Assembly (NCBI GenBank): GCA_023150835.1
Contig: JAKLKB010000017.1
Span: 1-64,000, forward strand
Reading direction: 5' to 3'
DNA: 64,000 nt
Origin: Myxococcota bacterium
GTDB lineage: Bacteria; Myxococcota_C; UBA6777
Each line of letters opens with the position of its first letter. Position 1 is the stretch's first letter. Positions 1-64,000 of the stretch are shown in pieces. The position numbers were made by a program, and so were the translations under genes. The notes under the pieces were generated by a model. That model worked only from the letters and a program-made list of their open reading frames with translations, searched no databases and had not been told where the DNA came from.

Positions 1-92
1 AAGGCTATACCCGATCCCATTCCGAACTCGGTCGTCAAGCTTTTCAGCGCCGATGATACTGCCTCCGGTGGGAAAGTAGGTCGTCGCCAGGA
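1..92 (+). rRNA. rrf: 5S ribosomal RNA, 3' part (5' end outside window)
   Basis: The first bases contain the conserved 5S rRNA core (CCCATTCCGAACTCGG), followed by the GCCTCCGGTGGGAAAGTAGG and GTCGTCGCCAGG segments that form helices IV/V and the 3' strand of helix I. The 5' strand of helix I lies upstream of the window, so the gene is partial. A strong intrinsic terminator follows within 10 bases, as expected for the last gene of an rRNA operon read on the plus strand. The exact 3' end (90-94) is an estimate. Confidence 0.93.
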
Positions 93-101
93 TTCCTCTT
101 C

Positions 102-140
102 AGCCCGATAACAAATCACTTTGTTATCGGGCTTTTTTTT
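102..140 (+). terminator. Rho-independent terminator of the rRNA operon
   Basis: A perfect 14-bp stem (AGCCCGATAACAAA paired with TTTGTTATCGGGCT) around a TCAC loop is followed by a run of eight T. It sits directly after the 5S rRNA. Confidence 0.95.
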
Positions 141-229
141 ATTTCCGCGCTTGACTTCTTTTTCCTTTTTGCTGTATTGTGCCTTCGCTTTTTCTTCCCT
201 AAGAAACCCCCTGCCTTGGAAGGTTCGGT

Positions 230-622
230 ATGCAGCTATCGAATGCGATGCGTGCGGCGATGTTCTCAACCGTCCTGATGAACGCCGTCGGGTCTTACGC
301 TCTTTCTCCGATGGGAGCGTCTCTTCGTGATCTCGGTGGGCTTCCGAAAACAGAGCATCCTTTTTTCCTTGTGACGCTCTCGCTGTTTGTTTTGATTTTT
401 GGGGCGGCCTATTGTTGGGTGGGATGGAGTGGGCGGGTGGATCGCCAGTTTCTTTGTGTCGCGGCGGTCGGGAAACTTTGCTTTTTTGGCTCGATCACAT
501 TTTACGCTTTGTTGGGGCATTTACCGATCAAGGCGGTCCTCTCGGGGGGAGGCGATCTTTTTTTTGGAAGCCTCTTTTTGTTTTGGCTCTACCGCGATCA
601 CGCAGCCAAGGATATCTCTTAA
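230..622 (+). CDS. Small four-helix membrane protein, unknown function
   Basis: The product is 130 aa. Hydrophobicity suggests four membrane helices, roughly residues 8-27, 45-68, 76-98 and 103-122, with short loops. It has no signal peptide and no motif I recognise. The ATG at 230 is preceded by a GGAAGG-like ribosome site about 5 bases upstream. It is the first gene after the rRNA terminator. It lies 31 bp upstream of another membrane protein on the same strand, so the two may be co-transcribed. The size and four-helix layout resemble small DoxX- or DUF4345-like membrane proteins, but no signature residue supports a family call. Confidence 0.75.
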   Translation: MQLSNAMRAAMFSTVLMNAVGSYALSPMGASLRDLGGLPKTEHPFFLVTLSLFVLIFGAAYCWVGWSGRVDRQFLCVAAVGKLCFFGSITFYALLGHLPIKAVLSGGGDLFFGSLFLFWLYRDHAAKDIS

Positions 623-653
623 GCAAACAAAACATAGACGCTGAGGAAGAACG

Positions 654-1478
654 ATGAACGAACTAAAAACGCCTGAACCACCGCCACAAACATCGACCGA
701 CACCACAACTACCACGGCAATCTCCGCCATACAGGCCCCAACCCACGCAGAAACTGCCGCTGTTAGCCCGAGTGTTGTCGCCTCCGTTCCTGTGAGTGCG
801 ACCACTTCAGCATCAACGCTGGAGATGAACAAACGCATCAGCTATGTGCAGCAAACGCTCACGTACACGCAGCAATGGATTCTTTTGGCCGATACCAAGG
901 GTGGCTTGTTGTTAACGGTCAGTGGTGTGATCGTTGGTTTTATGATCGGGAAGTTTGGCGAGTTCTCAAAAGTCTGGTCAACCAGCAGCGTCTGGTATAT
1001 CGGGCTGTTGTTGTTGCTGTTCGCGGGATACGCTTATTGGCAGGTTCGCTCTTTTGTCTACACGATGTGGACCATCCTTCCCCGACCGATGGGCCTTGCA
1101 CGCGATTATCTCAACAAGACCCGCCATGTGTTCAATTACAGCTTGACGCTCAATTTCCCAAAGATCGAAGACACCGCACTTCTCAAGAACGAATACGCCG
1201 CCCTGACCGAGCAAGATCTTTTTGAAGAATACGTCACACAGCTTCATATCGATTCGATGGTGTGTTCCGAAAAATACAAATGCTTTATGGAAGGGTTTCA
1301 GTCGCTAAAGGTCGCCTTGATCTTCGGTGGATTGGCCTTTTTGGGAAGCATCCCTGCTATCCAACTCGCCGGAACCAAGACCGTCTACAAACAAGCTCTC
1401 AAACAAGAACACAAAGAGCGCGTCCTCAAACAGATCATCCCCTACAAACCCAAAGCAACAACCCAACCTAAACCATAG
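654..1478 (+). CDS. Membrane protein resembling Pycsar/DUF5706-type effectors
   Basis: The product is 274 aa. Residues 1-55 are a Thr/Ala/Pro-rich, probably disordered cytosolic tail. A helix carrying the segment ADTKGGLLLTVSGVIVG leads into membrane helix 1 (about 80-105). A second helix lies near 115-133 and a third near 222-243, with a Lys-rich C-terminus. The 'W..LADTK...LL...G' pattern just before the first helix is what I associate with the DUF5706/Pycsar membrane effector family, where the membrane protein is gated by a cyclic pyrimidine nucleotide. No cyclase gene is visible nearby, so an immune role is inference only. It starts 31 bp after the previous gene and its 3' end overlaps the convergent next gene by 11 bp. 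Confidence 0.7.
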   Translation: MNELKTPEPPPQTSTDTTTTTAISAIQAPTHAETAAVSPSVVASVPVSATTSASTLEMNKRISYVQQTLTYTQQWILLADTKGGLLLTVSGVIVGFMIGKFGEFSKVWSTSSVWYIGLLLLLFAGYAYWQVRSFVYTMWTILPRPMGLARDYLNKTRHVFNYSLTLNFPKIEDTALLKNEYAALTEQDLFEEYVTQLHIDSMVCSEKYKCFMEGFQSLKVALIFGGLAFLGSIPAIQLAGTKTVYKQALKQEHKERVLKQIIPYKPKATTQPKP

Positions 1479-2415
1479 GCATGATCGCACGCACACCAAG
1501 CTGTGGCGTGTTTTCGAGACCCCCAAAAGAAGCGTTATAACGCAAGCTGATCTCGGCATATTGTCCTTGGGGTTGCCGCAACAACGTTTCCACGTAGTCG
1601 GATGATGTGAAAAAGGTCGTGACAAGAGCAGGACAATCCGCCTGTGCCTCGATCGAATAGATCAACAATTGCACGTTCTCTGATGAAGTCACAGGGTACA
1701 CCAGATCCGTATAAATGCGGATCTGGCGGGGGCGAGAGCCACGCGGAGGAATGAACGAAAGAGCTTCTGTAATGCGCCATCTTTGAAGGGCCGCAAACGG
1801 GCAACGTGTCAGCGCAGGTGACAGGTGCTTGCGAAGCCGTCGAAGGATTCTTCGTTGGGCTGCTTGGGGAGAAAAGACGATAGAGCCTAGAAAATAGGTG
1901 AGATTGAGCAGCAAAGAACCCTCTTGTGGGAGCGGAGAAAACGTGTCGTCAGGCAAACCAAAACGCGCCCCCATCTCCTCGTGTAACCAACGATCGCGCT
2001 TGTAGCCAAAAGGCGTTTCAACCAAACTAAACAAATACCCATAAGTATGCAAAAGCCCCGCATGAAGGACTGTCCCACACATCTCTGTCCCTGCCATCCG
2101 ACCTATCGCATCCAAGATCGCAGGTTCGACGATCTGTTGCTTTGTATGCTCATCCCAATTCCGGCTTTTCCCCCACAATGCCAGCGGCGCAGGAAACTTT
2201 TTGAGCGCACAGAGATGTTCGCTCATCTGAGGAAAAGCACACTTCAAGATATCCAACCCATCTCCGCCTGTTTGCGCGATCTGACAAAGCTGGTGGGCCG
2301 TGTGGGATAGCTGTTGTTCCCATCGCTGCGGCGCTTCCGTGTCCCATGCTCCTTCCAATGCAAAGTGTTGAGCAGAGGTCTGTGCAGCTTCGGGAGAGTG
2401 GCTTGGGTGATTCAT
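1468..2415 (-). CDS. Hypothetical protein, 315 aa, unrecognised
   Basis: I do not recognise this protein. The ATG at 2415 has a GGAGATATCG ribosome site. It looks soluble, with no signal peptide or membrane helix. The N-terminal half is mainly alpha-helical (residues 28-110). A middle region reads MAGTEMCGTVLHAGLLHTYG, followed by YKRDRWLHEEMGARFGLPDD, so it has a His/Asp/Glu-rich helical core. The C-terminal third (about 215-315) is richer in predicted strands and has a Pro/Arg-rich stretch. Its 3' end overlaps the convergent membrane-protein gene by 11 bp. It lies 53 bp downstream of a PDZ-domain protein on the same strand, which may be co-transcribed with it. Confidence 0.7.
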   Translation of the reverse strand: MNHPSHSPEAAQTSAQHFALEGAWDTEAPQRWEQQLSHTAHQLCQIAQTGGDGLDILKCAFPQMSEHLCALKKFPAPLALWGKSRNWDEHTKQQIVEPAILDAIGRMAGTEMCGTVLHAGLLHTYGYLFSLVETPFGYKRDRWLHEEMGARFGLPDDTFSPLPQEGSLLLNLTYFLGSIVFSPQAAQRRILRRLRKHLSPALTRCPFAALQRWRITEALSFIPPRGSRPRQIRIYTDLVYPVTSSENVQLLIYSIEAQADCPALVTTFFTSSDYVETLLRQPQGQYAEISLRYNASFGGLENTPQLGVRAIMPMV

Positions 2416-2468
2416 CGATATCTCCGATACGGCGGGTACAAGGGCAGAATAAAGTGAGTCGTTCTTAC

Positions 2469-3146
2469 CTAAGGGGAATCTCGCAAAGAAAGATCCATCA
2501 TGTAAGTATGTCCATTGCGGAGATAGCGAAGGTTGAGGTTGCGATATCGCTTGGCGGCGTGGAGATAGTGTTCACGTGCATGCCCCGGCGAATAGACGGG
2601 CTTTCCAGAAACTTCCAACAGGATATCCCCTTCGCGTAAGCCCAGATTGTGGAGAAAAGAGCCTTGATCGAGGTTTGTGACCTGCATCCCCGCCGGGCGG
2701 CCAAAACGCAGATTCGGCGCATAACGCGCACCGCTTTCCTCCAACGGACGCTCGGCCCATTCCTTGAGCGCGGAGCGTTGAAGTGCGCCCACGCGAAATG
2801 CCTCGCGGCTTGGCGGAGGCGGTATCTTCGGAACTTTTTGTTCTTGCATCCGCCGCAGCGCCTCTTCTTCGTGCTGGCGCATCTTGGCCTCCCACTCAAG
2901 GCTCTTTTGCCGAGAGGCCCCTCGATGCGGTGGTGGCTGCGGAAAAAGTTTGCTCAAATCGCGTGTTTCTTTGCGTGGTTCGGGAAACTGCGCAATACGA
3001 ACTTCTGGTGAAAGCGATACTTGCTGTTGGAGCTGCCCAAGCATCCGGCCAAACCACCAAGATACCGCGACGATCACCACCACCAAGACCAGCGGGACAG
3101 CCCACCAACCGATCGAACGAGATGTTGAAGGGATCTTTTGAGACAT
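2469..3146 (-). CDS. Membrane-anchored PDZ-domain protein
   Basis: The product is 225 aa. A short cytosolic N-terminus is followed by one membrane helix (about residues 13-33) and a Pro/Arg/Glu-rich linker with a charged predicted coiled coil (about 80-105). A C-terminal PDZ-like domain (about 145-220) carries the carboxylate-loop-like segment and GLREGDILLEVSGKPV. This layout resembles GspC-like or other periplasmic scaffold proteins, in which the PDZ domain binds a partner outside the inner membrane. No other secretion gene is nearby, so I make no pathway claim. The gene is followed on the same strand by the 315-aa hypothetical protein. A dispersed repeat element lies about 50 bp upstream. 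Confidence 0.8.
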   Translation of the reverse strand: MSQKIPSTSRSIGWWAVPLVLVVVIVAVSWWFGRMLGQLQQQVSLSPEVRIAQFPEPRKETRDLSKLFPQPPPHRGASRQKSLEWEAKMRQHEEEALRRMQEQKVPKIPPPPSREAFRVGALQRSALKEWAERPLEESGARYAPNLRFGRPAGMQVTNLDQGSFLHNLGLREGDILLEVSGKPVYSPGHAREHYLHAAKRYRNLNLRYLRNGHTYMMDLSLRDSP

Positions 3147-3198
3147 CCATCGGCTCCAAATATTTGTAAGATCTTAGGACTTGCGCGAGCGGTTTGTT

Positions 3199-3321
3199 TT
3201 TGTGGGGCTTCACCCCACACCCCACAAGGGACTGTCGCCCCTTGACCCCGTGTCGGCGAAGAGAGCATCGTTTTTCACACCAACGACTCTTTCGCTTGAA
3301 CGTCCGCGAACACGGGTTTTT
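3199..3321 (+). repeat. Dispersed intergenic hairpin element, copy A
   Basis: This is a plus-oriented copy of an element of about 125 bp that recurs in the window. In order it has a GTGGGG...CCCCAC hairpin, a CAAGGG...CCCTTG hairpin leading into TTGACCCC, a TTTTTCACACCAACGAC segment, and the end motif GCTTGAACGTCCGCGAACACGGG. Other copies lie at 11437, 13271 (fragment), 17041, 25001, 40378, 41874, 42499, 48645 (partial) and 54421. Confidence 0.85.
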
Positions 3322-3455
3322 TGTCAATCGCGCCACTTCTTTCTGTAGACATCAAGGCATCGAAACGGTCGTACCGTCGTTCTCACACAAGAGTCTGGAC
3401 GAGCGAGGGGAATTTATCGTGTGCTGCGCAAGATGCAAGAGCAGATGGGATCGCG

Positions 3456-3508
3456 GACGGGTGGGCGAGGAAGTTATTTTATCGAGGACGGGTGGGCGAG
3501 GAAGTTAT
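3456..3508. repeat. 31-bp direct repeat, two copies
   Basis: A 22-base block (GACGGGTGGGCGAGGAAGTT plus AT) occurs at 3456 and again at 3487. It lies in the 690-bp gene-free stretch 3147-3839, which otherwise holds dispersed element copy A and the 44-bp repeats. I see no credible gene in that stretch. Confidence 0.85.
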
Positions 3509-3589
3509 GAGAGGGCAACGCTGCTGTACATGGTAAAAATGCCGTAGATAGGGGATGATCGTGGCAAGATACGCGAGGGGAGGATATTG

Positions 3590-3842
3590 TGGTGTATGCG
3601 AAGTTGATCTTGCCGAAGACAAGGGGAGGTTGGTGGTGTATGCGAAGTTGATCTTGTCGAAGACAAGGGGAGGTTGGTGGTGTATGCGAAGTTGATCTTG
3701 CCGAAGACGAGGGGAGGTTGGTGATGTATGCGAAGTTGATCTTGCCGTAGATTAGGGGAGATTGGTGGTGTATGCGAAGTTGATCTTGCCGTAGATTAGG
3801 GGAGGTTGGTGGTGTATGCGAAGTTGATCTTGCCGTAGATTA
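3590..3842. repeat. 44-bp tandem repeat, six units, running into a stop codon
   Basis: The motif TATGCGAAGTTGATCTTG recurs at 3595, 3639, 3683, 3727, 3771 and 3815, an exact 44-bp period. Units near the gene read TTGCCGTAGATTA and distal ones TTGCCGAAGACAAG, so the array is drifting. The last unit includes the stop codon of the minus-strand gene that ends at 3840. An extra diverged unit may begin near 3540. Confidence 0.92.
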
Positions 3843-5249
3843 AGGGATGGTCACAAGGCAGCGGGTGAGCGGGTTCACGATATCTTTTTGTACATAGAGA
3901 TAGTATTTTTTGCCCGATTCAAGGGGCTTTGGCTTTCCTTCGGCAGGGAAGCGTTGCGCGACTCCTTCGGGCACCACACCGTAGGTCACACTTCCCGATT
4001 CAAGGGGCTTTCCTTGCTTCCAATCGACATCAATGCGCCAAAGTGTTCCTTTCGGTGTATCGAGATTTGGCGGAACCCCGGGAGAAGATGCGGTGGCCTC
4101 CATCACATGGATATAACGCGCCGCACCGCCAATCCAATAAAGCTTTCCATCCGCAGCGATGCGTTGATCAGGCGTGCAGTCGGTCGGAACATAGAATCTT
4201 TGTGTATCTAACGGACCCGCGCCGTACTTTTCATCCTTGAAGTCTTCGCGTTTTTTTCCGCGATAAGCCAGTTCTGCTTCAAAAAAGCGACGCATCCGAG
4301 CATCATCTGTCGTTGGAAACGCCGTATGGTTGGTGTTTTCAGGAGTCGCCCGCGTGAAACCATTGTTCTTTTCCGCTGGAAATGCCCCAAATCCCACCGT
4401 GTCGATCCACCCCGCACCCATCGCCAAACCTCGCGGGCCAAAGCTATTGATCCAGTTCGGACCCGACTCAAGATACCAATTGGACGGACCTTGCGGGGCG
4501 TTGGTGGTATGACAACACACACACGCTGCGGCGCGGATCTGCGACTTGACCCATTCGTTTTCCTTGACATACGCGGGATCTTTGAGCCGCGCATCCTCGT
4601 CCTTGGCTGTGCTGTTTGGAGGAACCGGATAATACGGACGTTGCGTGCGTACCATATCACAGCTACCATAATCCTCGAATTTTCGGCCTTCTTCTGTTGC
4701 CCCTGAGATCGCAGACCATGTACAAACTTGACCGTTGGGGCCTTTGCCGGGCGGTTCTCCTGCCTTCGGTGCTTTGCAGACATACTCTGGTTGTTGGAAG
4801 ATCGGCAAGGTTCCTGTCGGCCCCGTCGTCTTTCCGCCACAGACGGACGTGGGAACGAAGCTTCCGCCTCCAAAAAATTCACATCCCCGTTGTACCGAGC
4901 CACAACGCGAGCCGTCTTTGCCGGGTAGCTCGACACGGGCGTATTTGTCTTTTTCTTTGTCCACGATAAAGATGCAGTCGCCATAACGCTCACTGTCCGC
5001 TATCCCGCACTTCTTGTCGATCACGATGGCGCTGTTGTTGTTCTTGCAGTCGTTCGTTGCCTCGGTCGAAGTCCACCCGCCAAGGTATTCTTTGCACTCT
5101 TGCATCCCGCTAAAGGCGTTCTTGTAGATGCAATGCCCCACCACCTTTTCTGGCAACGGTGGGATCGGAAAACCACCACCACAGCCATACGGCCACAACA
5201 ACAACCCCCCCAAACCGACCACCCACAACCGCATCCATCCTTTACGCAT
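3840..5249 (-). CDS. Lipoprotein with a single CxxCH motif, paralogue 1
   Basis: The product is 469 aa. The start at 5249 is chosen because AAGGAG lies 7 bases upstream and it begins a lipoprotein signal (MRKGWMRLWVVGLGGLLLWP, lipobox Cys at about residue 24). An upstream in-frame start would add 42 non-signal residues. The mature protein has many paired Cys (HCIYKNAF, ECKEYLGGW, CDMVRTQRP). Near residue 240 it carries CVCCH, a canonical CxxCH haem-attachment pattern, followed by TTNAP. If used, the protein is a periplasmic or outer-membrane mono-haem lipoprotein. No haem axial partner or cytochrome fold could be assigned. It is about 60% or more similar to the next gene. Tandem 44-bp repeats run into its stop codon. 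Confidence 0.82.
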   Translation of the reverse strand: MRKGWMRLWVVGLGGLLLWPYGCGGGFPIPPLPEKVVGHCIYKNAFSGMQECKEYLGGWTSTEATNDCKNNNSAIVIDKKCGIADSERYGDCIFIVDKEKDKYARVELPGKDGSRCGSVQRGCEFFGGGSFVPTSVCGGKTTGPTGTLPIFQQPEYVCKAPKAGEPPGKGPNGQVCTWSAISGATEEGRKFEDYGSCDMVRTQRPYYPVPPNSTAKDEDARLKDPAYVKENEWVKSQIRAAACVCCHTTNAPQGPSNWYLESGPNWINSFGPRGLAMGAGWIDTVGFGAFPAEKNNGFTRATPENTNHTAFPTTDDARMRRFFEAELAYRGKKREDFKDEKYGAGPLDTQRFYVPTDCTPDQRIAADGKLYWIGGAARYIHVMEATASSPGVPPNLDTPKGTLWRIDVDWKQGKPLESGSVTYGVVPEGVAQRFPAEGKPKPLESGKKYYLYVQKDIVNPLTRCLVTIP

Positions 5250-5398
5250 CGTCTTGCTCCTTGCTTCGCGCCTTCTGCTCTCCCCACGATCGAAGGGATG
5301 CAGCGTTTTTATACATTTCTGTATAAAAGAACTGGCCCTTCTGATGAAGCAGCTTTGTTTTGGTTTCTTTTTCAAGAAAATATTTTTATATTCTGATG

Positions 5399-5520
5399 TG
5401 TATAGAATTTGAGCGATGGACAGGGCGTGGATGAGGGGGCTTTGAACAGGCAGCGTATCTGTATAGGATTTGCGCGGCTGAGAGGGCGTATGTTAGGGGG
5501 CTTTGAGCAGGCAGCGTGTG
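5399..5520. repeat. 61-bp tandem duplication covering the 3' end of a gene
   Basis: Two units start at 5399 (TGTATAGAATTTGAGCG) and 5460 (TGTATAGGATTTGCGCG). Both contain a GGGGGCTTTGARCAGGCAGCG block. In the second unit this block encodes the last codons and stop region of the gene ending at 5493, so the first unit is a copy of that gene's 3' end left downstream of its stop. Confidence 0.85.
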
Positions 5521-6899
5521 AGGGGAAAGGCGATGTCTTTGAGGACGTAGAGATAGTACGTTTTGCCCGAAACAAGGGGTTCGGGCTTGCCTTCTTTGGG
5601 GAAGGTTTGCTTGAGTCCTTCGGGTAGAACGCCGTATTTGATGCTACCCGAAGCGAAGGGAGTCCCGCTTTTCCAGTCCACATCGACGCGCCAGAGGGTG
5701 CCTTTGGGGATGTCGAGGTTGGGAGGCACGCCGGGAGAAGAAGCATCGCCTGCAAGCACGTAAAGATAGCGGGCAGGGCCGCCGATCCATGTGATCGTAC
5801 CGTCCGAGGCAATGGCTTGTTCAGGCGTGCAGCTTGTGGGAACGTAGGTCAACTGGATATCAAGAGGGGTGTAGCCGTCTTTTTGGCTGGCGAAGTCTTC
5901 GCGTTTTTTGCCGCGATGAGCGAGTTCTGCTTCAAAAAAGCGGCGCATCCGAGCATCATCTGTGGTTGGAAAGGCCGAGTGTCCGACGTTATCAGGAGTT
6001 GCGCGAGTGAAGCCATTGTTTTGATCGGGTGGATAGGCTCCAAAGCTCACGGTGTTGATCCAGCCCGCCCCCATCGCCAAACCAAGAGGGCCAAAGCTGT
6101 TGACCCAGTTCGGTTTGGATTCAAGAAACCAATTGGCCGGACCTTTGGGGGCGTTGGTGGTATGACAACAGACGCACGCTGCGGCGCGAAGCTGAGATTT
6201 GACCCATTCGTTTTCCTTCGCATACGCAGGATCGTTGAGTCGAGCATCGGCATCACTCGCGGTGCTGTTGGGCGGAACAGCGCGATAAGGTCGCTGCGTT
6301 CGGACTTTGTCGCAGTTTCCGTAATCCTCGAAGTTTCGGCCCTCTTCGGTCGCTCCAGAGATCGTAGACCACGTGCAGACTTGACCATTGGGGCCTTTGC
6401 CGGGTGCTTCTCCGGCCTTGGGCGCTTTGCATGTGTAGTCTGGTTGTTGGAAAACAGGGAGCGTCTCGTTGTTGTTTTCGACTTTTCCACCACACAACGG
6501 AGTTGGAACAAAGCTTCCCCCTCCGAAAAACTGGCACCCGCGGATCATTGAGGCGCACTTGTTGGGATCTTTGCCCGGGATCTCGACGCGGGTGTATTTG
6601 TTTTTGCCTTTGTCTACGATGAAGATGCAGTCTCCGTAGCGTTCGGCTTCGGGGATGCCGCACTTTTTGTCAAGGACGATCTCGCTTCCGTTGCTTTTGC
6701 AGTCGTTGGTGACTTCTGAAACCGTCCAGTCACCGAGGTATTCTTTGCATTCTTGGAATCCCGCAAAGGCGTTTTTGTAGATGCAGTGGCCCAAAAGCTT
6801 TTCGGGTAGCGGTGGGATCGGAAAGCCGTTGCAGCTACAGCCATGCACCATGGGAAAAGATAGCAAAAACATGAAAAAAGCGATTCGTGTACGTTTCAT
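5493..6899 (-). CDS. Lipoprotein with a single CxxCH motif, paralogue 2
   Basis: The product is 468 aa and has a lipoprotein signal (MKRTRIAFFMFLLSFPMVHG, lipobox Cys at residue 21). It matches paralogue 1 over its full length: GFPIPPLPEK, the HCIYKNAF motif, GQVCTWS.ISGATEEGR, and CVCCHTTNAP near residue 240, then AMGAGWI and RRFFEAELAHRGKKREDF. The N-terminal signal regions differ more than the mature parts. The tandem arrangement on one strand indicates local gene duplication. Regulation is not visible. The function is not known; CxxCH suggests covalent haem, but the extra adjacent Cys (CVCCH) could also serve a disulphide or metal site. Confidence 0.82.
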   Translation of the reverse strand: MKRTRIAFFMFLLSFPMVHGCSCNGFPIPPLPEKLLGHCIYKNAFAGFQECKEYLGDWTVSEVTNDCKSNGSEIVLDKKCGIPEAERYGDCIFIVDKGKNKYTRVEIPGKDPNKCASMIRGCQFFGGGSFVPTPLCGGKVENNNETLPVFQQPDYTCKAPKAGEAPGKGPNGQVCTWSTISGATEEGRNFEDYGNCDKVRTQRPYRAVPPNSTASDADARLNDPAYAKENEWVKSQLRAAACVCCHTTNAPKGPANWFLESKPNWVNSFGPLGLAMGAGWINTVSFGAYPPDQNNGFTRATPDNVGHSAFPTTDDARMRRFFEAELAHRGKKREDFASQKDGYTPLDIQLTYVPTSCTPEQAIASDGTITWIGGPARYLYVLAGDASSPGVPPNLDIPKGTLWRVDVDWKSGTPFASGSIKYGVLPEGLKQTFPKEGKPEPLVSGKTYYLYVLKDIAFPLTRCLLKAP

Positions 6900-7088
6900 C
6901 GAAGACCTCTCGGATTGGAGAATAGCAAAACAAGAACCCTAAGAGTGGTGATCCAAAAATGCCAATAGGAGACGTATTTTGAGCGTTTTTGAAAACACGA
7001 CGGAGCATTAGATGCGCAACAAAGTTTCCAGTTGCGTCAGGGATAAAAATCGTTCAAATGATGAAGAGTGAGCGTTGTGGGCGGCGTT

Positions 7089-7188
7089 GCCCAAAGGAGC
7101 GCAGCGAGTGCGGAAAGTCCCGTGTATCGGACTTTGTGAGGATGCCCCTTTTGCTCAAAGGAGCGCAGCGGGCGTAAAAAGTCCCGTG
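7089..7188. repeat. 36-bp direct repeat pair next to a stop codon
   Basis: Blocks at 7089-7124 and 7153-7188 share CAAAGGAGCGCAGCG and AAGTCCCGTG with few differences (64-bp period). The second ends two bases before the stop codon of the minus-strand lipoprotein gene at 7190. The 290-bp gap 6900-7189 holds nothing else I can support. Confidence 0.85.
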
Positions 7189-7189
7189 G

Positions 7190-7975
7190 TCAAGGGCAGG
7201 GGATGGGATCGCCGCGTTCGGCGATCTGAAAAAGCGTGTCTTTGTTGGTGTCTTTGAATTCGTAGACATCGGTACAGGCAAACCCCTTGCCTTTGAATTG
7301 CTCGTTGCCGCCGATGTGAACGAGCAAAAGGCTGTGATTGTTGCCTTCGAGGGTGACGTTGCCAAACACGACGACATCGGCAAGAACGCTGTTGTTGCCT
7401 TTGATCAACAAGTCGCCTTCGATCACCACGCGAACGATGCCGAAGTTGTTGCCTTCAAGGGTCAAGTTGCCTCGGATCGTCAGGCTGCGCGCTCGTCCGT
7501 TGTTTCCGTTGAATCGGACATCGCCGTCAAGGACGGTTTTTCCTGTGCCGTTTCCGTAGAGGACGTTGTTGTTGCCTTCGAGAGAGACGTTGCCTTCGAG
7601 AGGCTTTCCGTCTGTCGCGGGGCCAAAGGTCACAACGCGGTTGTTTCCGTTGACTTTGCCGAGGTTGGAACCGTCGGCTTGGAGGACGTCTTGTTCTTTG
7701 GTGGCGTCGGGATAACACAGGACAGCGACGACTTTGTCTTTGTTGCGCACGATATCGGTGGGTCCGCCGTTGGACCCATTGCAATAAGCATTGTTGGTGT
7801 TGCAATCAGGGTTGTTCGTACAGGCTTGTGTACCTGTGCCGATCACTTTTTCGCCATCTGTGCTGATCTCAACGACAGGATCGTTGAGATAGACGCCGGG
7901 GTTGTTGGGGACGCATCCTGCGAAGATCGCAAAGAGGCCGAGTGAGGAAATACCAAAAAAGAAACGCGCTTGCAT
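7190..7975 (-). CDS. Secreted lipoprotein with predicted beta-helix repeats
   Basis: The product is 261 aa from the ATG at 7975, which has AAAGGAGC upstream and starts a lipoprotein signal (MQARFFFGISSLGLFAIFAG, then Cys 21). The longer in-frame start adds a non-signal N-terminus and is rejected. Residues 40-90 are Asn/Gly/Cys-rich. From about residue 110 to 235 the protein is built from roughly 22-residue units of the form 'G-N-V/L-x-L-x-GNN...V-x-V-x-G-D/N', seen for example in GNVSLEGNNNVLYGNGTG and GNVTLEGNNHSLLLVHIGG. This spacing and the stacked Asn-Asn turns suggest a right-handed parallel beta-helix. The surface role is unknown. Confidence 0.85.
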   Translation of the reverse strand: MQARFFFGISSLGLFAIFAGCVPNNPGVYLNDPVVEISTDGEKVIGTGTQACTNNPDCNTNNAYCNGSNGGPTDIVRNKDKVVAVLCYPDATKEQDVLQADGSNLGKVNGNNRVVTFGPATDGKPLEGNVSLEGNNNVLYGNGTGKTVLDGDVRFNGNNGRARSLTIRGNLTLEGNNFGIVRVVIEGDLLIKGNNSVLADVVVFGNVTLEGNNHSLLLVHIGGNEQFKGKGFACTDVYEFKDTNKDTLFQIAERGDPIPCP

Positions 7976-8128
7976 ACCATAAGCTCCTTTGCAAAAAGGG
8001 TGAGGCGAAAGAACCCCGACCGATTTGTCGAAGAGAGGGAGGGGCGGCTTCAAAAGAACTTGGAATCGTGTTCGGAGTGGCTTGTTGGGTGTGGGATGGT
8101 TCGTGTCTGTGATCACGGATGCTGCGAG

Positions 8129-11100
8129 TTAAGGTGTTGTTTGAAGAGGAAACTCGGCTTTGAAAGGGATGCCAGAAGGCGGATTTTTGGGATCAAAGCC
8201 AAGGACACCGCCGAGGGTTTCGAGCGCTCCTTTGCGATCAAAGCCCGCAAGTTGGATCAAGGCGTTGACAAGGTCATCGACGGACATTTTTCCTTGCATG
8301 GTGAGCTTGCCTTGAAGGTCGATGGATGCGGCATCTGCGCGCAAGACGACTTCGGAGAGTGTGATCGAGAGAGCGCGTTGTCCAGTCGCAGGATCGGGGA
8401 CGGGCATCGTGATCTGGGTGGGTTCGCTCTCAAAGCCTTGTGCATCGGCTTTGATGGGGATCGCGACGATATCGGAAAACAACGGTTGGCCGTCTTTGTT
8501 GAGATCAGGACCGAGCACGATCAACGGCTTTTCACCATCGATCTTTGCCCATTGCAAGATCGGAAGAAGGGTGCGGAGGGTGGTTTTGGCGAGTCCATTG
8601 TCGGGTTCGATCAAGTTGAGTTTGCCCGAAGGTGTCGTGGCGCGGCGCATCGAGCGAACGACGCCACCTTGGATCTCGATATCACGGCCATCGGCACGCA
8701 TCGTTCCGCTGATCGGCCAGTATCCGGGATCTTTGCCAAGTTCGATCCGAGTCATGCTTGGATCGATACGCTGCGTACCGATCTGTAGGGTTGTGGAAAG
8801 ACCCTGTACTTTGGGCCATGCGATCGAGACAGCTTCGTTTGGAGAAGCAAAGGTCGGCGTGATCTTGAGAGCATACGGATCGTCGCCTTTGCCCGAAAGA
8901 AGGGCCTCGACTTGATCGTGGCGATTGTTCCAATAGGTCATCAGTCGGGTTTTGGTATGCACTCGCCAAGGGTAGGTGGTGCCGTTTGGGACGGCTGTTT
9001 CGGGGGTAAGGCCGCCTCCGTGTACTTGGGCCGCAGGGTAGCGATAGCTTTTTTCGCGGCGTCGGATCACCATTTCTGCCGATTGAAGGGCTTGTTTGGC
9101 TTGATCAAATGTTGCCTTGGCTTCGGCTTGTGGATCTTTTTGCGGTGCGGTTGGGTCGATCTTTCGGGCGTTTTCGTTGGCGATCTGCGTTTCTCGCCAG
9201 ACGATCACGGCTTGGTACAACAAGCGGGCTTGGCGAGCGCGTAGCTGATTGATCTCGATGCCGTCGATCGTTTCATCAAGCCAAGGTCGCCCTGTATCGG
9301 GGACTTGCGCTTGGATGGTTTGGAGGCGTTTGAGAAAGCCTCCGTGCGCCTCTTCGATGGCTTGAAGAGCCGCGATATCGGTCTCTTTGAAGTGCTTGAT
9401 CTGTTTTTCGTTCCAACGCGAGACTTCACGGAAAGCCACACGCACAGGACGAAACACAAAGCCCGAAACAGCGGCGATCTCGTCTGCGGGATCTTCGCCC
9501 GCAAAGTACGCATACAATCCCCCTGCTGTTCCTTGCCAGTCTTTGCGAGCCAAGAAGGAGTCTTTTTGGTGCTCCATCAGCTTGAGCATCACGTCGATGC
9601 CTTCGGTGCGTGCGACACATCCGCTTTTCCACTCGCTCGGTTTGCACAACGGATCCATCAACTCACCCACCGCTTCTTTGAGCGTGGTATCGGCCTTCCA
9701 ATGCCAAAGGCCCACCGCATAGTCTTGTTGCCAATACCCCCATTCATGGCCCGAATTAAACATCCGATGTGCATCGAGTGTCCCACCGCCACGCGTTTTG
9801 AGCAGCGGGCGGATCAGCTCGATATCGCGCCCTCGTCCCCACAGATACAGCGGCAAGTACACAGGGATCGGATTGTCGAAACTCAACCACCACGAGCCTT
9901 CGGGAAAGTATTCAAGGATACGCCCTTGCGATGAGGCTTTTTGCATCAGGCAAAGTTTGTGTGAAAAAGTCTTTTGATTGTACACCATGGCCGGTCCTTC
10001 GAGCGGATAGAACATCACCGTATGGACTTTGACGCCAAAGCGCTTGTCTGTGTGAAAGGCCAGATCGTAATAATCGACGCGCCCGTTGCTGTTGGTTCCT
10101 GAAGGACAACCGAGGTCGTCAAAGTTGGGCATCGCCTGTCCTCCTGTGGTGTGGTCGTTGATCATCACGCGGATGTCAGGGCGGATCGAGAGGGCTTTTT
10201 GGCCTGCCCAGTTGATCCAGTCGATGGTTTCTTTGTCAGGAGTTGTGGTGAACTCTGTCGGACCAAAGTGGATGCCAAATTCGTCGGCGTCAGGGACTTC
10301 TTGGAGGCGTTTGGCGACGTAGGTTTCGATCTGTTCTTTGACAGGCACCGCGCTTTTGCGATCCACGACGCCTGTGGAGCCTTGTTGTTCGTTGTGCAAC
10401 GTGATCCCTGCACCGCGTGGAAAACCAAGCGATATCCGCAGTTCTTCTAACTCTTTGACGCGCTTTTCTCGGGCCTCCGCAGGAGCCACACCACGCCCTG
10501 CACCGCGAAACTTGTTGCCCCGATTTTTGATGATCCAGTCGTTGACTCGGGCGGCTTCGTCGATGGGGTGGCGTCCATCAGAAAAGGCTTCTTGGTGTTC
10601 GAGCGGGTGTGATCCGTGAAAAGTGTAAGAGCGAAACAGAAAGTCACCTTTGTAGAGATCGGAGGGCTTACCGTCTTTGTCGGTGTGTGCGATGGCTGTA
10701 GGTGTTTTGGCGCGCTCGCGTAGCTGCCCAAGATCGTTGCGCGGAAGGAACTCTTGTTCGGGGTGGTAGAATCGCGCTCCCATGCGTCGAAGAAACTCAT
10801 AAACCGCGTATTGTCGGCCCAGTTTGGAGGGAGAGGCGGTATACACGACGGTGGCTCCTTCGCTGCCGAGGCGATTTCCCCAGTCTCCGTGATCTTTGTG
10901 CGTCAACCAAAAGCCGTCTGCACCCGCCTCTTTGAGCTTCTCTTCCTGAATGATATCGGAGGCCAGCTTGTGCGCATCCAATACTAGCACCAATCCTGCG
11001 CGTTGTTTGGCCGCTGCGTCGAGGATGGCTGGATGTTGGGTGCTTTCGAGCCGGACAACGTGCGGTTTGGAGCCCGCAAGGGCGAGGATGTATGCGTCCA

Positions 11101-11245
11101 TCGCCCCAAGCAAACGGTTATCCAATGGATCTTCCGCCTTTTGCAAGACAATCATCACCCCGCCCGCTTCGAGCGTTGGAGTCGTTTTGCAGTGGAGAAA
11201 AAGCGAGCATACGCAAAAAAACCCGAACCATCGAAAGAATCGCAT
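8129..11245 (-). CDS. Large lipoprotein with DUF4838/GH67-like domain
   Basis: The product is 1038 aa from the ATG at 11245, which begins a lipoprotein signal (MRFFRWFGFFCVCSLFLH, then CKTTP). The segment GRQYAVYEFLRRMGARFYHP near residue 165 matches the small alpha/beta domain preceding the catalytic barrel in alpha-glucuronidase-like and DUF4838 proteins. The region from about 200 to 600 reads like the matching TIM barrel (EFGIHFGPTEFTTTPD, INWAGQKALSIRPDIRVMIN, LEYFPEGSWWLSFDNPIP). Residues 620-760 are helical. The C-terminal 270 residues are strand-rich and not recognised. The family suggests an exported carbohydrate-active enzyme, but catalytic residues could not be confirmed. It has no obvious operon partner; a beta-helix lipoprotein lies 153 bp downstream. 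Confidence 0.82.
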   Translation of the reverse strand: MRFFRWFGFFCVCSLFLHCKTTPTLEAGGVMIVLQKAEDPLDNRLLGAMDAYILALAGSKPHVVRLESTQHPAILDAAAKQRAGLVLVLDAHKLASDIIQEEKLKEAGADGFWLTHKDHGDWGNRLGSEGATVVYTASPSKLGRQYAVYEFLRRMGARFYHPEQEFLPRNDLGQLRERAKTPTAIAHTDKDGKPSDLYKGDFLFRSYTFHGSHPLEHQEAFSDGRHPIDEAARVNDWIIKNRGNKFRGAGRGVAPAEAREKRVKELEELRISLGFPRGAGITLHNEQQGSTGVVDRKSAVPVKEQIETYVAKRLQEVPDADEFGIHFGPTEFTTTPDKETIDWINWAGQKALSIRPDIRVMINDHTTGGQAMPNFDDLGCPSGTNSNGRVDYYDLAFHTDKRFGVKVHTVMFYPLEGPAMVYNQKTFSHKLCLMQKASSQGRILEYFPEGSWWLSFDNPIPVYLPLYLWGRGRDIELIRPLLKTRGGGTLDAHRMFNSGHEWGYWQQDYAVGLWHWKADTTLKEAVGELMDPLCKPSEWKSGCVARTEGIDVMLKLMEHQKDSFLARKDWQGTAGGLYAYFAGEDPADEIAAVSGFVFRPVRVAFREVSRWNEKQIKHFKETDIAALQAIEEAHGGFLKRLQTIQAQVPDTGRPWLDETIDGIEINQLRARQARLLYQAVIVWRETQIANENARKIDPTAPQKDPQAEAKATFDQAKQALQSAEMVIRRREKSYRYPAAQVHGGGLTPETAVPNGTTYPWRVHTKTRLMTYWNNRHDQVEALLSGKGDDPYALKITPTFASPNEAVSIAWPKVQGLSTTLQIGTQRIDPSMTRIELGKDPGYWPISGTMRADGRDIEIQGGVVRSMRRATTPSGKLNLIEPDNGLAKTTLRTLLPILQWAKIDGEKPLIVLGPDLNKDGQPLFSDIVAIPIKADAQGFESEPTQITMPVPDPATGQRALSITLSEVVLRADAASIDLQGKLTMQGKMSVDDLVNALIQLAGFDRKGALETLGGVLGFDPKNPPSGIPFKAEFPLQTTP

Positions 11246-11436
11246 CGATGTCTCAAGCTTGTTTTCAAGCAACCCGACTTGGCGCTTGAAAGGGAGGCAG
11301 TCACGGCTTTTTTTCAATGGCGTCGCTCCTATGCAAAACACGGCAGATTGGGACAAAAACAAGACCCAAATCTCGAAAGAACCGCTATTTTAGGCCAAGA
11401 CAAGTTTTTTTCCAATAGGAGTGGTGCAGTTGTCCC

Positions 11437-11562
11437 AAAAAAAGCCGTGTTCGTGATGTTCCAAGCGGAGCCGTTGTTGGTTTGAAAAGCCTTTGTTCGT
11501 TCCGCCGAATCGGGGTCAAGGGAGTCGCGCTCTATGGCGCGGTATGGGGCAAAGCCCCAAAA
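11437..11562 (-). repeat. Dispersed intergenic hairpin element, copy I
   Basis: A minus-oriented, full-length copy: AAAAAAAGCCGTGTTCG, CCAAGCGGAGCC, TTGGTTTGAAAAG, CGGGGTCAAGGG, and the hairpin GGGGCAAAGCCCC. It lies in the 617-bp gene-free stretch 11246-11862. The rest of that stretch shows only short GTCGCAAAGAAGA-type repeats near 11690-11730 and no gene. Confidence 0.8.
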
Positions 11563-11862
11563 AACGAACGAGGAAGCGTCTTACAAAACGAGCGAGATGT
11601 GAAGCGCAAGAGAGAGTTGTCACGGAAGTGTTGCTTGACGTGGGGTAGGAGTTGGGTTTGATGTGGGCGGCGGGATGGGGCGGTTTTCGCAAAGAAGAGA
11701 TGAGATAGTTGTCGCAAAGAAGAAGGATAGCGTATCGTCATGGAAACGAGGCGTTGTTGGAGACGTTTGGGTATTTTTTGAGACCCACCAACACGCTGTT
11801 TGATGTATACCTTCAACAAGGATAACGCACGGTTGGGTGCAAGAAGAAGAGGAGCGAGAGAG

Positions 11863-12081
11863 ATGACGAGGATCGCAAAGAACGATGTTCATGCAGCGAT
11901 GGCGCGTGTTGCGCAACACCTCACGGATGCGCGGGCGGTGCGGATGGAAAAGTCACGCGGTCGGAGATGCGGGCCAAACTGGAGACTACAGATGGGCGAG
12001 CAGATGGTCGAAGGGAAGGCGTTTTTGGTGGGGACCGCGCCAGACGGTAGCATCGTGGGCTTGGTGGCCGATCGGATCTGA
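11863..12081 (+). CDS. Small hypothetical protein, 72 aa
   Basis: The ATG at 11863 is preceded by GAGGAGCGAGAG, a good ribosome site. An upstream in-frame ATG would add a 21-residue Arg-rich extension without one. The product is basic (MTRIAKNDVHAAMARVAQHL, then an Arg-rich middle) and ends with a more strand-like segment (EGKAFLVGTAPDGSIVGLVA). I recognise no family. It lies 55 bp upstream of the LPG-synthase-type membrane protein on the same strand, so it could be its operon partner. A short ORF in a GC-rich region can arise by chance, so existence is only moderately supported. Confidence 0.5.
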   Translation: MTRIAKNDVHAAMARVAQHLTDARAVRMEKSRGRRCGPNWRLQMGEQMVEGKAFLVGTAPDGSIVGLVADRI

Positions 12082-12136
12082 ACCTGAGCGCATCGAACAA
12101 AAGGAATTGTCCTTCTTTGCGAACGGAGCGTGACCC

Positions 12137-13207
12137 GTGTCTCATTCTTCTCCCGTTGCTGCGCCTCGATCGACTTCTCATCGGCGTGCGGTGGTGTTGT
12201 TTTGGTTGGGTGTGTTGATCGCAGCGGTGATGTTGTTTTGGAGCTTGCGCGGGGTGGCGTGGGTGGACTTGCACAAGGCGCTACTGGGGGCGAAGTGGCG
12301 GTGGTTGCTTGTGGCGTTGGGATTGATGGCGTGTTCGATGGGGATGCGAGCGTTGCGGTGGGCTACGTTGTTTCCTCCTTCGTTGGGGTTGAGTGGGCGG
12401 AGCGTCTTTGCGCCGATGATGGTGGGGTATTTGTTTAACCTGCTTTTGCCCGGGCGGATGGGGGAGTTGGTGCGTTCGGTGGCGTTGGCGAAACAAACGC
12501 AAAAGCCGGCGAGCGGGATCTTGGCGACGATCGTGGTGGAGCGTTTGGTGGATGCGCTGCTGATGGTGTTGTTTGCGGTGGTGTGGTGGGTGAATTTTCG
12601 GCCTGAGTTTTCGGGGGGAGCGGGGATCGGGATCTTGGCGGTGGGGTTGGTGGGTGTGTTGTGTGCATTGGTCGTGATCCGGGCCGAAGTGGCGTGGGTG
12701 GATCGGTTGCTGCGGTCCATCCTACGGGTCTTTCCAACGAAGTTGAGCGAACTGGTCTGGCGGTTGTATCTGCATTTTCGGGAGGGGCTGCGCTCGATGG
12801 CCGATGCTCGGCAGTTTGGGCGATTTTTGGGGATCACACTCTTGATCTGGAGTGTCGAGTGGGTGACCTTGTCGTGCTTGTTGTGGACCTTTTCGCTCTC
12901 GTTGAAACCTTTGGAAGTGGCGTTTTTGTTGGCGGCGGTCGCGCTTGGAAGTGCGATCTTGCCTGCCCCCGGGCAAGTCGGAACCTTTCAGTTTTTTGCG
13001 ATCCAAGCCGCGATGATCTTGGGCGTGCAAAAGACCACAGCTACGGGGTTTGCGTTGATTTGGCATGCCGCAGTGTTTTCGACGCTTGCGCTGTTGGGAG
13101 TGGGAGCGTTGTTGTGGTTGCGGCAGCGTTGGGCCAGATGGATGTGGTCGTTGGATATCTCGGAGAATCCGACGGATGTGGAAAAAAATAGCCACACCAC
13201 CGCTTGA
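12137..13207 (+). CDS. Lysylphosphatidylglycerol-synthase-type (UPF0104) membrane protein
   Basis: The product is 356 aa with a GTG start at 12137, preceded by GGAG at 12124. It has about eight membrane helices. The conserved family segment GYLFNLLLPGRMGELVRSVA is near residues 97-116, followed by IVVERLVDALLMVLF and, in the second half, AILPAPGQVGTFQFF. These are the hallmarks of the PF03706 family: the membrane half of MprF-like lysyl-PG synthases and stand-alone relatives, some of which flip or build lipid-linked products. No acyltransferase or synthase domain is fused here, so substrate and reaction are unknown. It is preceded by a small ORF and followed by the twin globin lipoproteins. 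Confidence 0.9.
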   Translation: MSHSSPVAAPRSTSHRRAVVLFWLGVLIAAVMLFWSLRGVAWVDLHKALLGAKWRWLLVALGLMACSMGMRALRWATLFPPSLGLSGRSVFAPMMVGYLFNLLLPGRMGELVRSVALAKQTQKPASGILATIVVERLVDALLMVLFAVVWWVNFRPEFSGGAGIGILAVGLVGVLCALVVIRAEVAWVDRLLRSILRVFPTKLSELVWRLYLHFREGLRSMADARQFGRFLGITLLIWSVEWVTLSCLLWTFSLSLKPLEVAFLLAAVALGSAILPAPGQVGTFQFFAIQAAMILGVQKTTATGFALIWHAAVFSTLALLGVGALLWLRQRWARWMWSLDISENPTDVEKNSHTTA

Positions 13208-13270
13208 ATGAAATCGTCTTTTTAATTGACCGATTGGGCCTCCTGTGAAATAAAATGGCAGGCACGCCGT

Positions 13271-13310
13271 CAAAAAAACCGTGTTCGCGTTCGTTCAAGC
13301 GGCGCAGGTG
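13271..13310 (-). repeat. Fragment of the dispersed intergenic element
   Basis: AAAAAAACCGTGTTCGCG and TTCAAGCGGCG match the end segment of the minus-oriented copies; the hairpin half is absent. It lies in the 166-bp leader of the first globin lipoprotein gene. Confidence 0.6.
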
Positions 13311-13373
13311 TTCGCGTCAACGGCATCTTGATGAATCGTTTTCATTACTATTTTGTGGAGAGGAGTCCAATAC

Positions 13374-14456
13374 ATGACCAAATCCCCTTTCTTTCAAACG
13401 CTTCTTGCGAAGAGCATCCCCTTGGTGGCGGCCTTGTTTCTCGTAAGCCTGTGGGCTACAGGTTGCCCCGCACCTACAAACAACGAGCAAGCCACCGAAA
13501 CGACCACCGAAAAAGTGGCCGACGGCAGCACCGAATCGACCCCTGAAGCCACCGCAGAAAAACAAGTCGAAGCCACCCCTGAAACCCAAGCCGAAGCTAC
13601 CCCCGAAACCCAAGCCGAAGCCACCCCCGAAACCCAAGCCGAAGCCACCCCCGAAGCTACGGGCTCTTTGTATCAGCGCCTTGGTGAAGAAGCTGGCATC
13701 CAAAAGGTCGTGGGGGATTTTGTCAACCGTGTCGTCGCGGATAGCAAGATCAACGGCTATTTCTTGAACAGCACCGTCGATGGTCAGCGCTTCACAGGCT
13801 GTTTGTTCAAACAAATCGGCCAAGCCACGGGCGGTCCACAAAAATACGATTGCAAAGGCATGAAAGAAACCCACCAAGGGATGGGCATTTCCAAGCAAGA
13901 CTTTACGGATCTGGTCGGTCATCTCGTTGATTCCCTTAAAGACGCCAAAGTCGCGCAAGCTGATATCGACGCCGTCGTTGCTGTTCTCGCTCCGATGGAA
14001 AAAGATATCGTTGAAGATGCCGACAACAACAAGACTTTTTACCAACGTGTCGGGCGCCGTCCCGGCATCGAAGTGGTGCTCAATTTATTTCTTGTGCGCG
14101 TTGTAAAAGACACCACCGTCAGCACTTTCTTTGCGAACGTCACCAACTCCGACCGTTTTTTGACTTGCTTTGCCCGCCTCGTCTGCAACGTTGACGGGCC
14201 TTGCCAATACGGGAAAGAGCCTGCCCTCGGTGAAAAAGGCGCTGATGACAAAAAGCCTTGCTTGCCCATGGCGGACGCCCACAAAGGTCTTGGGATCTCG
14301 CATCAAGACTTTACCACCGTCGTCGGCCATCTCGTCGATTCTCTGAAAGAAGCCAAAGTTGCACAAGCCGATATCGATGCCTTCTCCAAAGGCGTTGTTG
14401 GCACTGTGTGTCCTGATATCGTTGCCGTCGGAAAAGACCAATGCGCTAAGCCTTGA
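13374..14456 (+). CDS. Lipoprotein with two truncated-haemoglobin domains, copy 1
   Basis: The product is 360 aa. The start at 13374 follows GGAGAGGAGTCCAATAC and begins a lipoprotein signal with lipobox Cys 31 (LWATGC). The linker at about 35-98 contains TTTEKVADGSTESTPEA and four 8-residue ETQAEATP-type units (24-bp repeats). Two group-I truncated-haemoglobin-like domains follow, at about 99-210 and 220-345. Each opens with YQRLGEEAGIQKVV or YQRVGRRPGIEVVL and carries the proximal-His region (THQGMGISKQDF, His 167; AHKGLGISHQDF, His 303). Each domain also has an unusual Cys-containing insert. Extracytoplasmic lipidated globins could bind O2, NO or haem; the role is not known. It is tandem-duplicated with the next gene, including the upstream region. 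Confidence 0.9.
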   Translation: MTKSPFFQTLLAKSIPLVAALFLVSLWATGCPAPTNNEQATETTTEKVADGSTESTPEATAEKQVEATPETQAEATPETQAEATPETQAEATPEATGSLYQRLGEEAGIQKVVGDFVNRVVADSKINGYFLNSTVDGQRFTGCLFKQIGQATGGPQKYDCKGMKETHQGMGISKQDFTDLVGHLVDSLKDAKVAQADIDAVVAVLAPMEKDIVEDADNNKTFYQRVGRRPGIEVVLNLFLVRVVKDTTVSTFFANVTNSDRFLTCFARLVCNVDGPCQYGKEPALGEKGADDKKPCLPMADAHKGLGISHQDFTTVVGHLVDSLKEAKVAQADIDAFSKGVVGTVCPDIVAVGKDQCAKP

Positions 14457-14785
14457 TCTCATACAAACGCATGACGATCACGCTCGATCCTCCGATGCTT
14501 CCATCTTGCGCTTGTGGTGTACGGGGCTTGGCCCTCTTGCGGGGCTTGGCTGCCCGCCCCATCATCGAGCCAGCCCGTGTTTTTCCCGATCGGTTGCGTA
14601 CACTCCCGTCTCTTTGAGATGGCGCACAAGAGGGAACCCGTCACAAGGGAACGTTGCGTGAGGGCAACTGTGAAGGAAAGACTTGGGCAGGAGAATTCTT
14701 CGCGTGAGGCGAAGGATATCGAAAACGTTCGCGTGAACGGCATCTTGATGAATCGTCTTCTTTTTTGTGGAGAGGAATCCAGCAC
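14457..14785 (+). promoter_or_regulatory. Intergenic region with duplicated leader of the globin genes
   Basis: Positions 14727-14785 repeat the leader of the first globin gene (13310-13373): GTTCGCGT.AACGGCATC, TTGATGAATCGT, then TTTTGTGGAGAGGA before the ATG. The rest (14457-14726) is GC-rich, with CGGGGCTTGGC repeats and an inverted GTGTACG...CGTACAC pair, and has no gene I can support. Any promoter would have been duplicated with the gene; I cannot place -35 and -10 boxes. Confidence 0.55.
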
Positions 14786-15844
14786 ATGACCAAACCCCCT
14801 TTCTTTCAAACGTTTTTTGCGAAGATCATCCCCTTGGTGGCGGCCTTGTTTCTCGTAAGCCTGTGGTCCACAGGTTGCCCCGCACCTACAAACAACGAGC
14901 AAGCCACCGAAACAACCACCGAAAAAGTGGCCGACGGCAGCACCGAATCGACCCCTGAAGCCACCGCAGAAAAACAAGCCGAAGCCACCCCCGAAACCCA
15001 AGCCGAGGCTACCCCCGAAACCCAAGTCGAAGCCACCCCCGAAGCTACGGGCTCTTTGTACCAACGCCTTGGTGAAGAAGCCGGCATCCAGAAGGTGGTG
15101 GGGAATTTTGTGGAGCGAGTGGTCAAAGATACCAAGATCAACGGCTATTTCTTGAACAGCACTCTTGATAGCACGCGCTTTACAGGCTGTTTGGTCAAAC
15201 AAATCGGCCAAGCCACGGGCGGCCCGCAAAAATACGATTGCAAAGGCATGAAAGAAACCCACCAAGGGATGGGGGTTTCCAAACAAGACTTTACGGATCT
15301 GGTCGGCCATCTCGTCGATGCTCTCAAAGAGGCCAAAGTTGCACAAGCTGATATCGACGCCATCGCTGCTGTTCTCACTCCGATGGAAAAAGATATCGTC
15401 GAAGATGCCGACAACAACAAGACCTTTTACCAACGTGTTGGACGCCGCCCCGCCATCGAAGTGGTGATCGCTGACTTTCTCAAGCGCGTCTTGGCAGACA
15501 CCACCATCAGCACTTTCTTCGCAAACACCCTCAACACCACCCGCCTGAATACTTGTCTTGTGCGCCTCGTCTGCAACGTCGACGGGCCTTGCCAATACGG
15601 GAAAGAACCTTCCTTTGGTGAGCTGGGACCCGACGACAAAAAGCCTTGTTTGAGCATGGCAAACGCCCACAAAGGTCTCGGGATCTCGCATCAAGACTTT
15701 ACCACCTTGGTCGGCCATCTCGTCGATGCCCTCAAGGCCGCCAAAGTCGCACAAGCTGATATCGATTCCTTCTCCAAAGGCGTCGTTGGCACCGTCTGTC
15801 CTGATATCGTTGAAGTCGGAAAAGACCAGTGCGCCAAGCCTTGA
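14786..15844 (+). CDS. Lipoprotein with two truncated-haemoglobin domains, copy 2
   Basis: The product is 352 aa and nearly identical in plan to copy 1. It has a lipoprotein signal with lipobox LWSTGC (Cys 31), the same TTTEKVADGSTESTPEA linker but one fewer ETQAEATP unit, then two globin-like domains with predicted proximal histidines at 159 (THQGMGVSKQDF) and 295 (AHKGLGISHQDF). The N-terminal signal and first domain are the most conserved. The second domain has diverged (IADFLKRVLADTTIST against LNLFLVRVVKDTTVST), which argues for retention of two functional copies. The start follows GGAGAGGAATCCAGCAC, homologous to the leader of copy 1. Confidence 0.9.
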   Translation: MTKPPFFQTFFAKIIPLVAALFLVSLWSTGCPAPTNNEQATETTTEKVADGSTESTPEATAEKQAEATPETQAEATPETQVEATPEATGSLYQRLGEEAGIQKVVGNFVERVVKDTKINGYFLNSTLDSTRFTGCLVKQIGQATGGPQKYDCKGMKETHQGMGVSKQDFTDLVGHLVDALKEAKVAQADIDAIAAVLTPMEKDIVEDADNNKTFYQRVGRRPAIEVVIADFLKRVLADTTISTFFANTLNTTRLNTCLVRLVCNVDGPCQYGKEPSFGELGPDDKKPCLSMANAHKGLGISHQDFTTLVGHLVDALKAAKVAQADIDSFSKGVVGTVCPDIVEVGKDQCAKP

Positions 15845-15868
15845 TCTAAACCACTCCCAACGGTTTTG

Positions 15869-17014
15869 ATGTTTCTCTCTTCTGCGGTCTACTCCTTGCC
15901 TACCTCGCTTCTGTGGCTTTCTTCTTCATGGTTTGCTGTTCTTTCCTTGCCGGAAACGATGTTCTCCCTCCATCGTTCGCGCCGAGAGAGCTTGCTTTTG
16001 GGGTGTTTGATGAGTTCCTCGATATCCCGTACCCTTGCTTTTGTTTGTTTGTTTGGGGGTCTGCTGAGCGCGTCTTGGTACAGCATACGCGGCTATCGCG
16101 CTTGGCAACGCCGCCAAGCGTTGTCGAAGCCGTGGGTGCATGCTTTTCAAGAGCCTGATTTGAAGCTGCCCAAAACACCGCGCCTCCGAGTCTTTGGAAT
16201 GTTTGTTGGAGAATCCTCTTTGGCCGAAGCACAGGCTTTTACGCAAGCGCAGCGTTTCGTATGCCAAGACAACTCTGTTCGTGCCCTGATGCGTCGACAA
16301 CGCGCTGCTCGTGTTGAAAAGTTGCGCGCTCAAGGCAAGATCGACGCTCTCTCTGGCGCGACGTGGAATCGCCCCAGCCCCCGCGAACGCAACCCCTCGA
16401 TCCGTTGGAATTGTGAAAAAGTCCTCGCTTCCCAATGGGCAGATCTCCCCCGACCCACCAAGGTTTGGGGCCGTTTGCTTTATGTCTTCGATAGCCCCCA
16501 ACATCCTTTGCGCCACGCCTCCTTTCAATACGATCTGCACCCTTCCAAGGCGCTTTCCGCCTTCCGCTCGGTCGTTTCGTACTACCAAACCCGCTTGGGC
16601 GCCCCCTCCCTCTCCAAAGACGATCGTCCTATCCCACTCTCCAAAGACGATCCCCCTCTTGCCCGAACCCTCAACCCCATAAATGCCCCGCCGCCTCGGC
16701 CTTCTTCTCAACCGACCGCCTCGGTTTCGGCTTCTCGGCCTGCCTCTTTGGTCTCCGTTTCTCGATCTGCTCCGATCGTTGCGGTCCCTTCGGCTTTTTC
16801 TGCTCCCCATAACGCAATGCTCCGACCTTCCTCAGACCCCGACTGGCTGGCTCAAACCCGCAAGTATGATCGCTTCCGTCGGGTATGGCGCTTCTCTGGG
16901 CTTCGCGTCCAGATCACGCTGCGCAGTTTTGGCGGATGGTTCAATCTCTCCGAAAGCATCGAAGTCCCTTGGCCGATCCGCCCTGATGCGCCTTTTGTTT
17001 CTCGAAAAAAATAG
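15869..17014 (+). CDS. Hypothetical membrane-anchored protein, Ser/Pro-rich
   Basis: The start is uncertain. The ATG at 15869 gives 381 aa, but an ATG at 16009 would begin MSSSISRTLAFVCLFGGLLS, a convincing signal-anchor, and is an equally good choice. After the helix the protein is Arg/Lys-rich (residues about 70-170). It has a strand-rich part with WGRLLYVFDSP and a Ser/Pro-rich linker (about 245-320, PPRPSSQPTASVSASRPAS), and ends in WRFSGLRVQITLRSFGGWFN. I recognise no family. It starts 24 bp after the second globin gene, so it may be co-transcribed with it. Its 3' end faces the efflux operon across one dispersed repeat. Confidence 0.62.
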   Translation: MFLSSAVYSLPTSLLWLSSSWFAVLSLPETMFSLHRSRRESLLLGCLMSSSISRTLAFVCLFGGLLSASWYSIRGYRAWQRRQALSKPWVHAFQEPDLKLPKTPRLRVFGMFVGESSLAEAQAFTQAQRFVCQDNSVRALMRRQRAARVEKLRAQGKIDALSGATWNRPSPRERNPSIRWNCEKVLASQWADLPRPTKVWGRLLYVFDSPQHPLRHASFQYDLHPSKALSAFRSVVSYYQTRLGAPSLSKDDRPIPLSKDDPPLARTLNPINAPPPRPSSQPTASVSASRPASLVSVSRSAPIVAVPSAFSAPHNAMLRPSSDPDWLAQTRKYDRFRRVWRFSGLRVQITLRSFGGWFNLSESIEVPWPIRPDAPFVSRKK

Positions 17015-17040
17015 TCTACGGCTTTTCTTCGGGCTGGTCT

Positions 17041-17176
17041 GTCTGAGGGACCGAAAGCCCCTTGACCCCGAAAGGGGCGAAACGATCACTGTTTTTCAAA
17101 CCAACGACACTCTCGCTTGGTATGGGTGCGAACACGGGGGTTGTTCGCTTGAATGGGTGCGAACACGGGGGTTTTG
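17041..17176 (+). repeat. Dispersed intergenic hairpin element, copy B, with internal duplication
   Basis: CCCCTTGACCCCGAAAGGGG, then TTTTTCAAACCAACGACAC and TCGCTTG match the plus-oriented copies; the first hairpin is degraded. The end motif is doubled: GGGTGCGAACACGGGGG occurs at 17125 and 17154. It lies between two convergent genes and stops at the stop codon of the efflux fusion gene. Confidence 0.8.
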
Positions 17177-20100
17177 TCACAAGGGCTTACCTTGGAGGGC
17201 GATCAGGCGGGCGTGTTGGGTCAAGAGCGCGATATCGAGGCGCTGCGATTGTAGGCGGATGGAGAGGTAGCGTTTGAGATGTCCGAGAAGGTTGGAGAAA
17301 TCTTCTTTGCCGACTTGGTAGCTTGCGAGTGAAGCTTGGTAGGTCTGGAGGGCGAGCGGCAGGAGTTGTGTGTTGGTAAGCTGCTGTTGTTCTCGGAGAT
17401 TGCGGGACTCTTGGAAGGTATCGCTCAGTTGTTGGCGCAGATCAGAGAGCAGCTCGCGTAGGCGTTTTTGCGCCGTGACAAAACGGGCGGTGGCTTCTTC
17501 GGCGAGACCTTGACGTGCGCTGTTTCCCCACGTCGGCAGCGGAATCTGGATGCCAAACGACAGAAACGGCTCGCCTTGATCCGCGCTGTTTTCAAAGCGT
17601 TGCTGGATCGTCAAGCGCAACATGATCTCAGGCCAGTATTGGGCTTGTGCGAGATCTTTGAGCTGTTTGGCTTGTAGCGCGTCGCTGTGCCAATACCGCA
17701 GCATCGGTCGTGATCGAAGCACTTCTTCCCACGCGACCGCTTGGTCTTTTGGAAAAACCATCGGTAGCTTCAGCGCCCTTGCCCATCGAGCAAGCAGAAG
17801 ATTCGATGTGACGGGCTGCGTCGCTACTTGGGTCTCGGACAGGACTGATGCTCCGATGGTTGAAGCCGTTGGGTTGAAAGCAGCGGCGGTCGGTGGGGTG
17901 ATGGTGGAAGAGGCGGTGGTTCGGGCAGATGGAACGGCGGCGGTGGAAGAGGCGGTGGTTCGGGCAGATGGAGCGGCGGCGGTGGAAGAGGCGGTGGTTC
18001 GGGCAGATGGGGCGGCGGCGGTGGAAGAGGCGGTGGTTTGGGAATATCGGGCGGCGGTGGAAGCGGCGGTGGTTCGGGCAGATGGGGCGGCGGCGGTGGA
18101 AGCGGCGGTGGTTTGGGAATATCGGGCGGTTGTGCTGGGAGCAGGCGAGGTGAGGCGTTGGATTTGAAGAAGTCTTCGTTGGGCTTGTCGTTGGATTTGA
18201 AGGGCTTCTTGTTGGAGTTGTGCGAGTTGGAGCAGAGCGAGCAGGAGGTCTTGTTTGCGAGAGGTGGAGGCGGCGTATCGGGTGCGTGCGACGGCAGCGA
18301 TCTGTTGGGTGATCTGGTAAAGTTCGCGGCGCAAGTGCCATTGGAGGCGGAGATCGAACAGGGCCAAGAGATGCTCGCGTAGCTCGTAGGCGATCTTGGT
18401 TTGGCTTTCTTGCAACAAGAAATGGAGTTTGTGAAGTTCGGCTTGTGCGATGGCTTTTTGCGCTGCAAGACGCCCAAGTATCGGGAACTTTTGGCCGATG
18501 GAGTATTGGATGCCCGTCATCATGTTGGGGCGGAAGTTGGGCAGAGGGAAGTTGTTGGCTTGGATGCCGATCTCCAGATCAGGCCAAGCACCCGCTTGTT
18601 TGATGCGCGCAGCAGCCACCGCAAATTGCGAGCGGATGCGTTGAAGTGTGGGGTTGTGGCTCGCCGTTTGGGCCCAAAGGTCGGCGAACGTCGGCAACGC
18701 AACGAATACACGAGGCGGTGTTGGAAATGGCGCATCTTCGGGTTGAACAGACGCTGCTTGGAGCGAAGAGGGCCACCCAAGCCACAGCATCAACAGGGCA
18801 ACGGAGACGCTGGTTCGCAGGACAGGAGATGCAGCGGATAGTGCAGGGGCTTGTGTGTGGCGTCGGTATCTGCGCTCTTCGCGCCAACAGTAAAGGACGG
18901 GAACGAGAAAGAGTGTCAATAGCTCGATGAACATCCCGCCAAACGAAGGGATCGCCATCGGGATCATGATATCCGAGCCTCGGCCCGAAGAAGAAAGAAC
19001 GGGCAGAAGCGCAAGGAGGGTGGTTGCAGTAGTCATCAAGCAGGCGCGGATACGCCGTTGTCCCGCTGCTACGGTGATCTCGCGGATCTCGTCGATCGAT
19101 TGAGGGGCTTTGCTTTGGAAGGACTGATCGAGGTATGTGGCGATCACAACACCATCGTCTGAGGCGATGCCAAAAAGCGCGATAAACCCGACCCACACCG
19201 CGATGCTCATTTGGAAAGCTTGGATGTGGAAGACTTCGCGCATCGGTGCGCCAAACACCGAAAAATCAAGAAACCAAGGCTGTGCATACAGCCACAACAT
19301 CAAGAAGCCACCCGACCACGCCACCCCGATCCCTAGAAAAACAAACAGAGTTGTCGAGGTCTGGCGGAACTGGAGATAGAGCAGCAAGAAGATCAAAAAC
19401 AGAGAAAGTGGAAGGATCACCAGCAAACGCTTTTCGGCGCGGATCTGGTTTTGATAGGTTCCTGCAAAGACGTAACTCACACCCGCAGGGAGCTTCCATT
19501 GACCTGTGTCGCGTTGGGAGCGCAGGTAGGCTTGCGCTGCTTCGACCGTTTCGATCTCGCCGTAGCTTGGGTTGCGATCGAAGATCACATAGGCCACCAA
19601 GAACGTATCTTCGCTTTTGATCATCTGCGGGCCACGGGTATAACGGATCTGCGCGAGTTGAAATATCGGGATCTGCGTGCCTGTCGGAGAGGCGATCATG
19701 ATACGCCGGAGGGCGTCGGGGCTGTTGCGTAGTTCGCGTGGATACCGCAACACCACGTTATAACGCTCGCGCCCTTCGACGGTCGTCGTCACCTTCATCC
19801 CTCCGATGGCCATCTGGAGGGTGCGCTGAACGTCGGCGACTTGGAGTCCATAACGGGCGATGGCACGCCGATCGATGATGAATTCGAGATAAGGCTTACC
19901 GACCACGCGATCCGCGATCACCGTTGCAGGCGAGATCTGCGGCACTTTTTTCAAAAAGCCCTCGACCTGTAAGGCCACGCGCTCTAACGTCCGTAGATCA
20001 GGGGCTTTGATCTTGACGCCCATCGGTGCGCGCATCCCGCTTTGGAGCATCACGATCCGCGCACCGATCGGTTGTAGCAACGGGGCAGAGGTGGTTCCCG

Positions 20101-22768
20101 CAAGACGGGTGGCTTTGACGATCTCGTTCCAGATATCTTGAGGGGTGTGGATGTGTGGTCGCCATTGGCGGATGCGCTCGCCGTTTGGAAGTGTGCGATA
20201 TTTGGCTTTGTAATGGATCACATTTTCAAACATCGAGATCGGAGCGGGATCGATGGCGCTTTCGGCGCGTCCGAGTTTTCCGACCACTTGCTCGACTTCG
20301 GGGATCGCACGCACCGCGATATCCAGCTTTTTGAGCACATCCAACACTTCACCCATCGAAGCATGCGGCATCGTCGTTGGCATCAACAAAAACGAGCCTT
20401 CGTCGAGGTTGGGCATGAATTCTTTCTTGAGTCCGGGGAATATCTCATGGCGCAGACTTACCCACCAAGGATGCGAACGCAGCGTCTGTTCGGGCACACC
20501 AAGGCGCGCCATCGCCGACGGAAGCCAGCCAAATATCTGCTCAAACCCAAGCCACACGTTCGCACCAAACAGCACCAACATCAGCGGCATACTGAGAAAC
20601 AGCAGTTTGTGACGCAAGAAAAACCGCAGCAGCGACGCATAGAAGCGCTTGAAGATCTCAAAAAAGCCGATCAATCCGCTGATTAGGATGCCCACAAAGA
20701 TCGCGTTTCGCCAAAATCCCCGTTGTTCTTCGAGCGGCATCCAAGCCCTCGCCAGCCACAGCACCACCAAGACCGCGACCGCCCACTGACCGACTCGGTA
20801 GACGCGCTGCTTGCCTGCATCATCCAGAAACCGCAGCAACAGCCGCATCGCTCCATAGCCCACCACCAAAAGCCCCAACCAACGCCCCCATCCCACCGAA
20901 AGATATCGCACCAAACCCCACCCGCTCACCACAAACAACACGTCCACCAACACTCCCGCGAGCAGGGCGTTTCGCGGTGTTTTGTCTGATGTGGGCTGTT
21001 TCTTTTTCAACCACAACAACGCCAACGGCGGGATCAAGGTCAAAGCCACCACCAACGACGCAAACAGCGCAAAGGTCTTGGTCCACGCAAGCGGTCGAAA
21101 CAGCTTGCCTTCCGCAGCTTCCATCGTAAACACAGGCAAAAAGCTGACGATGGTGGTACTTACGGCGGTGAGTACAGCCCCTGCGACTTCGGAGGTGGCT
21201 TGGAAGACGGTGGTGAGGGGAGGTTCGTCGGGCGGAGCTTCCTCGAAGGATTGATAGATCTGCTCGCTCAAGACGATGCCCATATCCACCATCGTTCCGA
21301 TCGCGATGGCGATCCCCGAGAGGGCGACGATATTGGCATCCACCCCAAACTCTTTCATCGCGATAAAGCAGATCAACACCGCGATCGGCAGCGTTCCCGC
21401 GATCAAGAGCGCGCTGCGTAAGTGCATCAACATCAAGATCACCACGATGATCGTGATCAACACTTCCAGCGTGATGGCTTCTTCGAGTGTTCCGAGGGTT
21501 TCGTGGATCAGCTTGGAGCGGTCGTAGAAAGGAACGAGGGTTAGCTTCGAGATCCTTCCATCGCCGAGCTGTTTTTGCGGAAGGCCGAGCGATATCTCCT
21601 TGATCTTGGCTTTGATCTGCTGGATCACCGCGAGCGGATTCGCTCCATAACGGGCCACCACCACGCCGCCCACAGCTTCGGCTCCATCCTTGTCGAGCGC
21701 ACCGCGCCTTGGGGCCGGACCCATCGCGATCCGTGCGATATCTCGTAGATACAACGGCGCTCCCTGACGCGCTCGCACCACCACTTCCTCAAGATCCTGC
21801 ACCTTCTTGAGATATCCCCGCGCTCGGATCACATACTCCACACGATTGATCTCGATCGTTCGCGCTCCGATCTCTTGGTTCGAGGCTTGGACTGCCCGAT
21901 AGATCCCTTCAAGCGTTAAGCCGTAGACGCGGAGCTTTTCGGGATCCACATCGATCTGGTACTCTTGCACAAATCCCCCGATCGACGCCACTTCTGAAAC
22001 CCCCGCCACCGATTGAAGCGCATAACGCACATACCAATCCTGTACCTTTCGCAGCGTATGAAGATCCCAACCCCCCGCAGGTCGGCCCTTGGCGTCTCGA
22101 CCTTCGATCGTGTACCAAAAGATCTGCCCCAACCCCGTTGCATCGGGTCCAAGCACAGGCTTGGCATCGCTCGGAAGCGTGTTGTTGGGCAGACTGTTGA
22201 GCTTTTCGAGGATGCGCGAACGGCTGTCATAAAAGGCCGCTTTTTCTTCAAAGATCAAGTAGATCGTTGAAAAGCCAAAGTCTGAATAACTGCGGATCGT
22301 CTGTAGATGCGGAAGGCCCATCAAGGCCGTCGTCAGCGGATAGGTGATCTGATCTTCCACGTCTTGCGGTGAACGCCCTTCCCATCGGGTGAATACGATC
22401 TGTTGGTTCTCCCCAAGATCCGGCAGCGCATCCACCGCAACAGGATCCCGTGGTAGCCCCCCCAACCGCCAATCAAAGGGCGCAACATACGCCCCCCACG
22501 CCACAAACAACCACAACAACAACATCACCACCAGCTTGTTGTGCAAACAAAACGATATCATCGGATCCAACCAAGATCCCCCATACACGGGCGATCTTGA
22601 CGGCGACTTGTCCATCCCTGTGGCGGGGTTCAAAAAGTCTTGTTGTGTAGGTACGTCTTGCTGTGTAGGTAAGCCTTGCTGTGTAGCATGTGGGGGCTGT
22701 CCCCTGTGGCTGTCCAACGATGCAAAGTCTTGCTGTGTAGGTGAGCCGTCTGGGCGTTTCGGTGTCAT
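17177..22768 (-). CDS. cusA: CusA-type heavy-metal RND permease fused to a TolC-type outer-membrane factor
   Basis: The product is 1863 aa. The start at 22768 is chosen because its ATG overlaps the cusB stop as ATGA. Residues 1-72 are a Gln/Thr/Pro-rich extension. About 73-1295 are a CusA/CzcA-like RND pump, with DALPDLGENQ, the TM4 motif GTMVDMGIVLSEQIYQS, and a second half ending FLVPVLYCWREERR. Between the two RND halves are several extra predicted helices. About 1310-1335 resemble an internal signal peptide (SVALLMLWLGWPSSLQA). From there to the end is an outer-membrane efflux protein (LWAQTASHNPTLQRIRSQ, IGQKFPILGRLAAQKA). A Ser/Thr/Ala repeat separates its two halves. Pump and outer-membrane channel would thus be made as one chain, possibly cleaved at the internal signal. 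Cu/Ag or Co/Zn/Cd export is a family inference. Confidence 0.9.
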   Translation of the reverse strand: MTPKRPDGSPTQQDFASLDSHRGQPPHATQQGLPTQQDVPTQQDFLNPATGMDKSPSRSPVYGGSWLDPMISFCLHNKLVVMLLLWLFVAWGAYVAPFDWRLGGLPRDPVAVDALPDLGENQQIVFTRWEGRSPQDVEDQITYPLTTALMGLPHLQTIRSYSDFGFSTIYLIFEEKAAFYDSRSRILEKLNSLPNNTLPSDAKPVLGPDATGLGQIFWYTIEGRDAKGRPAGGWDLHTLRKVQDWYVRYALQSVAGVSEVASIGGFVQEYQIDVDPEKLRVYGLTLEGIYRAVQASNQEIGARTIEINRVEYVIRARGYLKKVQDLEEVVVRARQGAPLYLRDIARIAMGPAPRRGALDKDGAEAVGGVVVARYGANPLAVIQQIKAKIKEISLGLPQKQLGDGRISKLTLVPFYDRSKLIHETLGTLEEAITLEVLITIIVVILMLMHLRSALLIAGTLPIAVLICFIAMKEFGVDANIVALSGIAIAIGTMVDMGIVLSEQIYQSFEEAPPDEPPLTTVFQATSEVAGAVLTAVSTTIVSFLPVFTMEAAEGKLFRPLAWTKTFALFASLVVALTLIPPLALLWLKKKQPTSDKTPRNALLAGVLVDVLFVVSGWGLVRYLSVGWGRWLGLLVVGYGAMRLLLRFLDDAGKQRVYRVGQWAVAVLVVLWLARAWMPLEEQRGFWRNAIFVGILISGLIGFFEIFKRFYASLLRFFLRHKLLFLSMPLMLVLFGANVWLGFEQIFGWLPSAMARLGVPEQTLRSHPWWVSLRHEIFPGLKKEFMPNLDEGSFLLMPTTMPHASMGEVLDVLKKLDIAVRAIPEVEQVVGKLGRAESAIDPAPISMFENVIHYKAKYRTLPNGERIRQWRPHIHTPQDIWNEIVKATRLAGTTSAPLLQPIGARIVMLQSGMRAPMGVKIKAPDLRTLERVALQVEGFLKKVPQISPATVIADRVVGKPYLEFIIDRRAIARYGLQVADVQRTLQMAIGGMKVTTTVEGRERYNVVLRYPRELRNSPDALRRIMIASPTGTQIPIFQLAQIRYTRGPQMIKSEDTFLVAYVIFDRNPSYGEIETVEAAQAYLRSQRDTGQWKLPAGVSYVFAGTYQNQIRAEKRLLVILPLSLFLIFLLLYLQFRQTSTTLFVFLGIGVAWSGGFLMLWLYAQPWFLDFSVFGAPMREVFHIQAFQMSIAVWVGFIALFGIASDDGVVIATYLDQSFQSKAPQSIDEIREITVAAGQRRIRACLMTTATTLLALLPVLSSSGRGSDIMIPMAIPSFGGMFIELLTLFLVPVLYCWREERRYRRHTQAPALSAASPVLRTSVSVALLMLWLGWPSSLQAASVQPEDAPFPTPPRVFVALPTFADLWAQTASHNPTLQRIRSQFAVAAARIKQAGAWPDLEIGIQANNFPLPNFRPNMMTGIQYSIGQKFPILGRLAAQKAIAQAELHKLHFLLQESQTKIAYELREHLLALFDLRLQWHLRRELYQITQQIAAVARTRYAASTSRKQDLLLALLQLAQLQQEALQIQRQAQRRLLQIQRLTSPAPSTTARYSQTTAASTAAAPSARTTAASTAARYSQTTASSTAAAPSARTTASSTAAAPSARTTASSTAAVPSARTTASSTITPPTAAAFNPTASTIGASVLSETQVATQPVTSNLLLARWARALKLPMVFPKDQAVAWEEVLRSRPMLRYWHSDALQAKQLKDLAQAQYWPEIMLRLTIQQRFENSADQGEPFLSFGIQIPLPTWGNSARQGLAEEATARFVTAQKRLRELLSDLRQQLSDTFQESRNLREQQQLTNTQLLPLALQTYQASLASYQVGKEDFSNLLGHLKRYLSIRLQSQRLDIALLTQHARLIALQGKPL
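17895..18135 (-). repeat. 39-bp intragenic tandem repeat encoding a Ser/Thr/Ala linker
   Basis: About six units of 39 bp encode SARTTASSTAAAP and variants (ARYSQTTAASTAA) in the outer-membrane-factor part of the efflux fusion. Purity of the DNA repeat indicates recent expansion. The reverse strand is Gly-rich and open, which produces spurious ORFs. Confidence 0.9.
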
Positions 22769-24780
22769 CGATCCACCCCATGTTTCCGATGTTTCGGACG
22801 ATGCGTCGGTGATGCTTCGATGCGGCGTTTCATCTCTCCGCAGCGCAGCATCTGTGCGCCAAAATAGGGGTTTAAGATGCCTTCTTGATCTTGGAGCCAC
22901 GAAGCGCCTGTATCTTGGAAGGCCATCGGGCAATAGGCGAGATAGACGGCTTGGGGGGCTTCATGCCCGATCGCTTCTTGAAGTTGGAGCACCGCTTTGG
23001 AGATCAGGTCGAAGCCTTGTCGAAGCGTTGCGATATCTTTGGGGGCGTATCGTTGGAAAGCATCGATCAATCGGGCGCGTAAAGCGTCCCATCTTGCGGC
23101 CTCGTCGCCTCGCAGCGGACGTGGTGTTTGAGCCAAGGCACGAAGCGCCTCCGCAGCCTTTTTCGATGCCTCGAACTGATCTGCCGCCAAAGCCCGCCAA
23201 AGAGCGAAATAATGGTTGTACAAGCGCGCTTGTTCTTTTCGTAAGGCTGCGCTGACCGTCTTTGTGGTGCGCGTGCCGCTTGGGTGATCCGCTTCTTTTG
23301 GTGGATCTTCCGCTGCTTTGGGCATCTGCATCATGCTCGGACGGGCTTGGATCTGTAGCTCGCTGTCTAGCTTGAAGGCTCCGTTGGAAACGACTTCTTC
23401 TCCCTCGCGCAATCCCCCAAGTACCACCGTATGGGTCTCTGTTCGCGGCCCAAGCTGGATCTCTCGACCCACGAACGTCCCCTCCGCTTTTCCCGGCTTT
23501 CGCACATACACGACCGCCCGCTTTCCTGTCCACAAGGCTGCTTCATTTGGGATCACCAACGGATCCAAGTGATCGATGTGTGTGGTTTTGACCGTCGACT
23601 GGCGTTCGAGGGGCATTCCACAGATCGAGCAATGGATACGGCGTGCGCTTGTGATCTCGGGGTGCATCGGGCAGATCCAACGCCCCAACGCAGCGGGAGG
23701 ACGGGCGTGTCCGTGTGCGTTCAATGCGATGTGCAATCGGCCATCCACAAACATCTCTGGTTTGAGCCGCCCGTGTGGGTTGGTGACGTTGGCGCGGATG
23801 CGGATGGTGCGTGTCGTCGGATTGAGCGTCGGGTCCACATACACGATCCGCCCCCGAAAGCGTTGATCTGGGGCGGCCATCGTTCCAAAATCCACCTCTT
23901 GTCCCACGCGAATCCTCGGCATATCCCGCTCGTACACATCGAACATCACCCATACTTCCGACAGATCCGCGATGGTATATAGCGGGCTTCCTGTCGTGAC
24001 GTACATCCCCTCCAAGGCTTTCTTCTCGATCACGATCCCGCCAAGCGGCGCGTACACGTTGATATGCGTCGAAGCTACCCGCTTTTGCTCGATCTGTTGG
24101 ATCTGCCATCCCTTCAATCCCATCAGTTCGAGCTTTTGACGCGCTGACTCAAGGCTGCCTTGGGCCGCCTGACGCAAGATCCCTTCTTGCCCTCGCAGCC
24201 GCTGTAAGGTTATCAACGCTTGCAAAAGCTCTTGTTGTGTCGCCAAAAGTTCCGGACTATACAGCCGCACAAGGTGATCTCCCTTTCGTACCCGCACGCC
24301 CGTATAATCTACAAACATCCGTTCCAATCGACCCGCCACCCATGCTGTGATCGTCTTGATCCGCGTCTCGTCATAAGCGATCCGCCCCGTCATCCGAATC
24401 GCTAGGCTCAAGGGCCGCCGTTGCACCGCGATCGTCTGGATATCCATCAGCGCCCTCGCCGACTTGGACAACTTCAACTCTCGCGGATCTTTCGCTTCCC
24501 CATCGCCTTGTTGCAGCGGGATCAGATCCATAAAGCAGATCGGGCATTTCCCTTTCTGCGGCAGTTTGAATTGTGGGTGCATCGAACACGTCCACGTTGT
24601 CGGCCTCTCCACTCCCACCGCTGTCTCAGCCTTTTGGCGCAGCACGTTTGGCGCAGGCGACCATAGGCTCCGAAACAACACCCCCAACAAAAACAACACC
24701 GCCCCGATCTTGACTTGTTTCACAAGGTTTTCCCACTTCGATCCAGAAGGCTCTGCCGGCGGATGCTCCGATGCGTTCAT
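22765..24780 (-). CDS. cusB: CusB-type periplasmic adaptor with two heavy-metal-binding domains
   Basis: The product is 671 aa; the ATG at 24780 has AAGGATAAATC upstream. One membrane anchor lies at about 25-41. A first Cys-His metal domain follows near 64-90 (CSMHPQ...CPICFMDL). The adaptor body has a barrel-sandwich and hairpin (KTITAWVAGRLERMFVDYTG, VYAPLGGIVIEKKALEGMYV) and a beta-barrel (VDPTLNPTTRTIRIRANV). A second Cys-His domain (CPMHPE...CSICGMPL) is inserted near 370-395. The C-terminal part (about 530-650) looks like DUF3347, with YLAYCPMAF and NPYFGAQMLRCGE. Its stop overlaps the permease start (ATGA), so translation is coupled. With the fused permease/outer-membrane factor it forms a complete tripartite metal exporter in two genes. 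Confidence 0.92.
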   Translation of the reverse strand: MNASEHPPAEPSGSKWENLVKQVKIGAVLFLLGVLFRSLWSPAPNVLRQKAETAVGVERPTTWTCSMHPQFKLPQKGKCPICFMDLIPLQQGDGEAKDPRELKLSKSARALMDIQTIAVQRRPLSLAIRMTGRIAYDETRIKTITAWVAGRLERMFVDYTGVRVRKGDHLVRLYSPELLATQQELLQALITLQRLRGQEGILRQAAQGSLESARQKLELMGLKGWQIQQIEQKRVASTHINVYAPLGGIVIEKKALEGMYVTTGSPLYTIADLSEVWVMFDVYERDMPRIRVGQEVDFGTMAAPDQRFRGRIVYVDPTLNPTTRTIRIRANVTNPHGRLKPEMFVDGRLHIALNAHGHARPPAALGRWICPMHPEITSARRIHCSICGMPLERQSTVKTTHIDHLDPLVIPNEAALWTGKRAVVYVRKPGKAEGTFVGREIQLGPRTETHTVVLGGLREGEEVVSNGAFKLDSELQIQARPSMMQMPKAAEDPPKEADHPSGTRTTKTVSAALRKEQARLYNHYFALWRALAADQFEASKKAAEALRALAQTPRPLRGDEAARWDALRARLIDAFQRYAPKDIATLRQGFDLISKAVLQLQEAIGHEAPQAVYLAYCPMAFQDTGASWLQDQEGILNPYFGAQMLRCGEMKRRIEASPTHRPKHRKHGVDR

Positions 24781-24901
24781 GATTTATCCTTTCTTCTCAG
24801 CCAATTATCGGACATCAAAGATGCCCCGCACTCTGCCCGAAAGGATACACCCTCTAGCCCACAACAAGGTCAAGAGGTTTCGTTCTGCCGTGATTGGTTG
24901 G

Positions 24902-25012
24902 TTCGCTTTTGTGGGGTTCGCTTGTTGGTTGGTTCGCTTTTGTGGGGTTCGCTTGTTGGTTGGTTCGCTTTTGTGGGGTTCGCTTGTTGGTTGGTTCGCT
25001 TTTGTGGGGTTC
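24902..25012. repeat. 31-bp tandem repeat at the flank of a dispersed element
   Basis: TTCGCTTTTGTGGGGTTCGC starts at 24902, 24933, 24964 and 24995 (31-bp period, three complete units and one merging into dispersed copy C). The repeated unit includes the GTGGGG half of that element's first hairpin, so this is a local amplification of its edge. Confidence 0.9.
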
Positions 25013-25120
25013 CACCCCACGCCCCGCAAGGGAACTGCGTCCCCTTGACCCCATGTTGGCGGAACGAACAGGCGTTTTCAAAACAACGTCTGCACCGCTT
25101 GAACGTCCGCGAACACGGGG
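25001..25120 (+). repeat. Dispersed intergenic hairpin element, copy C
   Basis: A plus-oriented copy: GTGGGGTTCCACCCCAC hairpin, CGCAAGGGAACTGCGTCCCC, TTGACCCC, and GCTTGAACGTCCGCGAACAC at the end. It ends about 10 bp before the degenerate terminal CRISPR repeat. Confidence 0.85.
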
Positions 25121-25130
25121 GGCGAATGGC

Positions 25131-25153
25131 TCTGGATAGATCGGGGGGGAATC
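25131..25153 (-). repeat. Degenerate terminal CRISPR repeat (trailer end)
   Basis: CTGGATAGATCGGGGGG followed by a slightly altered end (GAATC for GAAC) matches one half of the array repeat. A spacer-sized gap of 33 bp separates it from the first intact repeat at 25187. Read on the minus strand it keeps the repeat's 5' half and loses the 3' half, typical of the leader-distal end of an array. Confidence 0.8.
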
Positions 25154-25186
25154 TTATGATGATAGCCTGTTTTTTTTTGTAGCAAG

Positions 25187-28100
25187 GTTTCAAACCTTGT
25201 TTTGCTGGATAGATCGGGGGGAACGATTGGTTCAGTCCCGCGCTCTGCGGGGCAAGACCCGTTTCAAACCTTGTTTTGCTGGATAGATCGGGGGGAACTG
25301 CGCTATCGCTACGGTGATGTACGGTTTGTTCGGTTTCAAACCTTGTTTTGCTGGATAGATCGGGGGGAACCGTTCCGAAAGAGGAAGAGGCCGACGAAAT
25401 CGTCGCGTTTCAAACCTTGTTTTGCTGGATAGATCGGGGGGAACGGGTATGCGGATCATGGTTCGACTCGCTTTCGGTAGTTTCAAACCTTGTTTTGCTG
25501 GATAGATCGGGGGGAACACAGCGAAGCGTTGGCGCTATACGACGAAAGCGATTGTTTCAAACCTTGTTTTGCTGGATAGATCGGGGGGAACCATCGTTAC
25601 GGCTTGGAATCCTCTTGATGTAGCCGTGTTTCAAACCTTGTTTTGCTGGATAGATCGGGGGGAACGCTATACCTCAGACGATGTAATGCTCGAAGTGGAG
25701 TTTCAAACCTTGTTTTGCTGGATAGATCGGGGGGAACACGAATGACGAGTGGGTGCTTTGTCGGGAGACGAGGTTTCAAACCTTGTTTTGCTGGATAGAT
25801 CGGGGGGAACCATCTATGCCTAGCCCGATCATGAAATACTTTGCTTAGTTTCAAACCTTGTTTTGCTGGATAGATCGGGGGGAACCGCCGCCCATGAAGC
25901 GGTGATTGAAGAGAACGGTAGGTTTCAAACCTTGTTTTGCTGGATAGATCGGGGGGAACAGATCCGAACCCTTCCGCTCGCCGCGCTGATTCCAGGTTTC
26001 AAACCTTGTTTTGCTGGATAGATCGGGGGGAACTGCTTTTCCTTGGGCGCATCGAGGCGGCGTCTCTCGGTTTCAAACCTTGTTTTGCTGGATAGATCGG
26101 GGGGAACCGAAGATCACGCGGGTTGACGGCCCACACAGCTTTGGTTTCAAACCTTGTTTTGCTGGATAGATCGGGGGGAACAGAACGTCTTGATGTTCTG
26201 CCGCACAGAAGGCAAAGTTTCAAACCTTGTTTTGCTGGATAGATCGGGGGGAACCGTCCGTTGAGCGCCATCTTCGGGTACTCCTGTGTCGTTTCAAACC
26301 TTGTTTTGCTGGATAGATCGGGGGGAACTGTCGCTGCGAATACGAACGGATCGTCTGTGTATTGTTTCAAACCTTGTTTTGCTGGATAGATCGGGGGGAA
26401 CAAAAAAATCCTGCGCTCCGCTGGAGCCGTGAGATGGTTTCAAACCTTGTTTTGCTGGATAGATCGGGGGGAACGGGTGCGCTTTTGGCTTTGGGCCAAC
26501 GCGCCCCCCAAGTTTCAAACCTTGTTTTGCTGGATAGATCGGGGGGAACTTCTTTTACCTCTAAGCCGTACAGCTTCGAGCGGGGTTTCAAACCTTGTTT
26601 TGCTGGATAGATCGGGGGGAACTCGTGATCTCGCTCGAAAGCTCCGAGTATCCCGAAGCGTTTCAAACCTTGTTTTGCTGGATAGATCGGGGGGAACCAT
26701 GTCAAACATCGTCAAGAGCAACGCCATCGTCCGTTTCAAACCTTGTTTTGCTGGATAGATCGGGGGGAACTTCCTCTCGGTCTCCAACACCTACGCGGGA
26801 ATCGCGGTTTCAAACCTTGTTTTGCTGGATAGATCGGGGGGAACATAACGCGGCCCTCGCAGCCGTAGCAGCCGATTTTTTGTTTCAAACCTTGTTTTGC
26901 TGGATAGATCGGGGGGAACCCGCCGAACTGATGCGCGCATGGATCGCGCAGTCCATGTTTCAAACCTTGTTTTGCTGGATAGATCGGGGGGAACTAAACG
27001 CTGAATTGCGTTCACAAGCCAAACATTGTGTTTCAAACCTTGTTTTGCTGGATAGATCGGGGGGAACCTAGCGCTTGAGGCCTCACTTCCTGACGCTTGC
27101 GAGTTTCAAACCTTGTTTTGCTGGATAGATCGGGGGGAACCGTACCTAAACCGCCTAGCCTGTTCAGGTTTTCGCGTTTCAAACCTTGTTTTGCTGGATA
27201 GATCGGGGGGAACGAGGTCAAGAAGTTGTCGGGGTTGTTGGTCGTTGAGGTTTCAAACCTTGTTTTGCTGGATAGATCGGGGGGAACGTCGATGAACTCG
27301 TTGGGCGTGGCTTTTGCGAGACGTTTCAAACCTTGTTTTGCTGGATAGATCGGGGGGAACTGGATGCTTCCACGGACAAAGCAGACAGCGAAGAATAGTT
27401 TCAAACCTTGTTTTGCTGGATAGATCGGGGGGAACGCATATAGGGCGATTACTGGTGTTCGCAGCTAGCGTTTCAAACCTTGTTTTGCTGGATAGATCGG
27501 GGGGAACTATCCGAACCGCCCCCATCTCCCATCCCCCCACCTGTTTCAAACCTTGTTTTGCTGGATAGATCGGGGGGAACACGGGTGGGGGCGTGGACGT
27601 CGGGAAGTTTTTTCTCGGTTTCAAACCTTGTTTTGCTGGATAGATCGGGGGGAACGCTAGATCTTTTCGGGGTGGTGAGCGCATGAACATGTTTCAAACC
27701 TTGTTTTGCTGGATAGATCGGGGGGAACGTCCATTGCCATACGAAAGTACGCTCCCTCCCCCTGGTTTCAAACCTTGTTTTGCTGGATAGATCGGGGGGA
27801 ACCAACGGGATATTGAGGCCGAGAGATTCGTCGAGATGTTTCAAACCTTGTTTTGCTGGATAGATCGGGGGGAACGTGGACGCAACAGGTTGGTGGTATG
27901 TGTACCTGACAGTTTCAAACCTTGTTTTGCTGGATAGATCGGGGGGAACATATGGACGGCGATGGGCTTGCAGATGACGACGTCGTTTCAAACCTTGTTT
28001 TGCTGGATAGATCGGGGGGAACCGAGGATAGCGGCTTGTGGTGTCGGTGTCGGAGCTGGTTTCAAACCTTGTTTTGCTGGATAGATCGGGGGGAACGCCT

Positions 28101-29350
28101 TGGCTTTTCACGAAAGCGCCAGAGTTAGCGTGTTTCAAACCTTGTTTTGCTGGATAGATCGGGGGGAACCGCCTTGGCTTTTCACGAAAGCGCCAGAGTT
28201 AGCGTGTTTCAAACCTTGTTTTGCTGGATAGATCGGGGGGAACACGTACAGAAAGCCCGATACGAGGAGTTTGAGTCGGGTTTCAAACCTTGTTTTGCTG
28301 GATAGATCGGGGGGAACGGGCTTCTTGGCGTGTCAGGTTGTTCCAGTTGCCCGTTTCAAACCTTGTTTTGCTGGATAGATCGGGGGGAACTTGCGAGAGG
28401 TAGCCTTTTTTTGCTGCCTCAAGATTCGGTTTCAAACCTTGTTTTGCTGGATAGATCGGGGGGAACGATACCATCGGTTCAGCTCAAGGGGCTTGGACGG
28501 ATGTTTCAAACCTTGTTTTGCTGGATAGATCGGGGGGAACGCGCGCCAAATGGGAGTGACTCGTCGCTGCAACTCTGTTTCAAACCTTGTTTTGCTGGAT
28601 AGATCGGGGGGAACTCTGTGACTGCGGGTGTCGCATGAACCACCATATCAGGTTTCAAACCTTGTTTTGCTGGATAGATCGGGGGGAACTTTACGCGGGA
28701 AATTCAACCCCGTGCATTAGTGCTAAGTTTCAAACCTTGTTTTGCTGGATAGATCGGGGGGAACCAGCTTAATGCTACTTTTTGGGAATGGTTGAACGCG
28801 TTTCAAACCTTGTTTTGCTGGATAGATCGGGGGGAACAACCTTTTAAAGGTTGTCCACGAAAGTCCTTTGCAGTTTCAAACCTTGTTTTGCTGGATAGAT
28901 CGGGGGGAACTTGTGATATAGGCGCTTGTGGCGACAGACTGATCTTGTTTCAAACCTTGTTTTGCTGGATAGATCGGGGGGAACAATGAGCGAAGTTAGC
29001 GAATCGTCCGCCTTTTTCGTGTTTCAAACCTTGTTTTGCTGGATAGATCGGGGGGAACGCTGGATGTGCCACCCCCAGATGTCTGCGGTTTTTGCGTTTC
29101 AAACCTTGTTTTGCTGGATAGATCGGGGGGAACCCGATAGCTTCGTCTGCCGTCTCTTGATCTACGTGTTTCAAACCTTGTTTTGCTGGATAGATCGGGG
29201 GGAACGAGCGTTTGGATATCTGCGCGTTGATCTCTCGAAGTTTCAAACCTTGTTTTGCTGGATAGATCGGGGGGAACTAGGGTTGGCCATGTCGAAAGAG
29301 CGCGCCATCGCGGTTTCAAACCTTGTTTTGCTGGATAGATCGGGGGGAAC
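25187..29350 (-). CRISPR. CRISPR array, 57 repeats of 38 bp and 56 spacers of 34-38 bp
   Basis: The repeat begins GTTTCAAACCTTGTTTTGC and ends ATAGATCGGGGGGAAC on the plus strand. All 57 copies from 25187 to 29350 appear identical. Spacers average 35.7 bp and are unrelated to each other, except two adjacent ones (28097-28131 and 28170-28205) that are the same sequence. The reverse complement of the repeat ends in TTTGAAAC, close to the ATTGAAAC-type 5' tag of type I-B crRNAs, so transcription is probably leftwards from a leader at about 29351-29530. The neighbouring cas genes are type I-B. The repeat contains no stop in several frames, so the array generates many meaningless ORFs. Confidence 0.98.
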
Positions 29351-29537
29351 CCCAGAATCGACGTATCTGTTTTGTTTCACACATTGTTTTGCTGTTTTCT
29401 CAGAGCCTTGTTTTGTTGGATGTGGGTTAGTGAACGGATTTATTCTTTTGTAAAAGAACGGATCCAGAGACTATCTAAATCGCCGATTTTATAAAAGAAT
29501 AGCAAATCCATTTGGATCTGTCAAATAATTTTTCACC
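29351..29537 (-). promoter_or_regulatory. Probable CRISPR leader, with repeat-derived half-sites
   Basis: This is an AT-rich segment adjoining the array, on the side predicted to be the leader. On the plus strand GTTTCACACATTGTTTTGCTG at 29374 and AGCCTTGTTTTGTTGGAT near 29404 are diverged copies of one half of the repeat. Between the last intact repeat and the first half-site is only 23 bp, shorter than any spacer. A perfect TTCTTTT-GT-AAAAGAA inverted repeat lies at 29443-29458. I cannot assign a promoter with confidence. Confidence 0.6.
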
Positions 29538-29880
29538 AGAGAGAAGTTGCTTAGAAGTGGCAGGCGAGGAAGGAAACAGAGAGAGAAGTCGCCTCGAAGC
29601 GGCAGGCGAGGAAGGAAACAGAGAGAGAAGTTGCTTAGAAGCGGCAGGCGAGGAAGGAAACAGAGAGAGAAGTTGCTTAGAAGCGGCAGGCGAGGAAGGA
29701 AACAGAGAGAGAAGTCGCCTCGAAGCGGCAGGCGAGGAAGGAAACAGAGAGAGAAGTCGCCTCGAAGCGGCAGGCGAGGAAGGAAACAGAGAGAGAAGTT
29801 GCTTAGAAGCGGCAGGCGAGGAAGAAAACAGAGAGAGAAGTCGCCTCGAAGCGGCAGGCGAGGAAAAAAACAGAGAGAAG
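29538..29880. repeat. 42-bp minisatellite, eight units in two variants
   Basis: Eight 42-bp units share AGCGGCAGGCGAGGAAGG and AAACAGAGAGAGAAGT. They differ at one site: TTGCTTAGAA (T) or CGCCTCGAAG (C). The order from 29538 is T-C-T-T-C-C-T-C. It lies between the CRISPR leader and the 3' end of the 243-aa gene. It stays open in several frames on both strands, but no ribosome site supports translation. Confidence 0.93.
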
Positions 29881-29904
29881 CCCAACAAGCCGCCCAACGT
29901 CGCG

Positions 29905-30636
29905 TCAAGGCTTCTTTTTGCTGTCGAGTTTCGCAAGTTCGTCTTCGTAAGTTTTGAACAGAAACGCGAGCCGCTCTGGTTGTTCAAAAAGAGCAAGCGA
30001 CGCGGATTGTTGGAGCGCACGCAACAGTCGATAGAAACGGAGGCGGGCTTGTTGCTCGGCGCGTGTGTTTTTTGCGGTGGGTTGTTTGCTTTGATGTTCC
30101 AGCGCGGCGAGTTGGTTGATGAGCGCTTCCATCTCAAGGCCCACGTCAGCAAGGTTTTGGATAAGCTGCGCAGCAGAAAAGGTTTCTGCACCGAGTGAAA
30201 GAGTAAAGGAAGAAAGCTCTTGTTTGAGAGCAGGTTGCAAGAGAAGTTCTCCGATGCGGATGGCTTCGCCAGCTTCTTTGTCGAAGGACTCGTTGACGAT
30301 CTTGAGCCGTGTGGGGAAAAGTTGCTGTTGAAGTTCACGCCAACGCTGTTTGGCGGGATCGGTGGAAGCAAGATACGCACCCGTTTCGAGGAGATAAAAA
30401 AGAGCGCGGCGCAAGAGATCATGCCGCGCATCCAAGGCATGAAGAGACTCGCGCAAGAGGGCTTCTTGTTTGGATAGATGGGCTGGGTTGGGCGCGCTTT
30501 CGATGAGGGTTTGTCTGGTCTGTTCGATCTCTGGGATGAAGACTTGCAAAACAGGATGAAGAGACAAAACCTGTTCGCCTTCTTTGAGGAAATAAGCGCA
30601 GATAACGATCATGGAAGAAACGCTGAGTTTTCGCAT
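29905..30636 (-). CDS. Hypothetical helical protein downstream of cas4
   Basis: The product is 243 aa. The ATG at 30636 has AGGAG 8 bases upstream; the TTG one codon earlier is unlikely. After a short hydrophobic N-terminus (VSSMIVICAYFL), the protein is almost wholly predicted helix with heptad-like Leu spacing: EIEQTRQTLIESAPN, LLRRALFYLLETGAY, FSAAQLIQNLADVGLEMEAL. It ends in an Arg/Gln-rich helix and a Lys tail. I recognise no Cas family or nuclease motif. It lies 222 bp downstream of cas4 on the same strand, between the adaptation genes and the array, so it may be a co-transcribed accessory or an unrelated passenger. The minisatellite begins 24 bp after its stop. Confidence 0.72.
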   Translation of the reverse strand: MRKLSVSSMIVICAYFLKEGEQVLSLHPVLQVFIPEIEQTRQTLIESAPNPAHLSKQEALLRESLHALDARHDLLRRALFYLLETGAYLASTDPAKQRWRELQQQLFPTRLKIVNESFDKEAGEAIRIGELLLQPALKQELSSFTLSLGAETFSAAQLIQNLADVGLEMEALINQLAALEHQSKQPTAKNTRAEQQARLRFYRLLRALQQSASLALFEQPERLAFLFKTYEDELAKLDSKKKP

Positions 30637-30858
30637 CAAAGAGACTCCTGTGGATGGAAGCGAGCGGGCGCGATGACGAGAGGAAGTGGCCGCTCGTCAT
30701 CGTGAAAGCTCCTGTTGAAGCGGTATGAAGGAGCGAACCGATGGTGTCGATAGGGTGATGAGGCGGAGTTGATCGAGTTGTGGAGACCATGCCCAGTTGG
30801 ATGGTGGAGAGAGATAACATAGGAAAGAGGGAAAAAGCAAGCACCAAAAGCCGAGCGG

Positions 30859-31551
30859 TCAAACATGTGTGCAGATGTTTTTGTAGCAGCAATCAAGACA
30901 AGGCTGGGTAGTGGCAGCAGGGGGAGGGAAGAAGCCTTGTGTGCGGATGCGAAGCATGGTGTTGATCGAGCGATCGAGGAAAGCAAAAGCGTTTGCATCC
31001 AAAGGAACCTCGACGAAGTGGTTTTGGCTGCGGACGTAAACGAGAAAGCCACGAGATACAGGCTTGTCAAAGTTTTCTTGGATCAGCCGAGCGTAAAAGG
31101 CGAGTTGTAAAAGATAAGTGTCGCGGACGCGCTCTTTCCAGACAGACCACTTATAATCAAGCGGAGCGGCAGAACCATCTTCGAGGAAAAGAACTTCGTC
31201 GATCTCACCAGCAAGTCGGCCTTGTTGGCCGTAAAGTTTGACAGCGATCTTTCGATCCACGCAACCGATTTTTTTGCGGAGATAGCGAAGGTTGACTTGC
31301 TGCTTTTCTTCGTGGACTTCGCGGCCTTTGAGGACAAGGGCGCGCTTTTCTTGATGTTCGGGGATATCGAGAAATTGCTCGAAATAAGTGAACCGAGGGC
31401 AAAATCCATAAGCGAGCAGATCGGTTGCACAGACGGCAGCTTCCGTCCACCAAGGCAAGGGGGCGGGGTGCTCTTGGGGAGGTGCCGCTGGAGGTTGAGG
31501 TGCGGCAAGGATCTGCGGGTGGGGATGTGGAGCGGAGGGGGGTGTAGTCAT
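30859..31551 (-). CDS. cas4: Cas4, RecB-like Fe-S nuclease of CRISPR adaptation
   Basis: The product is 230 aa from the ATG at 31551, which has GGAGAGATCC upstream; the longer in-frame start adds 79 unrelated residues. After a Pro/His-rich N-terminus (1-35), the RecB-nuclease motifs are visible: His 80, the Asp of GEIDEV (118), LDYKW (Asp 132, Lys 134) and QLAFY (Gln 149). Four cysteines for a 4Fe-4S cluster are Cys 51 (GFCPRF) and the C-terminal cluster CLDCCYKNIC (218-227). Cas4 trims prespacers and helps select PAM-containing ends together with Cas1-Cas2. It follows cas2 by 97 bp on the same strand. Confidence 0.95.
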   Translation of the reverse strand: MTTPPSAPHPHPQILAAPQPPAAPPQEHPAPLPWWTEAAVCATDLLAYGFCPRFTYFEQFLDIPEHQEKRALVLKGREVHEEKQQVNLRYLRKKIGCVDRKIAVKLYGQQGRLAGEIDEVLFLEDGSAAPLDYKWSVWKERVRDTYLLQLAFYARLIQENFDKPVSRGFLVYVRSQNHFVEVPLDANAFAFLDRSINTMLRIRTQGFFPPPAATTQPCLDCCYKNICTHV

Positions 31552-31648
31552 GGATCTCTCCGGATAGGTTGTTGACAAAGAGAGGGTATGTTCGGGGCTA
31601 CCGTGCTCGCCCTGCTCTTGCGGGATGTTGAGGGCAAAGGAAAGCCGT

Positions 31649-31939
31649 TTAAAAGAAAAGTTCGTTGATCTGATCCGTGACGAGGCGGCGGTCAAAGTCT
31701 TTGCCGACAACGCGCATCTTTTCAAAGTCGTCAAGGGAAAGAGGGACAAGATAGATGCGATCGGTTTCGGGCTGTATCCATGTTTCAAAGAGCAAAAGTA
31801 GCTCGGAGAGGCGTGGAGATTCGAGGCAGCCGAGGAAGACGCTTTCTTGGACGCGATAAAGGCCCGAACGTTGGCATTGTTTGGCGACGCGATTTCGAGC
31901 GTTGTCGTCGGAGATATCGTAGATAATCCATGTGAGCAT
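31649..31939 (-). CDS. cas2: Cas2, structural partner of the CRISPR integrase
   Basis: The product is 96 aa, typical of Cas2. The first strand carries the conserved Asp (MLTWIIYDISDDNARNRVAK, Asp 8). The central segment GLYRVQESVFLGCL matches the Cas2 ferredoxin-like core (usual 'R.Q.SVF'). It dimerises and bridges two Cas1 dimers during spacer integration. It starts 11 bp downstream of cas1, so the two are translated from one transcript; cas4 follows. Confidence 0.96.
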   Translation of the reverse strand: MLTWIIYDISDDNARNRVAKQCQRSGLYRVQESVFLGCLESPRLSELLLLFETWIQPETDRIYLVPLSLDDFEKMRVVGKDFDRRLVTDQINELFF

Positions 31940-31950
31940 GAGGGAACCCC

Positions 31951-33042
31951 CTAGAATTCTTGGACGTCCATGTGCCAGCCGTGTGGTGTGAGTTGGCCTT
32001 GGAGGAATAGATTGGCGAGGCGATGGGCTTCTTGTTGTGGGATGTTGGCGCGAGAGAGGTTGCGTTTTTTGTGTCGAATGGTCTCGCTGAGATGTTCGTT
32101 GAAGGCGGGGAGGAGGAGTTTTTTACCAGCCTCGTTGAGGAAGACGCCTTCGGGCTTGTGGTCGAAATGTTCGCTTTGGGCCTTGAGTCGGGTGAAGAGG
32201 TAGGTGACGACTTGGTCAGCCCAAGAACGGAAAGGCTCGATCAGATCGCAGACGAGAGCGGGTCGATGGGGATCTTCGGTGTGAAAGAGACCGACATAGG
32301 GGTCGAGGCCGGCGAGCAGGCAAGCGCGTTCGATGCGGCTGTATAGGATGCCGTAGGCGTAATTGAGCATCGCATTAAAGGGATCGCGAGCGGGTCGGCG
32401 GGTACGGGCTTCAAAGCGATAACCGGCGGGGAGGAGTTCGGAAAGGCAACGGAAATAGGCTTGTGCGGCTTTGCCTTCAAAGCCCATGATCAGGGCGCGA
32501 AGAGCAGAGAGGCATTCGGCGTGTGGATGGGCGAGCGAGAGAGGTGTAGGAGAGAAGGGAGGATGTTCTTCGAGGAGGTCTTGGAGATCCGAAGAGAGGA
32601 GTCCATGGATCTGCTGTGAAGAATCATCACAGAGGGCGATAGCGTCGAGAAAGGGGGACTGGTTTTGCGGTCGGGCATCGGCGAGCTTGCGGAGGAATCG
32701 GCGCTGTGCTTGGATCTTTTCGCAGACAAATTCAGCGCCGAGACGGAAGCCGTAGGCAGAAGAAGAGAGAGAGAGCTGTTTTCTGCGGAGAGTGGCGTTT
32801 CGTCCTTGGCGTGCATACCAAAAGCGACCGATAGGATCGCCAAACTTATCGAGGATGGCGAGGTCGATGTTGTGTTCCATTGCGAGGACGATGGCTTGGG
32901 AAGTGATTTGGGCGTAGTGAGCGACAACGATGCTTTGGACTTTGAGGGGAGAGAGGAGCTTTTTTTGGTCGTCTTTGCGAAGAAGAAAGCAGTTATTTTC
33001 TTGGGCGAGAAGGACGCCGGGGCTGGTGAGAAGTAGCTGCAT
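31951..33042 (-). CDS. cas1: Cas1, CRISPR integrase
   Basis: The product is 363 aa from the ATG at 33042 with AAAGGAG upstream; the longer open frame adds 162 residues unrelated to Cas1 and is rejected. The N-terminal beta domain begins MQLLLTSPGVLLAQENNCFL. The helical catalytic domain holds the metal-binding triad: Glu 189 (GFEGKAAQAYF), His 254 (GLFHTED) and Asp 266 with Glu 269 (VCDLIEPF). NAMLNYAYGILYSRIERA precedes the His, as in the family. It is the first gene of the minus-strand adaptation operon and diverges from the effector operon across a 168-bp region. Confidence 0.97.
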   Translation of the reverse strand: MQLLLTSPGVLLAQENNCFLLRKDDQKKLLSPLKVQSIVVAHYAQITSQAIVLAMEHNIDLAILDKFGDPIGRFWYARQGRNATLRRKQLSLSSSAYGFRLGAEFVCEKIQAQRRFLRKLADARPQNQSPFLDAIALCDDSSQQIHGLLSSDLQDLLEEHPPFSPTPLSLAHPHAECLSALRALIMGFEGKAAQAYFRCLSELLPAGYRFEARTRRPARDPFNAMLNYAYGILYSRIERACLLAGLDPYVGLFHTEDPHRPALVCDLIEPFRSWADQVVTYLFTRLKAQSEHFDHKPEGVFLNEAGKKLLLPAFNEHLSETIRHKKRNLSRANIPQQEAHRLANLFLQGQLTPHGWHMDVQEF

Positions 33043-33210
33043 GGTAGACTCCTTTGGAGCAGGTTTGTGTTGAAGGGTGCGCGATCTTGACCGGAGAAAG
33101 AAACGAAGGAGAGGCGCGGATTCTGACAAAGCGAAAAAAAAGGCTTGCGAAAGGGAAAGGATCGGTTTAAAACGAAAGGCACGAAAAAAAGCGAATCGGT
33201 GGAGGAACGG
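33043..33210. promoter_or_regulatory. Divergent intergenic region between cas1 and cas6
   Basis: The 168 bp between the two cas operons must hold both promoters if the genes are not read from outside. It contains a purine-rich stretch and short A-runs but no pair of -35/-10 boxes I can defend. The cas6 ribosome site (GGAGGA at 33201) is at its end. Confidence 0.45.
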
Positions 33211-33909
33211 GTGGCACAGGAAAACGTGAGCGAAGCGAAAGAAGTGGAGTTGGTGACGGTGCGGCTGCGTTTTAACGAGGATCTGCCATCGTTTCCGCCG
33301 CGAGCGAACTTGTTGCGAGGTGCGGTATGTCGTTGGTATCCAGAGGAAGGACTGTTGCACCAACACGAGGAAGGAAGGACAGCGTATCGTTATCCGCAGG
33401 TGCAGTTTCGTTGGCGGGATGGGCGTGGCTGGATCATCGGTGTGGGTGAAGGGGCGCATCTGGTGTTGCGGTTGCAGTTGTTGAGGCGGCTGCTGGTGTT
33501 GGGGGAATATGTGCGTCGGGTAGAACAAGTGGATATAGAGACGCGGTTGGTACGGTTGGAGGAGAGCGAGTGGGAAGAGCGTTATCGGTTGTGGTCGCCG
33601 CTGTTGCTATTTAATCAAGAGCGTTATCGAGATTATCTGGGGATGGACGAAGAAGGGCAGCAGCATGAGCGGGATCGGCTGTTGCGGAGCCAGATGTTGA
33701 TGATGTTGAAGGGTCTAGGAGTGTGGATAGATTGGGAGTTGGGAGCGCGATTGCAGGTGGAGCGAGAGGTGTATGTGACGCACAAAGGGGTGAAGATGTT
33801 AGGATTTATGGGAGAAGTGCAGACCAATTTAAAGATGCCGAGCCATTTAGCGGCAGGGCGCTCGATCTCGCATGGCTTCGGATGGATGGTGTCGGTAGAG
33901 GATCTGTAA
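33211..33909 (+). CDS. cas6: Cas6-family crRNA-processing endonuclease
   Basis: The product is 232 aa. The GTG at 33211 is chosen because GGAGGA lies four bases upstream; a TTG at 33145 would add 22 Lys/Arg-rich residues without a ribosome site. The N-terminal part has a ferredoxin-like start (VELVTVRLRFNEDL) and the YPQVQFRWRDGRGWIIGVGE region. The C-terminal part ends with the Gly-containing segment AAGRSISHGFGWM, the position of the glycine-rich loop in Cas6. It fits the Cas6b form found in type I-B loci that lack a canonical C-terminal loop. It would cut the repeat RNA to leave the TTTGAAAC tag. First gene of the effector operon; 144 bp separate it from cas8b. Confidence 0.85.
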   Translation: MAQENVSEAKEVELVTVRLRFNEDLPSFPPRANLLRGAVCRWYPEEGLLHQHEEGRTAYRYPQVQFRWRDGRGWIIGVGEGAHLVLRLQLLRRLLVLGEYVRRVEQVDIETRLVRLEESEWEERYRLWSPLLLFNQERYRDYLGMDEEGQQHERDRLLRSQMLMMLKGLGVWIDWELGARLQVEREVYVTHKGVKMLGFMGEVQTNLKMPSHLAAGRSISHGFGWMVSVEDL

Positions 33910-34053
33910 TCGGCGGAGGATCTGTAGCTGGCAACGGGAAGAATTTGGGTTGGAAGAGGGATTTTGTCAGAAAGCAACAGGCCGCAGCGTTAGAGGGATG
34001 AGGTTCGAAGGAAAAAGAGCAAGATCAGCGGAAAAGGAAAGTGAGGAGCGGCG

Positions 34054-36138
34054 ATGTTTGGCGATATGCGTATGTTGGGGTTGTATTTTTTAGCGCAGAA
34101 ATTAGAGGTTGCTGAGGATGCGGATGTAGAGGCGTGGTATCAAGATATCCGTGAAAAAGAACGAGAGAAATTATTTCCGTATTTGGTGGAGGCGAGCGAG
34201 AAGATCGAACGCGGGTATGTGTTGTGGGCGGATCCAGAAGAGGAGGATCTAGCGCATCTTACGGCGGAAGAGTTGGGAGAAGAGGCGCGCAAAAAATATC
34301 CATTCAATCAGCCGACGGGTTCGCAATCGGCCCAATTGGGACCCGTGTTAAAGAGGACTTACGCAAAGGAAAAAGGGGCGGGCCCGAGCGCAAAGATTTT
34401 GGGAACAACGATGAAAGCGTTCGAGGAGATCGCGAACAGCGGGGAGGCGTGGTCGGGATATTTTGGGGAGGTTGTGGCGTTGTTGCGGCGTCGGAGGCTA
34501 CGGGTGGGTGAGAAGACGGTGGTGGTGGAGGGAGAACGGACGTTGTTGGAGGAAGCGGTGGAACGGATCGACGAGAAAAAAGGGACGGTTTTTTTGGCGG
34601 TGAAAGATCAGCAACGTCGCCTGCCGGGGGAAGTACCGGAGTATAAGGCTTATTTGAGCAAAGCACTCCAGCAATCGAAATACGCAACGATGGAAGCATC
34701 CTCGAAAAAAGGTTGCGTTTGCGCGATGTGCGGTGTGTTGGGTGAAGTGTATCCAAACGCCTTGAAGGGTGCGGGATTGAATTTTTTAAATGCAGATCGA
34801 CAAGGTGCCTTTCCGTCGTTGTTGCAGTCGAATGCTTGGAAGGCTTTCGCGCTGTGTTCGGGCTGTGCGGATCTGCTGTATGTATACAAAAATCATGTGG
34901 CGAGTGGGTTTCGAGCGCATCTGGCGGGAGAAGCAGCGCTGGTGATCCCGCATCTGGTGGGAGAGGTAAAGAACAGAAAAAAATGGATGAGGAGTTTAGA
35001 GCAATATCTGCGGCAGATCCAAAAGGGGGATGTGCATCGTTTGGAAGACAATCTGTTGAAATTTTTTGAGAAAGAAGAAGCGGTGGGTTCGGTGACGATC
35101 GTGTGGTTGGAGTTTGGCCAATTGATCGAAAAGCCGAAAGGGATGTTGGTGGATATCTTGCCGTCGCGTTTGGGGGAATTATCGAGAAAGATAGCAGAGG
35201 TGAACGAGAGTTGGAAAGCACCAGAGGTGCTGGTGTTTCCAAGGGAGATCCCCGAAAGTTATCAGATGGATCTGCATCAGAACGTATTAAAAGAACTGTT
35301 CAATCGACCGGGCGGAAAAAGTGCGAATGCGAAGAGCGATAGCGAGCGTTTGGGGGTATTGCGTCGTGAATTGTTGGGAGGGCTGTTGTACAAGCGAGCG
35401 TTAGAGGAGCGGCGGTTTTGGCAGGAGTGGTTGTTGACAGCGCAAGAATATCTGCGGGCGTGGGGGCAACAACAAAGTCCAAGCATCGGGTATTTTCTTA
35501 GTGAACCCCCATCGGCAGCGGTGATGGCGGAAAAGAAGGCGAAAAAACAGTCGGCGAAGAAAAGATCGCAAGCAGAGGGAGCGGAGGAAGGGAGTCCGTT
35601 GACGGAAAAGAAGGGCGGTCCGGCGTGGATGACGCTGGGTGGCTGGGTGAGGCATATTGCGCGGTACGTGTATTTTTTACGAAGCGAAGGGGTGTTTGAG
35701 ATGAAGGAGAGTGCGTACGAGCCGAGAGCAGAGGTGTTGAAGCCTTATTTGGGTGTGAAGAGCGGGATAGACAGCGACGAAAAAGCGTTTGCGTTTTTGT
35801 TGGGCGTGTTGTTTGGCAAGCTGTTGTCGGTGCAAGCGGGGCGAGGTGTGAATGTGGCGGCGAATGCGTTGACGTGGCTGAAAAGGTTAACGCTGCGTGG
35901 TCGGGATCTGCCTGAGTTGTACACGAACATCAGCGCGAAGCTGACGGATTATGGGACAGATGCAAGCGAGGCAGTTCGTGGGGTGTTGGCGGATGTTTCG
36001 GCGTTGGGTGTGCGATTGGGGAGTGAGATCGAGTTGGAGCAGACGCAGACGTGTTATTTTTTGCTGTTGGGGAAAGCGTTGTCAGCGCAGATCTTGCCGT
36101 CGGCAAAGCAGAAAGAAAAAGACGAGTCAGAGTCCTAA
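34054..36138 (+). CDS. cas8b: Cas8b, large subunit of the type I-B Cascade
   Basis: The product is 694 aa; the ATG is preceded by GAGGAGCGGCG. A zinc-finger is formed by Cys 223/Cys 226 (CAMC) and Cys 268/Cys 271 (CSGC), the arrangement seen in the Csh1/TM1802 group of Cas8b. The region between them and the following YVYKNHVASGFRAHLAGEAA also fit that group. A Lys/Ala-rich, probably flexible segment lies near residues 490-520 (MAEKKAKKQSAKKRSQ). Cas8b recognises the PAM and helps open target DNA. It sits 59 bp upstream of cas7, as in Csh-type loci (cas8b-cas7-cas5-cas3). Confidence 0.92.
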   Translation: MFGDMRMLGLYFLAQKLEVAEDADVEAWYQDIREKEREKLFPYLVEASEKIERGYVLWADPEEEDLAHLTAEELGEEARKKYPFNQPTGSQSAQLGPVLKRTYAKEKGAGPSAKILGTTMKAFEEIANSGEAWSGYFGEVVALLRRRRLRVGEKTVVVEGERTLLEEAVERIDEKKGTVFLAVKDQQRRLPGEVPEYKAYLSKALQQSKYATMEASSKKGCVCAMCGVLGEVYPNALKGAGLNFLNADRQGAFPSLLQSNAWKAFALCSGCADLLYVYKNHVASGFRAHLAGEAALVIPHLVGEVKNRKKWMRSLEQYLRQIQKGDVHRLEDNLLKFFEKEEAVGSVTIVWLEFGQLIEKPKGMLVDILPSRLGELSRKIAEVNESWKAPEVLVFPREIPESYQMDLHQNVLKELFNRPGGKSANAKSDSERLGVLRRELLGGLLYKRALEERRFWQEWLLTAQEYLRAWGQQQSPSIGYFLSEPPSAAVMAEKKAKKQSAKKRSQAEGAEEGSPLTEKKGGPAWMTLGGWVRHIARYVYFLRSEGVFEMKESAYEPRAEVLKPYLGVKSGIDSDEKAFAFLLGVLFGKLLSVQAGRGVNVAANALTWLKRLTLRGRDLPELYTNISAKLTDYGTDASEAVRGVLADVSALGVRLGSEIELEQTQTCYFLLLGKALSAQILPSAKQKEKDESES

Positions 36139-36197
36139 ATTCGGTTTATTGAGGCACGTAGGGCATTTGTGATTGGACAAAAAGAGAGGAAAAGGCG

Positions 36198-37166
36198 ATG
36201 GAGAAGCAGGTGTTGGAACAGCGGCATGAGATCTTGTATTTGTACGATGCGCGGATGGGGAATCCGAACGGAGATCCGAGCGAGAATCGCCCGCGAGTGT
36301 TGCCGGATGGGACGCATTATGTGACGGATGTGCGGCTGAAGCGGTTTGTGCGGGATTTTTTGAGTGGGCAAGGACAGGATATCTTGGTGGATACGCGGGA
36401 GAAGACGACAAATTTGACGGGTCGGGTGCTGGCGTATTTGGAGAAGACGGGAAAAAAAGAAGCCAACGGAAAAGAATTGGTGGATATCTTGTTGGAGAGC
36501 TTTGTGGACGCACGGTTGTTTGGGTCGTCGTTGGCGTTTAAGGAGAGAGAGAAGGACGGGGCGAAGGAGAAGGAGAAGGTGAAGTTGGAGGCGGATCCGA
36601 AGACCTTGACGGGTGCGGTGCAGTTCAATCATGGGGAAGTGCTGCACAAAGCAGAGGAAGTCGATATCTACGGGACATCGGTGTTTGGGAGCACGGAAGA
36701 AAAGAAGCAAGGGACGTTTACGTCGTATCACGGGTTGCGTTATGCGCTGATCGGGTTTCATGGTGTGGCAAACGAGCACAACGCGAAGCGAACGCGGATG
36801 ACGCAAGCGGATTACGATACGTTGTTGGGAGCGTTGTGGAAAGGAGTGCGCTCGGCGGCGAATACGCGAACGAAGATGGGGCAGATGCCGCAGTTGTTGG
36901 TGAGTGTGCGATACAAAAAAGCAGCGGAGTTTCAGTTGGGGGGGATGTTGCCGTATGTGCGACTGGTGGGTGTGGATGGGAAGGCAGAGACGGCGTGGTC
37001 GTGTGCGGCGGATTATCGGGTGGATTTGAGTCGGTTGGTGGATCGGTTGAAGTACTTTCAGAGCAAAGTAGACAAGGTGTTTTATCAGGTGTCGCCCGAT
37101 CTACAGTGGGAGTCGAATCCAACGGAGGGTTGGGAAGCGTTGGATCTGGAAGGTCTCAAAGGCTAG
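36198..37166 (+). CDS. cas7: Cas7 (Csh2-type) backbone subunit
   Basis: The product is 322 aa, with GAGAGGAAAAGGCG before the ATG. The N-terminus reads RHEILYLYDARMGNPNGDPS, the diagnostic start of the Csh2/Cas7b family, followed by YVTDVRLKRFVRDFL. Later FGSTEEKKQGTFTSYHGLRY matches the family's thumb/core region. Several copies coat the crRNA spacer and form the Cascade backbone. The gene lies between cas8b and cas5, with 21 bp to cas5. Confidence 0.96.
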   Translation: MEKQVLEQRHEILYLYDARMGNPNGDPSENRPRVLPDGTHYVTDVRLKRFVRDFLSGQGQDILVDTREKTTNLTGRVLAYLEKTGKKEANGKELVDILLESFVDARLFGSSLAFKEREKDGAKEKEKVKLEADPKTLTGAVQFNHGEVLHKAEEVDIYGTSVFGSTEEKKQGTFTSYHGLRYALIGFHGVANEHNAKRTRMTQADYDTLLGALWKGVRSAANTRTKMGQMPQLLVSVRYKKAAEFQLGGMLPYVRLVGVDGKAETAWSCAADYRVDLSRLVDRLKYFQSKVDKVFYQVSPDLQWESNPTEGWEALDLEGLKG

Positions 37167-37187
37167 GCCCGGAAAGAAGCGTGGGCG

Positions 37188-37943
37188 ATGAAAGTTCTAT
37201 CGTTTCGGTACAGTGGTCGATTTGGTTTGTTTGTGCGTGCAGAGTCGAAAGTGTCGTGGCTGAGTTATCCTGTGCCACCGCGCACAGCGTTGTTGGGGCT
37301 GTTGGGTGCGGTGCTGGGTTTGGAAAAAGATGCACCGCAAGGGTTGTTGGGCGGAGCTTTTGTGGGGATAAAAGGCGAACATCCGCGAACGCACTGGCAC
37401 CATGCCCAACTGCACAAGAGGCTGTTTCCGCAGCCGCAGCCGAAGCAGGTGAAGTGGACGAAGAAAAAAGCCGATTTGGAAAGCAAAGAAGAGAAAGAGG
37501 CGAAGGGCAACACAGATCTGCCGACATTGATGATGCAAGAGTGGTTGTTGTGGCCGGATTATCAGGTGTTTACGGGATTACCGTCGCCGTACCACGAAGA
37601 ACTGAAAGAGCGGTTGATAGAGAGGCGTTGGTGTTATGGGGTGAGTTTGGGTTTGAGCGAGATGTTGGGGGATCTCGAATACATAGGAGAAGAAGAGTCG
37701 GAGCGTTGTAGTGGAGGAGTGTACGATATCGCGACGGTGTGTCGGATGGATGAAGGGGAGCTTGAGGCGAAAGAGGCGTTGGATAGGAGGTTGTATTTGC
37801 AACAGCTTCAGATGCCGCGTGAGGTGACGGAGGATAGGGTGTTTACGATGTGTTCGTATCTCGCGGAGCGTCGTGGGCAAGCGCTACCAGTTCGGACGCA
37901 AAGTGCCTATCATTGGGGGGAATCATACATCAGCTTTTTGTGA
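37188..37943 (+). CDS. cas5: Cas5 (Csh-type) subunit
   Basis: The product is 251 aa. It starts MKVLSFRYSGRFGLFVRAES and continues with YPVPPRTALLGLLGAVLGL, the Cas5 N-terminal RRM signature, including the basic Pro-Pro-Arg-Thr segment. It caps the 5' tag of the crRNA in Cascade. The ribosome site is weak (GGAAAGAAGCGTGGGCG). With 21 bp after cas7, translation is probably linked to that gene. Confidence 0.93.
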   Translation: MKVLSFRYSGRFGLFVRAESKVSWLSYPVPPRTALLGLLGAVLGLEKDAPQGLLGGAFVGIKGEHPRTHWHHAQLHKRLFPQPQPKQVKWTKKKADLESKEEKEAKGNTDLPTLMMQEWLLWPDYQVFTGLPSPYHEELKERLIERRWCYGVSLGLSEMLGDLEYIGEEESERCSGGVYDIATVCRMDEGELEAKEALDRRLYLQQLQMPREVTEDRVFTMCSYLAERRGQALPVRTQSAYHWGESYISFL

Positions 37944-38019
37944 GAGAGGAAGACCTCGTTGTGTTGTGATCGGGTGAGCGTGGGAGATCATTCTTTAGCT
38001 TTTTGCGAGAGAGGGAAAG

Positions 38020-40362
38020 ATGTTGGAAAGCAAGGGAGAGAGAGAGGGGTTATGGTCGCATCCACATCAACGGTTGTTGGAACACGTCGATCAGGTATAC
38101 AAGACGACGGGTTGGATCGTGGAGCAACACAGCAGCGAAGGGTTGTTGGGAAGAGAAGATATCCGGCGGATGGCGCTTCGTTTGGCGCGCCTGCATGATC
38201 TGGGCAAAGGCACGCCAGCGTTCCAATCGTACATCAGGGATCCAGCGAGGTACCAAGGAAAACCGAATGAAAAGGCGCATACGCCGCTGTCGTTGGTGTT
38301 GACGCTGTGGTTGGCGAAGCAGGAAGGTTGGGGATTTGAGGAGGCATTTGCGTTGGCGCAGGCGGCGTGGGGACACCATACAAGACTGCGGGGTTGGAAA
38401 GAGATGGTGGATCTGTTTGTGTGCGATCAATGGATGCGGGTGATAGAGCGGCAGCTTCCGCAGATGGATCTGCGGCTGCTAGGGGAGGAAAGTGGAGAGG
38501 TGGGGTTGATGGCGTTGGGAGAGGCTGGAGAGAGCGTTGATCTGGACGAGTTGGGGGATTGGTGGGGGGATGAAGCGGAGAAGCTGGAAAGGATGGGGCT
38601 GGAGGAAGGGTTTGCGTATCGGGTGAAAGTTCAGGCATTGTTTTCGGTGTTGCTGGAGGCGGACAAGGCGTTGTTGGTGATGGGGGAGGAACTCTACAAG
38701 GAGAAAAAGACGTACACGCTGTCGATTGGGAGGATAGACGCTTATGTGGGAGAACAAGCGAAGACGCCGTTGGATAGGGCGAGGGAAGAAGCGCGGCAAA
38801 AGGTGTTGTTGTCGGTAGAGAGGGCGAAGGAGCGGGTGCAGCATCTGATCTTGCCGACGGGGATGGGGAAGACGTTGGCAGCGGCATCATGGGCGTTTGG
38901 GCATCGAGAGAAGGCGTTAGGTAGGCCGCCGAAGGTGGTGGTGGTGATGCCTTTTTTGAGTGTGATCGAGCAAACAGAGCGGGTGTATCGGCGTGTTTTG
39001 GAGGTGGAAGCGGGAGGGAGCATGATGTTGGCGTCGCACTCGTTGAGCGAGCGGGTGTATGACAGCGAGTCGGGGAGTGAAGCGGATTTCTTTTTAGATA
39101 CATGGCGTTCGGAGATCATCGTCACGACATACGATCAGCTATTGTTGGTGCTTTTTGATCCGAGGGCACGATATCAGATGCGTTTTCATGGGTTGATGGA
39201 TGCGTTGTTGATCTTGGACGAGCTTCAGGGGCTGCCGTGTGGGGTGTGGGAACCCGTGTCGAGGATGCTGGGTGCGTTGTGTGCGGAGGGGAATACGCGA
39301 GTGTTGGCGATGTCAGCGACGTTGCCGCCGTTTTTGAGCGGATCGGTGTCTGTTTTGGAACAGGGAGATGTGGAAGCGTATCGGGGGATGTTTCAGCGGT
39401 ATCGGATCGTGTTGGAGCATCGGAGAAAGCAGACATTGGAGGAATTTAAAGAGGGTTTGTTGGGCGAAGTGGAGGATTGGGAGAAGGAAGGTAAGCGGGT
39501 GTTGATCACGTTGAACACAAGGCGATCAGCGCGATGGTTGAGGGATAGGCTTGCGGAGGTGTGGGGTGAGGAAGGGTTGTATTTTTTGAGTGCGGATGTG
39601 ACGCCGTTGGATCGATCTTCGGCGTTGCGTTCGATCCGCAAAAGCCAAGGCGCGGAGGGAGGGCGCAAAGGTTGTTTGGTGGTGTCTACGCAATGTATCG
39701 AGGCGGGGGTGGATATCGATATGGATCTAGTCATTCGAGACTTTGCACCGCTCGATAGTCTGATCCAGATATCGGGACGCTGCAATCGCAACGGAGAGAA
39801 GCCACGTTGTGATGTGCGGGTGGTGTCGCTTTGCGATGAAGGAGGCAAGTCCTTTGCGGAGATGATCTACGATCGCATTCATCTGGATGCGACGCACGAG
39901 GTGCTGAGGCACAGCGAGGTGATCTTGGAAGAGCAGGCTGGAGGGATCTGCGATGCGTACTTTGGTTTGCTGTCGGAGCGAAAGAACACGGGACTTGAAG
40001 CAGCACAGAAGTTTGCACGATTTGAGGGAGAGGTGTGCGTGCGTGAGTTGTTGCGTGGGAAGCAAGCCGAGCAGTACACGATCGTGATCGCAGAGCAGAT
40101 TGCGGGCTTACGGGAGCGATTCGAGGAAGCGATGAGACAAAGGGATCGTTGGGAGAGGCGGAGGGCATTGCGAGGATTGGCAGCGGAGATGGCGCGTGTT
40201 TCCGTGCAAATCTATGCAACAAAAAAATTGGATCCGAATGAATTTGCGGAGGAACGGGGCGTTGCGTACTTTTTGCGCGAGGATAAGAGGCATTTGTACA
40301 CATCGGCACGGGGGTTGGATCTTGAAGGGGTGAAGGGAGGAGAGGCGACCGTTTGTTTTTGA
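38020..40362 (+). CDS. cas3: Cas3, HD nuclease-helicase
   Basis: The product is 780 aa, ATG at 38020 after GAGAGGGAAAG. The N-terminal HD nuclease domain is seen in HPHQRLLEHVDQV (His 22) and ARLHDLGKGTPAFQ (His 59-Asp 60), with WGHHTRLRGW further on. The helicase part has Walker A LPTGMGKT (278-285), motif II LLILDELQGL (DELQ instead of the usual DEAH/DExH), motif III AMSATLPP, and motif VI QISGRCNRNGE. It degrades target DNA recruited by Cascade. It is the last gene of the effector operon; a dispersed repeat begins 16 bp after the stop. Confidence 0.97.
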   Translation: MLESKGEREGLWSHPHQRLLEHVDQVYKTTGWIVEQHSSEGLLGREDIRRMALRLARLHDLGKGTPAFQSYIRDPARYQGKPNEKAHTPLSLVLTLWLAKQEGWGFEEAFALAQAAWGHHTRLRGWKEMVDLFVCDQWMRVIERQLPQMDLRLLGEESGEVGLMALGEAGESVDLDELGDWWGDEAEKLERMGLEEGFAYRVKVQALFSVLLEADKALLVMGEELYKEKKTYTLSIGRIDAYVGEQAKTPLDRAREEARQKVLLSVERAKERVQHLILPTGMGKTLAAASWAFGHREKALGRPPKVVVVMPFLSVIEQTERVYRRVLEVEAGGSMMLASHSLSERVYDSESGSEADFFLDTWRSEIIVTTYDQLLLVLFDPRARYQMRFHGLMDALLILDELQGLPCGVWEPVSRMLGALCAEGNTRVLAMSATLPPFLSGSVSVLEQGDVEAYRGMFQRYRIVLEHRRKQTLEEFKEGLLGEVEDWEKEGKRVLITLNTRRSARWLRDRLAEVWGEEGLYFLSADVTPLDRSSALRSIRKSQGAEGGRKGCLVVSTQCIEAGVDIDMDLVIRDFAPLDSLIQISGRCNRNGEKPRCDVRVVSLCDEGGKSFAEMIYDRIHLDATHEVLRHSEVILEEQAGGICDAYFGLLSERKNTGLEAAQKFARFEGEVCVRELLRGKQAEQYTIVIAEQIAGLRERFEEAMRQRDRWERRRALRGLAAEMARVSVQIYATKKLDPNEFAEERGVAYFLREDKRHLYTSARGLDLEGVKGGEATVCF

Positions 40363-40377
40363 GAGAAGCGGTTTGAT

Positions 40378-40502
40378 AAAAAACCCCGTGTTCGCGGTTG
40401 TTCAAGCGAGAGCGTCGTTGGTTTGAAAAACAGTGATCGTTTCGCCCCTTTCGGGGTCAAGGGGCCGTTGGTCCCTTGCGGGGTATGGGGCAGCGCCCCA
40501 TG
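40378..40502 (-). repeat. Dispersed intergenic hairpin element, copy D
   Basis: A well-preserved minus-oriented copy: AAAAACCCCGTGTTCGCGG, TTCAAGCGAGAGCGTCG, TTGGTTTGAAAAACAG, CGGGGTCAAGGGG...GTCCCTTG, GGGGCAGCGCCCC. It lies between the convergent cas3 and selU genes and may act as a bidirectional terminator there. Confidence 0.88.
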
Positions 40503-40531
40503 AACGATGAATCGAAGCGAAGTGAAGGAGA

Positions 40532-41608
40532 TCAGAGAAGGGAAGTGCGTTGGAGAGACCATGAGTGGAGGGAGCGGGCGGCATTGTGGAGGGTGTGGGG
40601 ATGGAGATCGGGCAAGGAGTGCGTGTGTTCTTGTGGGGATGGGAAGAGGATGTGGCTGGAACGGGCGTAGCAAGGGTCGTAATGGGCGGTGAGGAGGGCG
40701 TCAGCGAGTTCGGTCCAGCGCTGTTGTTGGAGTAGGGAGTGCCATTGTTGGAGGGTGAGGGCGGGGTGAAGGGGTTTGAGCTTGTCGAGCAACATCTCGA
40801 AGGTCTGGGGATTGTGGATGAAGTGTTGGTATTCATCGAGCAGAAGGGCGATACGGATGGGATGGGGTGTTTGGAGATGGACACGCGGTGCGTGGCGAAG
40901 CGTATCCCAAAGGGGTTTGGGGATCTGGACGCGACCGATCTTGTTACTTTCGGACTCGATCCAGACGGGTCGTGTGGGATCGAGATGGCGCAAAGCATCC
41001 CAGAGCAACGTTTCAAAGTGTTTTTGTGAAGGTTGACGGCGTTGTGGATCTTCCCACCAGTACGAGCCCAAGAGCGATCCGCGATGTTGGGCCAAGGCTT
41101 CGAGATCGATGATCTGCGCGCCTTGCTGTTGTAAAGCCTCAAGCAGTCGGGTTTTTCCGCTACCTGTTGGGCCTGCAAGCAAGATCATGGGTATCGCTGA
41201 AAAGTCCTCTGCAAGGGCACGGCGAACTTCGGAGCGAAAGCCCTTGTATCCGCCTTGAAGCGTATGCACCTGCCATCCGACGGCCTGCAACACCATCGCC
41301 AAGCTCGCCGAGCGCATCCCGCCACGCCAACAGTACACCAACGGCGCAAAGCGCTTGTCTTTGTCAGCAAAGTAGCTGCTGAGATGCTCGCTGATGCGGC
41401 GGTTACAGATGGCGGCCCCTTGTTTGGCGGCCTCGAAGGGATGAGACTTGTAGAGAAGGCCGATGCGTGCGCGTTCTTCATCGACCATGACAGGGAGAGA
41501 GAGCGCGTGGGGGATGTGATCTTCGCGATACTCCGAAGGTGAGCGCACATCAAGGATCGCATCAAAAGAAGAAAGATCGTAGCTTGTCCAGATTCCAAAA
41601 GGTCGCAT
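40532..41608 (-). CDS. selU: tRNA 2-selenouridine synthase
   Basis: The product is 358 aa. The N-terminal rhodanese domain (1-130) has DVRSPSEYREDHIPHA and the active-site loop YCWRGGMRS with Cys 93, both diagnostic of SelU/MnmH. A P-loop follows (GPTGSGKT, 146-153), then ESESNKIG and helical segments typical of the family's second domain. The enzyme geranylates and then selenates 2-thiouridine at the wobble base of Lys, Glu and Gln tRNAs using selenophosphate. This implies a selenophosphate synthetase elsewhere in the genome. Tandem 15-bp repeats run up to the start codon and replace a recognisable ribosome site. Confidence 0.95.
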   Translation of the reverse strand: MRPFGIWTSYDLSSFDAILDVRSPSEYREDHIPHALSLPVMVDEERARIGLLYKSHPFEAAKQGAAICNRRISEHLSSYFADKDKRFAPLVYCWRGGMRSASLAMVLQAVGWQVHTLQGGYKGFRSEVRRALAEDFSAIPMILLAGPTGSGKTRLLEALQQQGAQIIDLEALAQHRGSLLGSYWWEDPQRRQPSQKHFETLLWDALRHLDPTRPVWIESESNKIGRVQIPKPLWDTLRHAPRVHLQTPHPIRIALLLDEYQHFIHNPQTFEMLLDKLKPLHPALTLQQWHSLLQQQRWTELADALLTAHYDPCYARSSHILFPSPQEHTHSLPDLHPHTLHNAARSLHSWSLQRTSLL

Positions 41609-41651
41609 CGTGGTTTCTTTGATCGTGGTTTCTTTGATCGTGGTTTCTGTT
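41607..41651. repeat. 15-bp tandem repeat at the selU start codon
   Basis: ATCGTGGTTTCTTTG at 41607 and 41622, with a third slightly altered copy (ATCGTGGTTTCTGTT) at 41637. On the selU strand these read as repeated ATCAAAGAAACCACG directly before and touching the ATG. Confidence 0.9.
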
Positions 41652-41873
41652 GGGGGTGGGTTGTAAGGCGAAAAGGCCGATATGTGGTGAAAGTAGGCTC
41701 AAGGGTCACGAGATCGGCTTGCGATGCTAAGGCACAATCGGCGAAAACGCAACATGGTTGGTGCTGTTGTGGCAAAGGGAGGTGGAGAAGAGTTGATTTT
41801 TTGATCGCGATCTGTTTTGTTGTGCGTGATCAGAGAATGATTCGGAGAGGACTTGTTGGGTTTGTTTGATTTG

Positions 41874-42000
41874 ATGTGGGGTTTCACCCCATGCCTCACA
41901 AGGGGGCGCGGCTCTATGGACCCCGTGTTTGGCGAAAAGACCATAGATCTTTCAACACAACGGCTCTGTTGCTTGAAGTGCCGAGAACAAGGGTGTTTTG
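41874..42000 (+). repeat. Dispersed intergenic hairpin element, copy E
   Basis: A plus-oriented diverged copy: GTGGGGTTTCACCCCAT hairpin, CACAAGGGGGCGCGG, GACCCCGTGTTTGGCG, CAACACAACGGCTC, and GCTTGAAGTGCCGAGAACA at the end. It lies in the divergent region between selU and the YbjN-like gene. Positions 41652-41873 hold no other recognisable feature. Confidence 0.75.
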
Positions 42001-42030
42001 TGATGGGTAGTATGAGAGGAAAAGACCGCG

Positions 42031-42498
42031 ATGTGTGATGTTGTGTCGGAGAGTCCGTTGTTTTCGGTGGCGTTGTCGTTTTTTGAAGAAGACGAATGGG
42101 AGTACCAGCGGTCGAGTGGCGAAGTGTTGTTGATGCAGTTTCGAGCGGAGCACGCGTTGTTGCGGTGCGTTGCGCAAGTAGAGCCTACGCAAGAGGTGTT
42201 TTTGTTTTATTCGATGTTGGGCGTGTATGTGTCGGAGCCCAAGAGAGAGAAGGTGGCGTTGTTTTTGACGCGAGCCAACTATGGGATGCGGGTGGGGAAT
42301 TTTGAGATGGATCTGGAGGATGGAGAGGTGCGGTTTAAGACGAGCTTTGTGGCATCGGGGGCGGAAGCCACCGTCGAGATGGTACGCCGGACGGTGTATT
42401 ACAACCTCGCGATGATGGACAAGTATTATGTGGGGTTGATGCGGGTGGTGTTTGCGGATGTGACGCCGGAAGAAGCCATCCATGAGATCGAAGGATAG
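42031..42498 (+). CDS. YbjN-like (PF10722) protein
   Basis: The product is 155 aa, with GAGAGGAAAAGACCGCG before the ATG. The layout fits the YbjN/type III-chaperone-like fold. It starts with amphipathic strands (ECALLRC-like 'HALLRCVAQVEPTQEVFLFY'), continues with LFLTRANYGMRVGNFEMDLE, which is the most diagnostic stretch ('N.....G.F.....G.v'), and ends in long helices ending YYVGLMRVVFADVTPEEAI. Members are small acidic proteins that may regulate or chaperone others. No partner is obvious. Dispersed repeats lie on both sides. Confidence 0.78.
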   Translation: MCDVVSESPLFSVALSFFEEDEWEYQRSSGEVLLMQFRAEHALLRCVAQVEPTQEVFLFYSMLGVYVSEPKREKVALFLTRANYGMRVGNFEMDLEDGEVRFKTSFVASGAEATVEMVRRTVYYNLAMMDKYYVGLMRVVFADVTPEEAIHEIEG

Positions 42499-42740
42499 TC
42501 AAGCAGCAGAGTCGTCTGTGTGGAAAACACCTGAAACTCCGTTGTTTGCGGTGTTTCAAGCGGCAGAGTCATTGGTTTGAAAAACACCTGATCACGCCGC
42601 CAATACGGGGTCCATAGAGCCGCGCTAAGGAAGTGGGGTATGGGGCAAAGCCCCACAAAACCATCTGAGAACGCGAGTCCAAAAAGAAAGAAGTGTGTGG
42701 GATGTGGGGCAAAGCCCCACAAAGCCATCTGAGAGCGCAG
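42499..42740 (-). repeat. Dispersed intergenic hairpin element, copy F, with both ends duplicated
   Basis: A minus-oriented copy. Its first part is doubled with a 57-bp period (TCAAGCAGCAGAGTC at 42499, TCAAGCGGCAGAGTC at 42556, each followed by AAAACACCTGA). Its hairpin part is doubled with a 64-bp period (GGGGCAAAGCCCCAC at 42642 and 42706, each followed by CCATCTGAGA). The stretch 42499-42838 has no gene. Confidence 0.85.
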
Positions 42741-42838
42741 GTTCTAAAACAAAGAAGCGTGCGCAAGAAAGTTACAAAAAACCCAAAAAAAGCGTGCGAA
42801 GGAAAGCACAAAAACCGAAGCAGAGGACGGAGTGAGCG

Positions 42839-43975
42839 ATGTTGAGGAAGAGGTGGTTGCGCGTGGTGGCGGTGTGTACGTTGTTGCTGTTTGCGTGGTC
42901 GTGTGTCGCGGATCGGGCGGGTCGGATCTGGGTGGATGCAGACTTTGCGAACGGGCAGATCGCGCTGAAAGGGATCGAGTTGTTGCCGCTGCGGTTGTCG
43001 GTGAATATCGACGGGAACGGGCGGGCAGCGATCGCGGAAGTGAAGGCGGCGCATGAGACGGTGGCGCGTTTGGTGGACGAAGAATTGCGGCGAGTGATGA
43101 GCGTGAAAGGGTATCAATTGGCGCGGGGGCAGATCTCACGCGAGCGGCTGTTGCATATTTTATCGCAAATCGACGGTGCAACGGGCGAAGACGCAGAAGA
43201 GGGAGCGACCAAGGGCGTGACGCCGATCTTGGTGGAGGGCGGGATCCCGGGGACGGACGCGGTGATGGTGATCGAAGGGGCAGCGAATCTCACAACAGAC
43301 GGAAAGAAGGCGGTACAGACGACGGTGATCGTGTTGTTGGTGGCGCTGATCGTGGCGATTATTGTGTTGGCGGTGGCGCTGGGGGCGAAGAACTCGGGAG
43401 GAAAAGGTGGGAAGGGTGTTAAATCGAGAGGTTGGCGAACAGCGGGCCGTTCTGTAGCGGGGGGGAAAGTCAGCGTTGAACGCAGCGGATATCGGAATTA
43501 TCGGCAATATTATCGGACGCACCGAGCCTCAAGAGCGATCCCCTCGGCGGGTGCGTCGCGCCAATACAAGACGCGGTATATGTATGGCGGGCGTTGGCGG
43601 AGTTATCGGGATGCGTATATTCGGCCTTTGGAAGCGGCTTCGATGGTGTTGTATTTTTCGTCTTCGTTGGAGGCGATGGCTGAGGCCCAAAAGGGTCTAC
43701 CCCCGACGGCTGAAAACAATCAGCCGTTCTTTTCGGGTTCTTATCTGGATATCAAGATGTCGTTGATTGAGAAGGGGACAGGGTTGCTATTGTGGTTTGT
43801 GGATCAGCGTTGGAAGATCGAACCCAACAAGCCCGAAGCGGTGCAACAGCAGATGAAAGCGTTGTTTGCGGAGTTTCCTGCGGCAAAGGAACCCCCGCCA
43901 GGCCCTGCGGTTCCGTTGGCTCCTGCGGGGACTCCGCCGCCTCCGCCGCCCGGTCCGAAGTTTTTGGAAGATTGA
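42839..43975 (+). CDS. Lipoprotein with internal membrane helix and Pro-rich tail
   Basis: The product is 378 aa. The ATG follows GAGGACGGAGTGAGCG and starts a lipoprotein signal (MLRKRWLRVVAVCTLLLFAW, then Ser-Cys 22). The mature N-terminal domain (about 30-150) has mixed strands and helices and includes LSVNIDGNGRAAIAEVKAAH. A strong hydrophobic helix follows (VIVLLVALIVAIIVLAVAL, about 162-182), then a Gly/Lys/Arg/Tyr-rich segment, a second folded part (290-345) and a tail of PPPPPPG. I recognise no family. A lipid anchor plus a transmembrane helix in one chain is unusual and could mean the chain spans the inner membrane. The next gene is convergent, 49 bp away. Confidence 0.75.
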   Translation: MLRKRWLRVVAVCTLLLFAWSCVADRAGRIWVDADFANGQIALKGIELLPLRLSVNIDGNGRAAIAEVKAAHETVARLVDEELRRVMSVKGYQLARGQISRERLLHILSQIDGATGEDAEEGATKGVTPILVEGGIPGTDAVMVIEGAANLTTDGKKAVQTTVIVLLVALIVAIIVLAVALGAKNSGGKGGKGVKSRGWRTAGRSVAGGKVSVERSGYRNYRQYYRTHRASRAIPSAGASRQYKTRYMYGGRWRSYRDAYIRPLEAASMVLYFSSSLEAMAEAQKGLPPTAENNQPFFSGSYLDIKMSLIEKGTGLLLWFVDQRWKIEPNKPEAVQQQMKALFAEFPAAKEPPPGPAVPLAPAGTPPPPPPGPKFLED

Positions 43976-44024
43976 TAGGCGTGACGCTGTTGGTTTGTGT
44001 TGTGGGGCGAGGGGCCAGACGCCG

Positions 44025-45806
44025 TTAGAGGATTCCGCTGATGGATTCGAGGCGTTGTCGGTTGAGGAGATCCCATTTGGCGTCCATGATCTCGATGGCT
44101 TCGTGGAGGGGGAGAGCGCGGTAGTAGGTTTGGCCGTCGGGGGCTTGGAATTGTTCGATCAGAGGGAGGTGATGGTCGTCGCGTTCTTGGTCGGGGCGGA
44201 TGACGAGTTTTTTGAGGGCGTCGTCGACTTCAAAGTCGATCTCGATGCCTTCGAAGTACTGTTTGAGGAATTCTTCGATGGCTCCGTCGAGTTGTTCTTC
44301 GGTCATGGCTTCGTCTTGAAGCCAGAGCATGTAATAAGCGAGGACGGTTTCTTTGTATTCTTGTTCTTCGATGGAGTCGACGAGGTATTGGAGGACACCT
44401 GTGTGGTTGTCGAGGTTTTTGTCGTAGAGTTCGGAGATCATGCGGGCATTGTAGCGTTGGACGGTGCGGATGTAGCCCATGATCATCCGAAAGAACAGAC
44501 CGAGCAGGACGGCCATAATTACAAAAGCGGCGCTTCCGCCCGATTGAAGGCCCTTCCAGAGAGCATAGAGACTGCCGACACCTGTGAGACTGATGAGGGT
44601 GATGTCAAAGGACTTCATGCTGGGTTTTTTGAAGGGGAGGATGACTTCGGCATCGGCGAGTGGGATGCGTTTGAACATCTTGATATAGATGTTGTGGTCG
44701 ATTTGGGTGGGGTCGGCTTTTTTGCGTTGGATGCGATCGCGGAGTTGATCGACGAGGGCTTTGGTGGGAGTTTGTCGGAAGAGACAGATCATGCGTTCGA
44801 GTTCGGGTTCTTGGAGGATCTTGGGTTTGAAGAGGTCGCGCAGGAGGATGGGTTGGTTTTCCATGTTGAGGCGTCGGATCCAACGGCGTTCAAAGACGAC
44901 GGTCCGTGCATCGTCGGCTTGGTGGGTGGTTTGTTGTTTGTCTTGGCCGATCAATCCGAAGGTCAGGAGGTTGGCGAGGCGTCCGACGTCGCCGATGACG
45001 TCTTGAACGAGGTTTTTGTCGACGTTGCGCTCGCCGCGTAAGATCTCGATCAGGCGTTGGATGGGGAAGAAGAGTTTTCCAATGATCGAAGAGATCCAGA
45101 TATCGAGTTTTTGCATGGGTTGTGCGGCTTGTCGGCGATCGCAGTCGATACCGCGCCAGAACAGCAGGACGCGGTTTTTGAAGTCGGGATGGGGTTGGAG
45201 ATAATCGGAGAGGGTTTCGGCTTCGAGGATACGGCGAAGTGAGGCGGCATCAGGCGAGGTTTGGACGTACTGTTCGAAGTCTTGGAGGAGTTGGGGGTCG
45301 TGGCGATCCCATTGGATGCGGACTTTGAGGTCGAAGAGGTAGCTGTAGAGTTGGGCGTCTTCGACTTGTTTTTGGGTGAAGGGAAGGAAGTTTCCGCGAA
45401 GCATGGTGTGCAAGAAGTTACTGAGGAAGCGGTGTTCGCGGTAAAGGAGTTCTTCTGGACTGCTGGAACGTCGGCGCAGGGGGCCGCTGTCAGGGTCAAA
45501 GAATTCATAATCGCTTTTGAGTTCGTCGAGGAGGGCGTGGTAGTGAAAGTGGTAGAGGGACTCGATGCGGCTGAGAAAGTGCTTGAAGTCGCGTCGGGCT
45601 TGTTGGACTTTGGGGAACTGCCAAAGGATCTCGTTGAGGCGAAACTTGCTGATGGCGATGTAGTGTTCGTGGGGGATCTCGATCCAGTCGTGATCTTCCC
45701 AGACATCGCCGCTCGAAGTGTCGGATGGATGGGGAGGTTTGGGGCCTCGCCAGAACAGTCCTTCTTCTTCCCAAGAGCCGACAGAGGGGGGAGGTGTTTG
45801 TTGCAT
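44025..45806 (-). CDS. DUF3754 (TMEM143-like) membrane protein
   Basis: The product is 593 aa from the ATG at 45806. An in-frame ATG three codons earlier has its purine run too close, and the longest open frame adds 143 unrelated residues. The N-terminal half is soluble (HDWIEIPHEHYIAISKFRLN, then a helical region). DUF3754-like features follow: KMFKRIPLADAEVILPFKKP, two membrane helices (about 425-445 and 452-472), then QRYNARMISELYDKNLDNHT and VLAYYMLWLQ...MTEEQLD. The family has no proven biochemical role. It diverges from the zinc-ribbon vWA gene across 336 bp. Confidence 0.88.
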   Translation of the reverse strand: MQQTPPPSVGSWEEEGLFWRGPKPPHPSDTSSGDVWEDHDWIEIPHEHYIAISKFRLNEILWQFPKVQQARRDFKHFLSRIESLYHFHYHALLDELKSDYEFFDPDSGPLRRRSSSPEELLYREHRFLSNFLHTMLRGNFLPFTQKQVEDAQLYSYLFDLKVRIQWDRHDPQLLQDFEQYVQTSPDAASLRRILEAETLSDYLQPHPDFKNRVLLFWRGIDCDRRQAAQPMQKLDIWISSIIGKLFFPIQRLIEILRGERNVDKNLVQDVIGDVGRLANLLTFGLIGQDKQQTTHQADDARTVVFERRWIRRLNMENQPILLRDLFKPKILQEPELERMICLFRQTPTKALVDQLRDRIQRKKADPTQIDHNIYIKMFKRIPLADAEVILPFKKPSMKSFDITLISLTGVGSLYALWKGLQSGGSAAFVIMAVLLGLFFRMIMGYIRTVQRYNARMISELYDKNLDNHTGVLQYLVDSIEEQEYKETVLAYYMLWLQDEAMTEEQLDGAIEEFLKQYFEGIEIDFEVDDALKKLVIRPDQERDDHHLPLIEQFQAPDGQTYYRALPLHEAIEIMDAKWDLLNRQRLESISGIL

Positions 45807-46142
45807 GGAAGACATACCTTTCGACACATCAAACAGCGATGCGATCTGGAATCGATAGAGCCGAAGCATCGGGCGTTGTGTGCTTTGTTCTGGTGGAGAA
45901 GACCGTCGAAAAAGAGTAGATGCAGGGTAGGATAGAAGGCAGCGCTTGTCAACGTGTGGCTGCGCGGGTCGAACAAGTGCGAGTCTGTGGGGTTGGTGGG
46001 GTGTAGTCAGCCACTTGTCAAGAGGTTGTGTGCGTCCTACTCTTGAAGATCGTTGCTTCTTATCGTGCATCGGAAAGTGGTTTGGTCCCGTCTTCTTGCA
46101 GACTTTACCCGCAAGAGACCCCCTACGCTTGGAGGTTTTGGG
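45807..46142. promoter_or_regulatory. Divergent intergenic region between the DUF3754 and vWA genes
   Basis: The 336 bp contain an inverted repeat ACAAGTG (45973) / CACTTGT (46012) and a direct CTTGTCAA repeat (45945, 46014). They could be an operator or part of -35 boxes. The ribosome site TTGGAGG of the plus-strand gene lies at its right end. No gene is supported here. Confidence 0.4.
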
Positions 46143-47501
46143 ATGAATTGTGTAAGCTGTGGAAGTCATCTTGAGCAAGGGGTTGTCTTCTGCAAGGTTT
46201 GTGGGAAGTACAACGCCCACAACAAACATCCCCAATCTATCGGTTCTTCAACGGCCCCCTCTCCATCTGCTCCACGCCCTGCGGCTCCACCCACCCCCTA
46301 TCCCGGGGGGCCACAACCTACCTCGCAGTATCCGGGGATTCCCCAACAAACAGGCCAGTACCCGGGGGTTCCCCAACAAACAGGCCAGTACCCGGGGGTT
46401 CCCCAACAAACAGGCCAGTACCCGGGGGTTCCCCAACAAACAGGCCAGTACCCGGGGGTTCCCCAACAAACAGGGACACACCAAGGGTTTCCCCAACAAA
46501 CAGGGACACATCAGCCACCCCCGTATACTCCGCAGCCGTCCTATCCATCGGCAGGGCAGCCGTACAATCCGTATGGCCCGCCGTCTTCGTCGGCGCAACA
46601 GGTGAATCGACCGGCCTCTTCGCAGATGCACCGTGTGGTGGAGCCGTTTGGAGAGGTGAATGTGCATGTGGGTCCACACGCGAAGCAGATCATCGCGACG
46701 CTGTTGACGTATCAAGTGCAAGAAGGAACGAAGACAGGGCTTGCGCTGGACGGTTCGTTGTCGATGAAGAAGGTGTATGGGCAAGGCGGAGGCAAAGGGA
46801 CTTTTTTTGGTGGGGCGCAAACAAACGAAGTGCAGCCGATCGCGCAGTTGATGTGTCGGTTTCTCGCGGAAGAGGTGGACTGTCGGGGACAAACGACGGC
46901 GTTGTATTGGGCGTGCGGTCCGATGGGTGCAGAGATCGAATTGTTGGGAGATATCTCGGTTTCTGCAGCGAATCAATCGGTGTTTGGGGGGCCTACGAGC
47001 TTTGGCCGAGGGACGCGGTTGATGCCGCCGCTGCGGTATTTTGCGGAAGCATCGAAGGATGCGGCGTTTGGGATGTATGTGTTTGTCACAGACGGAGCGA
47101 TCGACGACTTGGAAGAAGTCAAAGCGTTCACGACCGAACTTGCGCAAACGATCGAAGCGGGGAAGCGTCCGCCATTTAAGGGGGTGTTGATCGGCCTAGG
47201 CCCAGAAGTCAAAGAAGAACAGATGATCGAGTTGGACGATCTGGAGACAGGGACAGAGGTGGATATCTGGGATCACAAGTTGGCGGGGGATCTGCGGCAG
47301 ATGTGGGATATTTTTGCGGAGGTGGTGTCGAGAAACGAGATCCTTGCGCCGTGGGGTCGGATCTTGGATCAGGACTTACGTTTGTTGAAAGAGTATCCGA
47401 ACGGTCTTCCGACGCTGTTGGAGTTTGAGGTTCCGTTGACGACGACACATATCATCCTCGAAGCTGCGGGGCAGCGGGCTGAACCACAGCCGCTTTTTTG
47501 A
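46143..47501 (+). CDS. Zinc-ribbon, Gln/Pro-repeat and vWA-like domain protein
   Basis: The product is 452 aa from the ATG at 46143 (GGAGG eight bases upstream). The N-terminal zinc ribbon has CVSC and CKVC (residues 3-22). The linker holds a 10-residue repeat QYPGVPQQTG (about five units from pure 30-bp DNA repeats, plus two THQ variants) within about 65-125. The C-terminal vWA-like domain (about 165-440) has a MIDAS-type DGSLS (ALDGSLSMKKVYG), TTALYWACG, and a later VFVTDGAIDDLEEV segment, ending EVDIWDHKLAGDLRQMWDIF. It lacks a signal peptide and is probably cytosolic. Its last codons form a terminator hairpin. It is paralogous to the next gene. Confidence 0.85.
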   Translation: MNCVSCGSHLEQGVVFCKVCGKYNAHNKHPQSIGSSTAPSPSAPRPAAPPTPYPGGPQPTSQYPGIPQQTGQYPGVPQQTGQYPGVPQQTGQYPGVPQQTGQYPGVPQQTGTHQGFPQQTGTHQPPPYTPQPSYPSAGQPYNPYGPPSSSAQQVNRPASSQMHRVVEPFGEVNVHVGPHAKQIIATLLTYQVQEGTKTGLALDGSLSMKKVYGQGGGKGTFFGGAQTNEVQPIAQLMCRFLAEEVDCRGQTTALYWACGPMGAEIELLGDISVSAANQSVFGGPTSFGRGTRLMPPLRYFAEASKDAAFGMYVFVTDGAIDDLEEVKAFTTELAQTIEAGKRPPFKGVLIGLGPEVKEEQMIELDDLETGTEVDIWDHKLAGDLRQMWDIFAEVVSRNEILAPWGRILDQDLRLLKEYPNGLPTLLEFEVPLTTTHIILEAAGQRAEPQPLF

Positions 47502-47531
47502 GTAGCGGGCTGAACCACAGCCGCTTTTTTG
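47473..47531 (+). terminator. Tandem duplicated intrinsic terminator
   Basis: AGCGGGCTG-AACCA-CAGCCGCT followed by six T at 47473-47499 is repeated at 47504-47530 (31-bp period). The first copy encodes the last residues of the upstream gene (RAEPQPLF); the second lies after the stop. Confidence 0.85.
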
Positions 47532-47606
47532 ATCGGTAGTGACGAGTCTGTTCGGTATGGAGCGGGCTTTGGGAGAGGCGTGTAAACCAAAGAGAAAGGG
47601 GCCGAG

Positions 47607-48608
47607 ATGACAAGTTATCAATTGCCAAGCGACCAAACACACGAAGCATTCGGGGAGATCAACGTCGAGCGGACAAAGACCGAAACACGGGTGGAGTTAA
47701 CGATCTTGATGGAGCCTGAGATCGAGGGGGTGCAGACAGGGATCGCGCTGGATGGTTCGGCGTCGATGCGTGGGGCATTTGGGCGATTGAAGAAGACGCC
47801 GCCGCGAGAAGTGTTCGACGATCTGTTGCGTCGTGGCCTAATGACCGAGCAGATCAAAGATGGTCACGCGACTTATCAACCGACGGCTGCGGCGATCGAG
47901 CAACTGAAATTAAAGGGGCATTGGGGATCGACGGACAACGTGGTCGAAGCGCAAGCACGCGAGATGACGGGGTATCTGGCGAACAATGTGGACGAAGATG
48001 GCGGGACGACGGTGATTTATTGGGCGTGTGGAGATGGCCGTCAAGTCGAGGTGTTGGGGGATTTGACAGCGGCAGATTGCACGAAGCAGACGTTTGCAGG
48101 GCCGAGCGAGTTTGGACGAGGGACGTATCTGGTGCCTGCGATGCGCTATTTTTTGGAGCGTTTTGCGACGGCGAATTACGGTTTTTATGTGTTTATGACG
48201 GACGGTGCGTTGGATGATCTCGAAGAGGTGAAGCGGTACACGACGCAGTTGGCGCGTGATATCGCGGCAGGTCGGCGCAATCGCGTCAAGTGTGTGCTGA
48301 TCGGCGTTGGTCAAGATGTGCAGCGCGAACAGATGGAAGCGTTGGACGATCTGGATACGGGAACAGAGGTCGATATCTGGGATCACAAGATCGCCCATGA
48401 GATGCGCTCGATGATGGATATCTTTGCGGAAGTTGTCGATGCCAACGCCGTGATCGCACCCGAAGGAGCCGTCTATGATCAGCATCAGAAGCTGGTGAAG
48501 GCTTACAAAAACGGCGTTCCTGCGTCGCTGGAGTTTTTCTTGGGGCCGAACGCCAATGCTTTTACGCTGGAGATCGGCTCGATGCGCGTGACCCAGAAAC
48601 TCCCGTGA
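47607..48608 (+). CDS. vWA-like domain protein, paralogue of the previous gene
   Basis: The product is 333 aa; GGGGCCGAG precedes the ATG. It has no zinc ribbon or repeat linker. The whole protein matches the C-terminal part of its neighbour: ALDGSASMRGAFGR (MIDAS-like Asp-x-Ser-x-Ser), TVIYWACGDGRQVEVLGDLT, FMTDGALDDLEEVKRYTTQL, GTEVDIWDHKIAHEMRSMMD. It carries an extra insert of about 65 residues after the MIDAS segment (EVFDDLLRRGLMTEQ...), which looks like a small helical module. TerF/TerY-like vWA proteins of stress systems have similar domains, but no other ter gene is visible here. It is probably transcribed with or just after its paralogue, although two terminators separate them. Confidence 0.85.
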   Translation: MTSYQLPSDQTHEAFGEINVERTKTETRVELTILMEPEIEGVQTGIALDGSASMRGAFGRLKKTPPREVFDDLLRRGLMTEQIKDGHATYQPTAAAIEQLKLKGHWGSTDNVVEAQAREMTGYLANNVDEDGGTTVIYWACGDGRQVEVLGDLTAADCTKQTFAGPSEFGRGTYLVPAMRYFLERFATANYGFYVFMTDGALDDLEEVKRYTTQLARDIAAGRRNRVKCVLIGVGQDVQREQMEALDDLDTGTEVDIWDHKIAHEMRSMMDIFAEVVDANAVIAPEGAVYDQHQKLVKAYKNGVPASLEFFLGPNANAFTLEIGSMRVTQKLP

Positions 48609-48644
48609 GTCGGGCAGATTCGAGGTTTTTGGAGCAAAGGGTGT

Positions 48645-48720
48645 GTTTTGTGGGGCGCTGCCCCATAGGCGCCTTGTGAAGCCATAGCTGGCCGCTCTGA
48701 CATGGGTACAAAACGCGGGC
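48645..48720 (+). repeat. Dispersed intergenic hairpin element, copy G (diverged, partial)
   Basis: The TTTTGTGGGGCGCTGCCCC hairpin and CATAGGCGCC match the start of the plus-oriented copies. The rest (TGACATGGGTACAAAACGCGG) is hard to align. It lies after the second vWA gene. Confidence 0.6.
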
Positions 48721-48831
48721 ATCACGCAGAGGATATCGAAAAGAAGAGTCCACGGACAACGACCAACGGGAGTTGCGCGCTTCGCAAAGCACGGAAAGCA
48801 CGGAAAGTACGGAAAGTGTGACGGGGGGTAG

Positions 48832-48944
48832 GGCAGGAGAGGCGAGGAGTCAAAACAGGATTATCGACGTACGGGAATGGTTCGCTTGCGACCAAACCAG
48901 CACCATCGGCAGGAGAGGCGAGGAGTCAAAACAGGATTATCGAC
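48832..48944. repeat. 37-bp direct repeat spanning a stop codon
   Basis: GGCAGGAGAGGCGAGGAGTC...GGATTATCGAC occurs at 48832-48868 and 48908-48944 (76-bp period). The second copy contains the stop codon of the minus-strand kinase gene (48937). A short CACGGAAAG tandem repeat lies at about 48790-48817. Confidence 0.88.
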
Positions 48945-50010
48945 CAAGGGCGATGGGGGCAAGCAAGGGGCGGCGTTCTTTGGAGAGGTCGGCCATGAGG
49001 GTGGGGCGTTCGGTGCGTTTGAGGAGGACTTCGTTGCGGTATCCGCAGGCATCGCCGCCGATTTGAAGGGGCAGGGGATTTTCGCAGCGGACGCGGACAG
49101 ATTGGACGAGAAAGTCGTGGAGTTGGGGATGTCGGAAGGTTCCACGCCAGACAGAGGGGAGTCCAGCGACAGCGTCAAGGACGGGCAGTTCGGCCACGCG
49201 AAGCTGCATCCGCTGTCCGTCGGTGGCAAAGGGAAAGTTTCGGAAGTGAAAACCAAAGCAAGAGACGGTGGAGACGGCGGTCATGATGGGGCGGCCTTGG
49301 AAGAGGGTTTCACCTTGAGCAAATTCGCGAACGACTTTTCCGTCGGGTCCGAGGAGTTGGGCGGTTTTGCCTTCGTTGATCACTTGGATCTCGGTGCGAC
49401 CGTTCCAGAGGAAGCTTGGGATCGCCATCAGGAAGACTGCGTTGAGGTAGCCGAGCAGGCCGCGACCAAGGAAAGAAAAGGGAGATTGTTTGAGCGAGGC
49501 GTGGAGGGCTTTGTATTTGTTGAGTGCGAGGCTATCGAAGCCGATGCCCGCAAAGGGAGCGATCTGGCCCTCGACATCGACCCAATGGTGATGGCGGAGT
49601 GCGATATCGTGTTGGTGGTTTTGCAGACGCTCAAGCAAGGGGAGGATATGGCGATCTCCGCCAAGGGAGGCAGCGACGGCATTTCCCGTGCCAAAGGGCA
49701 AGACGCCAAAGGCTGGAAGGCGGCGCGGCAAGCGGTCGTTGCTTTGGAGGTGTTGGAGTGCGGTCATGGCTTGGAGTAAAGAGCCGTCTCCACCACCGAC
49801 AAGCAGGATATCGTATTGCTGAAGATAGATCTCGCGGAAGGCATCTTGGGCTTCTTCGAGAGAGCGGGTGAAAAAAAGATCGCTCATGGGGACGTAGGGA
49901 CGGAGTTTTTCGACAAGGCGGGGGGAGATCCGTCGTGCGTTGCCATTGAGCAAGACGCCAAAACGGAGCTTTGCGGGAAGGTAGGGTGTATGGGTCAAAG
50001 GTCGAAGCAT
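48937..50010 (-). CDS. Diacylglycerol/sphingosine-kinase-family lipid kinase
   Basis: The product is 357 aa; AAAGGGAAAGCGCC precedes the ATG. The catalytic domain shows NGNAR (22-26), the nucleotide-binding loop VGGGDGSLLQ (Gly 72-Gly 76) and PFGTGNAVA near 105, all hallmarks of the DAGK_cat family. The second domain (about 140-330) has VEGQIAPFAGIGFDS and ends in strands with HPQLHDFLVQSVRVRCENPL. Such enzymes phosphorylate diacylglycerol or related lipids at the inner membrane. It has no obvious operon partner; neighbours are the vWA gene (convergent) and the ABC importer. Confidence 0.9.
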   Translation of the reverse strand: MLRPLTHTPYLPAKLRFGVLLNGNARRISPRLVEKLRPYVPMSDLFFTRSLEEAQDAFREIYLQQYDILLVGGGDGSLLQAMTALQHLQSNDRLPRRLPAFGVLPFGTGNAVAASLGGDRHILPLLERLQNHQHDIALRHHHWVDVEGQIAPFAGIGFDSLALNKYKALHASLKQSPFSFLGRGLLGYLNAVFLMAIPSFLWNGRTEIQVINEGKTAQLLGPDGKVVREFAQGETLFQGRPIMTAVSTVSCFGFHFRNFPFATDGQRMQLRVAELPVLDAVAGLPSVWRGTFRHPQLHDFLVQSVRVRCENPLPLQIGGDACGYRNEVLLKRTERPTLMADLSKERRPLLAPIALGR

Positions 50011-50232
50011 GGCGCTTTCCCTTTATGTTGTGGGTGACAAAAAGGTGACAAACAGATGGCGCGAAGTTTTTCAAAAAACGTACCAGTGAAAGGAACGAAG
50101 CAAATGATTTGAAATGATTGAGTTTTTGAGCGAGCAAAAAAGCGGAAGAGGTGCGAAAGGAGTGAGAAGGTACCAAGATGGTGCGAAGGCGTGTTCGCGG
50201 TGTGGAGGTGAGGGGAGGGAATGGGCGGGAGC

Positions 50233-50970
50233 TTAGGCGTATTCGAGGAAAGCGCGGGTGCGCGGGTCTTTGGGTGCGTCGAGGACTTGTTCAGCGGCGC
50301 CGGATTCGACGACTTCGCCGGACTCCATGTAAAGGATCTGATCGGCAAGGCCGCGCAAGAAGCGGATGGAGTGGGTGACAAGGACAAGGGTGCTGCCTTG
50401 GCGAACGAATTCGTTGAAGATCTCGCGGACATCGGAGCTTCGTTTGGGGTCGAGGGCGCTGGTGGGTTCGTCGAGAAAGAGGATCTTGGGCTTCATCATG
50501 AGGGCGCGGATAATGGCGACGCGCTGCTGTTCACCGCCCGAGAGGGCATCGGGCCGTCGGTGGGCGGTGTGGGCGATGCCAAAGCGTTCGAGCCAGCGTT
50601 CGCCTTCTGCGATGGCTTGATCGCGGGAGATGTTGGCGACGTAAAGGGGGGCTTCGATGACGTTTTGAAGAGCCGTTTTATGAGGGAAGAGGTAGAGATG
50701 TTGAAAGACCATACCGACTTGACGGCGAAGGGATTGGAGGCGTTTTTTGTAATCTTTTTCGGAGAGGGTGGGCAAGAGGTCGATATCTCCACATCGGACT
50801 CGGCCTTGTTCAAAGCGCGAGAGTCCGTTGATGCAGCGCATGAGCGTGGTTTTTCCAGAGCCAGAGCCTCCGATGATGCCTAAGGCGGAGCCTCGGGGGA
50901 TATCGACATTCAGGCCGTGTAAAACGCGCTTGCCTTGAAAGAATTTTTCGAGTCCAGAAACGTGGATCAT
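50233..50970 (-). CDS. Polar amino-acid ABC importer, ATP-binding subunit
   Basis: The product is 245 aa. The ATG at 50970 is preferred to the one at 50973, because AAGGAGG is only two bases from the latter. Walker A is GGSGSGKTT, the Q-loop QVGMVFQHLYLFPHKT, the signature LSGGEQQR and Walker B ILFLDEPTSALD. The H-loop is LVLVTHSIRF. Close in plan to GlnQ/ArtP/HisP ATPases. It lies 24 bp downstream of the fused binding-protein/permease gene, with which it forms a complete importer. Confidence 0.93.
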   Translation of the reverse strand: MIHVSGLEKFFQGKRVLHGLNVDIPRGSALGIIGGSGSGKTTLMRCINGLSRFEQGRVRCGDIDLLPTLSEKDYKKRLQSLRRQVGMVFQHLYLFPHKTALQNVIEAPLYVANISRDQAIAEGERWLERFGIAHTAHRRPDALSGGEQQRVAIIRALMMKPKILFLDEPTSALDPKRSSDVREIFNEFVRQGSTLVLVTHSIRFLRGLADQILYMESGEVVESGAAEQVLDAPKDPRTRAFLEYA

Positions 50971-50994
50971 CATGGCCTCCTTGGGTGGCAGAGA

Positions 50995-52698
50995 TCAGGC
51001 TTTTGGGTTGTCTTGTGGATTGGGGCCTTGCAGCCGCGTTTCGAGGCTGCGGGCCAGATAGGATAAGGGGACGCTCATCGCGAGGTAAAACAAAGAGGTC
51101 AGCGCGCCAAGGACCATAAATTTCTGCGATGCGCTTGCGAGTTCGCGGTAGGCGGTGGCGAGTTCCCACACAGAGATCGCGAAGGCAACAGAAGTGTCCT
51201 TAAAGAGGGCGACAAAGTCGTTGGTCATCGGTGGGAGGGCCACCCGAAAGGCTTGTGGAAAGATCACGCGGCGAAAGGTCAACCAAGGCCCCATGCCAAG
51301 GACAGCCGCAGCTTCCCATTGTCCGGCAGGGATCGATTGGAGAGCGGTGCGGTAGACTTGGGATTCGTAGGCGGCATAGTTGAGACCAAGACCGAGGATC
51401 GCGGTGAGCCAGTTGGGGATCGTGATGCCCACCATCGGCAAACTAAAGTAGAGGAAAAGCAGTTGAACAAGAACAGGGGTTCCTCGGAAGAACTCGACGT
51501 AGATGTTGCAAAGAACCCGTAGGGACGGGGAGGCGTGCAGTTGTCCGAGGGCGATCAGGAGGCCAAGGAGCATGGCGATCAACATCGCGCCAAAGGCAAG
51601 ACCGATGGTGATCAAGGCCGCCATAGCGAGGCGTTTGAAGGCATTGGGCCAGCTAAAATGAAGGCTGGTGATCTCGTATTTGGCGGTTCCTGCGGCGAGT
51701 TCTTTTTGGATATCGTCCCACAGCCGCCATTTGCGTAGAATGCGCTCTAGCGTACCGTCTTGGGCGATGCGCTCGATGGCGTGGTCGATCTTTTGTTTGA
51801 GCAGGGTGTCTTGTTTGCGCAGCCCGATGATGTAGGCCCCGCGATGAAAGGGCGGTCCTGCGGGCTTGAACTTGGGGCTGTTGGCAAAGTAAAGGGCGAT
51901 CGGATAGTCGAGCAGGACGGCATCAATACGCCCGATCTCAAGGTCTTTGTAAGCGACGCTTTGATCATCATAGCCGCGATAGCGGAGTTTTTTTGATTCC
52001 AAAAGCCTCGATGCTGCGGTGTTGTCGAGCGTTCCAATCAATCGGCCTTTGCAATCGTCAAGCGTCTTGATCTTGGTTTCTTGTTTTCGGACGGTGAGTT
52101 GTTGGCGAAAGATATAGTAGGGCTTGCTAAAGGCGATGACTTTGGCGCGATCGCTGGTGGGTTCGAGGCCGTTGACGATGATATCGAAGGTGTTGCGTTG
52201 GAGATCAGGAACAAGGGTGGCCCAGTTTGCGCGATGAAAGCGGTTGGGAACTCCCAAGACTTTGCTGATGGCGTCGACGATCTCCTTCTCGAATCCGATG
52301 AGTTGGTTAGGATCTTGGGGAGAGTAGAAGACAAACGGCATCCCACCGCTCGAATCCGCCCCCCAACGCAAGACAAAGCCTTTGGGAAGTTGGCCGTCGC
52401 TGGATTGCGATAGATTCGATGGGATGGGCTTGGGAGAGGATTGGGAGGGAGAGGTGGTGGAGAGCGCGGGTGTGCGGAGGGTTGGAGGAAGAGGGGTGCG
52501 TGGTTTGGAGGGGGCGGTGGTGGGTAATGTGTTCAAAGAGGCGGAGGGAACGAGATTTTTGGAGGTTGGTCGAGAGGCGGGAGGATGGGCGCGGGTGATG
52601 CGTTCGGAAAGGAACAGAGCAAACAGGGCAAACAGCCATTGGAGAAGCCGATGAGGAGGGGGGTGACAGCGAGCATCCGAGGGGGGGTTAGGGGGCAT
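50995..52698 (-). CDS. Fused substrate-binding and permease protein of an amino-acid ABC importer
   Basis: The product is 567 aa from the ATG at 52698 (GGAGAACAG upstream). A signal peptide (LLQWLFALFALFLSERITRA) leads into a Pro/Ser/Thr linker (about 40-85). A family-3 extracellular binding domain follows (about 95-320), with FVFYSPQDPNQLIGFEKEIV and DLQRNTFDIIVNGLEPTSDR. The membrane domain (about 345-560) is of the His/Glu/Gln/Arg/opine permease type, with EFFRGTPVLVQLLFLY and the EAA-loop EAAAVLGMGPWLTFRRVIFP. Fusions of this kind are known (GlnPH-type). The ligand is probably a polar amino acid. Its partner ATPase is the next gene downstream. Confidence 0.92.
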   Translation of the reverse strand: MPPNPPSDARCHPPPHRLLQWLFALFALFLSERITRAHPPASRPTSKNLVPSASLNTLPTTAPSKPRTPLPPTLRTPALSTTSPSQSSPKPIPSNLSQSSDGQLPKGFVLRWGADSSGGMPFVFYSPQDPNQLIGFEKEIVDAISKVLGVPNRFHRANWATLVPDLQRNTFDIIVNGLEPTSDRAKVIAFSKPYYIFRQQLTVRKQETKIKTLDDCKGRLIGTLDNTAASRLLESKKLRYRGYDDQSVAYKDLEIGRIDAVLLDYPIALYFANSPKFKPAGPPFHRGAYIIGLRKQDTLLKQKIDHAIERIAQDGTLERILRKWRLWDDIQKELAAGTAKYEITSLHFSWPNAFKRLAMAALITIGLAFGAMLIAMLLGLLIALGQLHASPSLRVLCNIYVEFFRGTPVLVQLLFLYFSLPMVGITIPNWLTAILGLGLNYAAYESQVYRTALQSIPAGQWEAAAVLGMGPWLTFRRVIFPQAFRVALPPMTNDFVALFKDTSVAFAISVWELATAYRELASASQKFMVLGALTSLFYLAMSVPLSYLARSLETRLQGPNPQDNPKA

Positions 52699-52814
52699 TC
52701 TGTTCTCCGGGTGAGTGGGGGTGCAAAGAAGCGCGGCGTTTGGTGTTGTGGTGAGGACACCAGAACAGGCATCCACCAAGTCGATCGGCCCAAGGGCGTC
52801 CAGTTTGGGCTAGT

Positions 52815-52830
52815 GACGCAGAAATCTGCG
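52815..52830. promoter_or_regulatory. Perfect inverted repeat upstream of the amino-acid importer
   Basis: GCAGA-AA-TCTGC lies about 120 bp upstream of the importer start, in the 205-bp gap 52699-52903. It may be an operator or a small hairpin; no second copy was seen. Confidence 0.3.
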
Positions 52831-52903
52831 CTCTTATTCTACAAGGTCAAGGTTTTGTTTGGTGGGATGCTGCTGGGCGGTCGGCGAGGAGTCTTTTGCG
52901 ATA

Positions 52904-54352
52904 TCAATCTTCTGCGGGAGGAGGAGCGGCTTCGGCCTTGGCGAAGTGTTGTTTCCAACGTATGCCACAAAGGGCCAAGAATAGGGCGCTTTGGAGGATG
53001 GCGGAGAAGAGCAGGGTGAGAAAGTTGGGGGGTGTGGAGCGCGAGAGGACGTGGTAGTTGAGGGGCATGATGTAGAAGGAGAGATCGTGGAATTGGAGTT
53101 GGTTAAGGATATTCGGGAAGATTAGGTAGAGCAAAAACAAGTAGATGATCGAGATAAAGTCGCTATTTTTGCTTGAAGGAGACAGGGCGTTCCAGAGGAT
53201 AAGCGAGACGTCGCGCAAGATAAAGAAAAAGATGGTCCAAAGAAAGATAGTGAGATTGATGTTGTAGCCTTGGGGGGTGAGTTTGAGGAATTGAGGGGCA
53301 GCCCAGAGGGTCAGGACCAGTAGCAAAAGAAAGAGGGCGACGTTGATGAACCACGCGGGGATGTGGACAAAGAAGTCGAGGATGCGGCGTTCTTTGGCGG
53401 CTTGGAGGAGCTTGCGAAAGCCGACGGGATCTTTGGGTTCGATCAGCATGGTGAGGTAGACCAAGCCGATGGCAAGGGGCATACAGGTGACAAACTTGGG
53501 GAAGAGTTGTTGTTGGAGCGGGCCACCGAATTCGGGGGCCATCAGCGGATTTTGGAAGAGAAAGCGTTCCCAGTTGTAGGCAAAGCCAGCAGCGTAGGTC
53601 AGCAGATAAAGGACAAAGAGCAGCCAGATCAGCGGGCTGTTGGTGTATTGTTGTTGGATGCGCATGGATCGGTACAAGCCGAGTAGGCTCCATCCGACAA
53701 AGAGGTAGAGAGAAAGTAGCGTAAAGTTGATGAGATGTTTTCCGATGTTGATCTGATACCAGTAGACGTTGATCTCAAGGGTGTTGCCTTTTCGGAAAAA
53801 ATGACGGATAGCTTCGGTCAAGAGGACACTGGCGGGGACAACGAGCGCAAAGAAAAAGAACAAAGAGACGGCAACGCCAAGCCAGCGATTTCCGGGTTTT
53901 TGTCCGAACCCGGGCTGTCGGATGAGTTGCAAACTGACCATCATGGCGAAGGCTTGGAGTGAGACGGCCACGCCAACAAGGAAGAGAATAATTTGTCCGA
54001 TGGAGATCGGGCTATTTTTGAGACCGGCGAGGGCAAAGATACCAAGGCTGATCAGCGCACCATACCAAGGCGCAAGAGTCGAGCCGAGCAGCTTTCCCCA
54101 AGCCATCGTCCAAGGAGAAAGGGCAGACATCCTCTGCCAGTCCCAAGTGCGGTCTGTCACTTCTTTGGGGATCGCGCCAAAAGCAGCGCGCACCCCCCAC
54201 ATCACGCCGAGCGTAAGGAAGCCAAACAGCCCAACAAACGAGGTGGCTTGTTTGGGTAAGGCGATGGCCAATCCGATCAACACAAGGGGTAAAAGGATCA
54301 GCCGTTGTACGGAAAGTTCGAGCCATGCGTACCGCTGGAGCTCTGGATTCAT
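52904..54352 (-). CDS. ABC transporter permease-like multi-span membrane protein
   Basis: The product is 482 aa from the ATG at 54352 (GGAGG nine bases upstream); the longer open frame runs back into the dispersed repeat and is rejected. About ten to twelve membrane helices alternate with short loops. A soluble segment near 60-75 (IPKEVTDRTWDWQRMSALSP) is the kind of cytosolic coupling region seen in ABC-2-type permeases. No solute-binding partner is present. The ATPase gene 228 bp upstream on the same strand is its likely partner, forming an exporter of unknown substrate. The dispersed element copy H separates the two genes. Confidence 0.82.
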   Translation of the reverse strand: MNPELQRYAWLELSVQRLILLPLVLIGLAIALPKQATSFVGLFGFLTLGVMWGVRAAFGAIPKEVTDRTWDWQRMSALSPWTMAWGKLLGSTLAPWYGALISLGIFALAGLKNSPISIGQIILFLVGVAVSLQAFAMMVSLQLIRQPGFGQKPGNRWLGVAVSLFFFFALVVPASVLLTEAIRHFFRKGNTLEINVYWYQINIGKHLINFTLLSLYLFVGWSLLGLYRSMRIQQQYTNSPLIWLLFVLYLLTYAAGFAYNWERFLFQNPLMAPEFGGPLQQQLFPKFVTCMPLAIGLVYLTMLIEPKDPVGFRKLLQAAKERRILDFFVHIPAWFINVALFLLLLVLTLWAAPQFLKLTPQGYNINLTIFLWTIFFFILRDVSLILWNALSPSSKNSDFISIIYLFLLYLIFPNILNQLQFHDLSFYIMPLNYHVLSRSTPPNFLTLLFSAILQSALFLALCGIRWKQHFAKAEAAPPPAED

Positions 54353-54420
54353 CAGCAACCTCCGATGGGGTTGAGAGCTAGGAGAAAGAAGCCCGTATGG
54401 ATGGGGCTGGTGCAGTGGAC

Positions 54421-54548
54421 AAAAACCCCGTGTTTGCAGCCGTATCAAGCGGTGGCGTAGTTGGTTTAACAAACGGCTGATCGTCCCGCCAATACGGGGT
54501 CAAGGGGCCTGTGGTCCCTTGTGGGGTATGGGGTGAAACCCCACAAAA
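54421..54548 (-). repeat. Dispersed intergenic hairpin element, copy H
   Basis: A well-preserved minus-oriented copy: AAAAACCCCGTGTTTGCAGC, ATCAAGCGGTGGCG, CGGGGTCAAGGGGCC, GGTCCCTTGTGGGG, and the hairpin GGGGTGAAACCCC. It interrupts what looks like an ABC ATPase-permease operon. Confidence 0.87.
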
Positions 54549-54580
54549 TAGAGCAGCGGCGTCACGTGATGGGCGCATAC

Positions 54581-55504
54581 TCAGGACCGCGTAGGGGTGG
54601 GAGCGGGGCCGAGGTAAAGTTCGGAGAGATTTTCTTTTTCTTCTTGGAGTGCGCAGACAGGGACGTCTGCGAGGATCAGATGGCGTAAAAGCCTGTGTTG
54701 TGCGTCAAGATCGCCTTGAAAGAACAAGATCGCGCTTAGGTTTTCGATCTGTGTGTCTTGGATGGCATCGAATTGAGCGAGGATATCGGGGAGTCCTTGG
54801 AAGGGTCGTGCGAGGTGCAAGCGCAGACGTCGGGGGTGTTCGTGCCCTTCGAGGCGGATCGGGCGAAAGTCGCGGAGGCGACCGTCGCGGATCACCATGA
54901 GATGAGAGGAGTATTCTTCAAGTTCGCTGAGGATATGGGAAGAAACGATCAGGGTCATGCCTTCGCTTTGGAGTTGGATAAGCAGGCGAGAGAGGGTCTT
55001 TCGGGCTTCGGGGTCGAGTCCCGAGGCAGGTTCATCAAGGAGGAGGACTTTGGGGTGATGGATGATGGCTTGTCCGATGGCAAGGCGCTGACGGAGGCCA
55101 CGCGAGAGTTCGCCAGCTTTTTGTTCGAGGCGGTCGGTAAGGGCGAGACGTTCGGCAGTTTGGAGCAGGCGTTTGGGGATATCGCTTTCTTGGATTCCTC
55201 GGATGCGTGCGGCGTAGTGAAGGCTTTGTCGGATGGTGAGTTGATCATAGAGGCCGAAAAAGTCAGAGAGATAGCCCAGTCGCCGTTGACAGGCGTGGGG
55301 ATCGACGGTGGTTTGGATACCTTCGATCTTGACATGGCCCGAAAAGGGTTGAACAAGGGCGGCGATGCAGCGCATAAGCGTGGTTTTCCCTGCACCGTTG
55401 GGGCCGACAAGAGCAACGATGCTGCCTTCTTGGATGGTAAAGCTGACGCCAAAGAGGACGCGGCGTGTGGGGTATTCGAAGACCAGATCTTCAACGGTGA
55501 TCAA
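54581..55504 (-). CDS. ABC transporter ATP-binding protein
   Basis: The product is 307 aa with a TTG start at 55504; AAGGGAG lies upstream and no ATG is available before the Walker A motif. Walker A is GPNGAGKTT (34-42) and Walker B VLLLDEPASGLD. The signature is LSRGLRQRLAI, with Arg in place of the usual third Gly. YLSDFFGLYDQLTIRQSLHY is the Q-loop region. A C-terminal extension of about 85 residues (from RLRDFRPIRLEG) is common in ABC-2 exporter ATPases. Its partner is probably the membrane protein downstream. Confidence 0.92.
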   Translation of the reverse strand: MITVEDLVFEYPTRRVLFGVSFTIQEGSIVALVGPNGAGKTTLMRCIAALVQPFSGHVKIEGIQTTVDPHACQRRLGYLSDFFGLYDQLTIRQSLHYAARIRGIQESDIPKRLLQTAERLALTDRLEQKAGELSRGLRQRLAIGQAIIHHPKVLLLDEPASGLDPEARKTLSRLLIQLQSEGMTLIVSSHILSELEEYSSHLMVIRDGRLRDFRPIRLEGHEHPRRLRLHLARPFQGLPDILAQFDAIQDTQIENLSAILFFQGDLDAQHRLLRHLILADVPVCALQEEKENLSELYLGPAPTPTRS

Positions 55505-55760
55505 CGCACAAATCTCCCTTGTGGTGGCCCATCGAGGTCAAGATATTGTGGATCGGGCGGTAGATTGGGCAATCTCTTTTGCGATGGGGCGTGTCATGAG
55601 GCGCAGCCTTCTATGGGTGGGCAAGGTTAGGTCTGCGGTAGGGCAAGCGTCAAGAGGGAGATCGATCGTGGGGAGAAAAAAGATCGAACCCGTTTTTTGC
55701 AAAAGGCGTAAGATGGCCCCCTTTTGCGATGGAGCGTCCTTAACCTAGACGGAGGCAGCG

Positions 55761-57053
55761 ATGGGCGATCGGATCTTGGGCATTGATTATGGGACCACCA
55801 ACTCGGCGATGGCGACTTTTTCGGGGGATGCCTTGCGCTTGGCGTCGTTTTCTTTGCATGGGGAGCCGACGCAAGTGTTTCGGTCGGTGCTGTATTGTTC
55901 GCTCGATCAAAGCGAGGCGTTGGGAGAGCCCGTGATGTTTGCAGGGCCGCGTGCGATCGAGATGTATTTGGAGGAAGGTGGGACGGGGCGTTGGATCCAA
56001 AGTACCAAGAGTTTTTTGGCGAGTGCATCGTTTGAGGGGACGCGGATCTTCAATCGGTTTTATCGGGTAGATGAGATGGTCGCGATCTTTTTGCATGCGA
56101 TGCGAAGACAAGTAGAGCAAGCATGGGGAGATATCGGGACACGGGCGGTCGTGGGGCGTCCTGTGCGTTTTGTGGGCGCAAAGAGCGAAGAAGATGAGAC
56201 GTTGGCGTTAGAGCGTTTGCGTGGAGCTTTTGGGATGGTGGGGTTGACGGAGATCGATCTGGTGTATGAGCCCGTGGCTGCGGCGAGTCAGTACGAGGCG
56301 GGTTTGGATCACGATGAATGTATCTTGGTGGCGGACTTTGGTGGCGGAACAACGGATCTTTGTGTGATGCGCGTGGGTCCGAAGTCTCGGGATCTTTCGG
56401 ATGAAGCGCGGATCTTGGCGGTGGATGGGGTGGGTTTGGCGGGAGATGCGTTTGATGGTCGGGTGGTGTATGCGTGGTTGTGTCCGTATCTTGGGCTGGG
56501 GACGTCGTATCGGTCGGAGTTTGGTAGCGTGTTTCCGATGCCTGTTTGGCCGTACCACTCGATGATGCGGTGGCATCATGTGGCGTTGTTGCATGAAAAG
56601 AAAACGCTCAAACAATTGTACGATATCGCAGCGCGTTCATTGGAGCCGAAAAAGGTGCGTTTGTTGATCGATTGCATCGAACAAGAGATGGGCTTCCATA
56701 TCTATCAGGCCGTAGAGCAGGGCAAGATCGAGCTTTCTCGCGACTCCCATGCGCTGTTTTCTTTTCGGGAACTGGAGCAGCCGATCGAAGAGAGATTGGC
56801 GCGTTCGCAATTTGAGTCGTGGATCGATGCCGAATTAAACGAGATCGCTGCGTGTTGTCACCGCATCTTGGAAAAGACAGGGCTACAGCCCCAAGACATC
56901 GATCGCGTGTTTATGACGGGTGGAACGGCGTTTGTGCCTTCTGTGCGACGGATCTTTGCGGAACGTTTTGGCGAGCAAAAGCTAGGGGGCGGCAATGAAC
57001 TGACTTCGGTGGTGAGTGGTCTTGCGCAAGTGGCCCGTCATCGGGGGATGTAG
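55761..57053 (+). CDS. Hsp70/DnaK-family (YegD-like) ATPase
   Basis: The product is 430 aa. It begins with the phosphate-1 motif GIDYGTTNSAMA (residues 7-18). VYEPVAAASQYEAG and the phosphate-2 motif VADFGGGTTDLCVM follow, then the adenosine motif VFMTGGTAFVPSVRRI near the C-terminus. The length and the absence of a peptide-binding beta-domain and lid fit the YegD-type stand-alone nucleotide-binding domain, not DnaK. Substrate is unknown. A GGAGGC ribosome site precedes the ATG. It diverges from the ABC ATPase across 256 bp in which I see no further gene. Confidence 0.92.
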   Translation: MGDRILGIDYGTTNSAMATFSGDALRLASFSLHGEPTQVFRSVLYCSLDQSEALGEPVMFAGPRAIEMYLEEGGTGRWIQSTKSFLASASFEGTRIFNRFYRVDEMVAIFLHAMRRQVEQAWGDIGTRAVVGRPVRFVGAKSEEDETLALERLRGAFGMVGLTEIDLVYEPVAAASQYEAGLDHDECILVADFGGGTTDLCVMRVGPKSRDLSDEARILAVDGVGLAGDAFDGRVVYAWLCPYLGLGTSYRSEFGSVFPMPVWPYHSMMRWHHVALLHEKKTLKQLYDIAARSLEPKKVRLLIDCIEQEMGFHIYQAVEQGKIELSRDSHALFSFRELEQPIEERLARSQFESWIDAELNEIAACCHRILEKTGLQPQDIDRVFMTGGTAFVPSVRRIFAERFGEQKLGGGNELTSVVSGLAQVARHRGM

Positions 57054-57231
57054 AGCGTGCAGGAAAAAAAACACGCGGGGGGGAACGCAAAAGAATTTTT
57101 GAGGCATAGACAACAGGCATTCGACTATCTGCTTGATCTGCGCCCAAGTTTTTGACTTTGCTTGGGCGGGTCGGTACATACGTTGTTTGGAAGCCAAAAG
57201 GCTTCTTTCAAAATCTGTCGTAAGGTGTGTC

Positions 57232-59040
57232 ATGCACGCATTTCCGTTTTTTGCCTTCTCCAAAAATCCGTCTGACGGGGCTTTGCTGCGTCGGAGGTTT
57301 CGTTTCCTTGCGGGTTCGTTGTTGTTTTGTATTGGATTCTTTGTGTACGCGCCGATGTTTGGTGGCTGTACGGCTCCTGAATCTTCGCGATGTAGCGAAG
57401 ACGTTTGCAAATTGACGCTGAATCGGACGTGTAGCGTCAACGAGGACTGTTGCTGCCAACAAGCCTGCGTCGGAGGAAATTGCATCCCAAGCGGGGGCGA
57501 AACGACGACCGAAACGGCGACCGAAACAACGACCGAAGGTGTCGCAACCACCGAAGAGATCGTGACAGACGGTTCGTCAGAATCTTCTCTCGAAGCGTTG
57601 CCAGACGGCACTCCTCAAGAGCAGTCCACAGAAACCACCAAGCCAGACGAGTCTTTACAAGAACAACCCCCACAAGAACAACCCCCACAAGAACAACCCC
57701 CACAAGAACAACCTGTGGAGCAACCGCCCGTGTGTACGCCAAATCAGACGCGCCCGTGCAAGTATTCGGGTCCTCCGGGGACGGAGGGAAAAGGCGAATG
57801 CAAAGCAGGGTCGCAAACTTGCGCCAACAACGCATGGGGGCCGTGTCAAGGAGAGATCTTACCCACGCAAGAAGCTTGTGATGGCAAAGACAACAACTGT
57901 GACGGTCGCGTCGACGAAGGATGCCAGTGCAGCAATGGGCAAACGCAAGACTGCTACAGCGGTCGTGTCGGATGCGTCAACCAAAACGGCTCGTGGCAAT
58001 GCACGTCGCCTTGCCAAAAAGGCTCACAAACCTGCCAAGGCAATCGGTGGGGGGCTTGCCAAGGCGAGAGCCTACCCCAAAAAGAGACTTGTGACGGCAA
58101 AGACAACGACTGCGACGGACAAGTCGACGAAGATTTCCCGACCAAAGGTCAAAGCTGCACAGGCGGTCAAGGAGCGTGCGTCACAAACGGAAAGCTTGTT
58201 TGTAAGTCCGATGGTTCGGGCGTAGAGTGCGATGCGCAGCCGTCTTCAGGAACAACCGAGATCTGCGATGGCAAAGACAACGATTGCAACGGACAAGTTG
58301 ACGAAACCTTCCCAACCAAAGGCCAATCCTGCTCGGTGGGGCGCGGCGAATGCGAGCAAACAGGGACGCTGATCTGTCGAACGGACGGAACAGGCGTCAC
58401 TTGTGGAGCCACGCCGAAGGCTCCCAAACAAGAAGAATGTAACGGAAAAGACGATGATTGCGATGGGAACGTCGACGAAGATCTGGTGAGAGATTGCTCG
58501 CCCGCCCCTGCGGATGTCAACAAAGGCATTTGTCGTGCGGGGTTGCAGACTTGCTTCAATGGTCAGTGGGGAGCGTGTCGTGGAGAGATCACGAAATGGC
58601 AAGACGAGCGATGCACCCAACAAGGCGACTCTGTCCGAGACGAAGATTGCGATGGTCAAACAGACGAAAACTGCGGATGTCAGCGCGGAAACACGCGCAG
58701 TTGTGGCACCGATGTTGGCGAGTGTAAGCAAGGGACGCAAACCTGCGCTGGAGCGGGCGCGAACGCCACGTGGGGAGCCTGTAATGGAGGCGTGAACCCT
58801 GTTGTGGAGATCTGCGATGGCAAAGACAACGACTGCGATGGAAGCACCGACGAAAACTGGCCTGCGAAGGGCAAACCTTGTTCGGTGGGGCGCGGTGAAT
58901 GCGCAAAAATCGGCCAGTATGTTTGCAAAGCCGATGGATCGGGCCTTGAGTGCAGCGCGCAGCCCGGAACACCCGCTCAAGAAGTGTGCGACGGAAAAGA
59001 CAACAACTGCGATGGGCGTATTGATGAAAACTGCCCATAA
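57232..59040 (+). CDS. Secreted lipoprotein with seven MopE-type metal-binding motifs
   Basis: The product is 602 aa from the ATG at 57232 (TAAGGTG upstream). The lipoprotein signal has an Arg-rich N-region and ends MFGGC. A Cys-rich segment follows (CSEDVCKLTLNRTCSVN), then a Thr/Glu-rich linker and QEQPP repeats (15-bp units). The rest is built from Cys-rich modules with 'CDGKDNNCDGRVDE' motifs: seven matches or near matches (EACDGKDNN, ETCDGKDND, EICDGKDND, EECNGKDDD, DEDCDGQTDE, EICDGKDND, EVCDGKDNN), the PF11617-type Cu/Ca-binding pattern, alternating with GxCxxGxQTC modules. These occur in surface proteins of deltaproteobacterial lineages. Copper or calcium binding is a family inference. 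Confidence 0.92.
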   Translation: MHAFPFFAFSKNPSDGALLRRRFRFLAGSLLFCIGFFVYAPMFGGCTAPESSRCSEDVCKLTLNRTCSVNEDCCCQQACVGGNCIPSGGETTTETATETTTEGVATTEEIVTDGSSESSLEALPDGTPQEQSTETTKPDESLQEQPPQEQPPQEQPPQEQPVEQPPVCTPNQTRPCKYSGPPGTEGKGECKAGSQTCANNAWGPCQGEILPTQEACDGKDNNCDGRVDEGCQCSNGQTQDCYSGRVGCVNQNGSWQCTSPCQKGSQTCQGNRWGACQGESLPQKETCDGKDNDCDGQVDEDFPTKGQSCTGGQGACVTNGKLVCKSDGSGVECDAQPSSGTTEICDGKDNDCNGQVDETFPTKGQSCSVGRGECEQTGTLICRTDGTGVTCGATPKAPKQEECNGKDDDCDGNVDEDLVRDCSPAPADVNKGICRAGLQTCFNGQWGACRGEITKWQDERCTQQGDSVRDEDCDGQTDENCGCQRGNTRSCGTDVGECKQGTQTCAGAGANATWGACNGGVNPVVEICDGKDNDCDGSTDENWPAKGKPCSVGRGECAKIGQYVCKADGSGLECSAQPGTPAQEVCDGKDNNCDGRIDENCP

Positions 59041-59103
59041 TCAAGCTCTTTTTTTGGCACAATGCCCTGCTTTCCTTCTGCTCGCAAGGAGTCGATTTCT
59101 TCG

Positions 59104-60735
59104 ATGAAAACGTGTCCACAATGCCAATGCCCAGCCCTTGATGACACGGCAGAGTGCATCTTGTGTGGGGCTTCTCTAGCCGCCAACACAACACCTGAAA
59201 CCCACAGCCAAGCGGGTGAACCACCGCTCTCTTCGACTGCATCGGCTCCTGCGCCTCGGCCTGTGTCATCGACTCCTGCGCCTCCACCTGCGCCATCAAC
59301 CCAATCGCCTCCGCCCGTGTATTCAGGCGGCACAGACGAATTTGTCGCTGTTCCAAGCACCGTCTCCATCGCCAACCTCCACACCCTTACCTCACCGATC
59401 GCTCCAACAGAGCCTCCCCCACAAAAAAGCGGAACCGCTGACTTTGTTGCGGTTCCCGCCACCTCATCTCTGTCTTCTGAGCAAAAAAGCGGAACTGCCG
59501 ACTTTATCGCCGTTCCTGCAAACACAGCACTTCCTTTACCTCCCATCGAAGTACCCAAGGCCGCGCAGCCACCGCCACCTCCGACGGAAGCGCCCAAGGC
59601 CGCGCAGCCACCACCACCTCCGATAGAAGCACCCAAGGCCGCGCAGCCACCGCCGCCTCCGATGGAAGCACCCAAGGCCGCGCAGCCACCGCCACCTCCG
59701 ATGGAAGCACCCAAGGCCGCGCAGCCACCGCCACCTCCGATGGAAGCACCCAAGGCCGCGCAGCCACCGCTGCCTCCAGCCGAAGCACTCCATGTTGCAC
59801 AACCACCGCCGCCTCCGATGGAAGCGCTCAAAGCTGCGCAGCCACCGCCACCTCCGATGGAAGCACTCCATGTTGCACAACCACCACCGCCCATGCGGGA
59901 TTTTAGCTCGATAGAAACAGGCAAGGCCGAGTCGTGGGAGTCCGAAGGTGAGGCGGCATGGGAGCAAGGGGCCTCTTCCAAAGCTTCGCGGTTACCGTTG
60001 ATCTTGGGCGGAGCGAGTGTCTTGCTGATCGTGGGGGCTTTGTGGGTAGGGCTGTTCTCGAAGACGACTCCGCAACTTCCCCCAACACAGCGAACGCAAT
60101 CCAAAGGTGACGAGGCTCCGATGGCGCGCCGCACGAGAGAAAAGCCCTCTGCTCGGGCACTTGCAGCCTTATCTCCCGATGCACAGGGGCAAGCCTCCGA
60201 TGCAAAACCACCGATTGTAGACGCAAAGCCCCGAGCGCCCGAGGTCAAAGAGGCTTCGTCTCAGAGGGAGGAACCTGCGCCAGATCGTCGCGAGCAAGAA
60301 ACCCCCCAAGAAAGGCAACTCACAGCCCCGCCAAACGGAGACGATCCCACACCGACGAAGGCTTCCCCTACCCCGAAGATTCGGCGTCCTCAACCCGTTC
60401 GTCGCCCTCGGCCTGCTCGCCGCGTCGTTGCACGAAAAGCCTCCGTCCGTTCGGGAGGGTGCCAAGCGGTTGCAGGGATGCGTGCGCTCCGCCTTCTATC
60501 GGTCGGGATGCCTTTGCATAAGGTGATGATCCGTGTGCAAAGCTCGGTGATCTCGCCTAATGCGCAGGGATGTATCCAGATCCCTGCGTCTACGAATGTG
60601 CTGATGCTCGCTTACAAACCCGATGTTACAGCGTATCACCTCTGCCAAATGAAGTTATCGTCTCGCACGACCATCCGTTTTGCTTTGGTGGATGCCAATA
60701 TCGCGCCTCCCGCAGACGGTGGCTGTTCGAAATAA
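59104..60735 (+). CDS. Zinc-ribbon protein with Pro-rich repeat linker and one membrane helix
   Basis: The product is 543 aa from the ATG at 59104. The N-terminal zinc ribbon has CPQC and CILC (residues 4-22). A Pro/Ala-rich linker contains two GTADFVAVPA motifs, also seen in variant form as GTDEFVAVP. About nine units of PPPPPMEAPKAAQ (pure 39-bp DNA repeats) follow from about 148 to 265. One membrane helix (LILGGASVLLIVGALWVGLF) lies near 300-320, then a basic Pro-rich segment and a small Cys-containing C-terminal domain (GMPLHKVMIRVQSSVISPNA). The plan, cytosolic zinc ribbon, linker and TM, resembles the accessory part of signalling proteins in Myxococcota. The next gene starts 14 bp downstream. 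Confidence 0.82.
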   Translation: MKTCPQCQCPALDDTAECILCGASLAANTTPETHSQAGEPPLSSTASAPAPRPVSSTPAPPPAPSTQSPPPVYSGGTDEFVAVPSTVSIANLHTLTSPIAPTEPPPQKSGTADFVAVPATSSLSSEQKSGTADFIAVPANTALPLPPIEVPKAAQPPPPPTEAPKAAQPPPPPIEAPKAAQPPPPPMEAPKAAQPPPPPMEAPKAAQPPPPPMEAPKAAQPPLPPAEALHVAQPPPPPMEALKAAQPPPPPMEALHVAQPPPPMRDFSSIETGKAESWESEGEAAWEQGASSKASRLPLILGGASVLLIVGALWVGLFSKTTPQLPPTQRTQSKGDEAPMARRTREKPSARALAALSPDAQGQASDAKPPIVDAKPRAPEVKEASSQREEPAPDRREQETPQERQLTAPPNGDDPTPTKASPTPKIRRPQPVRRPRPARRVVARKASVRSGGCQAVAGMRALRLLSVGMPLHKVMIRVQSSVISPNAQGCIQIPASTNVLMLAYKPDVTAYHLCQMKLSSRTTIRFALVDANIAPPADGGCSK

Positions 60736-60749
60736 TTACGGAGATCTCA

Positions 60750-61826
60750 ATGCAATATCCGTTTCAATCTAGTGATACGGGCCGATACAAGGGGCATTCC
60801 ATTACGGTGTGGACTTGGAGGCTCGTTTGGTGTGGTTTGGGAGTTTTGGTTTCTCCCTATCTATCGGGAAGATCAGTGGCCTTTGCGCAAGATACCGCTT
60901 CTCCCGAGATCAAACAGGAGAGTGAGCGCTGCTTCCAACTTTATCGGAAAAAGTTTTTTTTGCAGTCTGCGCCTTGTTATGAAGCACTTCGCAAAAAACA
61001 CAAATCTCCCCAATATCTCGTCAATATCGCCCAATCGTATCGGCTTGCTGCACTCAACCAATTGAACCCCACCGATGCTGCGATCTTGCGAGAAAAAGCC
61101 ATCGCTGCGCTCGAAGAACACAAGAAAGAAGCCCCCCAGTCGAACTTTTGGTCAGACAGCATGATCCAAAAATTAGAAAAATTAATCGGTTCTGCGGGAG
61201 TTTCTTTGTCAAGTGCGCCTGTCAGCGCGGAGTTTGTGTTGACTGGAGACAAGTATCTTCGCAAAGGCACGATGCCGTTGACCGCCAAGCTGCGGCCCGG
61301 AACGTACACCCTCCAACTCACGGCCAACGGCTATCTTCCGAAACAACACACCCTTGAAGTAAAACCCGAAACACCCGTGACCTTGCGTCTGGACATGGTG
61401 GTCGCTGCGCCCCTTGCTCGCAAGCCTGACGACCGAAAACCCGACGTTCGGGGCTTTGACGGTGCGATCTCGTCGCCTGTCAAACCGTCCGCTTCTTCCA
61501 AGCCAAGACCTCTCGCGTGGGCTGCGGTAGCTGTGGCAGGGGCTTTGATCGTAACGGGGGTGGTGTTTGTGGGGGTCTCCGCAAGCAACCAAGGGCAGAT
61601 CGCCAATCCTGCGACGCCTGCACGTCAAGCCCGTGATGCCTTGTACCAGAGCGGTTGGCAAACGCCGACAGGTTGGACTTTTGTGGGACTTGGAGCGGCT
61701 GCGGGGATCGGCGCGGCGGTGTTGTTCTTTCTGCCCCAAAAGCAAACCGCAGCCCCAAAAACAGCCTCGCTTCTCTTCCCTTCTGTTCTCCCTTCGTTGC
61801 CCTCTGTTCGCACCGAGTCTCCGTAA
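60750..61826 (+). CDS. PEGA-domain protein with C-terminal membrane helices
   Basis: The product is 358 aa from the ATG at 60750 (GGAG 7 bases upstream). A signal-like N-terminus (VWTWRLVWCGLGVLVSPYLS) leads to a helical TPR-like segment with YLVNIAQSYRLAALNQLNPT (about 50-140). A PEGA domain (about 150-215) shows SAEFVLTGDKYLRKGTMPLT and LRPGTYTLQLTANGYLPKQ. Two membrane helices lie near 258-280 and 312-335. TPR plus PEGA lipid- or wall-exposed proteins are common in Myxococcota. It is 14 bp after the zinc-ribbon gene, so the two are probably one operon. Confidence 0.85.
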   Translation: MQYPFQSSDTGRYKGHSITVWTWRLVWCGLGVLVSPYLSGRSVAFAQDTASPEIKQESERCFQLYRKKFFLQSAPCYEALRKKHKSPQYLVNIAQSYRLAALNQLNPTDAAILREKAIAALEEHKKEAPQSNFWSDSMIQKLEKLIGSAGVSLSSAPVSAEFVLTGDKYLRKGTMPLTAKLRPGTYTLQLTANGYLPKQHTLEVKPETPVTLRLDMVVAAPLARKPDDRKPDVRGFDGAISSPVKPSASSKPRPLAWAAVAVAGALIVTGVVFVGVSASNQGQIANPATPARQARDALYQSGWQTPTGWTFVGLGAAAGIGAAVLFFLPQKQTAAPKTASLLFPSVLPSLPSVRTESP

Positions 61827-61870
61827 TTTTTCTTTTTATCAAGACGACAGATCTCATCGGACAGGCTTAG

Positions 61871-61980
61871 ACGAGATCCGAGTGATGTATACACAAAGGA
61901 GAGTGCGTAGACGCCCGATTGTTGGGCAGCCACACCTGTCTGCCCCTACGTTTTGCGATCACGCTATGGGCGGATCTCGT
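61871..61980. terminator. Nested inverted repeats between convergent genes
   Basis: The outer arms ACGAGATCCG (61871) and CGGATCTCGT (61971) are a perfect 10-bp pair. Inside lie GTGAT/ATCAC, CGTAG/CTACG and GGGCAG/CTGCCC, the last two stacked and followed by TTTT. Placed between the 3' ends of the PEGA gene and the response regulator, it may be a bidirectional terminator. Confidence 0.6.
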
Positions 61981-62001
61981 ATAAGTCCTATAAAAAGAAA
62001 A

Positions 62002-62760
62002 TTACGGATCTTCGGGGACGAAGCGATAACCGACGCCCCAGACGGTTTGGATCAGGGTGGGTTCTTTGGGGTCGCGTTCGAGTTTTTTGCGGAGCTTGCT
62101 GATGTGGACGTCGACGGAGCGGTCGAATACTTCGAACTCGCGGCCACGAACGAGATCGAGGAGCTGTTCGCGTTTCCAGACGTGGTGGGGGCGATGGGCG
62201 ATCAACCAGAGCAGATCAAATTCGGAGGCGGTGAGTTCGATCGGCTGGTTTCGGCAGAAGACTTCGCGGGTGGTTTGGTTGATCGACAAGGTGCCGATGA
62301 TAAGGGTTTCTTGGGCGGGGCTTTGTGGAGAGGTGGCGTGTGGGTTTGTGGGGGCTGGGGGTGGTTGGGCTTGTGCGTCAAGCTGAATGCGCCGAAGGAT
62401 GGCACGGATACGGGCGACGAGTTCGCGTAGGCTGAAAGGTTTGGGCAGATAGTCATCCGCGCCGATTTCGAAACCGACGATGCGGTCGGTTTCTTCGCCG
62501 CGAGCGGTGAGCATGAGGATGGGGATCGCAGCGGTGGAGGGGTGGGCGCGGAGTTGTCGGCATATCTCTAAACCGTCCATGCTGGGAAGCATCAGATCGA
62601 GCAGGACAAGATCAAAGGGAGCATCGCGGGCGGCACGAAGTCCAGCGTTTCCGTCTTCTTCCCATTGCACGAAGAATCCGTAGTTTTCGAGGTATTGGCA
62701 GGTATGTTCGGCAAGGATGGTATCGTCTTCGATGAGCAAGATACGCGATGTTTCGGACAT
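62002..62760 (-). CDS. OmpR/PhoB-family response regulator
   Basis: The product is 252 aa with AAAGGAGGCGATC before the ATG. The receiver domain (1-120) has the acidic pair Asp 12-Asp 13, the phosphoacceptor Asp 55 (LVLLDLMLPSMDG), MLTARGEE and DDYLPKPFS. A Gln/Pro/Ala linker (about 126-150) leads to a winged-helix DNA-binding domain with ELTASEFDLLWLIAHRPHHV, VFDRSVDVHISKLRKKLE and TVWGVGYRFV. It regulates transcription when phosphorylated. The histidine kinase diverges from it across 126 bp, so autoregulation of a shared promoter region is possible. Confidence 0.95.
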   Translation of the reverse strand: MSETSRILLIEDDTILAEHTCQYLENYGFFVQWEEDGNAGLRAARDAPFDLVLLDLMLPSMDGLEICRQLRAHPSTAAIPILMLTARGEETDRIVGFEIGADDYLPKPFSLRELVARIRAILRRIQLDAQAQPPPAPTNPHATSPQSPAQETLIIGTLSINQTTREVFCRNQPIELTASEFDLLWLIAHRPHHVWKREQLLDLVRGREFEVFDRSVDVHISKLRKKLERDPKEPTLIQTVWGVGYRFVPEDP

Positions 62761-62886
62761 GATCGCCTCCTTTGAGCGGTTTGGATCGGAAGGATAGTCT
62801 CAGATGTAAAAAAAGTGTAGGCCCCTAGAGCGCGGAATAAAGGGGGATTAGGTTGTGTGGAGGTGAGGCATCAGGAGGAGTCAGCG

Positions 62887-64000
62887 ATGTGGCGTTGGTT
62901 GATGGGTCGGTTGTATCGGAAGTTGATCTTGAGTCATATCTTGGTGTTGTTGGCGTTGTTTGTGTTGATGGGTGGGGTGTTGCGTGTGTTTTATGTGGCG
63001 TATGTGGATCGAGCGCTGCGCGAGCGTTTTTGGGCGCAAACGACGTTGCTGTTGCAGCGGTTGGAGTCGATGGATCGGCGACTGCATTATGATCGAGAGA
63101 TGACGCCGCCCGCGCCCGAGCGGAGACCTTGGTGGAAGCGGTGGAGAGAGGGGCGGGCCTCCAAGCCGAAGCAAGAGGCGTCTAGCAAGCTGACGACGCA
63201 GGGAAAAGCAGGTCGCGTTCGGGTGGCGGCGTGGCTGGGTCAAGAGTGGGTCCAAGAGCGCTTGCGTGCGTGGTCTTTGTTGTTGAATGCGCGGGTGTTT
63301 GTGCATGATCGGGATATCTCTTGTTGGTTGGATGTGATGCCGAAGCGCTTTTCGGGGGCGTTGCGTCGGGTGGATGATCTGCGCTCGCGGGTGCAAGTGC
63401 GAGTGTTTGCGAGGCAGCGATGCCCGCGACGTTTGCGTCGGATGTATCGGCATTATCGGCGTAGCTTTGTACCGCATTGGGTGTTGACGCGGCGTTTGCA
63501 GGTGGAGGGGGTAGGGGAGGTGGAGCTGACTTTTTGGCAGATGTCACCCGTTCATTTGGAGGGGGCGGGTGTTTCGGTGCCGTTGGTGTTGATGGTATTG
63601 TTTGTGGGGTTGGCGTTATTGACGATCCCGATCAGTCGGAATATCGGGCGTCCATTGCGGCATTTGATGGAGCGTGTAAAGCGGATACCACAGGGGGATC
63701 TTGCGGATCCGATCGAGATTCGAGGGACAGATGAGGTTGCGGATCTTGCTCGAACCATCGAGGAGATGCGGCGTTCGCTGTTGCATCTGCACGAGCAGAG
63801 GGCGGCGTTGTTGTCAGATATCTCGCATGAGATGCGAACACCTCTGGCGCGGATACGGATGGTGGCGGAGTCTGTGGCGGATGGATTGATGCGGGAGGCG
63901 GCTCCGTTGGAGCGGGCGATGGAGGGGATCTGCGTGCAGGTGGATGAAGTCAATCAGATGTTGGGGGATCTGCTCGAACTGGCGCGTTTTGAAGTACCCT
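62887..64000 (+). CDS. Sensor histidine kinase (3' end outside window)
   Basis: The frame stays open from the ATG at 62887 to the window end (371 codons, no stop). GGAGGAGTCAGCG precedes the start. Membrane helix 1 is near residues 11-33 and helix 2 near 231-248, with an extracytoplasmic sensor of about 190 residues between them. This sensor is Arg/Trp-rich and has an Arg/Lys-rich start (PPAPERRPWWKRWREG). A HAMP domain follows (SRNIGRPLRHLMERVKRIPQ). The HisKA region contains SDISHEMRTPLARIR, with phospho-acceptor His 314. The ATPase domain is beyond the window. It is the likely partner of the divergently transcribed response regulator. Confidence 0.94.
   Translation, partial: MWRWLMGRLYRKLILSHILVLLALFVLMGGVLRVFYVAYVDRALRERFWAQTTLLLQRLESMDRRLHYDREMTPPAPERRPWWKRWREGRASKPKQEASSKLTTQGKAGRVRVAAWLGQEWVQERLRAWSLLLNARVFVHDRDISCWLDVMPKRFSGALRRVDDLRSRVQVRVFARQRCPRRLRRMYRHYRRSFVPHWVLTRRLQVEGVGEVELTFWQMSPVHLEGAGVSVPLVLMVLFVGLALLTIPISRNIGRPLRHLMERVKRIPQGDLADPIEIRGTDEVADLARTIEEMRRSLLHLHEQRAALLSDISHEMRTPLARIRMVAESVADGLMREAAPLERAMEGICVQVDEVNQMLGDLLELARFEVP

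Follow-up and report, generated by a model that had tools for sequence, protein, structure and literature searches.

Tandem predicted lipoproteins with two group-1 truncated haemoglobin domains each in an uncultured Myxococcota-like bacterium

Within a 64,000-nucleotide stretch of DNA from an uncultured Myxococcota-like bacterium (hereafter the window), we identified two adjacent genes on the + strand, A and B, each encoding a predicted lipoprotein with two globin domains. Gene A (13374..14456) is an ORF of 360 aa preceded by an AGGAG at 13361-13365, and gene B (14786..15844) is an ORF of 352 aa preceded by an AGGA at 14772-14775; we take both to start at the ATG behind these motifs, the alternative TTG starts further upstream being less likely. 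All features of the pair given below likewise lie on the + strand. For context, the upstream neighbour is a membrane protein of the LPG_synthase_TM family (12137..13207, + strand; PF03706, E 1.1e-41) with a homologous ORF upstream in a same-genus MAG, and the downstream neighbour (15866..17014, + strand) has no Pfam match and a counterpart at 3390-4484 of the corresponding locus in that MAG (L073), beyond which a CusA-type efflux gene lies on the opposite strand. These neighbours suggest no pathway. Neither NO nor respiratory metabolism is represented among the genes adjoining A and B, and the stretches scanned beside them contained no recognisable cytochrome gene.

The window holds several further features that we record in their own right. 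The CusA-type gene belongs to a 1918-aa ORF (17177-22933) in which the metal efflux pump continues into an extended C-terminal region bearing a Ser/Thr/Ala repeat, and this region may be a fused outer-membrane factor; a 1077-aa lipoprotein-like ORF at 8129-11362 has no Pfam match and is conserved in the same-genus genome. A CRISPR array at 25132-29400 carries about 57 copies of GTTTCAAACCTTGTTTTGCTGGATAGATCGGGGGGAAC at a spacing of 72-75 nt and is accompanied by Cas8-like (TM1802), Cas7, Cas5 and Cas3 genes at 34054-40359, while a 42-nt tandem repeat with 8 registered copies (29496-29957) adjoins the array.

Self-comparison with blastn bore out, with the right coordinates, the proposal of a first-pass annotation that the gene and its leader have been duplicated, as positions 13310-14459 match 14727-15847 at 85.8% identity over a block that includes a leader of ~60 nt. 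The duplicated leader of gene A spans 13310..13373, its similarity to the B leader starting at 13310, and that of gene B spans 14727..14785 within the block. When both were aligned with same-genus leaders, the B leader continued to align further upstream, past the block, whereas the A leader did not, so that A looks like the added copy. We also asked whether the leader might be a regulatory repeat scattered through the genome, a reading ruled out by its presence at these globin genes only. At synonymous sites A and B have diverged by 0.38-0.47 within the domains but by 0.09 across signal and linker, a contrast suggestive of local gene conversion in the latter segment. The second domains had been described as diverging, and they do so faster than the first (A vs. 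B dN of 0.131 and 0.063, respectively); dN/dS lies near 0.11-0.18 for the first domain and near 0.26-0.28 for the second, which shows purifying selection on both, weaker on the second.

Export of both products, also part of that first description, agrees with a PROSITE-style lipobox pattern, W-[AS]-T-G-C, at residues 27-31 of A and B behind a hydrophobic stretch; Lys3, the hydrophobic core and W-[AST]-T-G-C are shared by A, B and the same-genus relative. The signal peptides comprise residues 1-30 in each case (A, 13374..13463, lipobox LWATG/C; B, 14786..14875, lipobox LWSTG/C), with the predicted lipid-modified Cys31 encoded at 13464-13466 and 14876-14878, and the assignment of A and B as predicted envelope lipoproteins anchored by lipid is well supported. 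Each signal peptide leads into a linker rich in Glu, Thr and Pro, and in A (13467..13664) also in Ala, which in both genes contains 24-nt tandem repeats found by Tandem Repeats Finder (13545-13655 in A; 14957-15043 within the B linker, 14879..15052). The repetitive character noted earlier thus stands, but it is ordinary for this organism: the signal-plus-linker segment is matched at 12 other loci of the focal genome, and the linker as a special feature is ruled out by how common similar linkers are across that genome.

Behind the linkers, the Bac_globin profile PF01152 matches each protein twice (whole-protein E of 3.9e-20 and 2e-23 for the two proteins), and all four domains score above its curated cut-off of 21 bits, in line with the two truncated-haemoglobin-like domains per protein claimed at first reading. 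In gene A, domain 1 (13665..14009, 49.6 bits) has Val at B10, Phe at E7, Leu at E11 and its HisF8 codon at 13872-13874, and domain 2 (14034..14453, 26.4 bits with the match ending at 14384) has Leu at B10, Phe at E7, Phe at E11 and HisF8 at 14280-14282. In gene B, domain 1 (15053..15397, 53.9 bits) repeats the Val, Phe and Leu of its counterpart with HisF8 at 15260-15262, and domain 2 (15422..15841, 33 bits with the match ending at 15772) has Leu at all three positions and HisF8 at 15668-15670. Both second domains carry an EF-loop insert and six cysteines, and every domain has a Cys at E10 and at F1, in B at residues 135 and 152 of domain 1 and 257 and 288 of domain 2. The proximal histidine expected in all four domains is therefore present, together with PheCD1, and HisF8 recurs in the tabulated relatives. 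Truncated haemoglobins are described as having AspB16 and GG motifs, one in the A-B turn and one closing helix E (PMC4720485); of these marks, AspB16 is found in all four domains, the A-B turn motif is reduced to a single Gly in all four, and the motif ending helix E is intact in domain 1 with one Gly left in domain 2. No NCBIfam family was assigned to either protein, and neither sequence has a CxxCH motif or a cytochrome match.

The closest solved relative by sequence is Mycobacterium tuberculosis HbN (E 6e-17), and structure prediction, put forward earlier as a check, agreed at the level of the fold. In haem-free AlphaFold (AF2) models built with relatives as the alignment, a two-domain construct reached a mean pLDDT of 74 and a pTM of 0.60; domain 1, from gene B, superposed on HbN (1s56_A) with Z 20.8 and an rmsd of 2.8 over 121 residues, and domain 2 of B, modelled alone at pLDDT 80, superposed on an HbN mutant (2gln_A) with Z 18.1 and an rmsd of 1.7 over 118. 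These models show the A and B domains as predicted group-1 (N) truncated haemoglobins with a 2/2 globin fold, which would hold haem b outside the cytoplasm, two haem-binding TrHbN domains being carried on a flexible linker from the lipid anchor. Such a fold might conceivably hold haem for its own sake rather than for gas, as a haem-scavenging or haem-carrying lipoprotein, given that haem-binding surface lipoproteins are common in Gram-negative bacteria and that a long linker carrying a buried haem site would suit the task. We regard this as very improbable: globins grip haem tightly and tend to retain it, and the scanned neighbours include no recognisable TonB receptor, haem oxygenase or haem ABC transporter.

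We then compared the haem pockets residue by residue. In HbN numbering, the four window domains have Val or Leu at position 33 (B10), Phe at 46 (CD1), Phe or Leu at 54 (E7), Leu or Phe at 58 (E11) and His at 81 (F8), so that the distal pocket is entirely apolar in all four, where HbN has Tyr33 and Gln58 instead. The distal-pocket residues, whose conservation the first-pass annotation had also named as a check, differ from those of HbN, as neither TyrB10 nor GlnE11, the pair associated with HbN-type NO dioxygenation, occurs in any of the four. Every tabulated relative with a lipobox or evident signal peptide has a non-Tyr B10, and TyrB10 is kept by HbN and most cytosolic group-1 relatives; some cytosolic ones are without it, including a second truncated globin paralogue of the focal genome. 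This paralogue (L003, G000:C56:16076-16384), apparently cytosolic itself, has Val at B10 and Glu at E11 and is conserved in the same genus.

Hydrophobic B10, E7 and E11 define the TrHbN-2 subgroup (PMC11904497) and mark a low-O2-affinity, fast-off class (PMC4720485; PMC11904497), and all four domains have them. Tight O2 binding or HbN-like NO dioxygenation by A and B is unlikely on these residues, because TyrB10 and GlnE11 are missing, and NO or CO binding or redox chemistry would fit the apolar pocket better than tight O2 binding. Lacking a distal hydrogen-bond donor, the ferrous haems would have a weak hold on O2 and a preference for NO (or CO); an apolar globin pocket in general favours NO over O2. 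Weak binding could also make A and B low-affinity proteins that bind or deliver O2 at the envelope, since truncated haemoglobins with hydrophobic pockets have been described as suited to O2 transport and storage (PMC11904497) and a membrane-tethered haem pair might raise local O2 for terminal oxidases. That use seems improbable to us, since an apolar exported pocket would be expected to autoxidise fast, two haems per chain would offer small capacity, and we know of no periplasmic reductase that would keep the haem ferrous.

A second distinguishing feature of the pocket is its cysteines. Cys57 (E10) and a Cys 7 residues before HisF8 (F1) occur together in 10 of 10 domains of five double proteins, plus a related fragment from a further genome (G085), and in no single-domain relative examined. 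As the domains that carry the pair form one group, we count its co-occurrence as one retained event rather than eleven. Single-domain lipoglobins often carry a different pair, at HbN positions 63 and 70, and domain 2 of both A and B combines the E10/F1 pair, the 63/70 pair and a C-terminal pair. The restriction of CysE10/CysF1 to double proteins and the related fragment implies either a disulfide or a Cys close to the haem iron; a disulfide would bridge the EF loop and so fasten the E helix to the beginning of helix F. A more elaborate reading is a redox-switched sensor, in which reduced CysE10 would ligate the haem iron and the E10-F1 disulfide would remove it, so that thiol state would gate ligand binding. 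In several trHbNs the residue at E10 serves as an internal ligand of the iron (PMC11904497), and in every double-protein domain it is a Cys strictly paired with CysF1; a permanent structural disulfide would, however, be simpler in an oxidising periplasm, and signalling domain and partner gene are both absent, which leaves this sensor a slim prospect. Little more probable, and still doubtful, is the broader idea of a distinct, Myxococcota-related family of di-haem globins anchored in the envelope, in which the pair beside each haem would act as a redox switch over both iron ligation and extracytoplasmic NO chemistry.

To place the pair among its relatives, we surveyed genomes and built domain trees. 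The same-genus MAG (Myxococcota bacterium KLAP109, CAUJFU010000475.1) has a single double-globin copy in the same neighbourhood, and two genomes of another family (G114 and G116) encode double proteins with 31-37% identity, both with a GEGEGE linker, the G114 protein with a lipobox and that of G116 cut at the contig start; in a third, G085, a matching fragment likewise lies at a contig start. Among 386 genomes sampled domain-wide, no further full double match was found outside the focal genus, a PQKYDCK/GMKETHQ scan of genome contigs matched the same-genus MAG alone (the focal genome possibly lying outside the scanned set), and a plasmid search met with group-1 trHbs only as partial matches of roughly 28-38% identity. 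The double layout is thus rare but not private to the focal locus. Single-domain lipoglobins with a lipobox, apolar pocket and HisF8 are common in Myxococcota. In trees of 30 domains whose deep branches are weak, the double-protein domains, with the G085 fragment inside, split from single-domain relatives at 96/93, and more tentatively at 86/91 with Cys masked, and they stand apart from the TyrB10/GlnE11 cytosolic group, in a set with no TrHbN-2 reference. Although the double-protein domains group together, first and second domains each fail to form one clade across lineages, which on these sequences would allow either one internal duplication or more.

The layout had at first been called unfamiliar, and this holds for the literature searched, which yielded neither the lipid-anchored double-globin arrangement nor the E10/F1 Cys signature; its presence in one sister genome and in two distant genomes, and the abundance of one-domain lipoglobins in Myxococcota, take away part of that novelty. 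Nor did we find a report of lipidated bacterial truncated globins in the full-text literature searched, a scope outside which most subscription papers fall. The fold, the subgroup and exported trHb domains (in cable bacteria) are already known, and the lipidated double layout and E10/F1 Cys signature seem new and are rare among the genomes sampled.

Genomic associations of the relatives bear on what the haems might do. In nine genomes of one Myxococcota family (L032-L038, L048, L054), the gene immediately after a single-domain lipoglobin encodes a YceI-dihaem cytochrome c fusion (53-83% identity to two partner queries), and in two more genomes (L065, L067) this gene lies one or two genes off. 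The pairing in these nine genomes speaks for the suggestion that electrons would reach the di-haem globin from a periplasmic c-type cytochrome; against it stands the absence of a close homologue of that partner from the focal genome. The same pair, conserved in Myxococcota, also speaks for a periplasmic O2-reducing or redox globin whose haems would take c-type cytochrome electrons and reduce O2 or peroxide, as has been proposed for cable bacteria periplasmic trHbs with one or two trHb domains (PMC11976967; PMC12093952). This published precedent of periplasmic trHbs with cytochromes is why we place such a role second, after NO handling, though we still consider it unlikely: a close homologue of the YceI-cytochrome c partner is missing from the focal genome, haem-copper oxidases are already there, and the pocket offers no polar distal residue for O2 or peroxide activation.

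The focal genome does encode a candidate source of NO. A cluster on another contig than A and B (L108, G000:C53:9000-18000, and G000:C53:3496-8952) contains cytochrome cd1 homologues (best E 2.3e-115), a siroheme decarboxylase/NirDL-like protein, a cytochrome c, a haem-copper oxidase subunit I, a NorQ/CbbQ-type ATPase, a VWA protein and an Rrf2 regulator, and is probably a nitrite/NO reductase cluster; no NCBIfam model assigns the haem-copper subunit as NorB, and NO reductase is a probable reading from the gene set. Periplasmic NO is expected in the focal organism because its genome carries this cluster, and cytochrome cd1 homologues also occur in the same-genus genome. The link is phylogenetically inconsistent, as the other two double-globin genomes, G114 and G116, gave no cytochrome cd1 match, and a further genome, G002, has a cd1 match but no lipoglobin.

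Collectively, we tentatively favour A and B as envelope-anchored di-haem TrHbN proteins engaged in NO (or O2) chemistry, which would bind or process NO at the membrane and so buffer NO from the cell's own cd1-type nitrite reductase, a role that would follow from weak O2 binding and the NO preference of the apolar pocket. The architecture is well supported, and the function is one that we infer. Most studied bacterial truncated globins have been treated as cytoplasmic, and in the lineage of A and B the domain is predicted to occur twice per chain and to be exported on a lipid anchor, its apolar pocket combined with cysteines near the haem. If this is borne out, one may ask what haem globins do with NO or O2 in the cell envelope of bacteria, a question beside the periplasmic proposal for cable bacteria, and the single-domain lipoglobin/YceI-cytochrome c gene pair offers a tractable system in Myxococcota relatives.

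Several known systems resemble A and B in part. TrHbN-2 proteins, such as Shewanella benthica HbN, share the 2/2 globin fold, HisF8, hydrophobic B10/E7/E11 and a favoured Phe at CD1, but the published protein is single-domain and was studied as a soluble one, whereas A and B have two domains, a lipoprotein signal, CysE10 and CysF1, and an EF-loop insert in domain 2. M. tuberculosis HbN (TrHbN-1), the nearest solved relative by both sequence and fold, is an NO dioxygenase whose B10 and E11 residues are Tyr and Gln, positions at which A and B are apolar, like the engineered TyrB10Phe/GlnE11Val mutant (2gl3). The Myxococcota single-domain lipoglobins are likewise predicted to be exported group-1 trHbs, with the same lipobox, apolar pocket and HisF8, but have one domain, Cys at 63/70 rather than E10/F1, and, in nine genomes, the YceI-dihaem cytochrome c gene next to them. 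Cable bacteria lPHCtX proteins (PMC11976967) are also exported and also carry trHb domains, one or two of them, but these are fused to a multihaem (pentahaem) cytochrome, while A and B consist of globin domains and a lipid anchor only. Finally, Ascaris suum perienteric haemoglobin is an extracellular two-domain globin chain with a proposed NO-consuming role (PMC1457004), but it is eukaryotic, octameric and of very high O2 affinity, and we claim homology with it no further than the globin superfamily.
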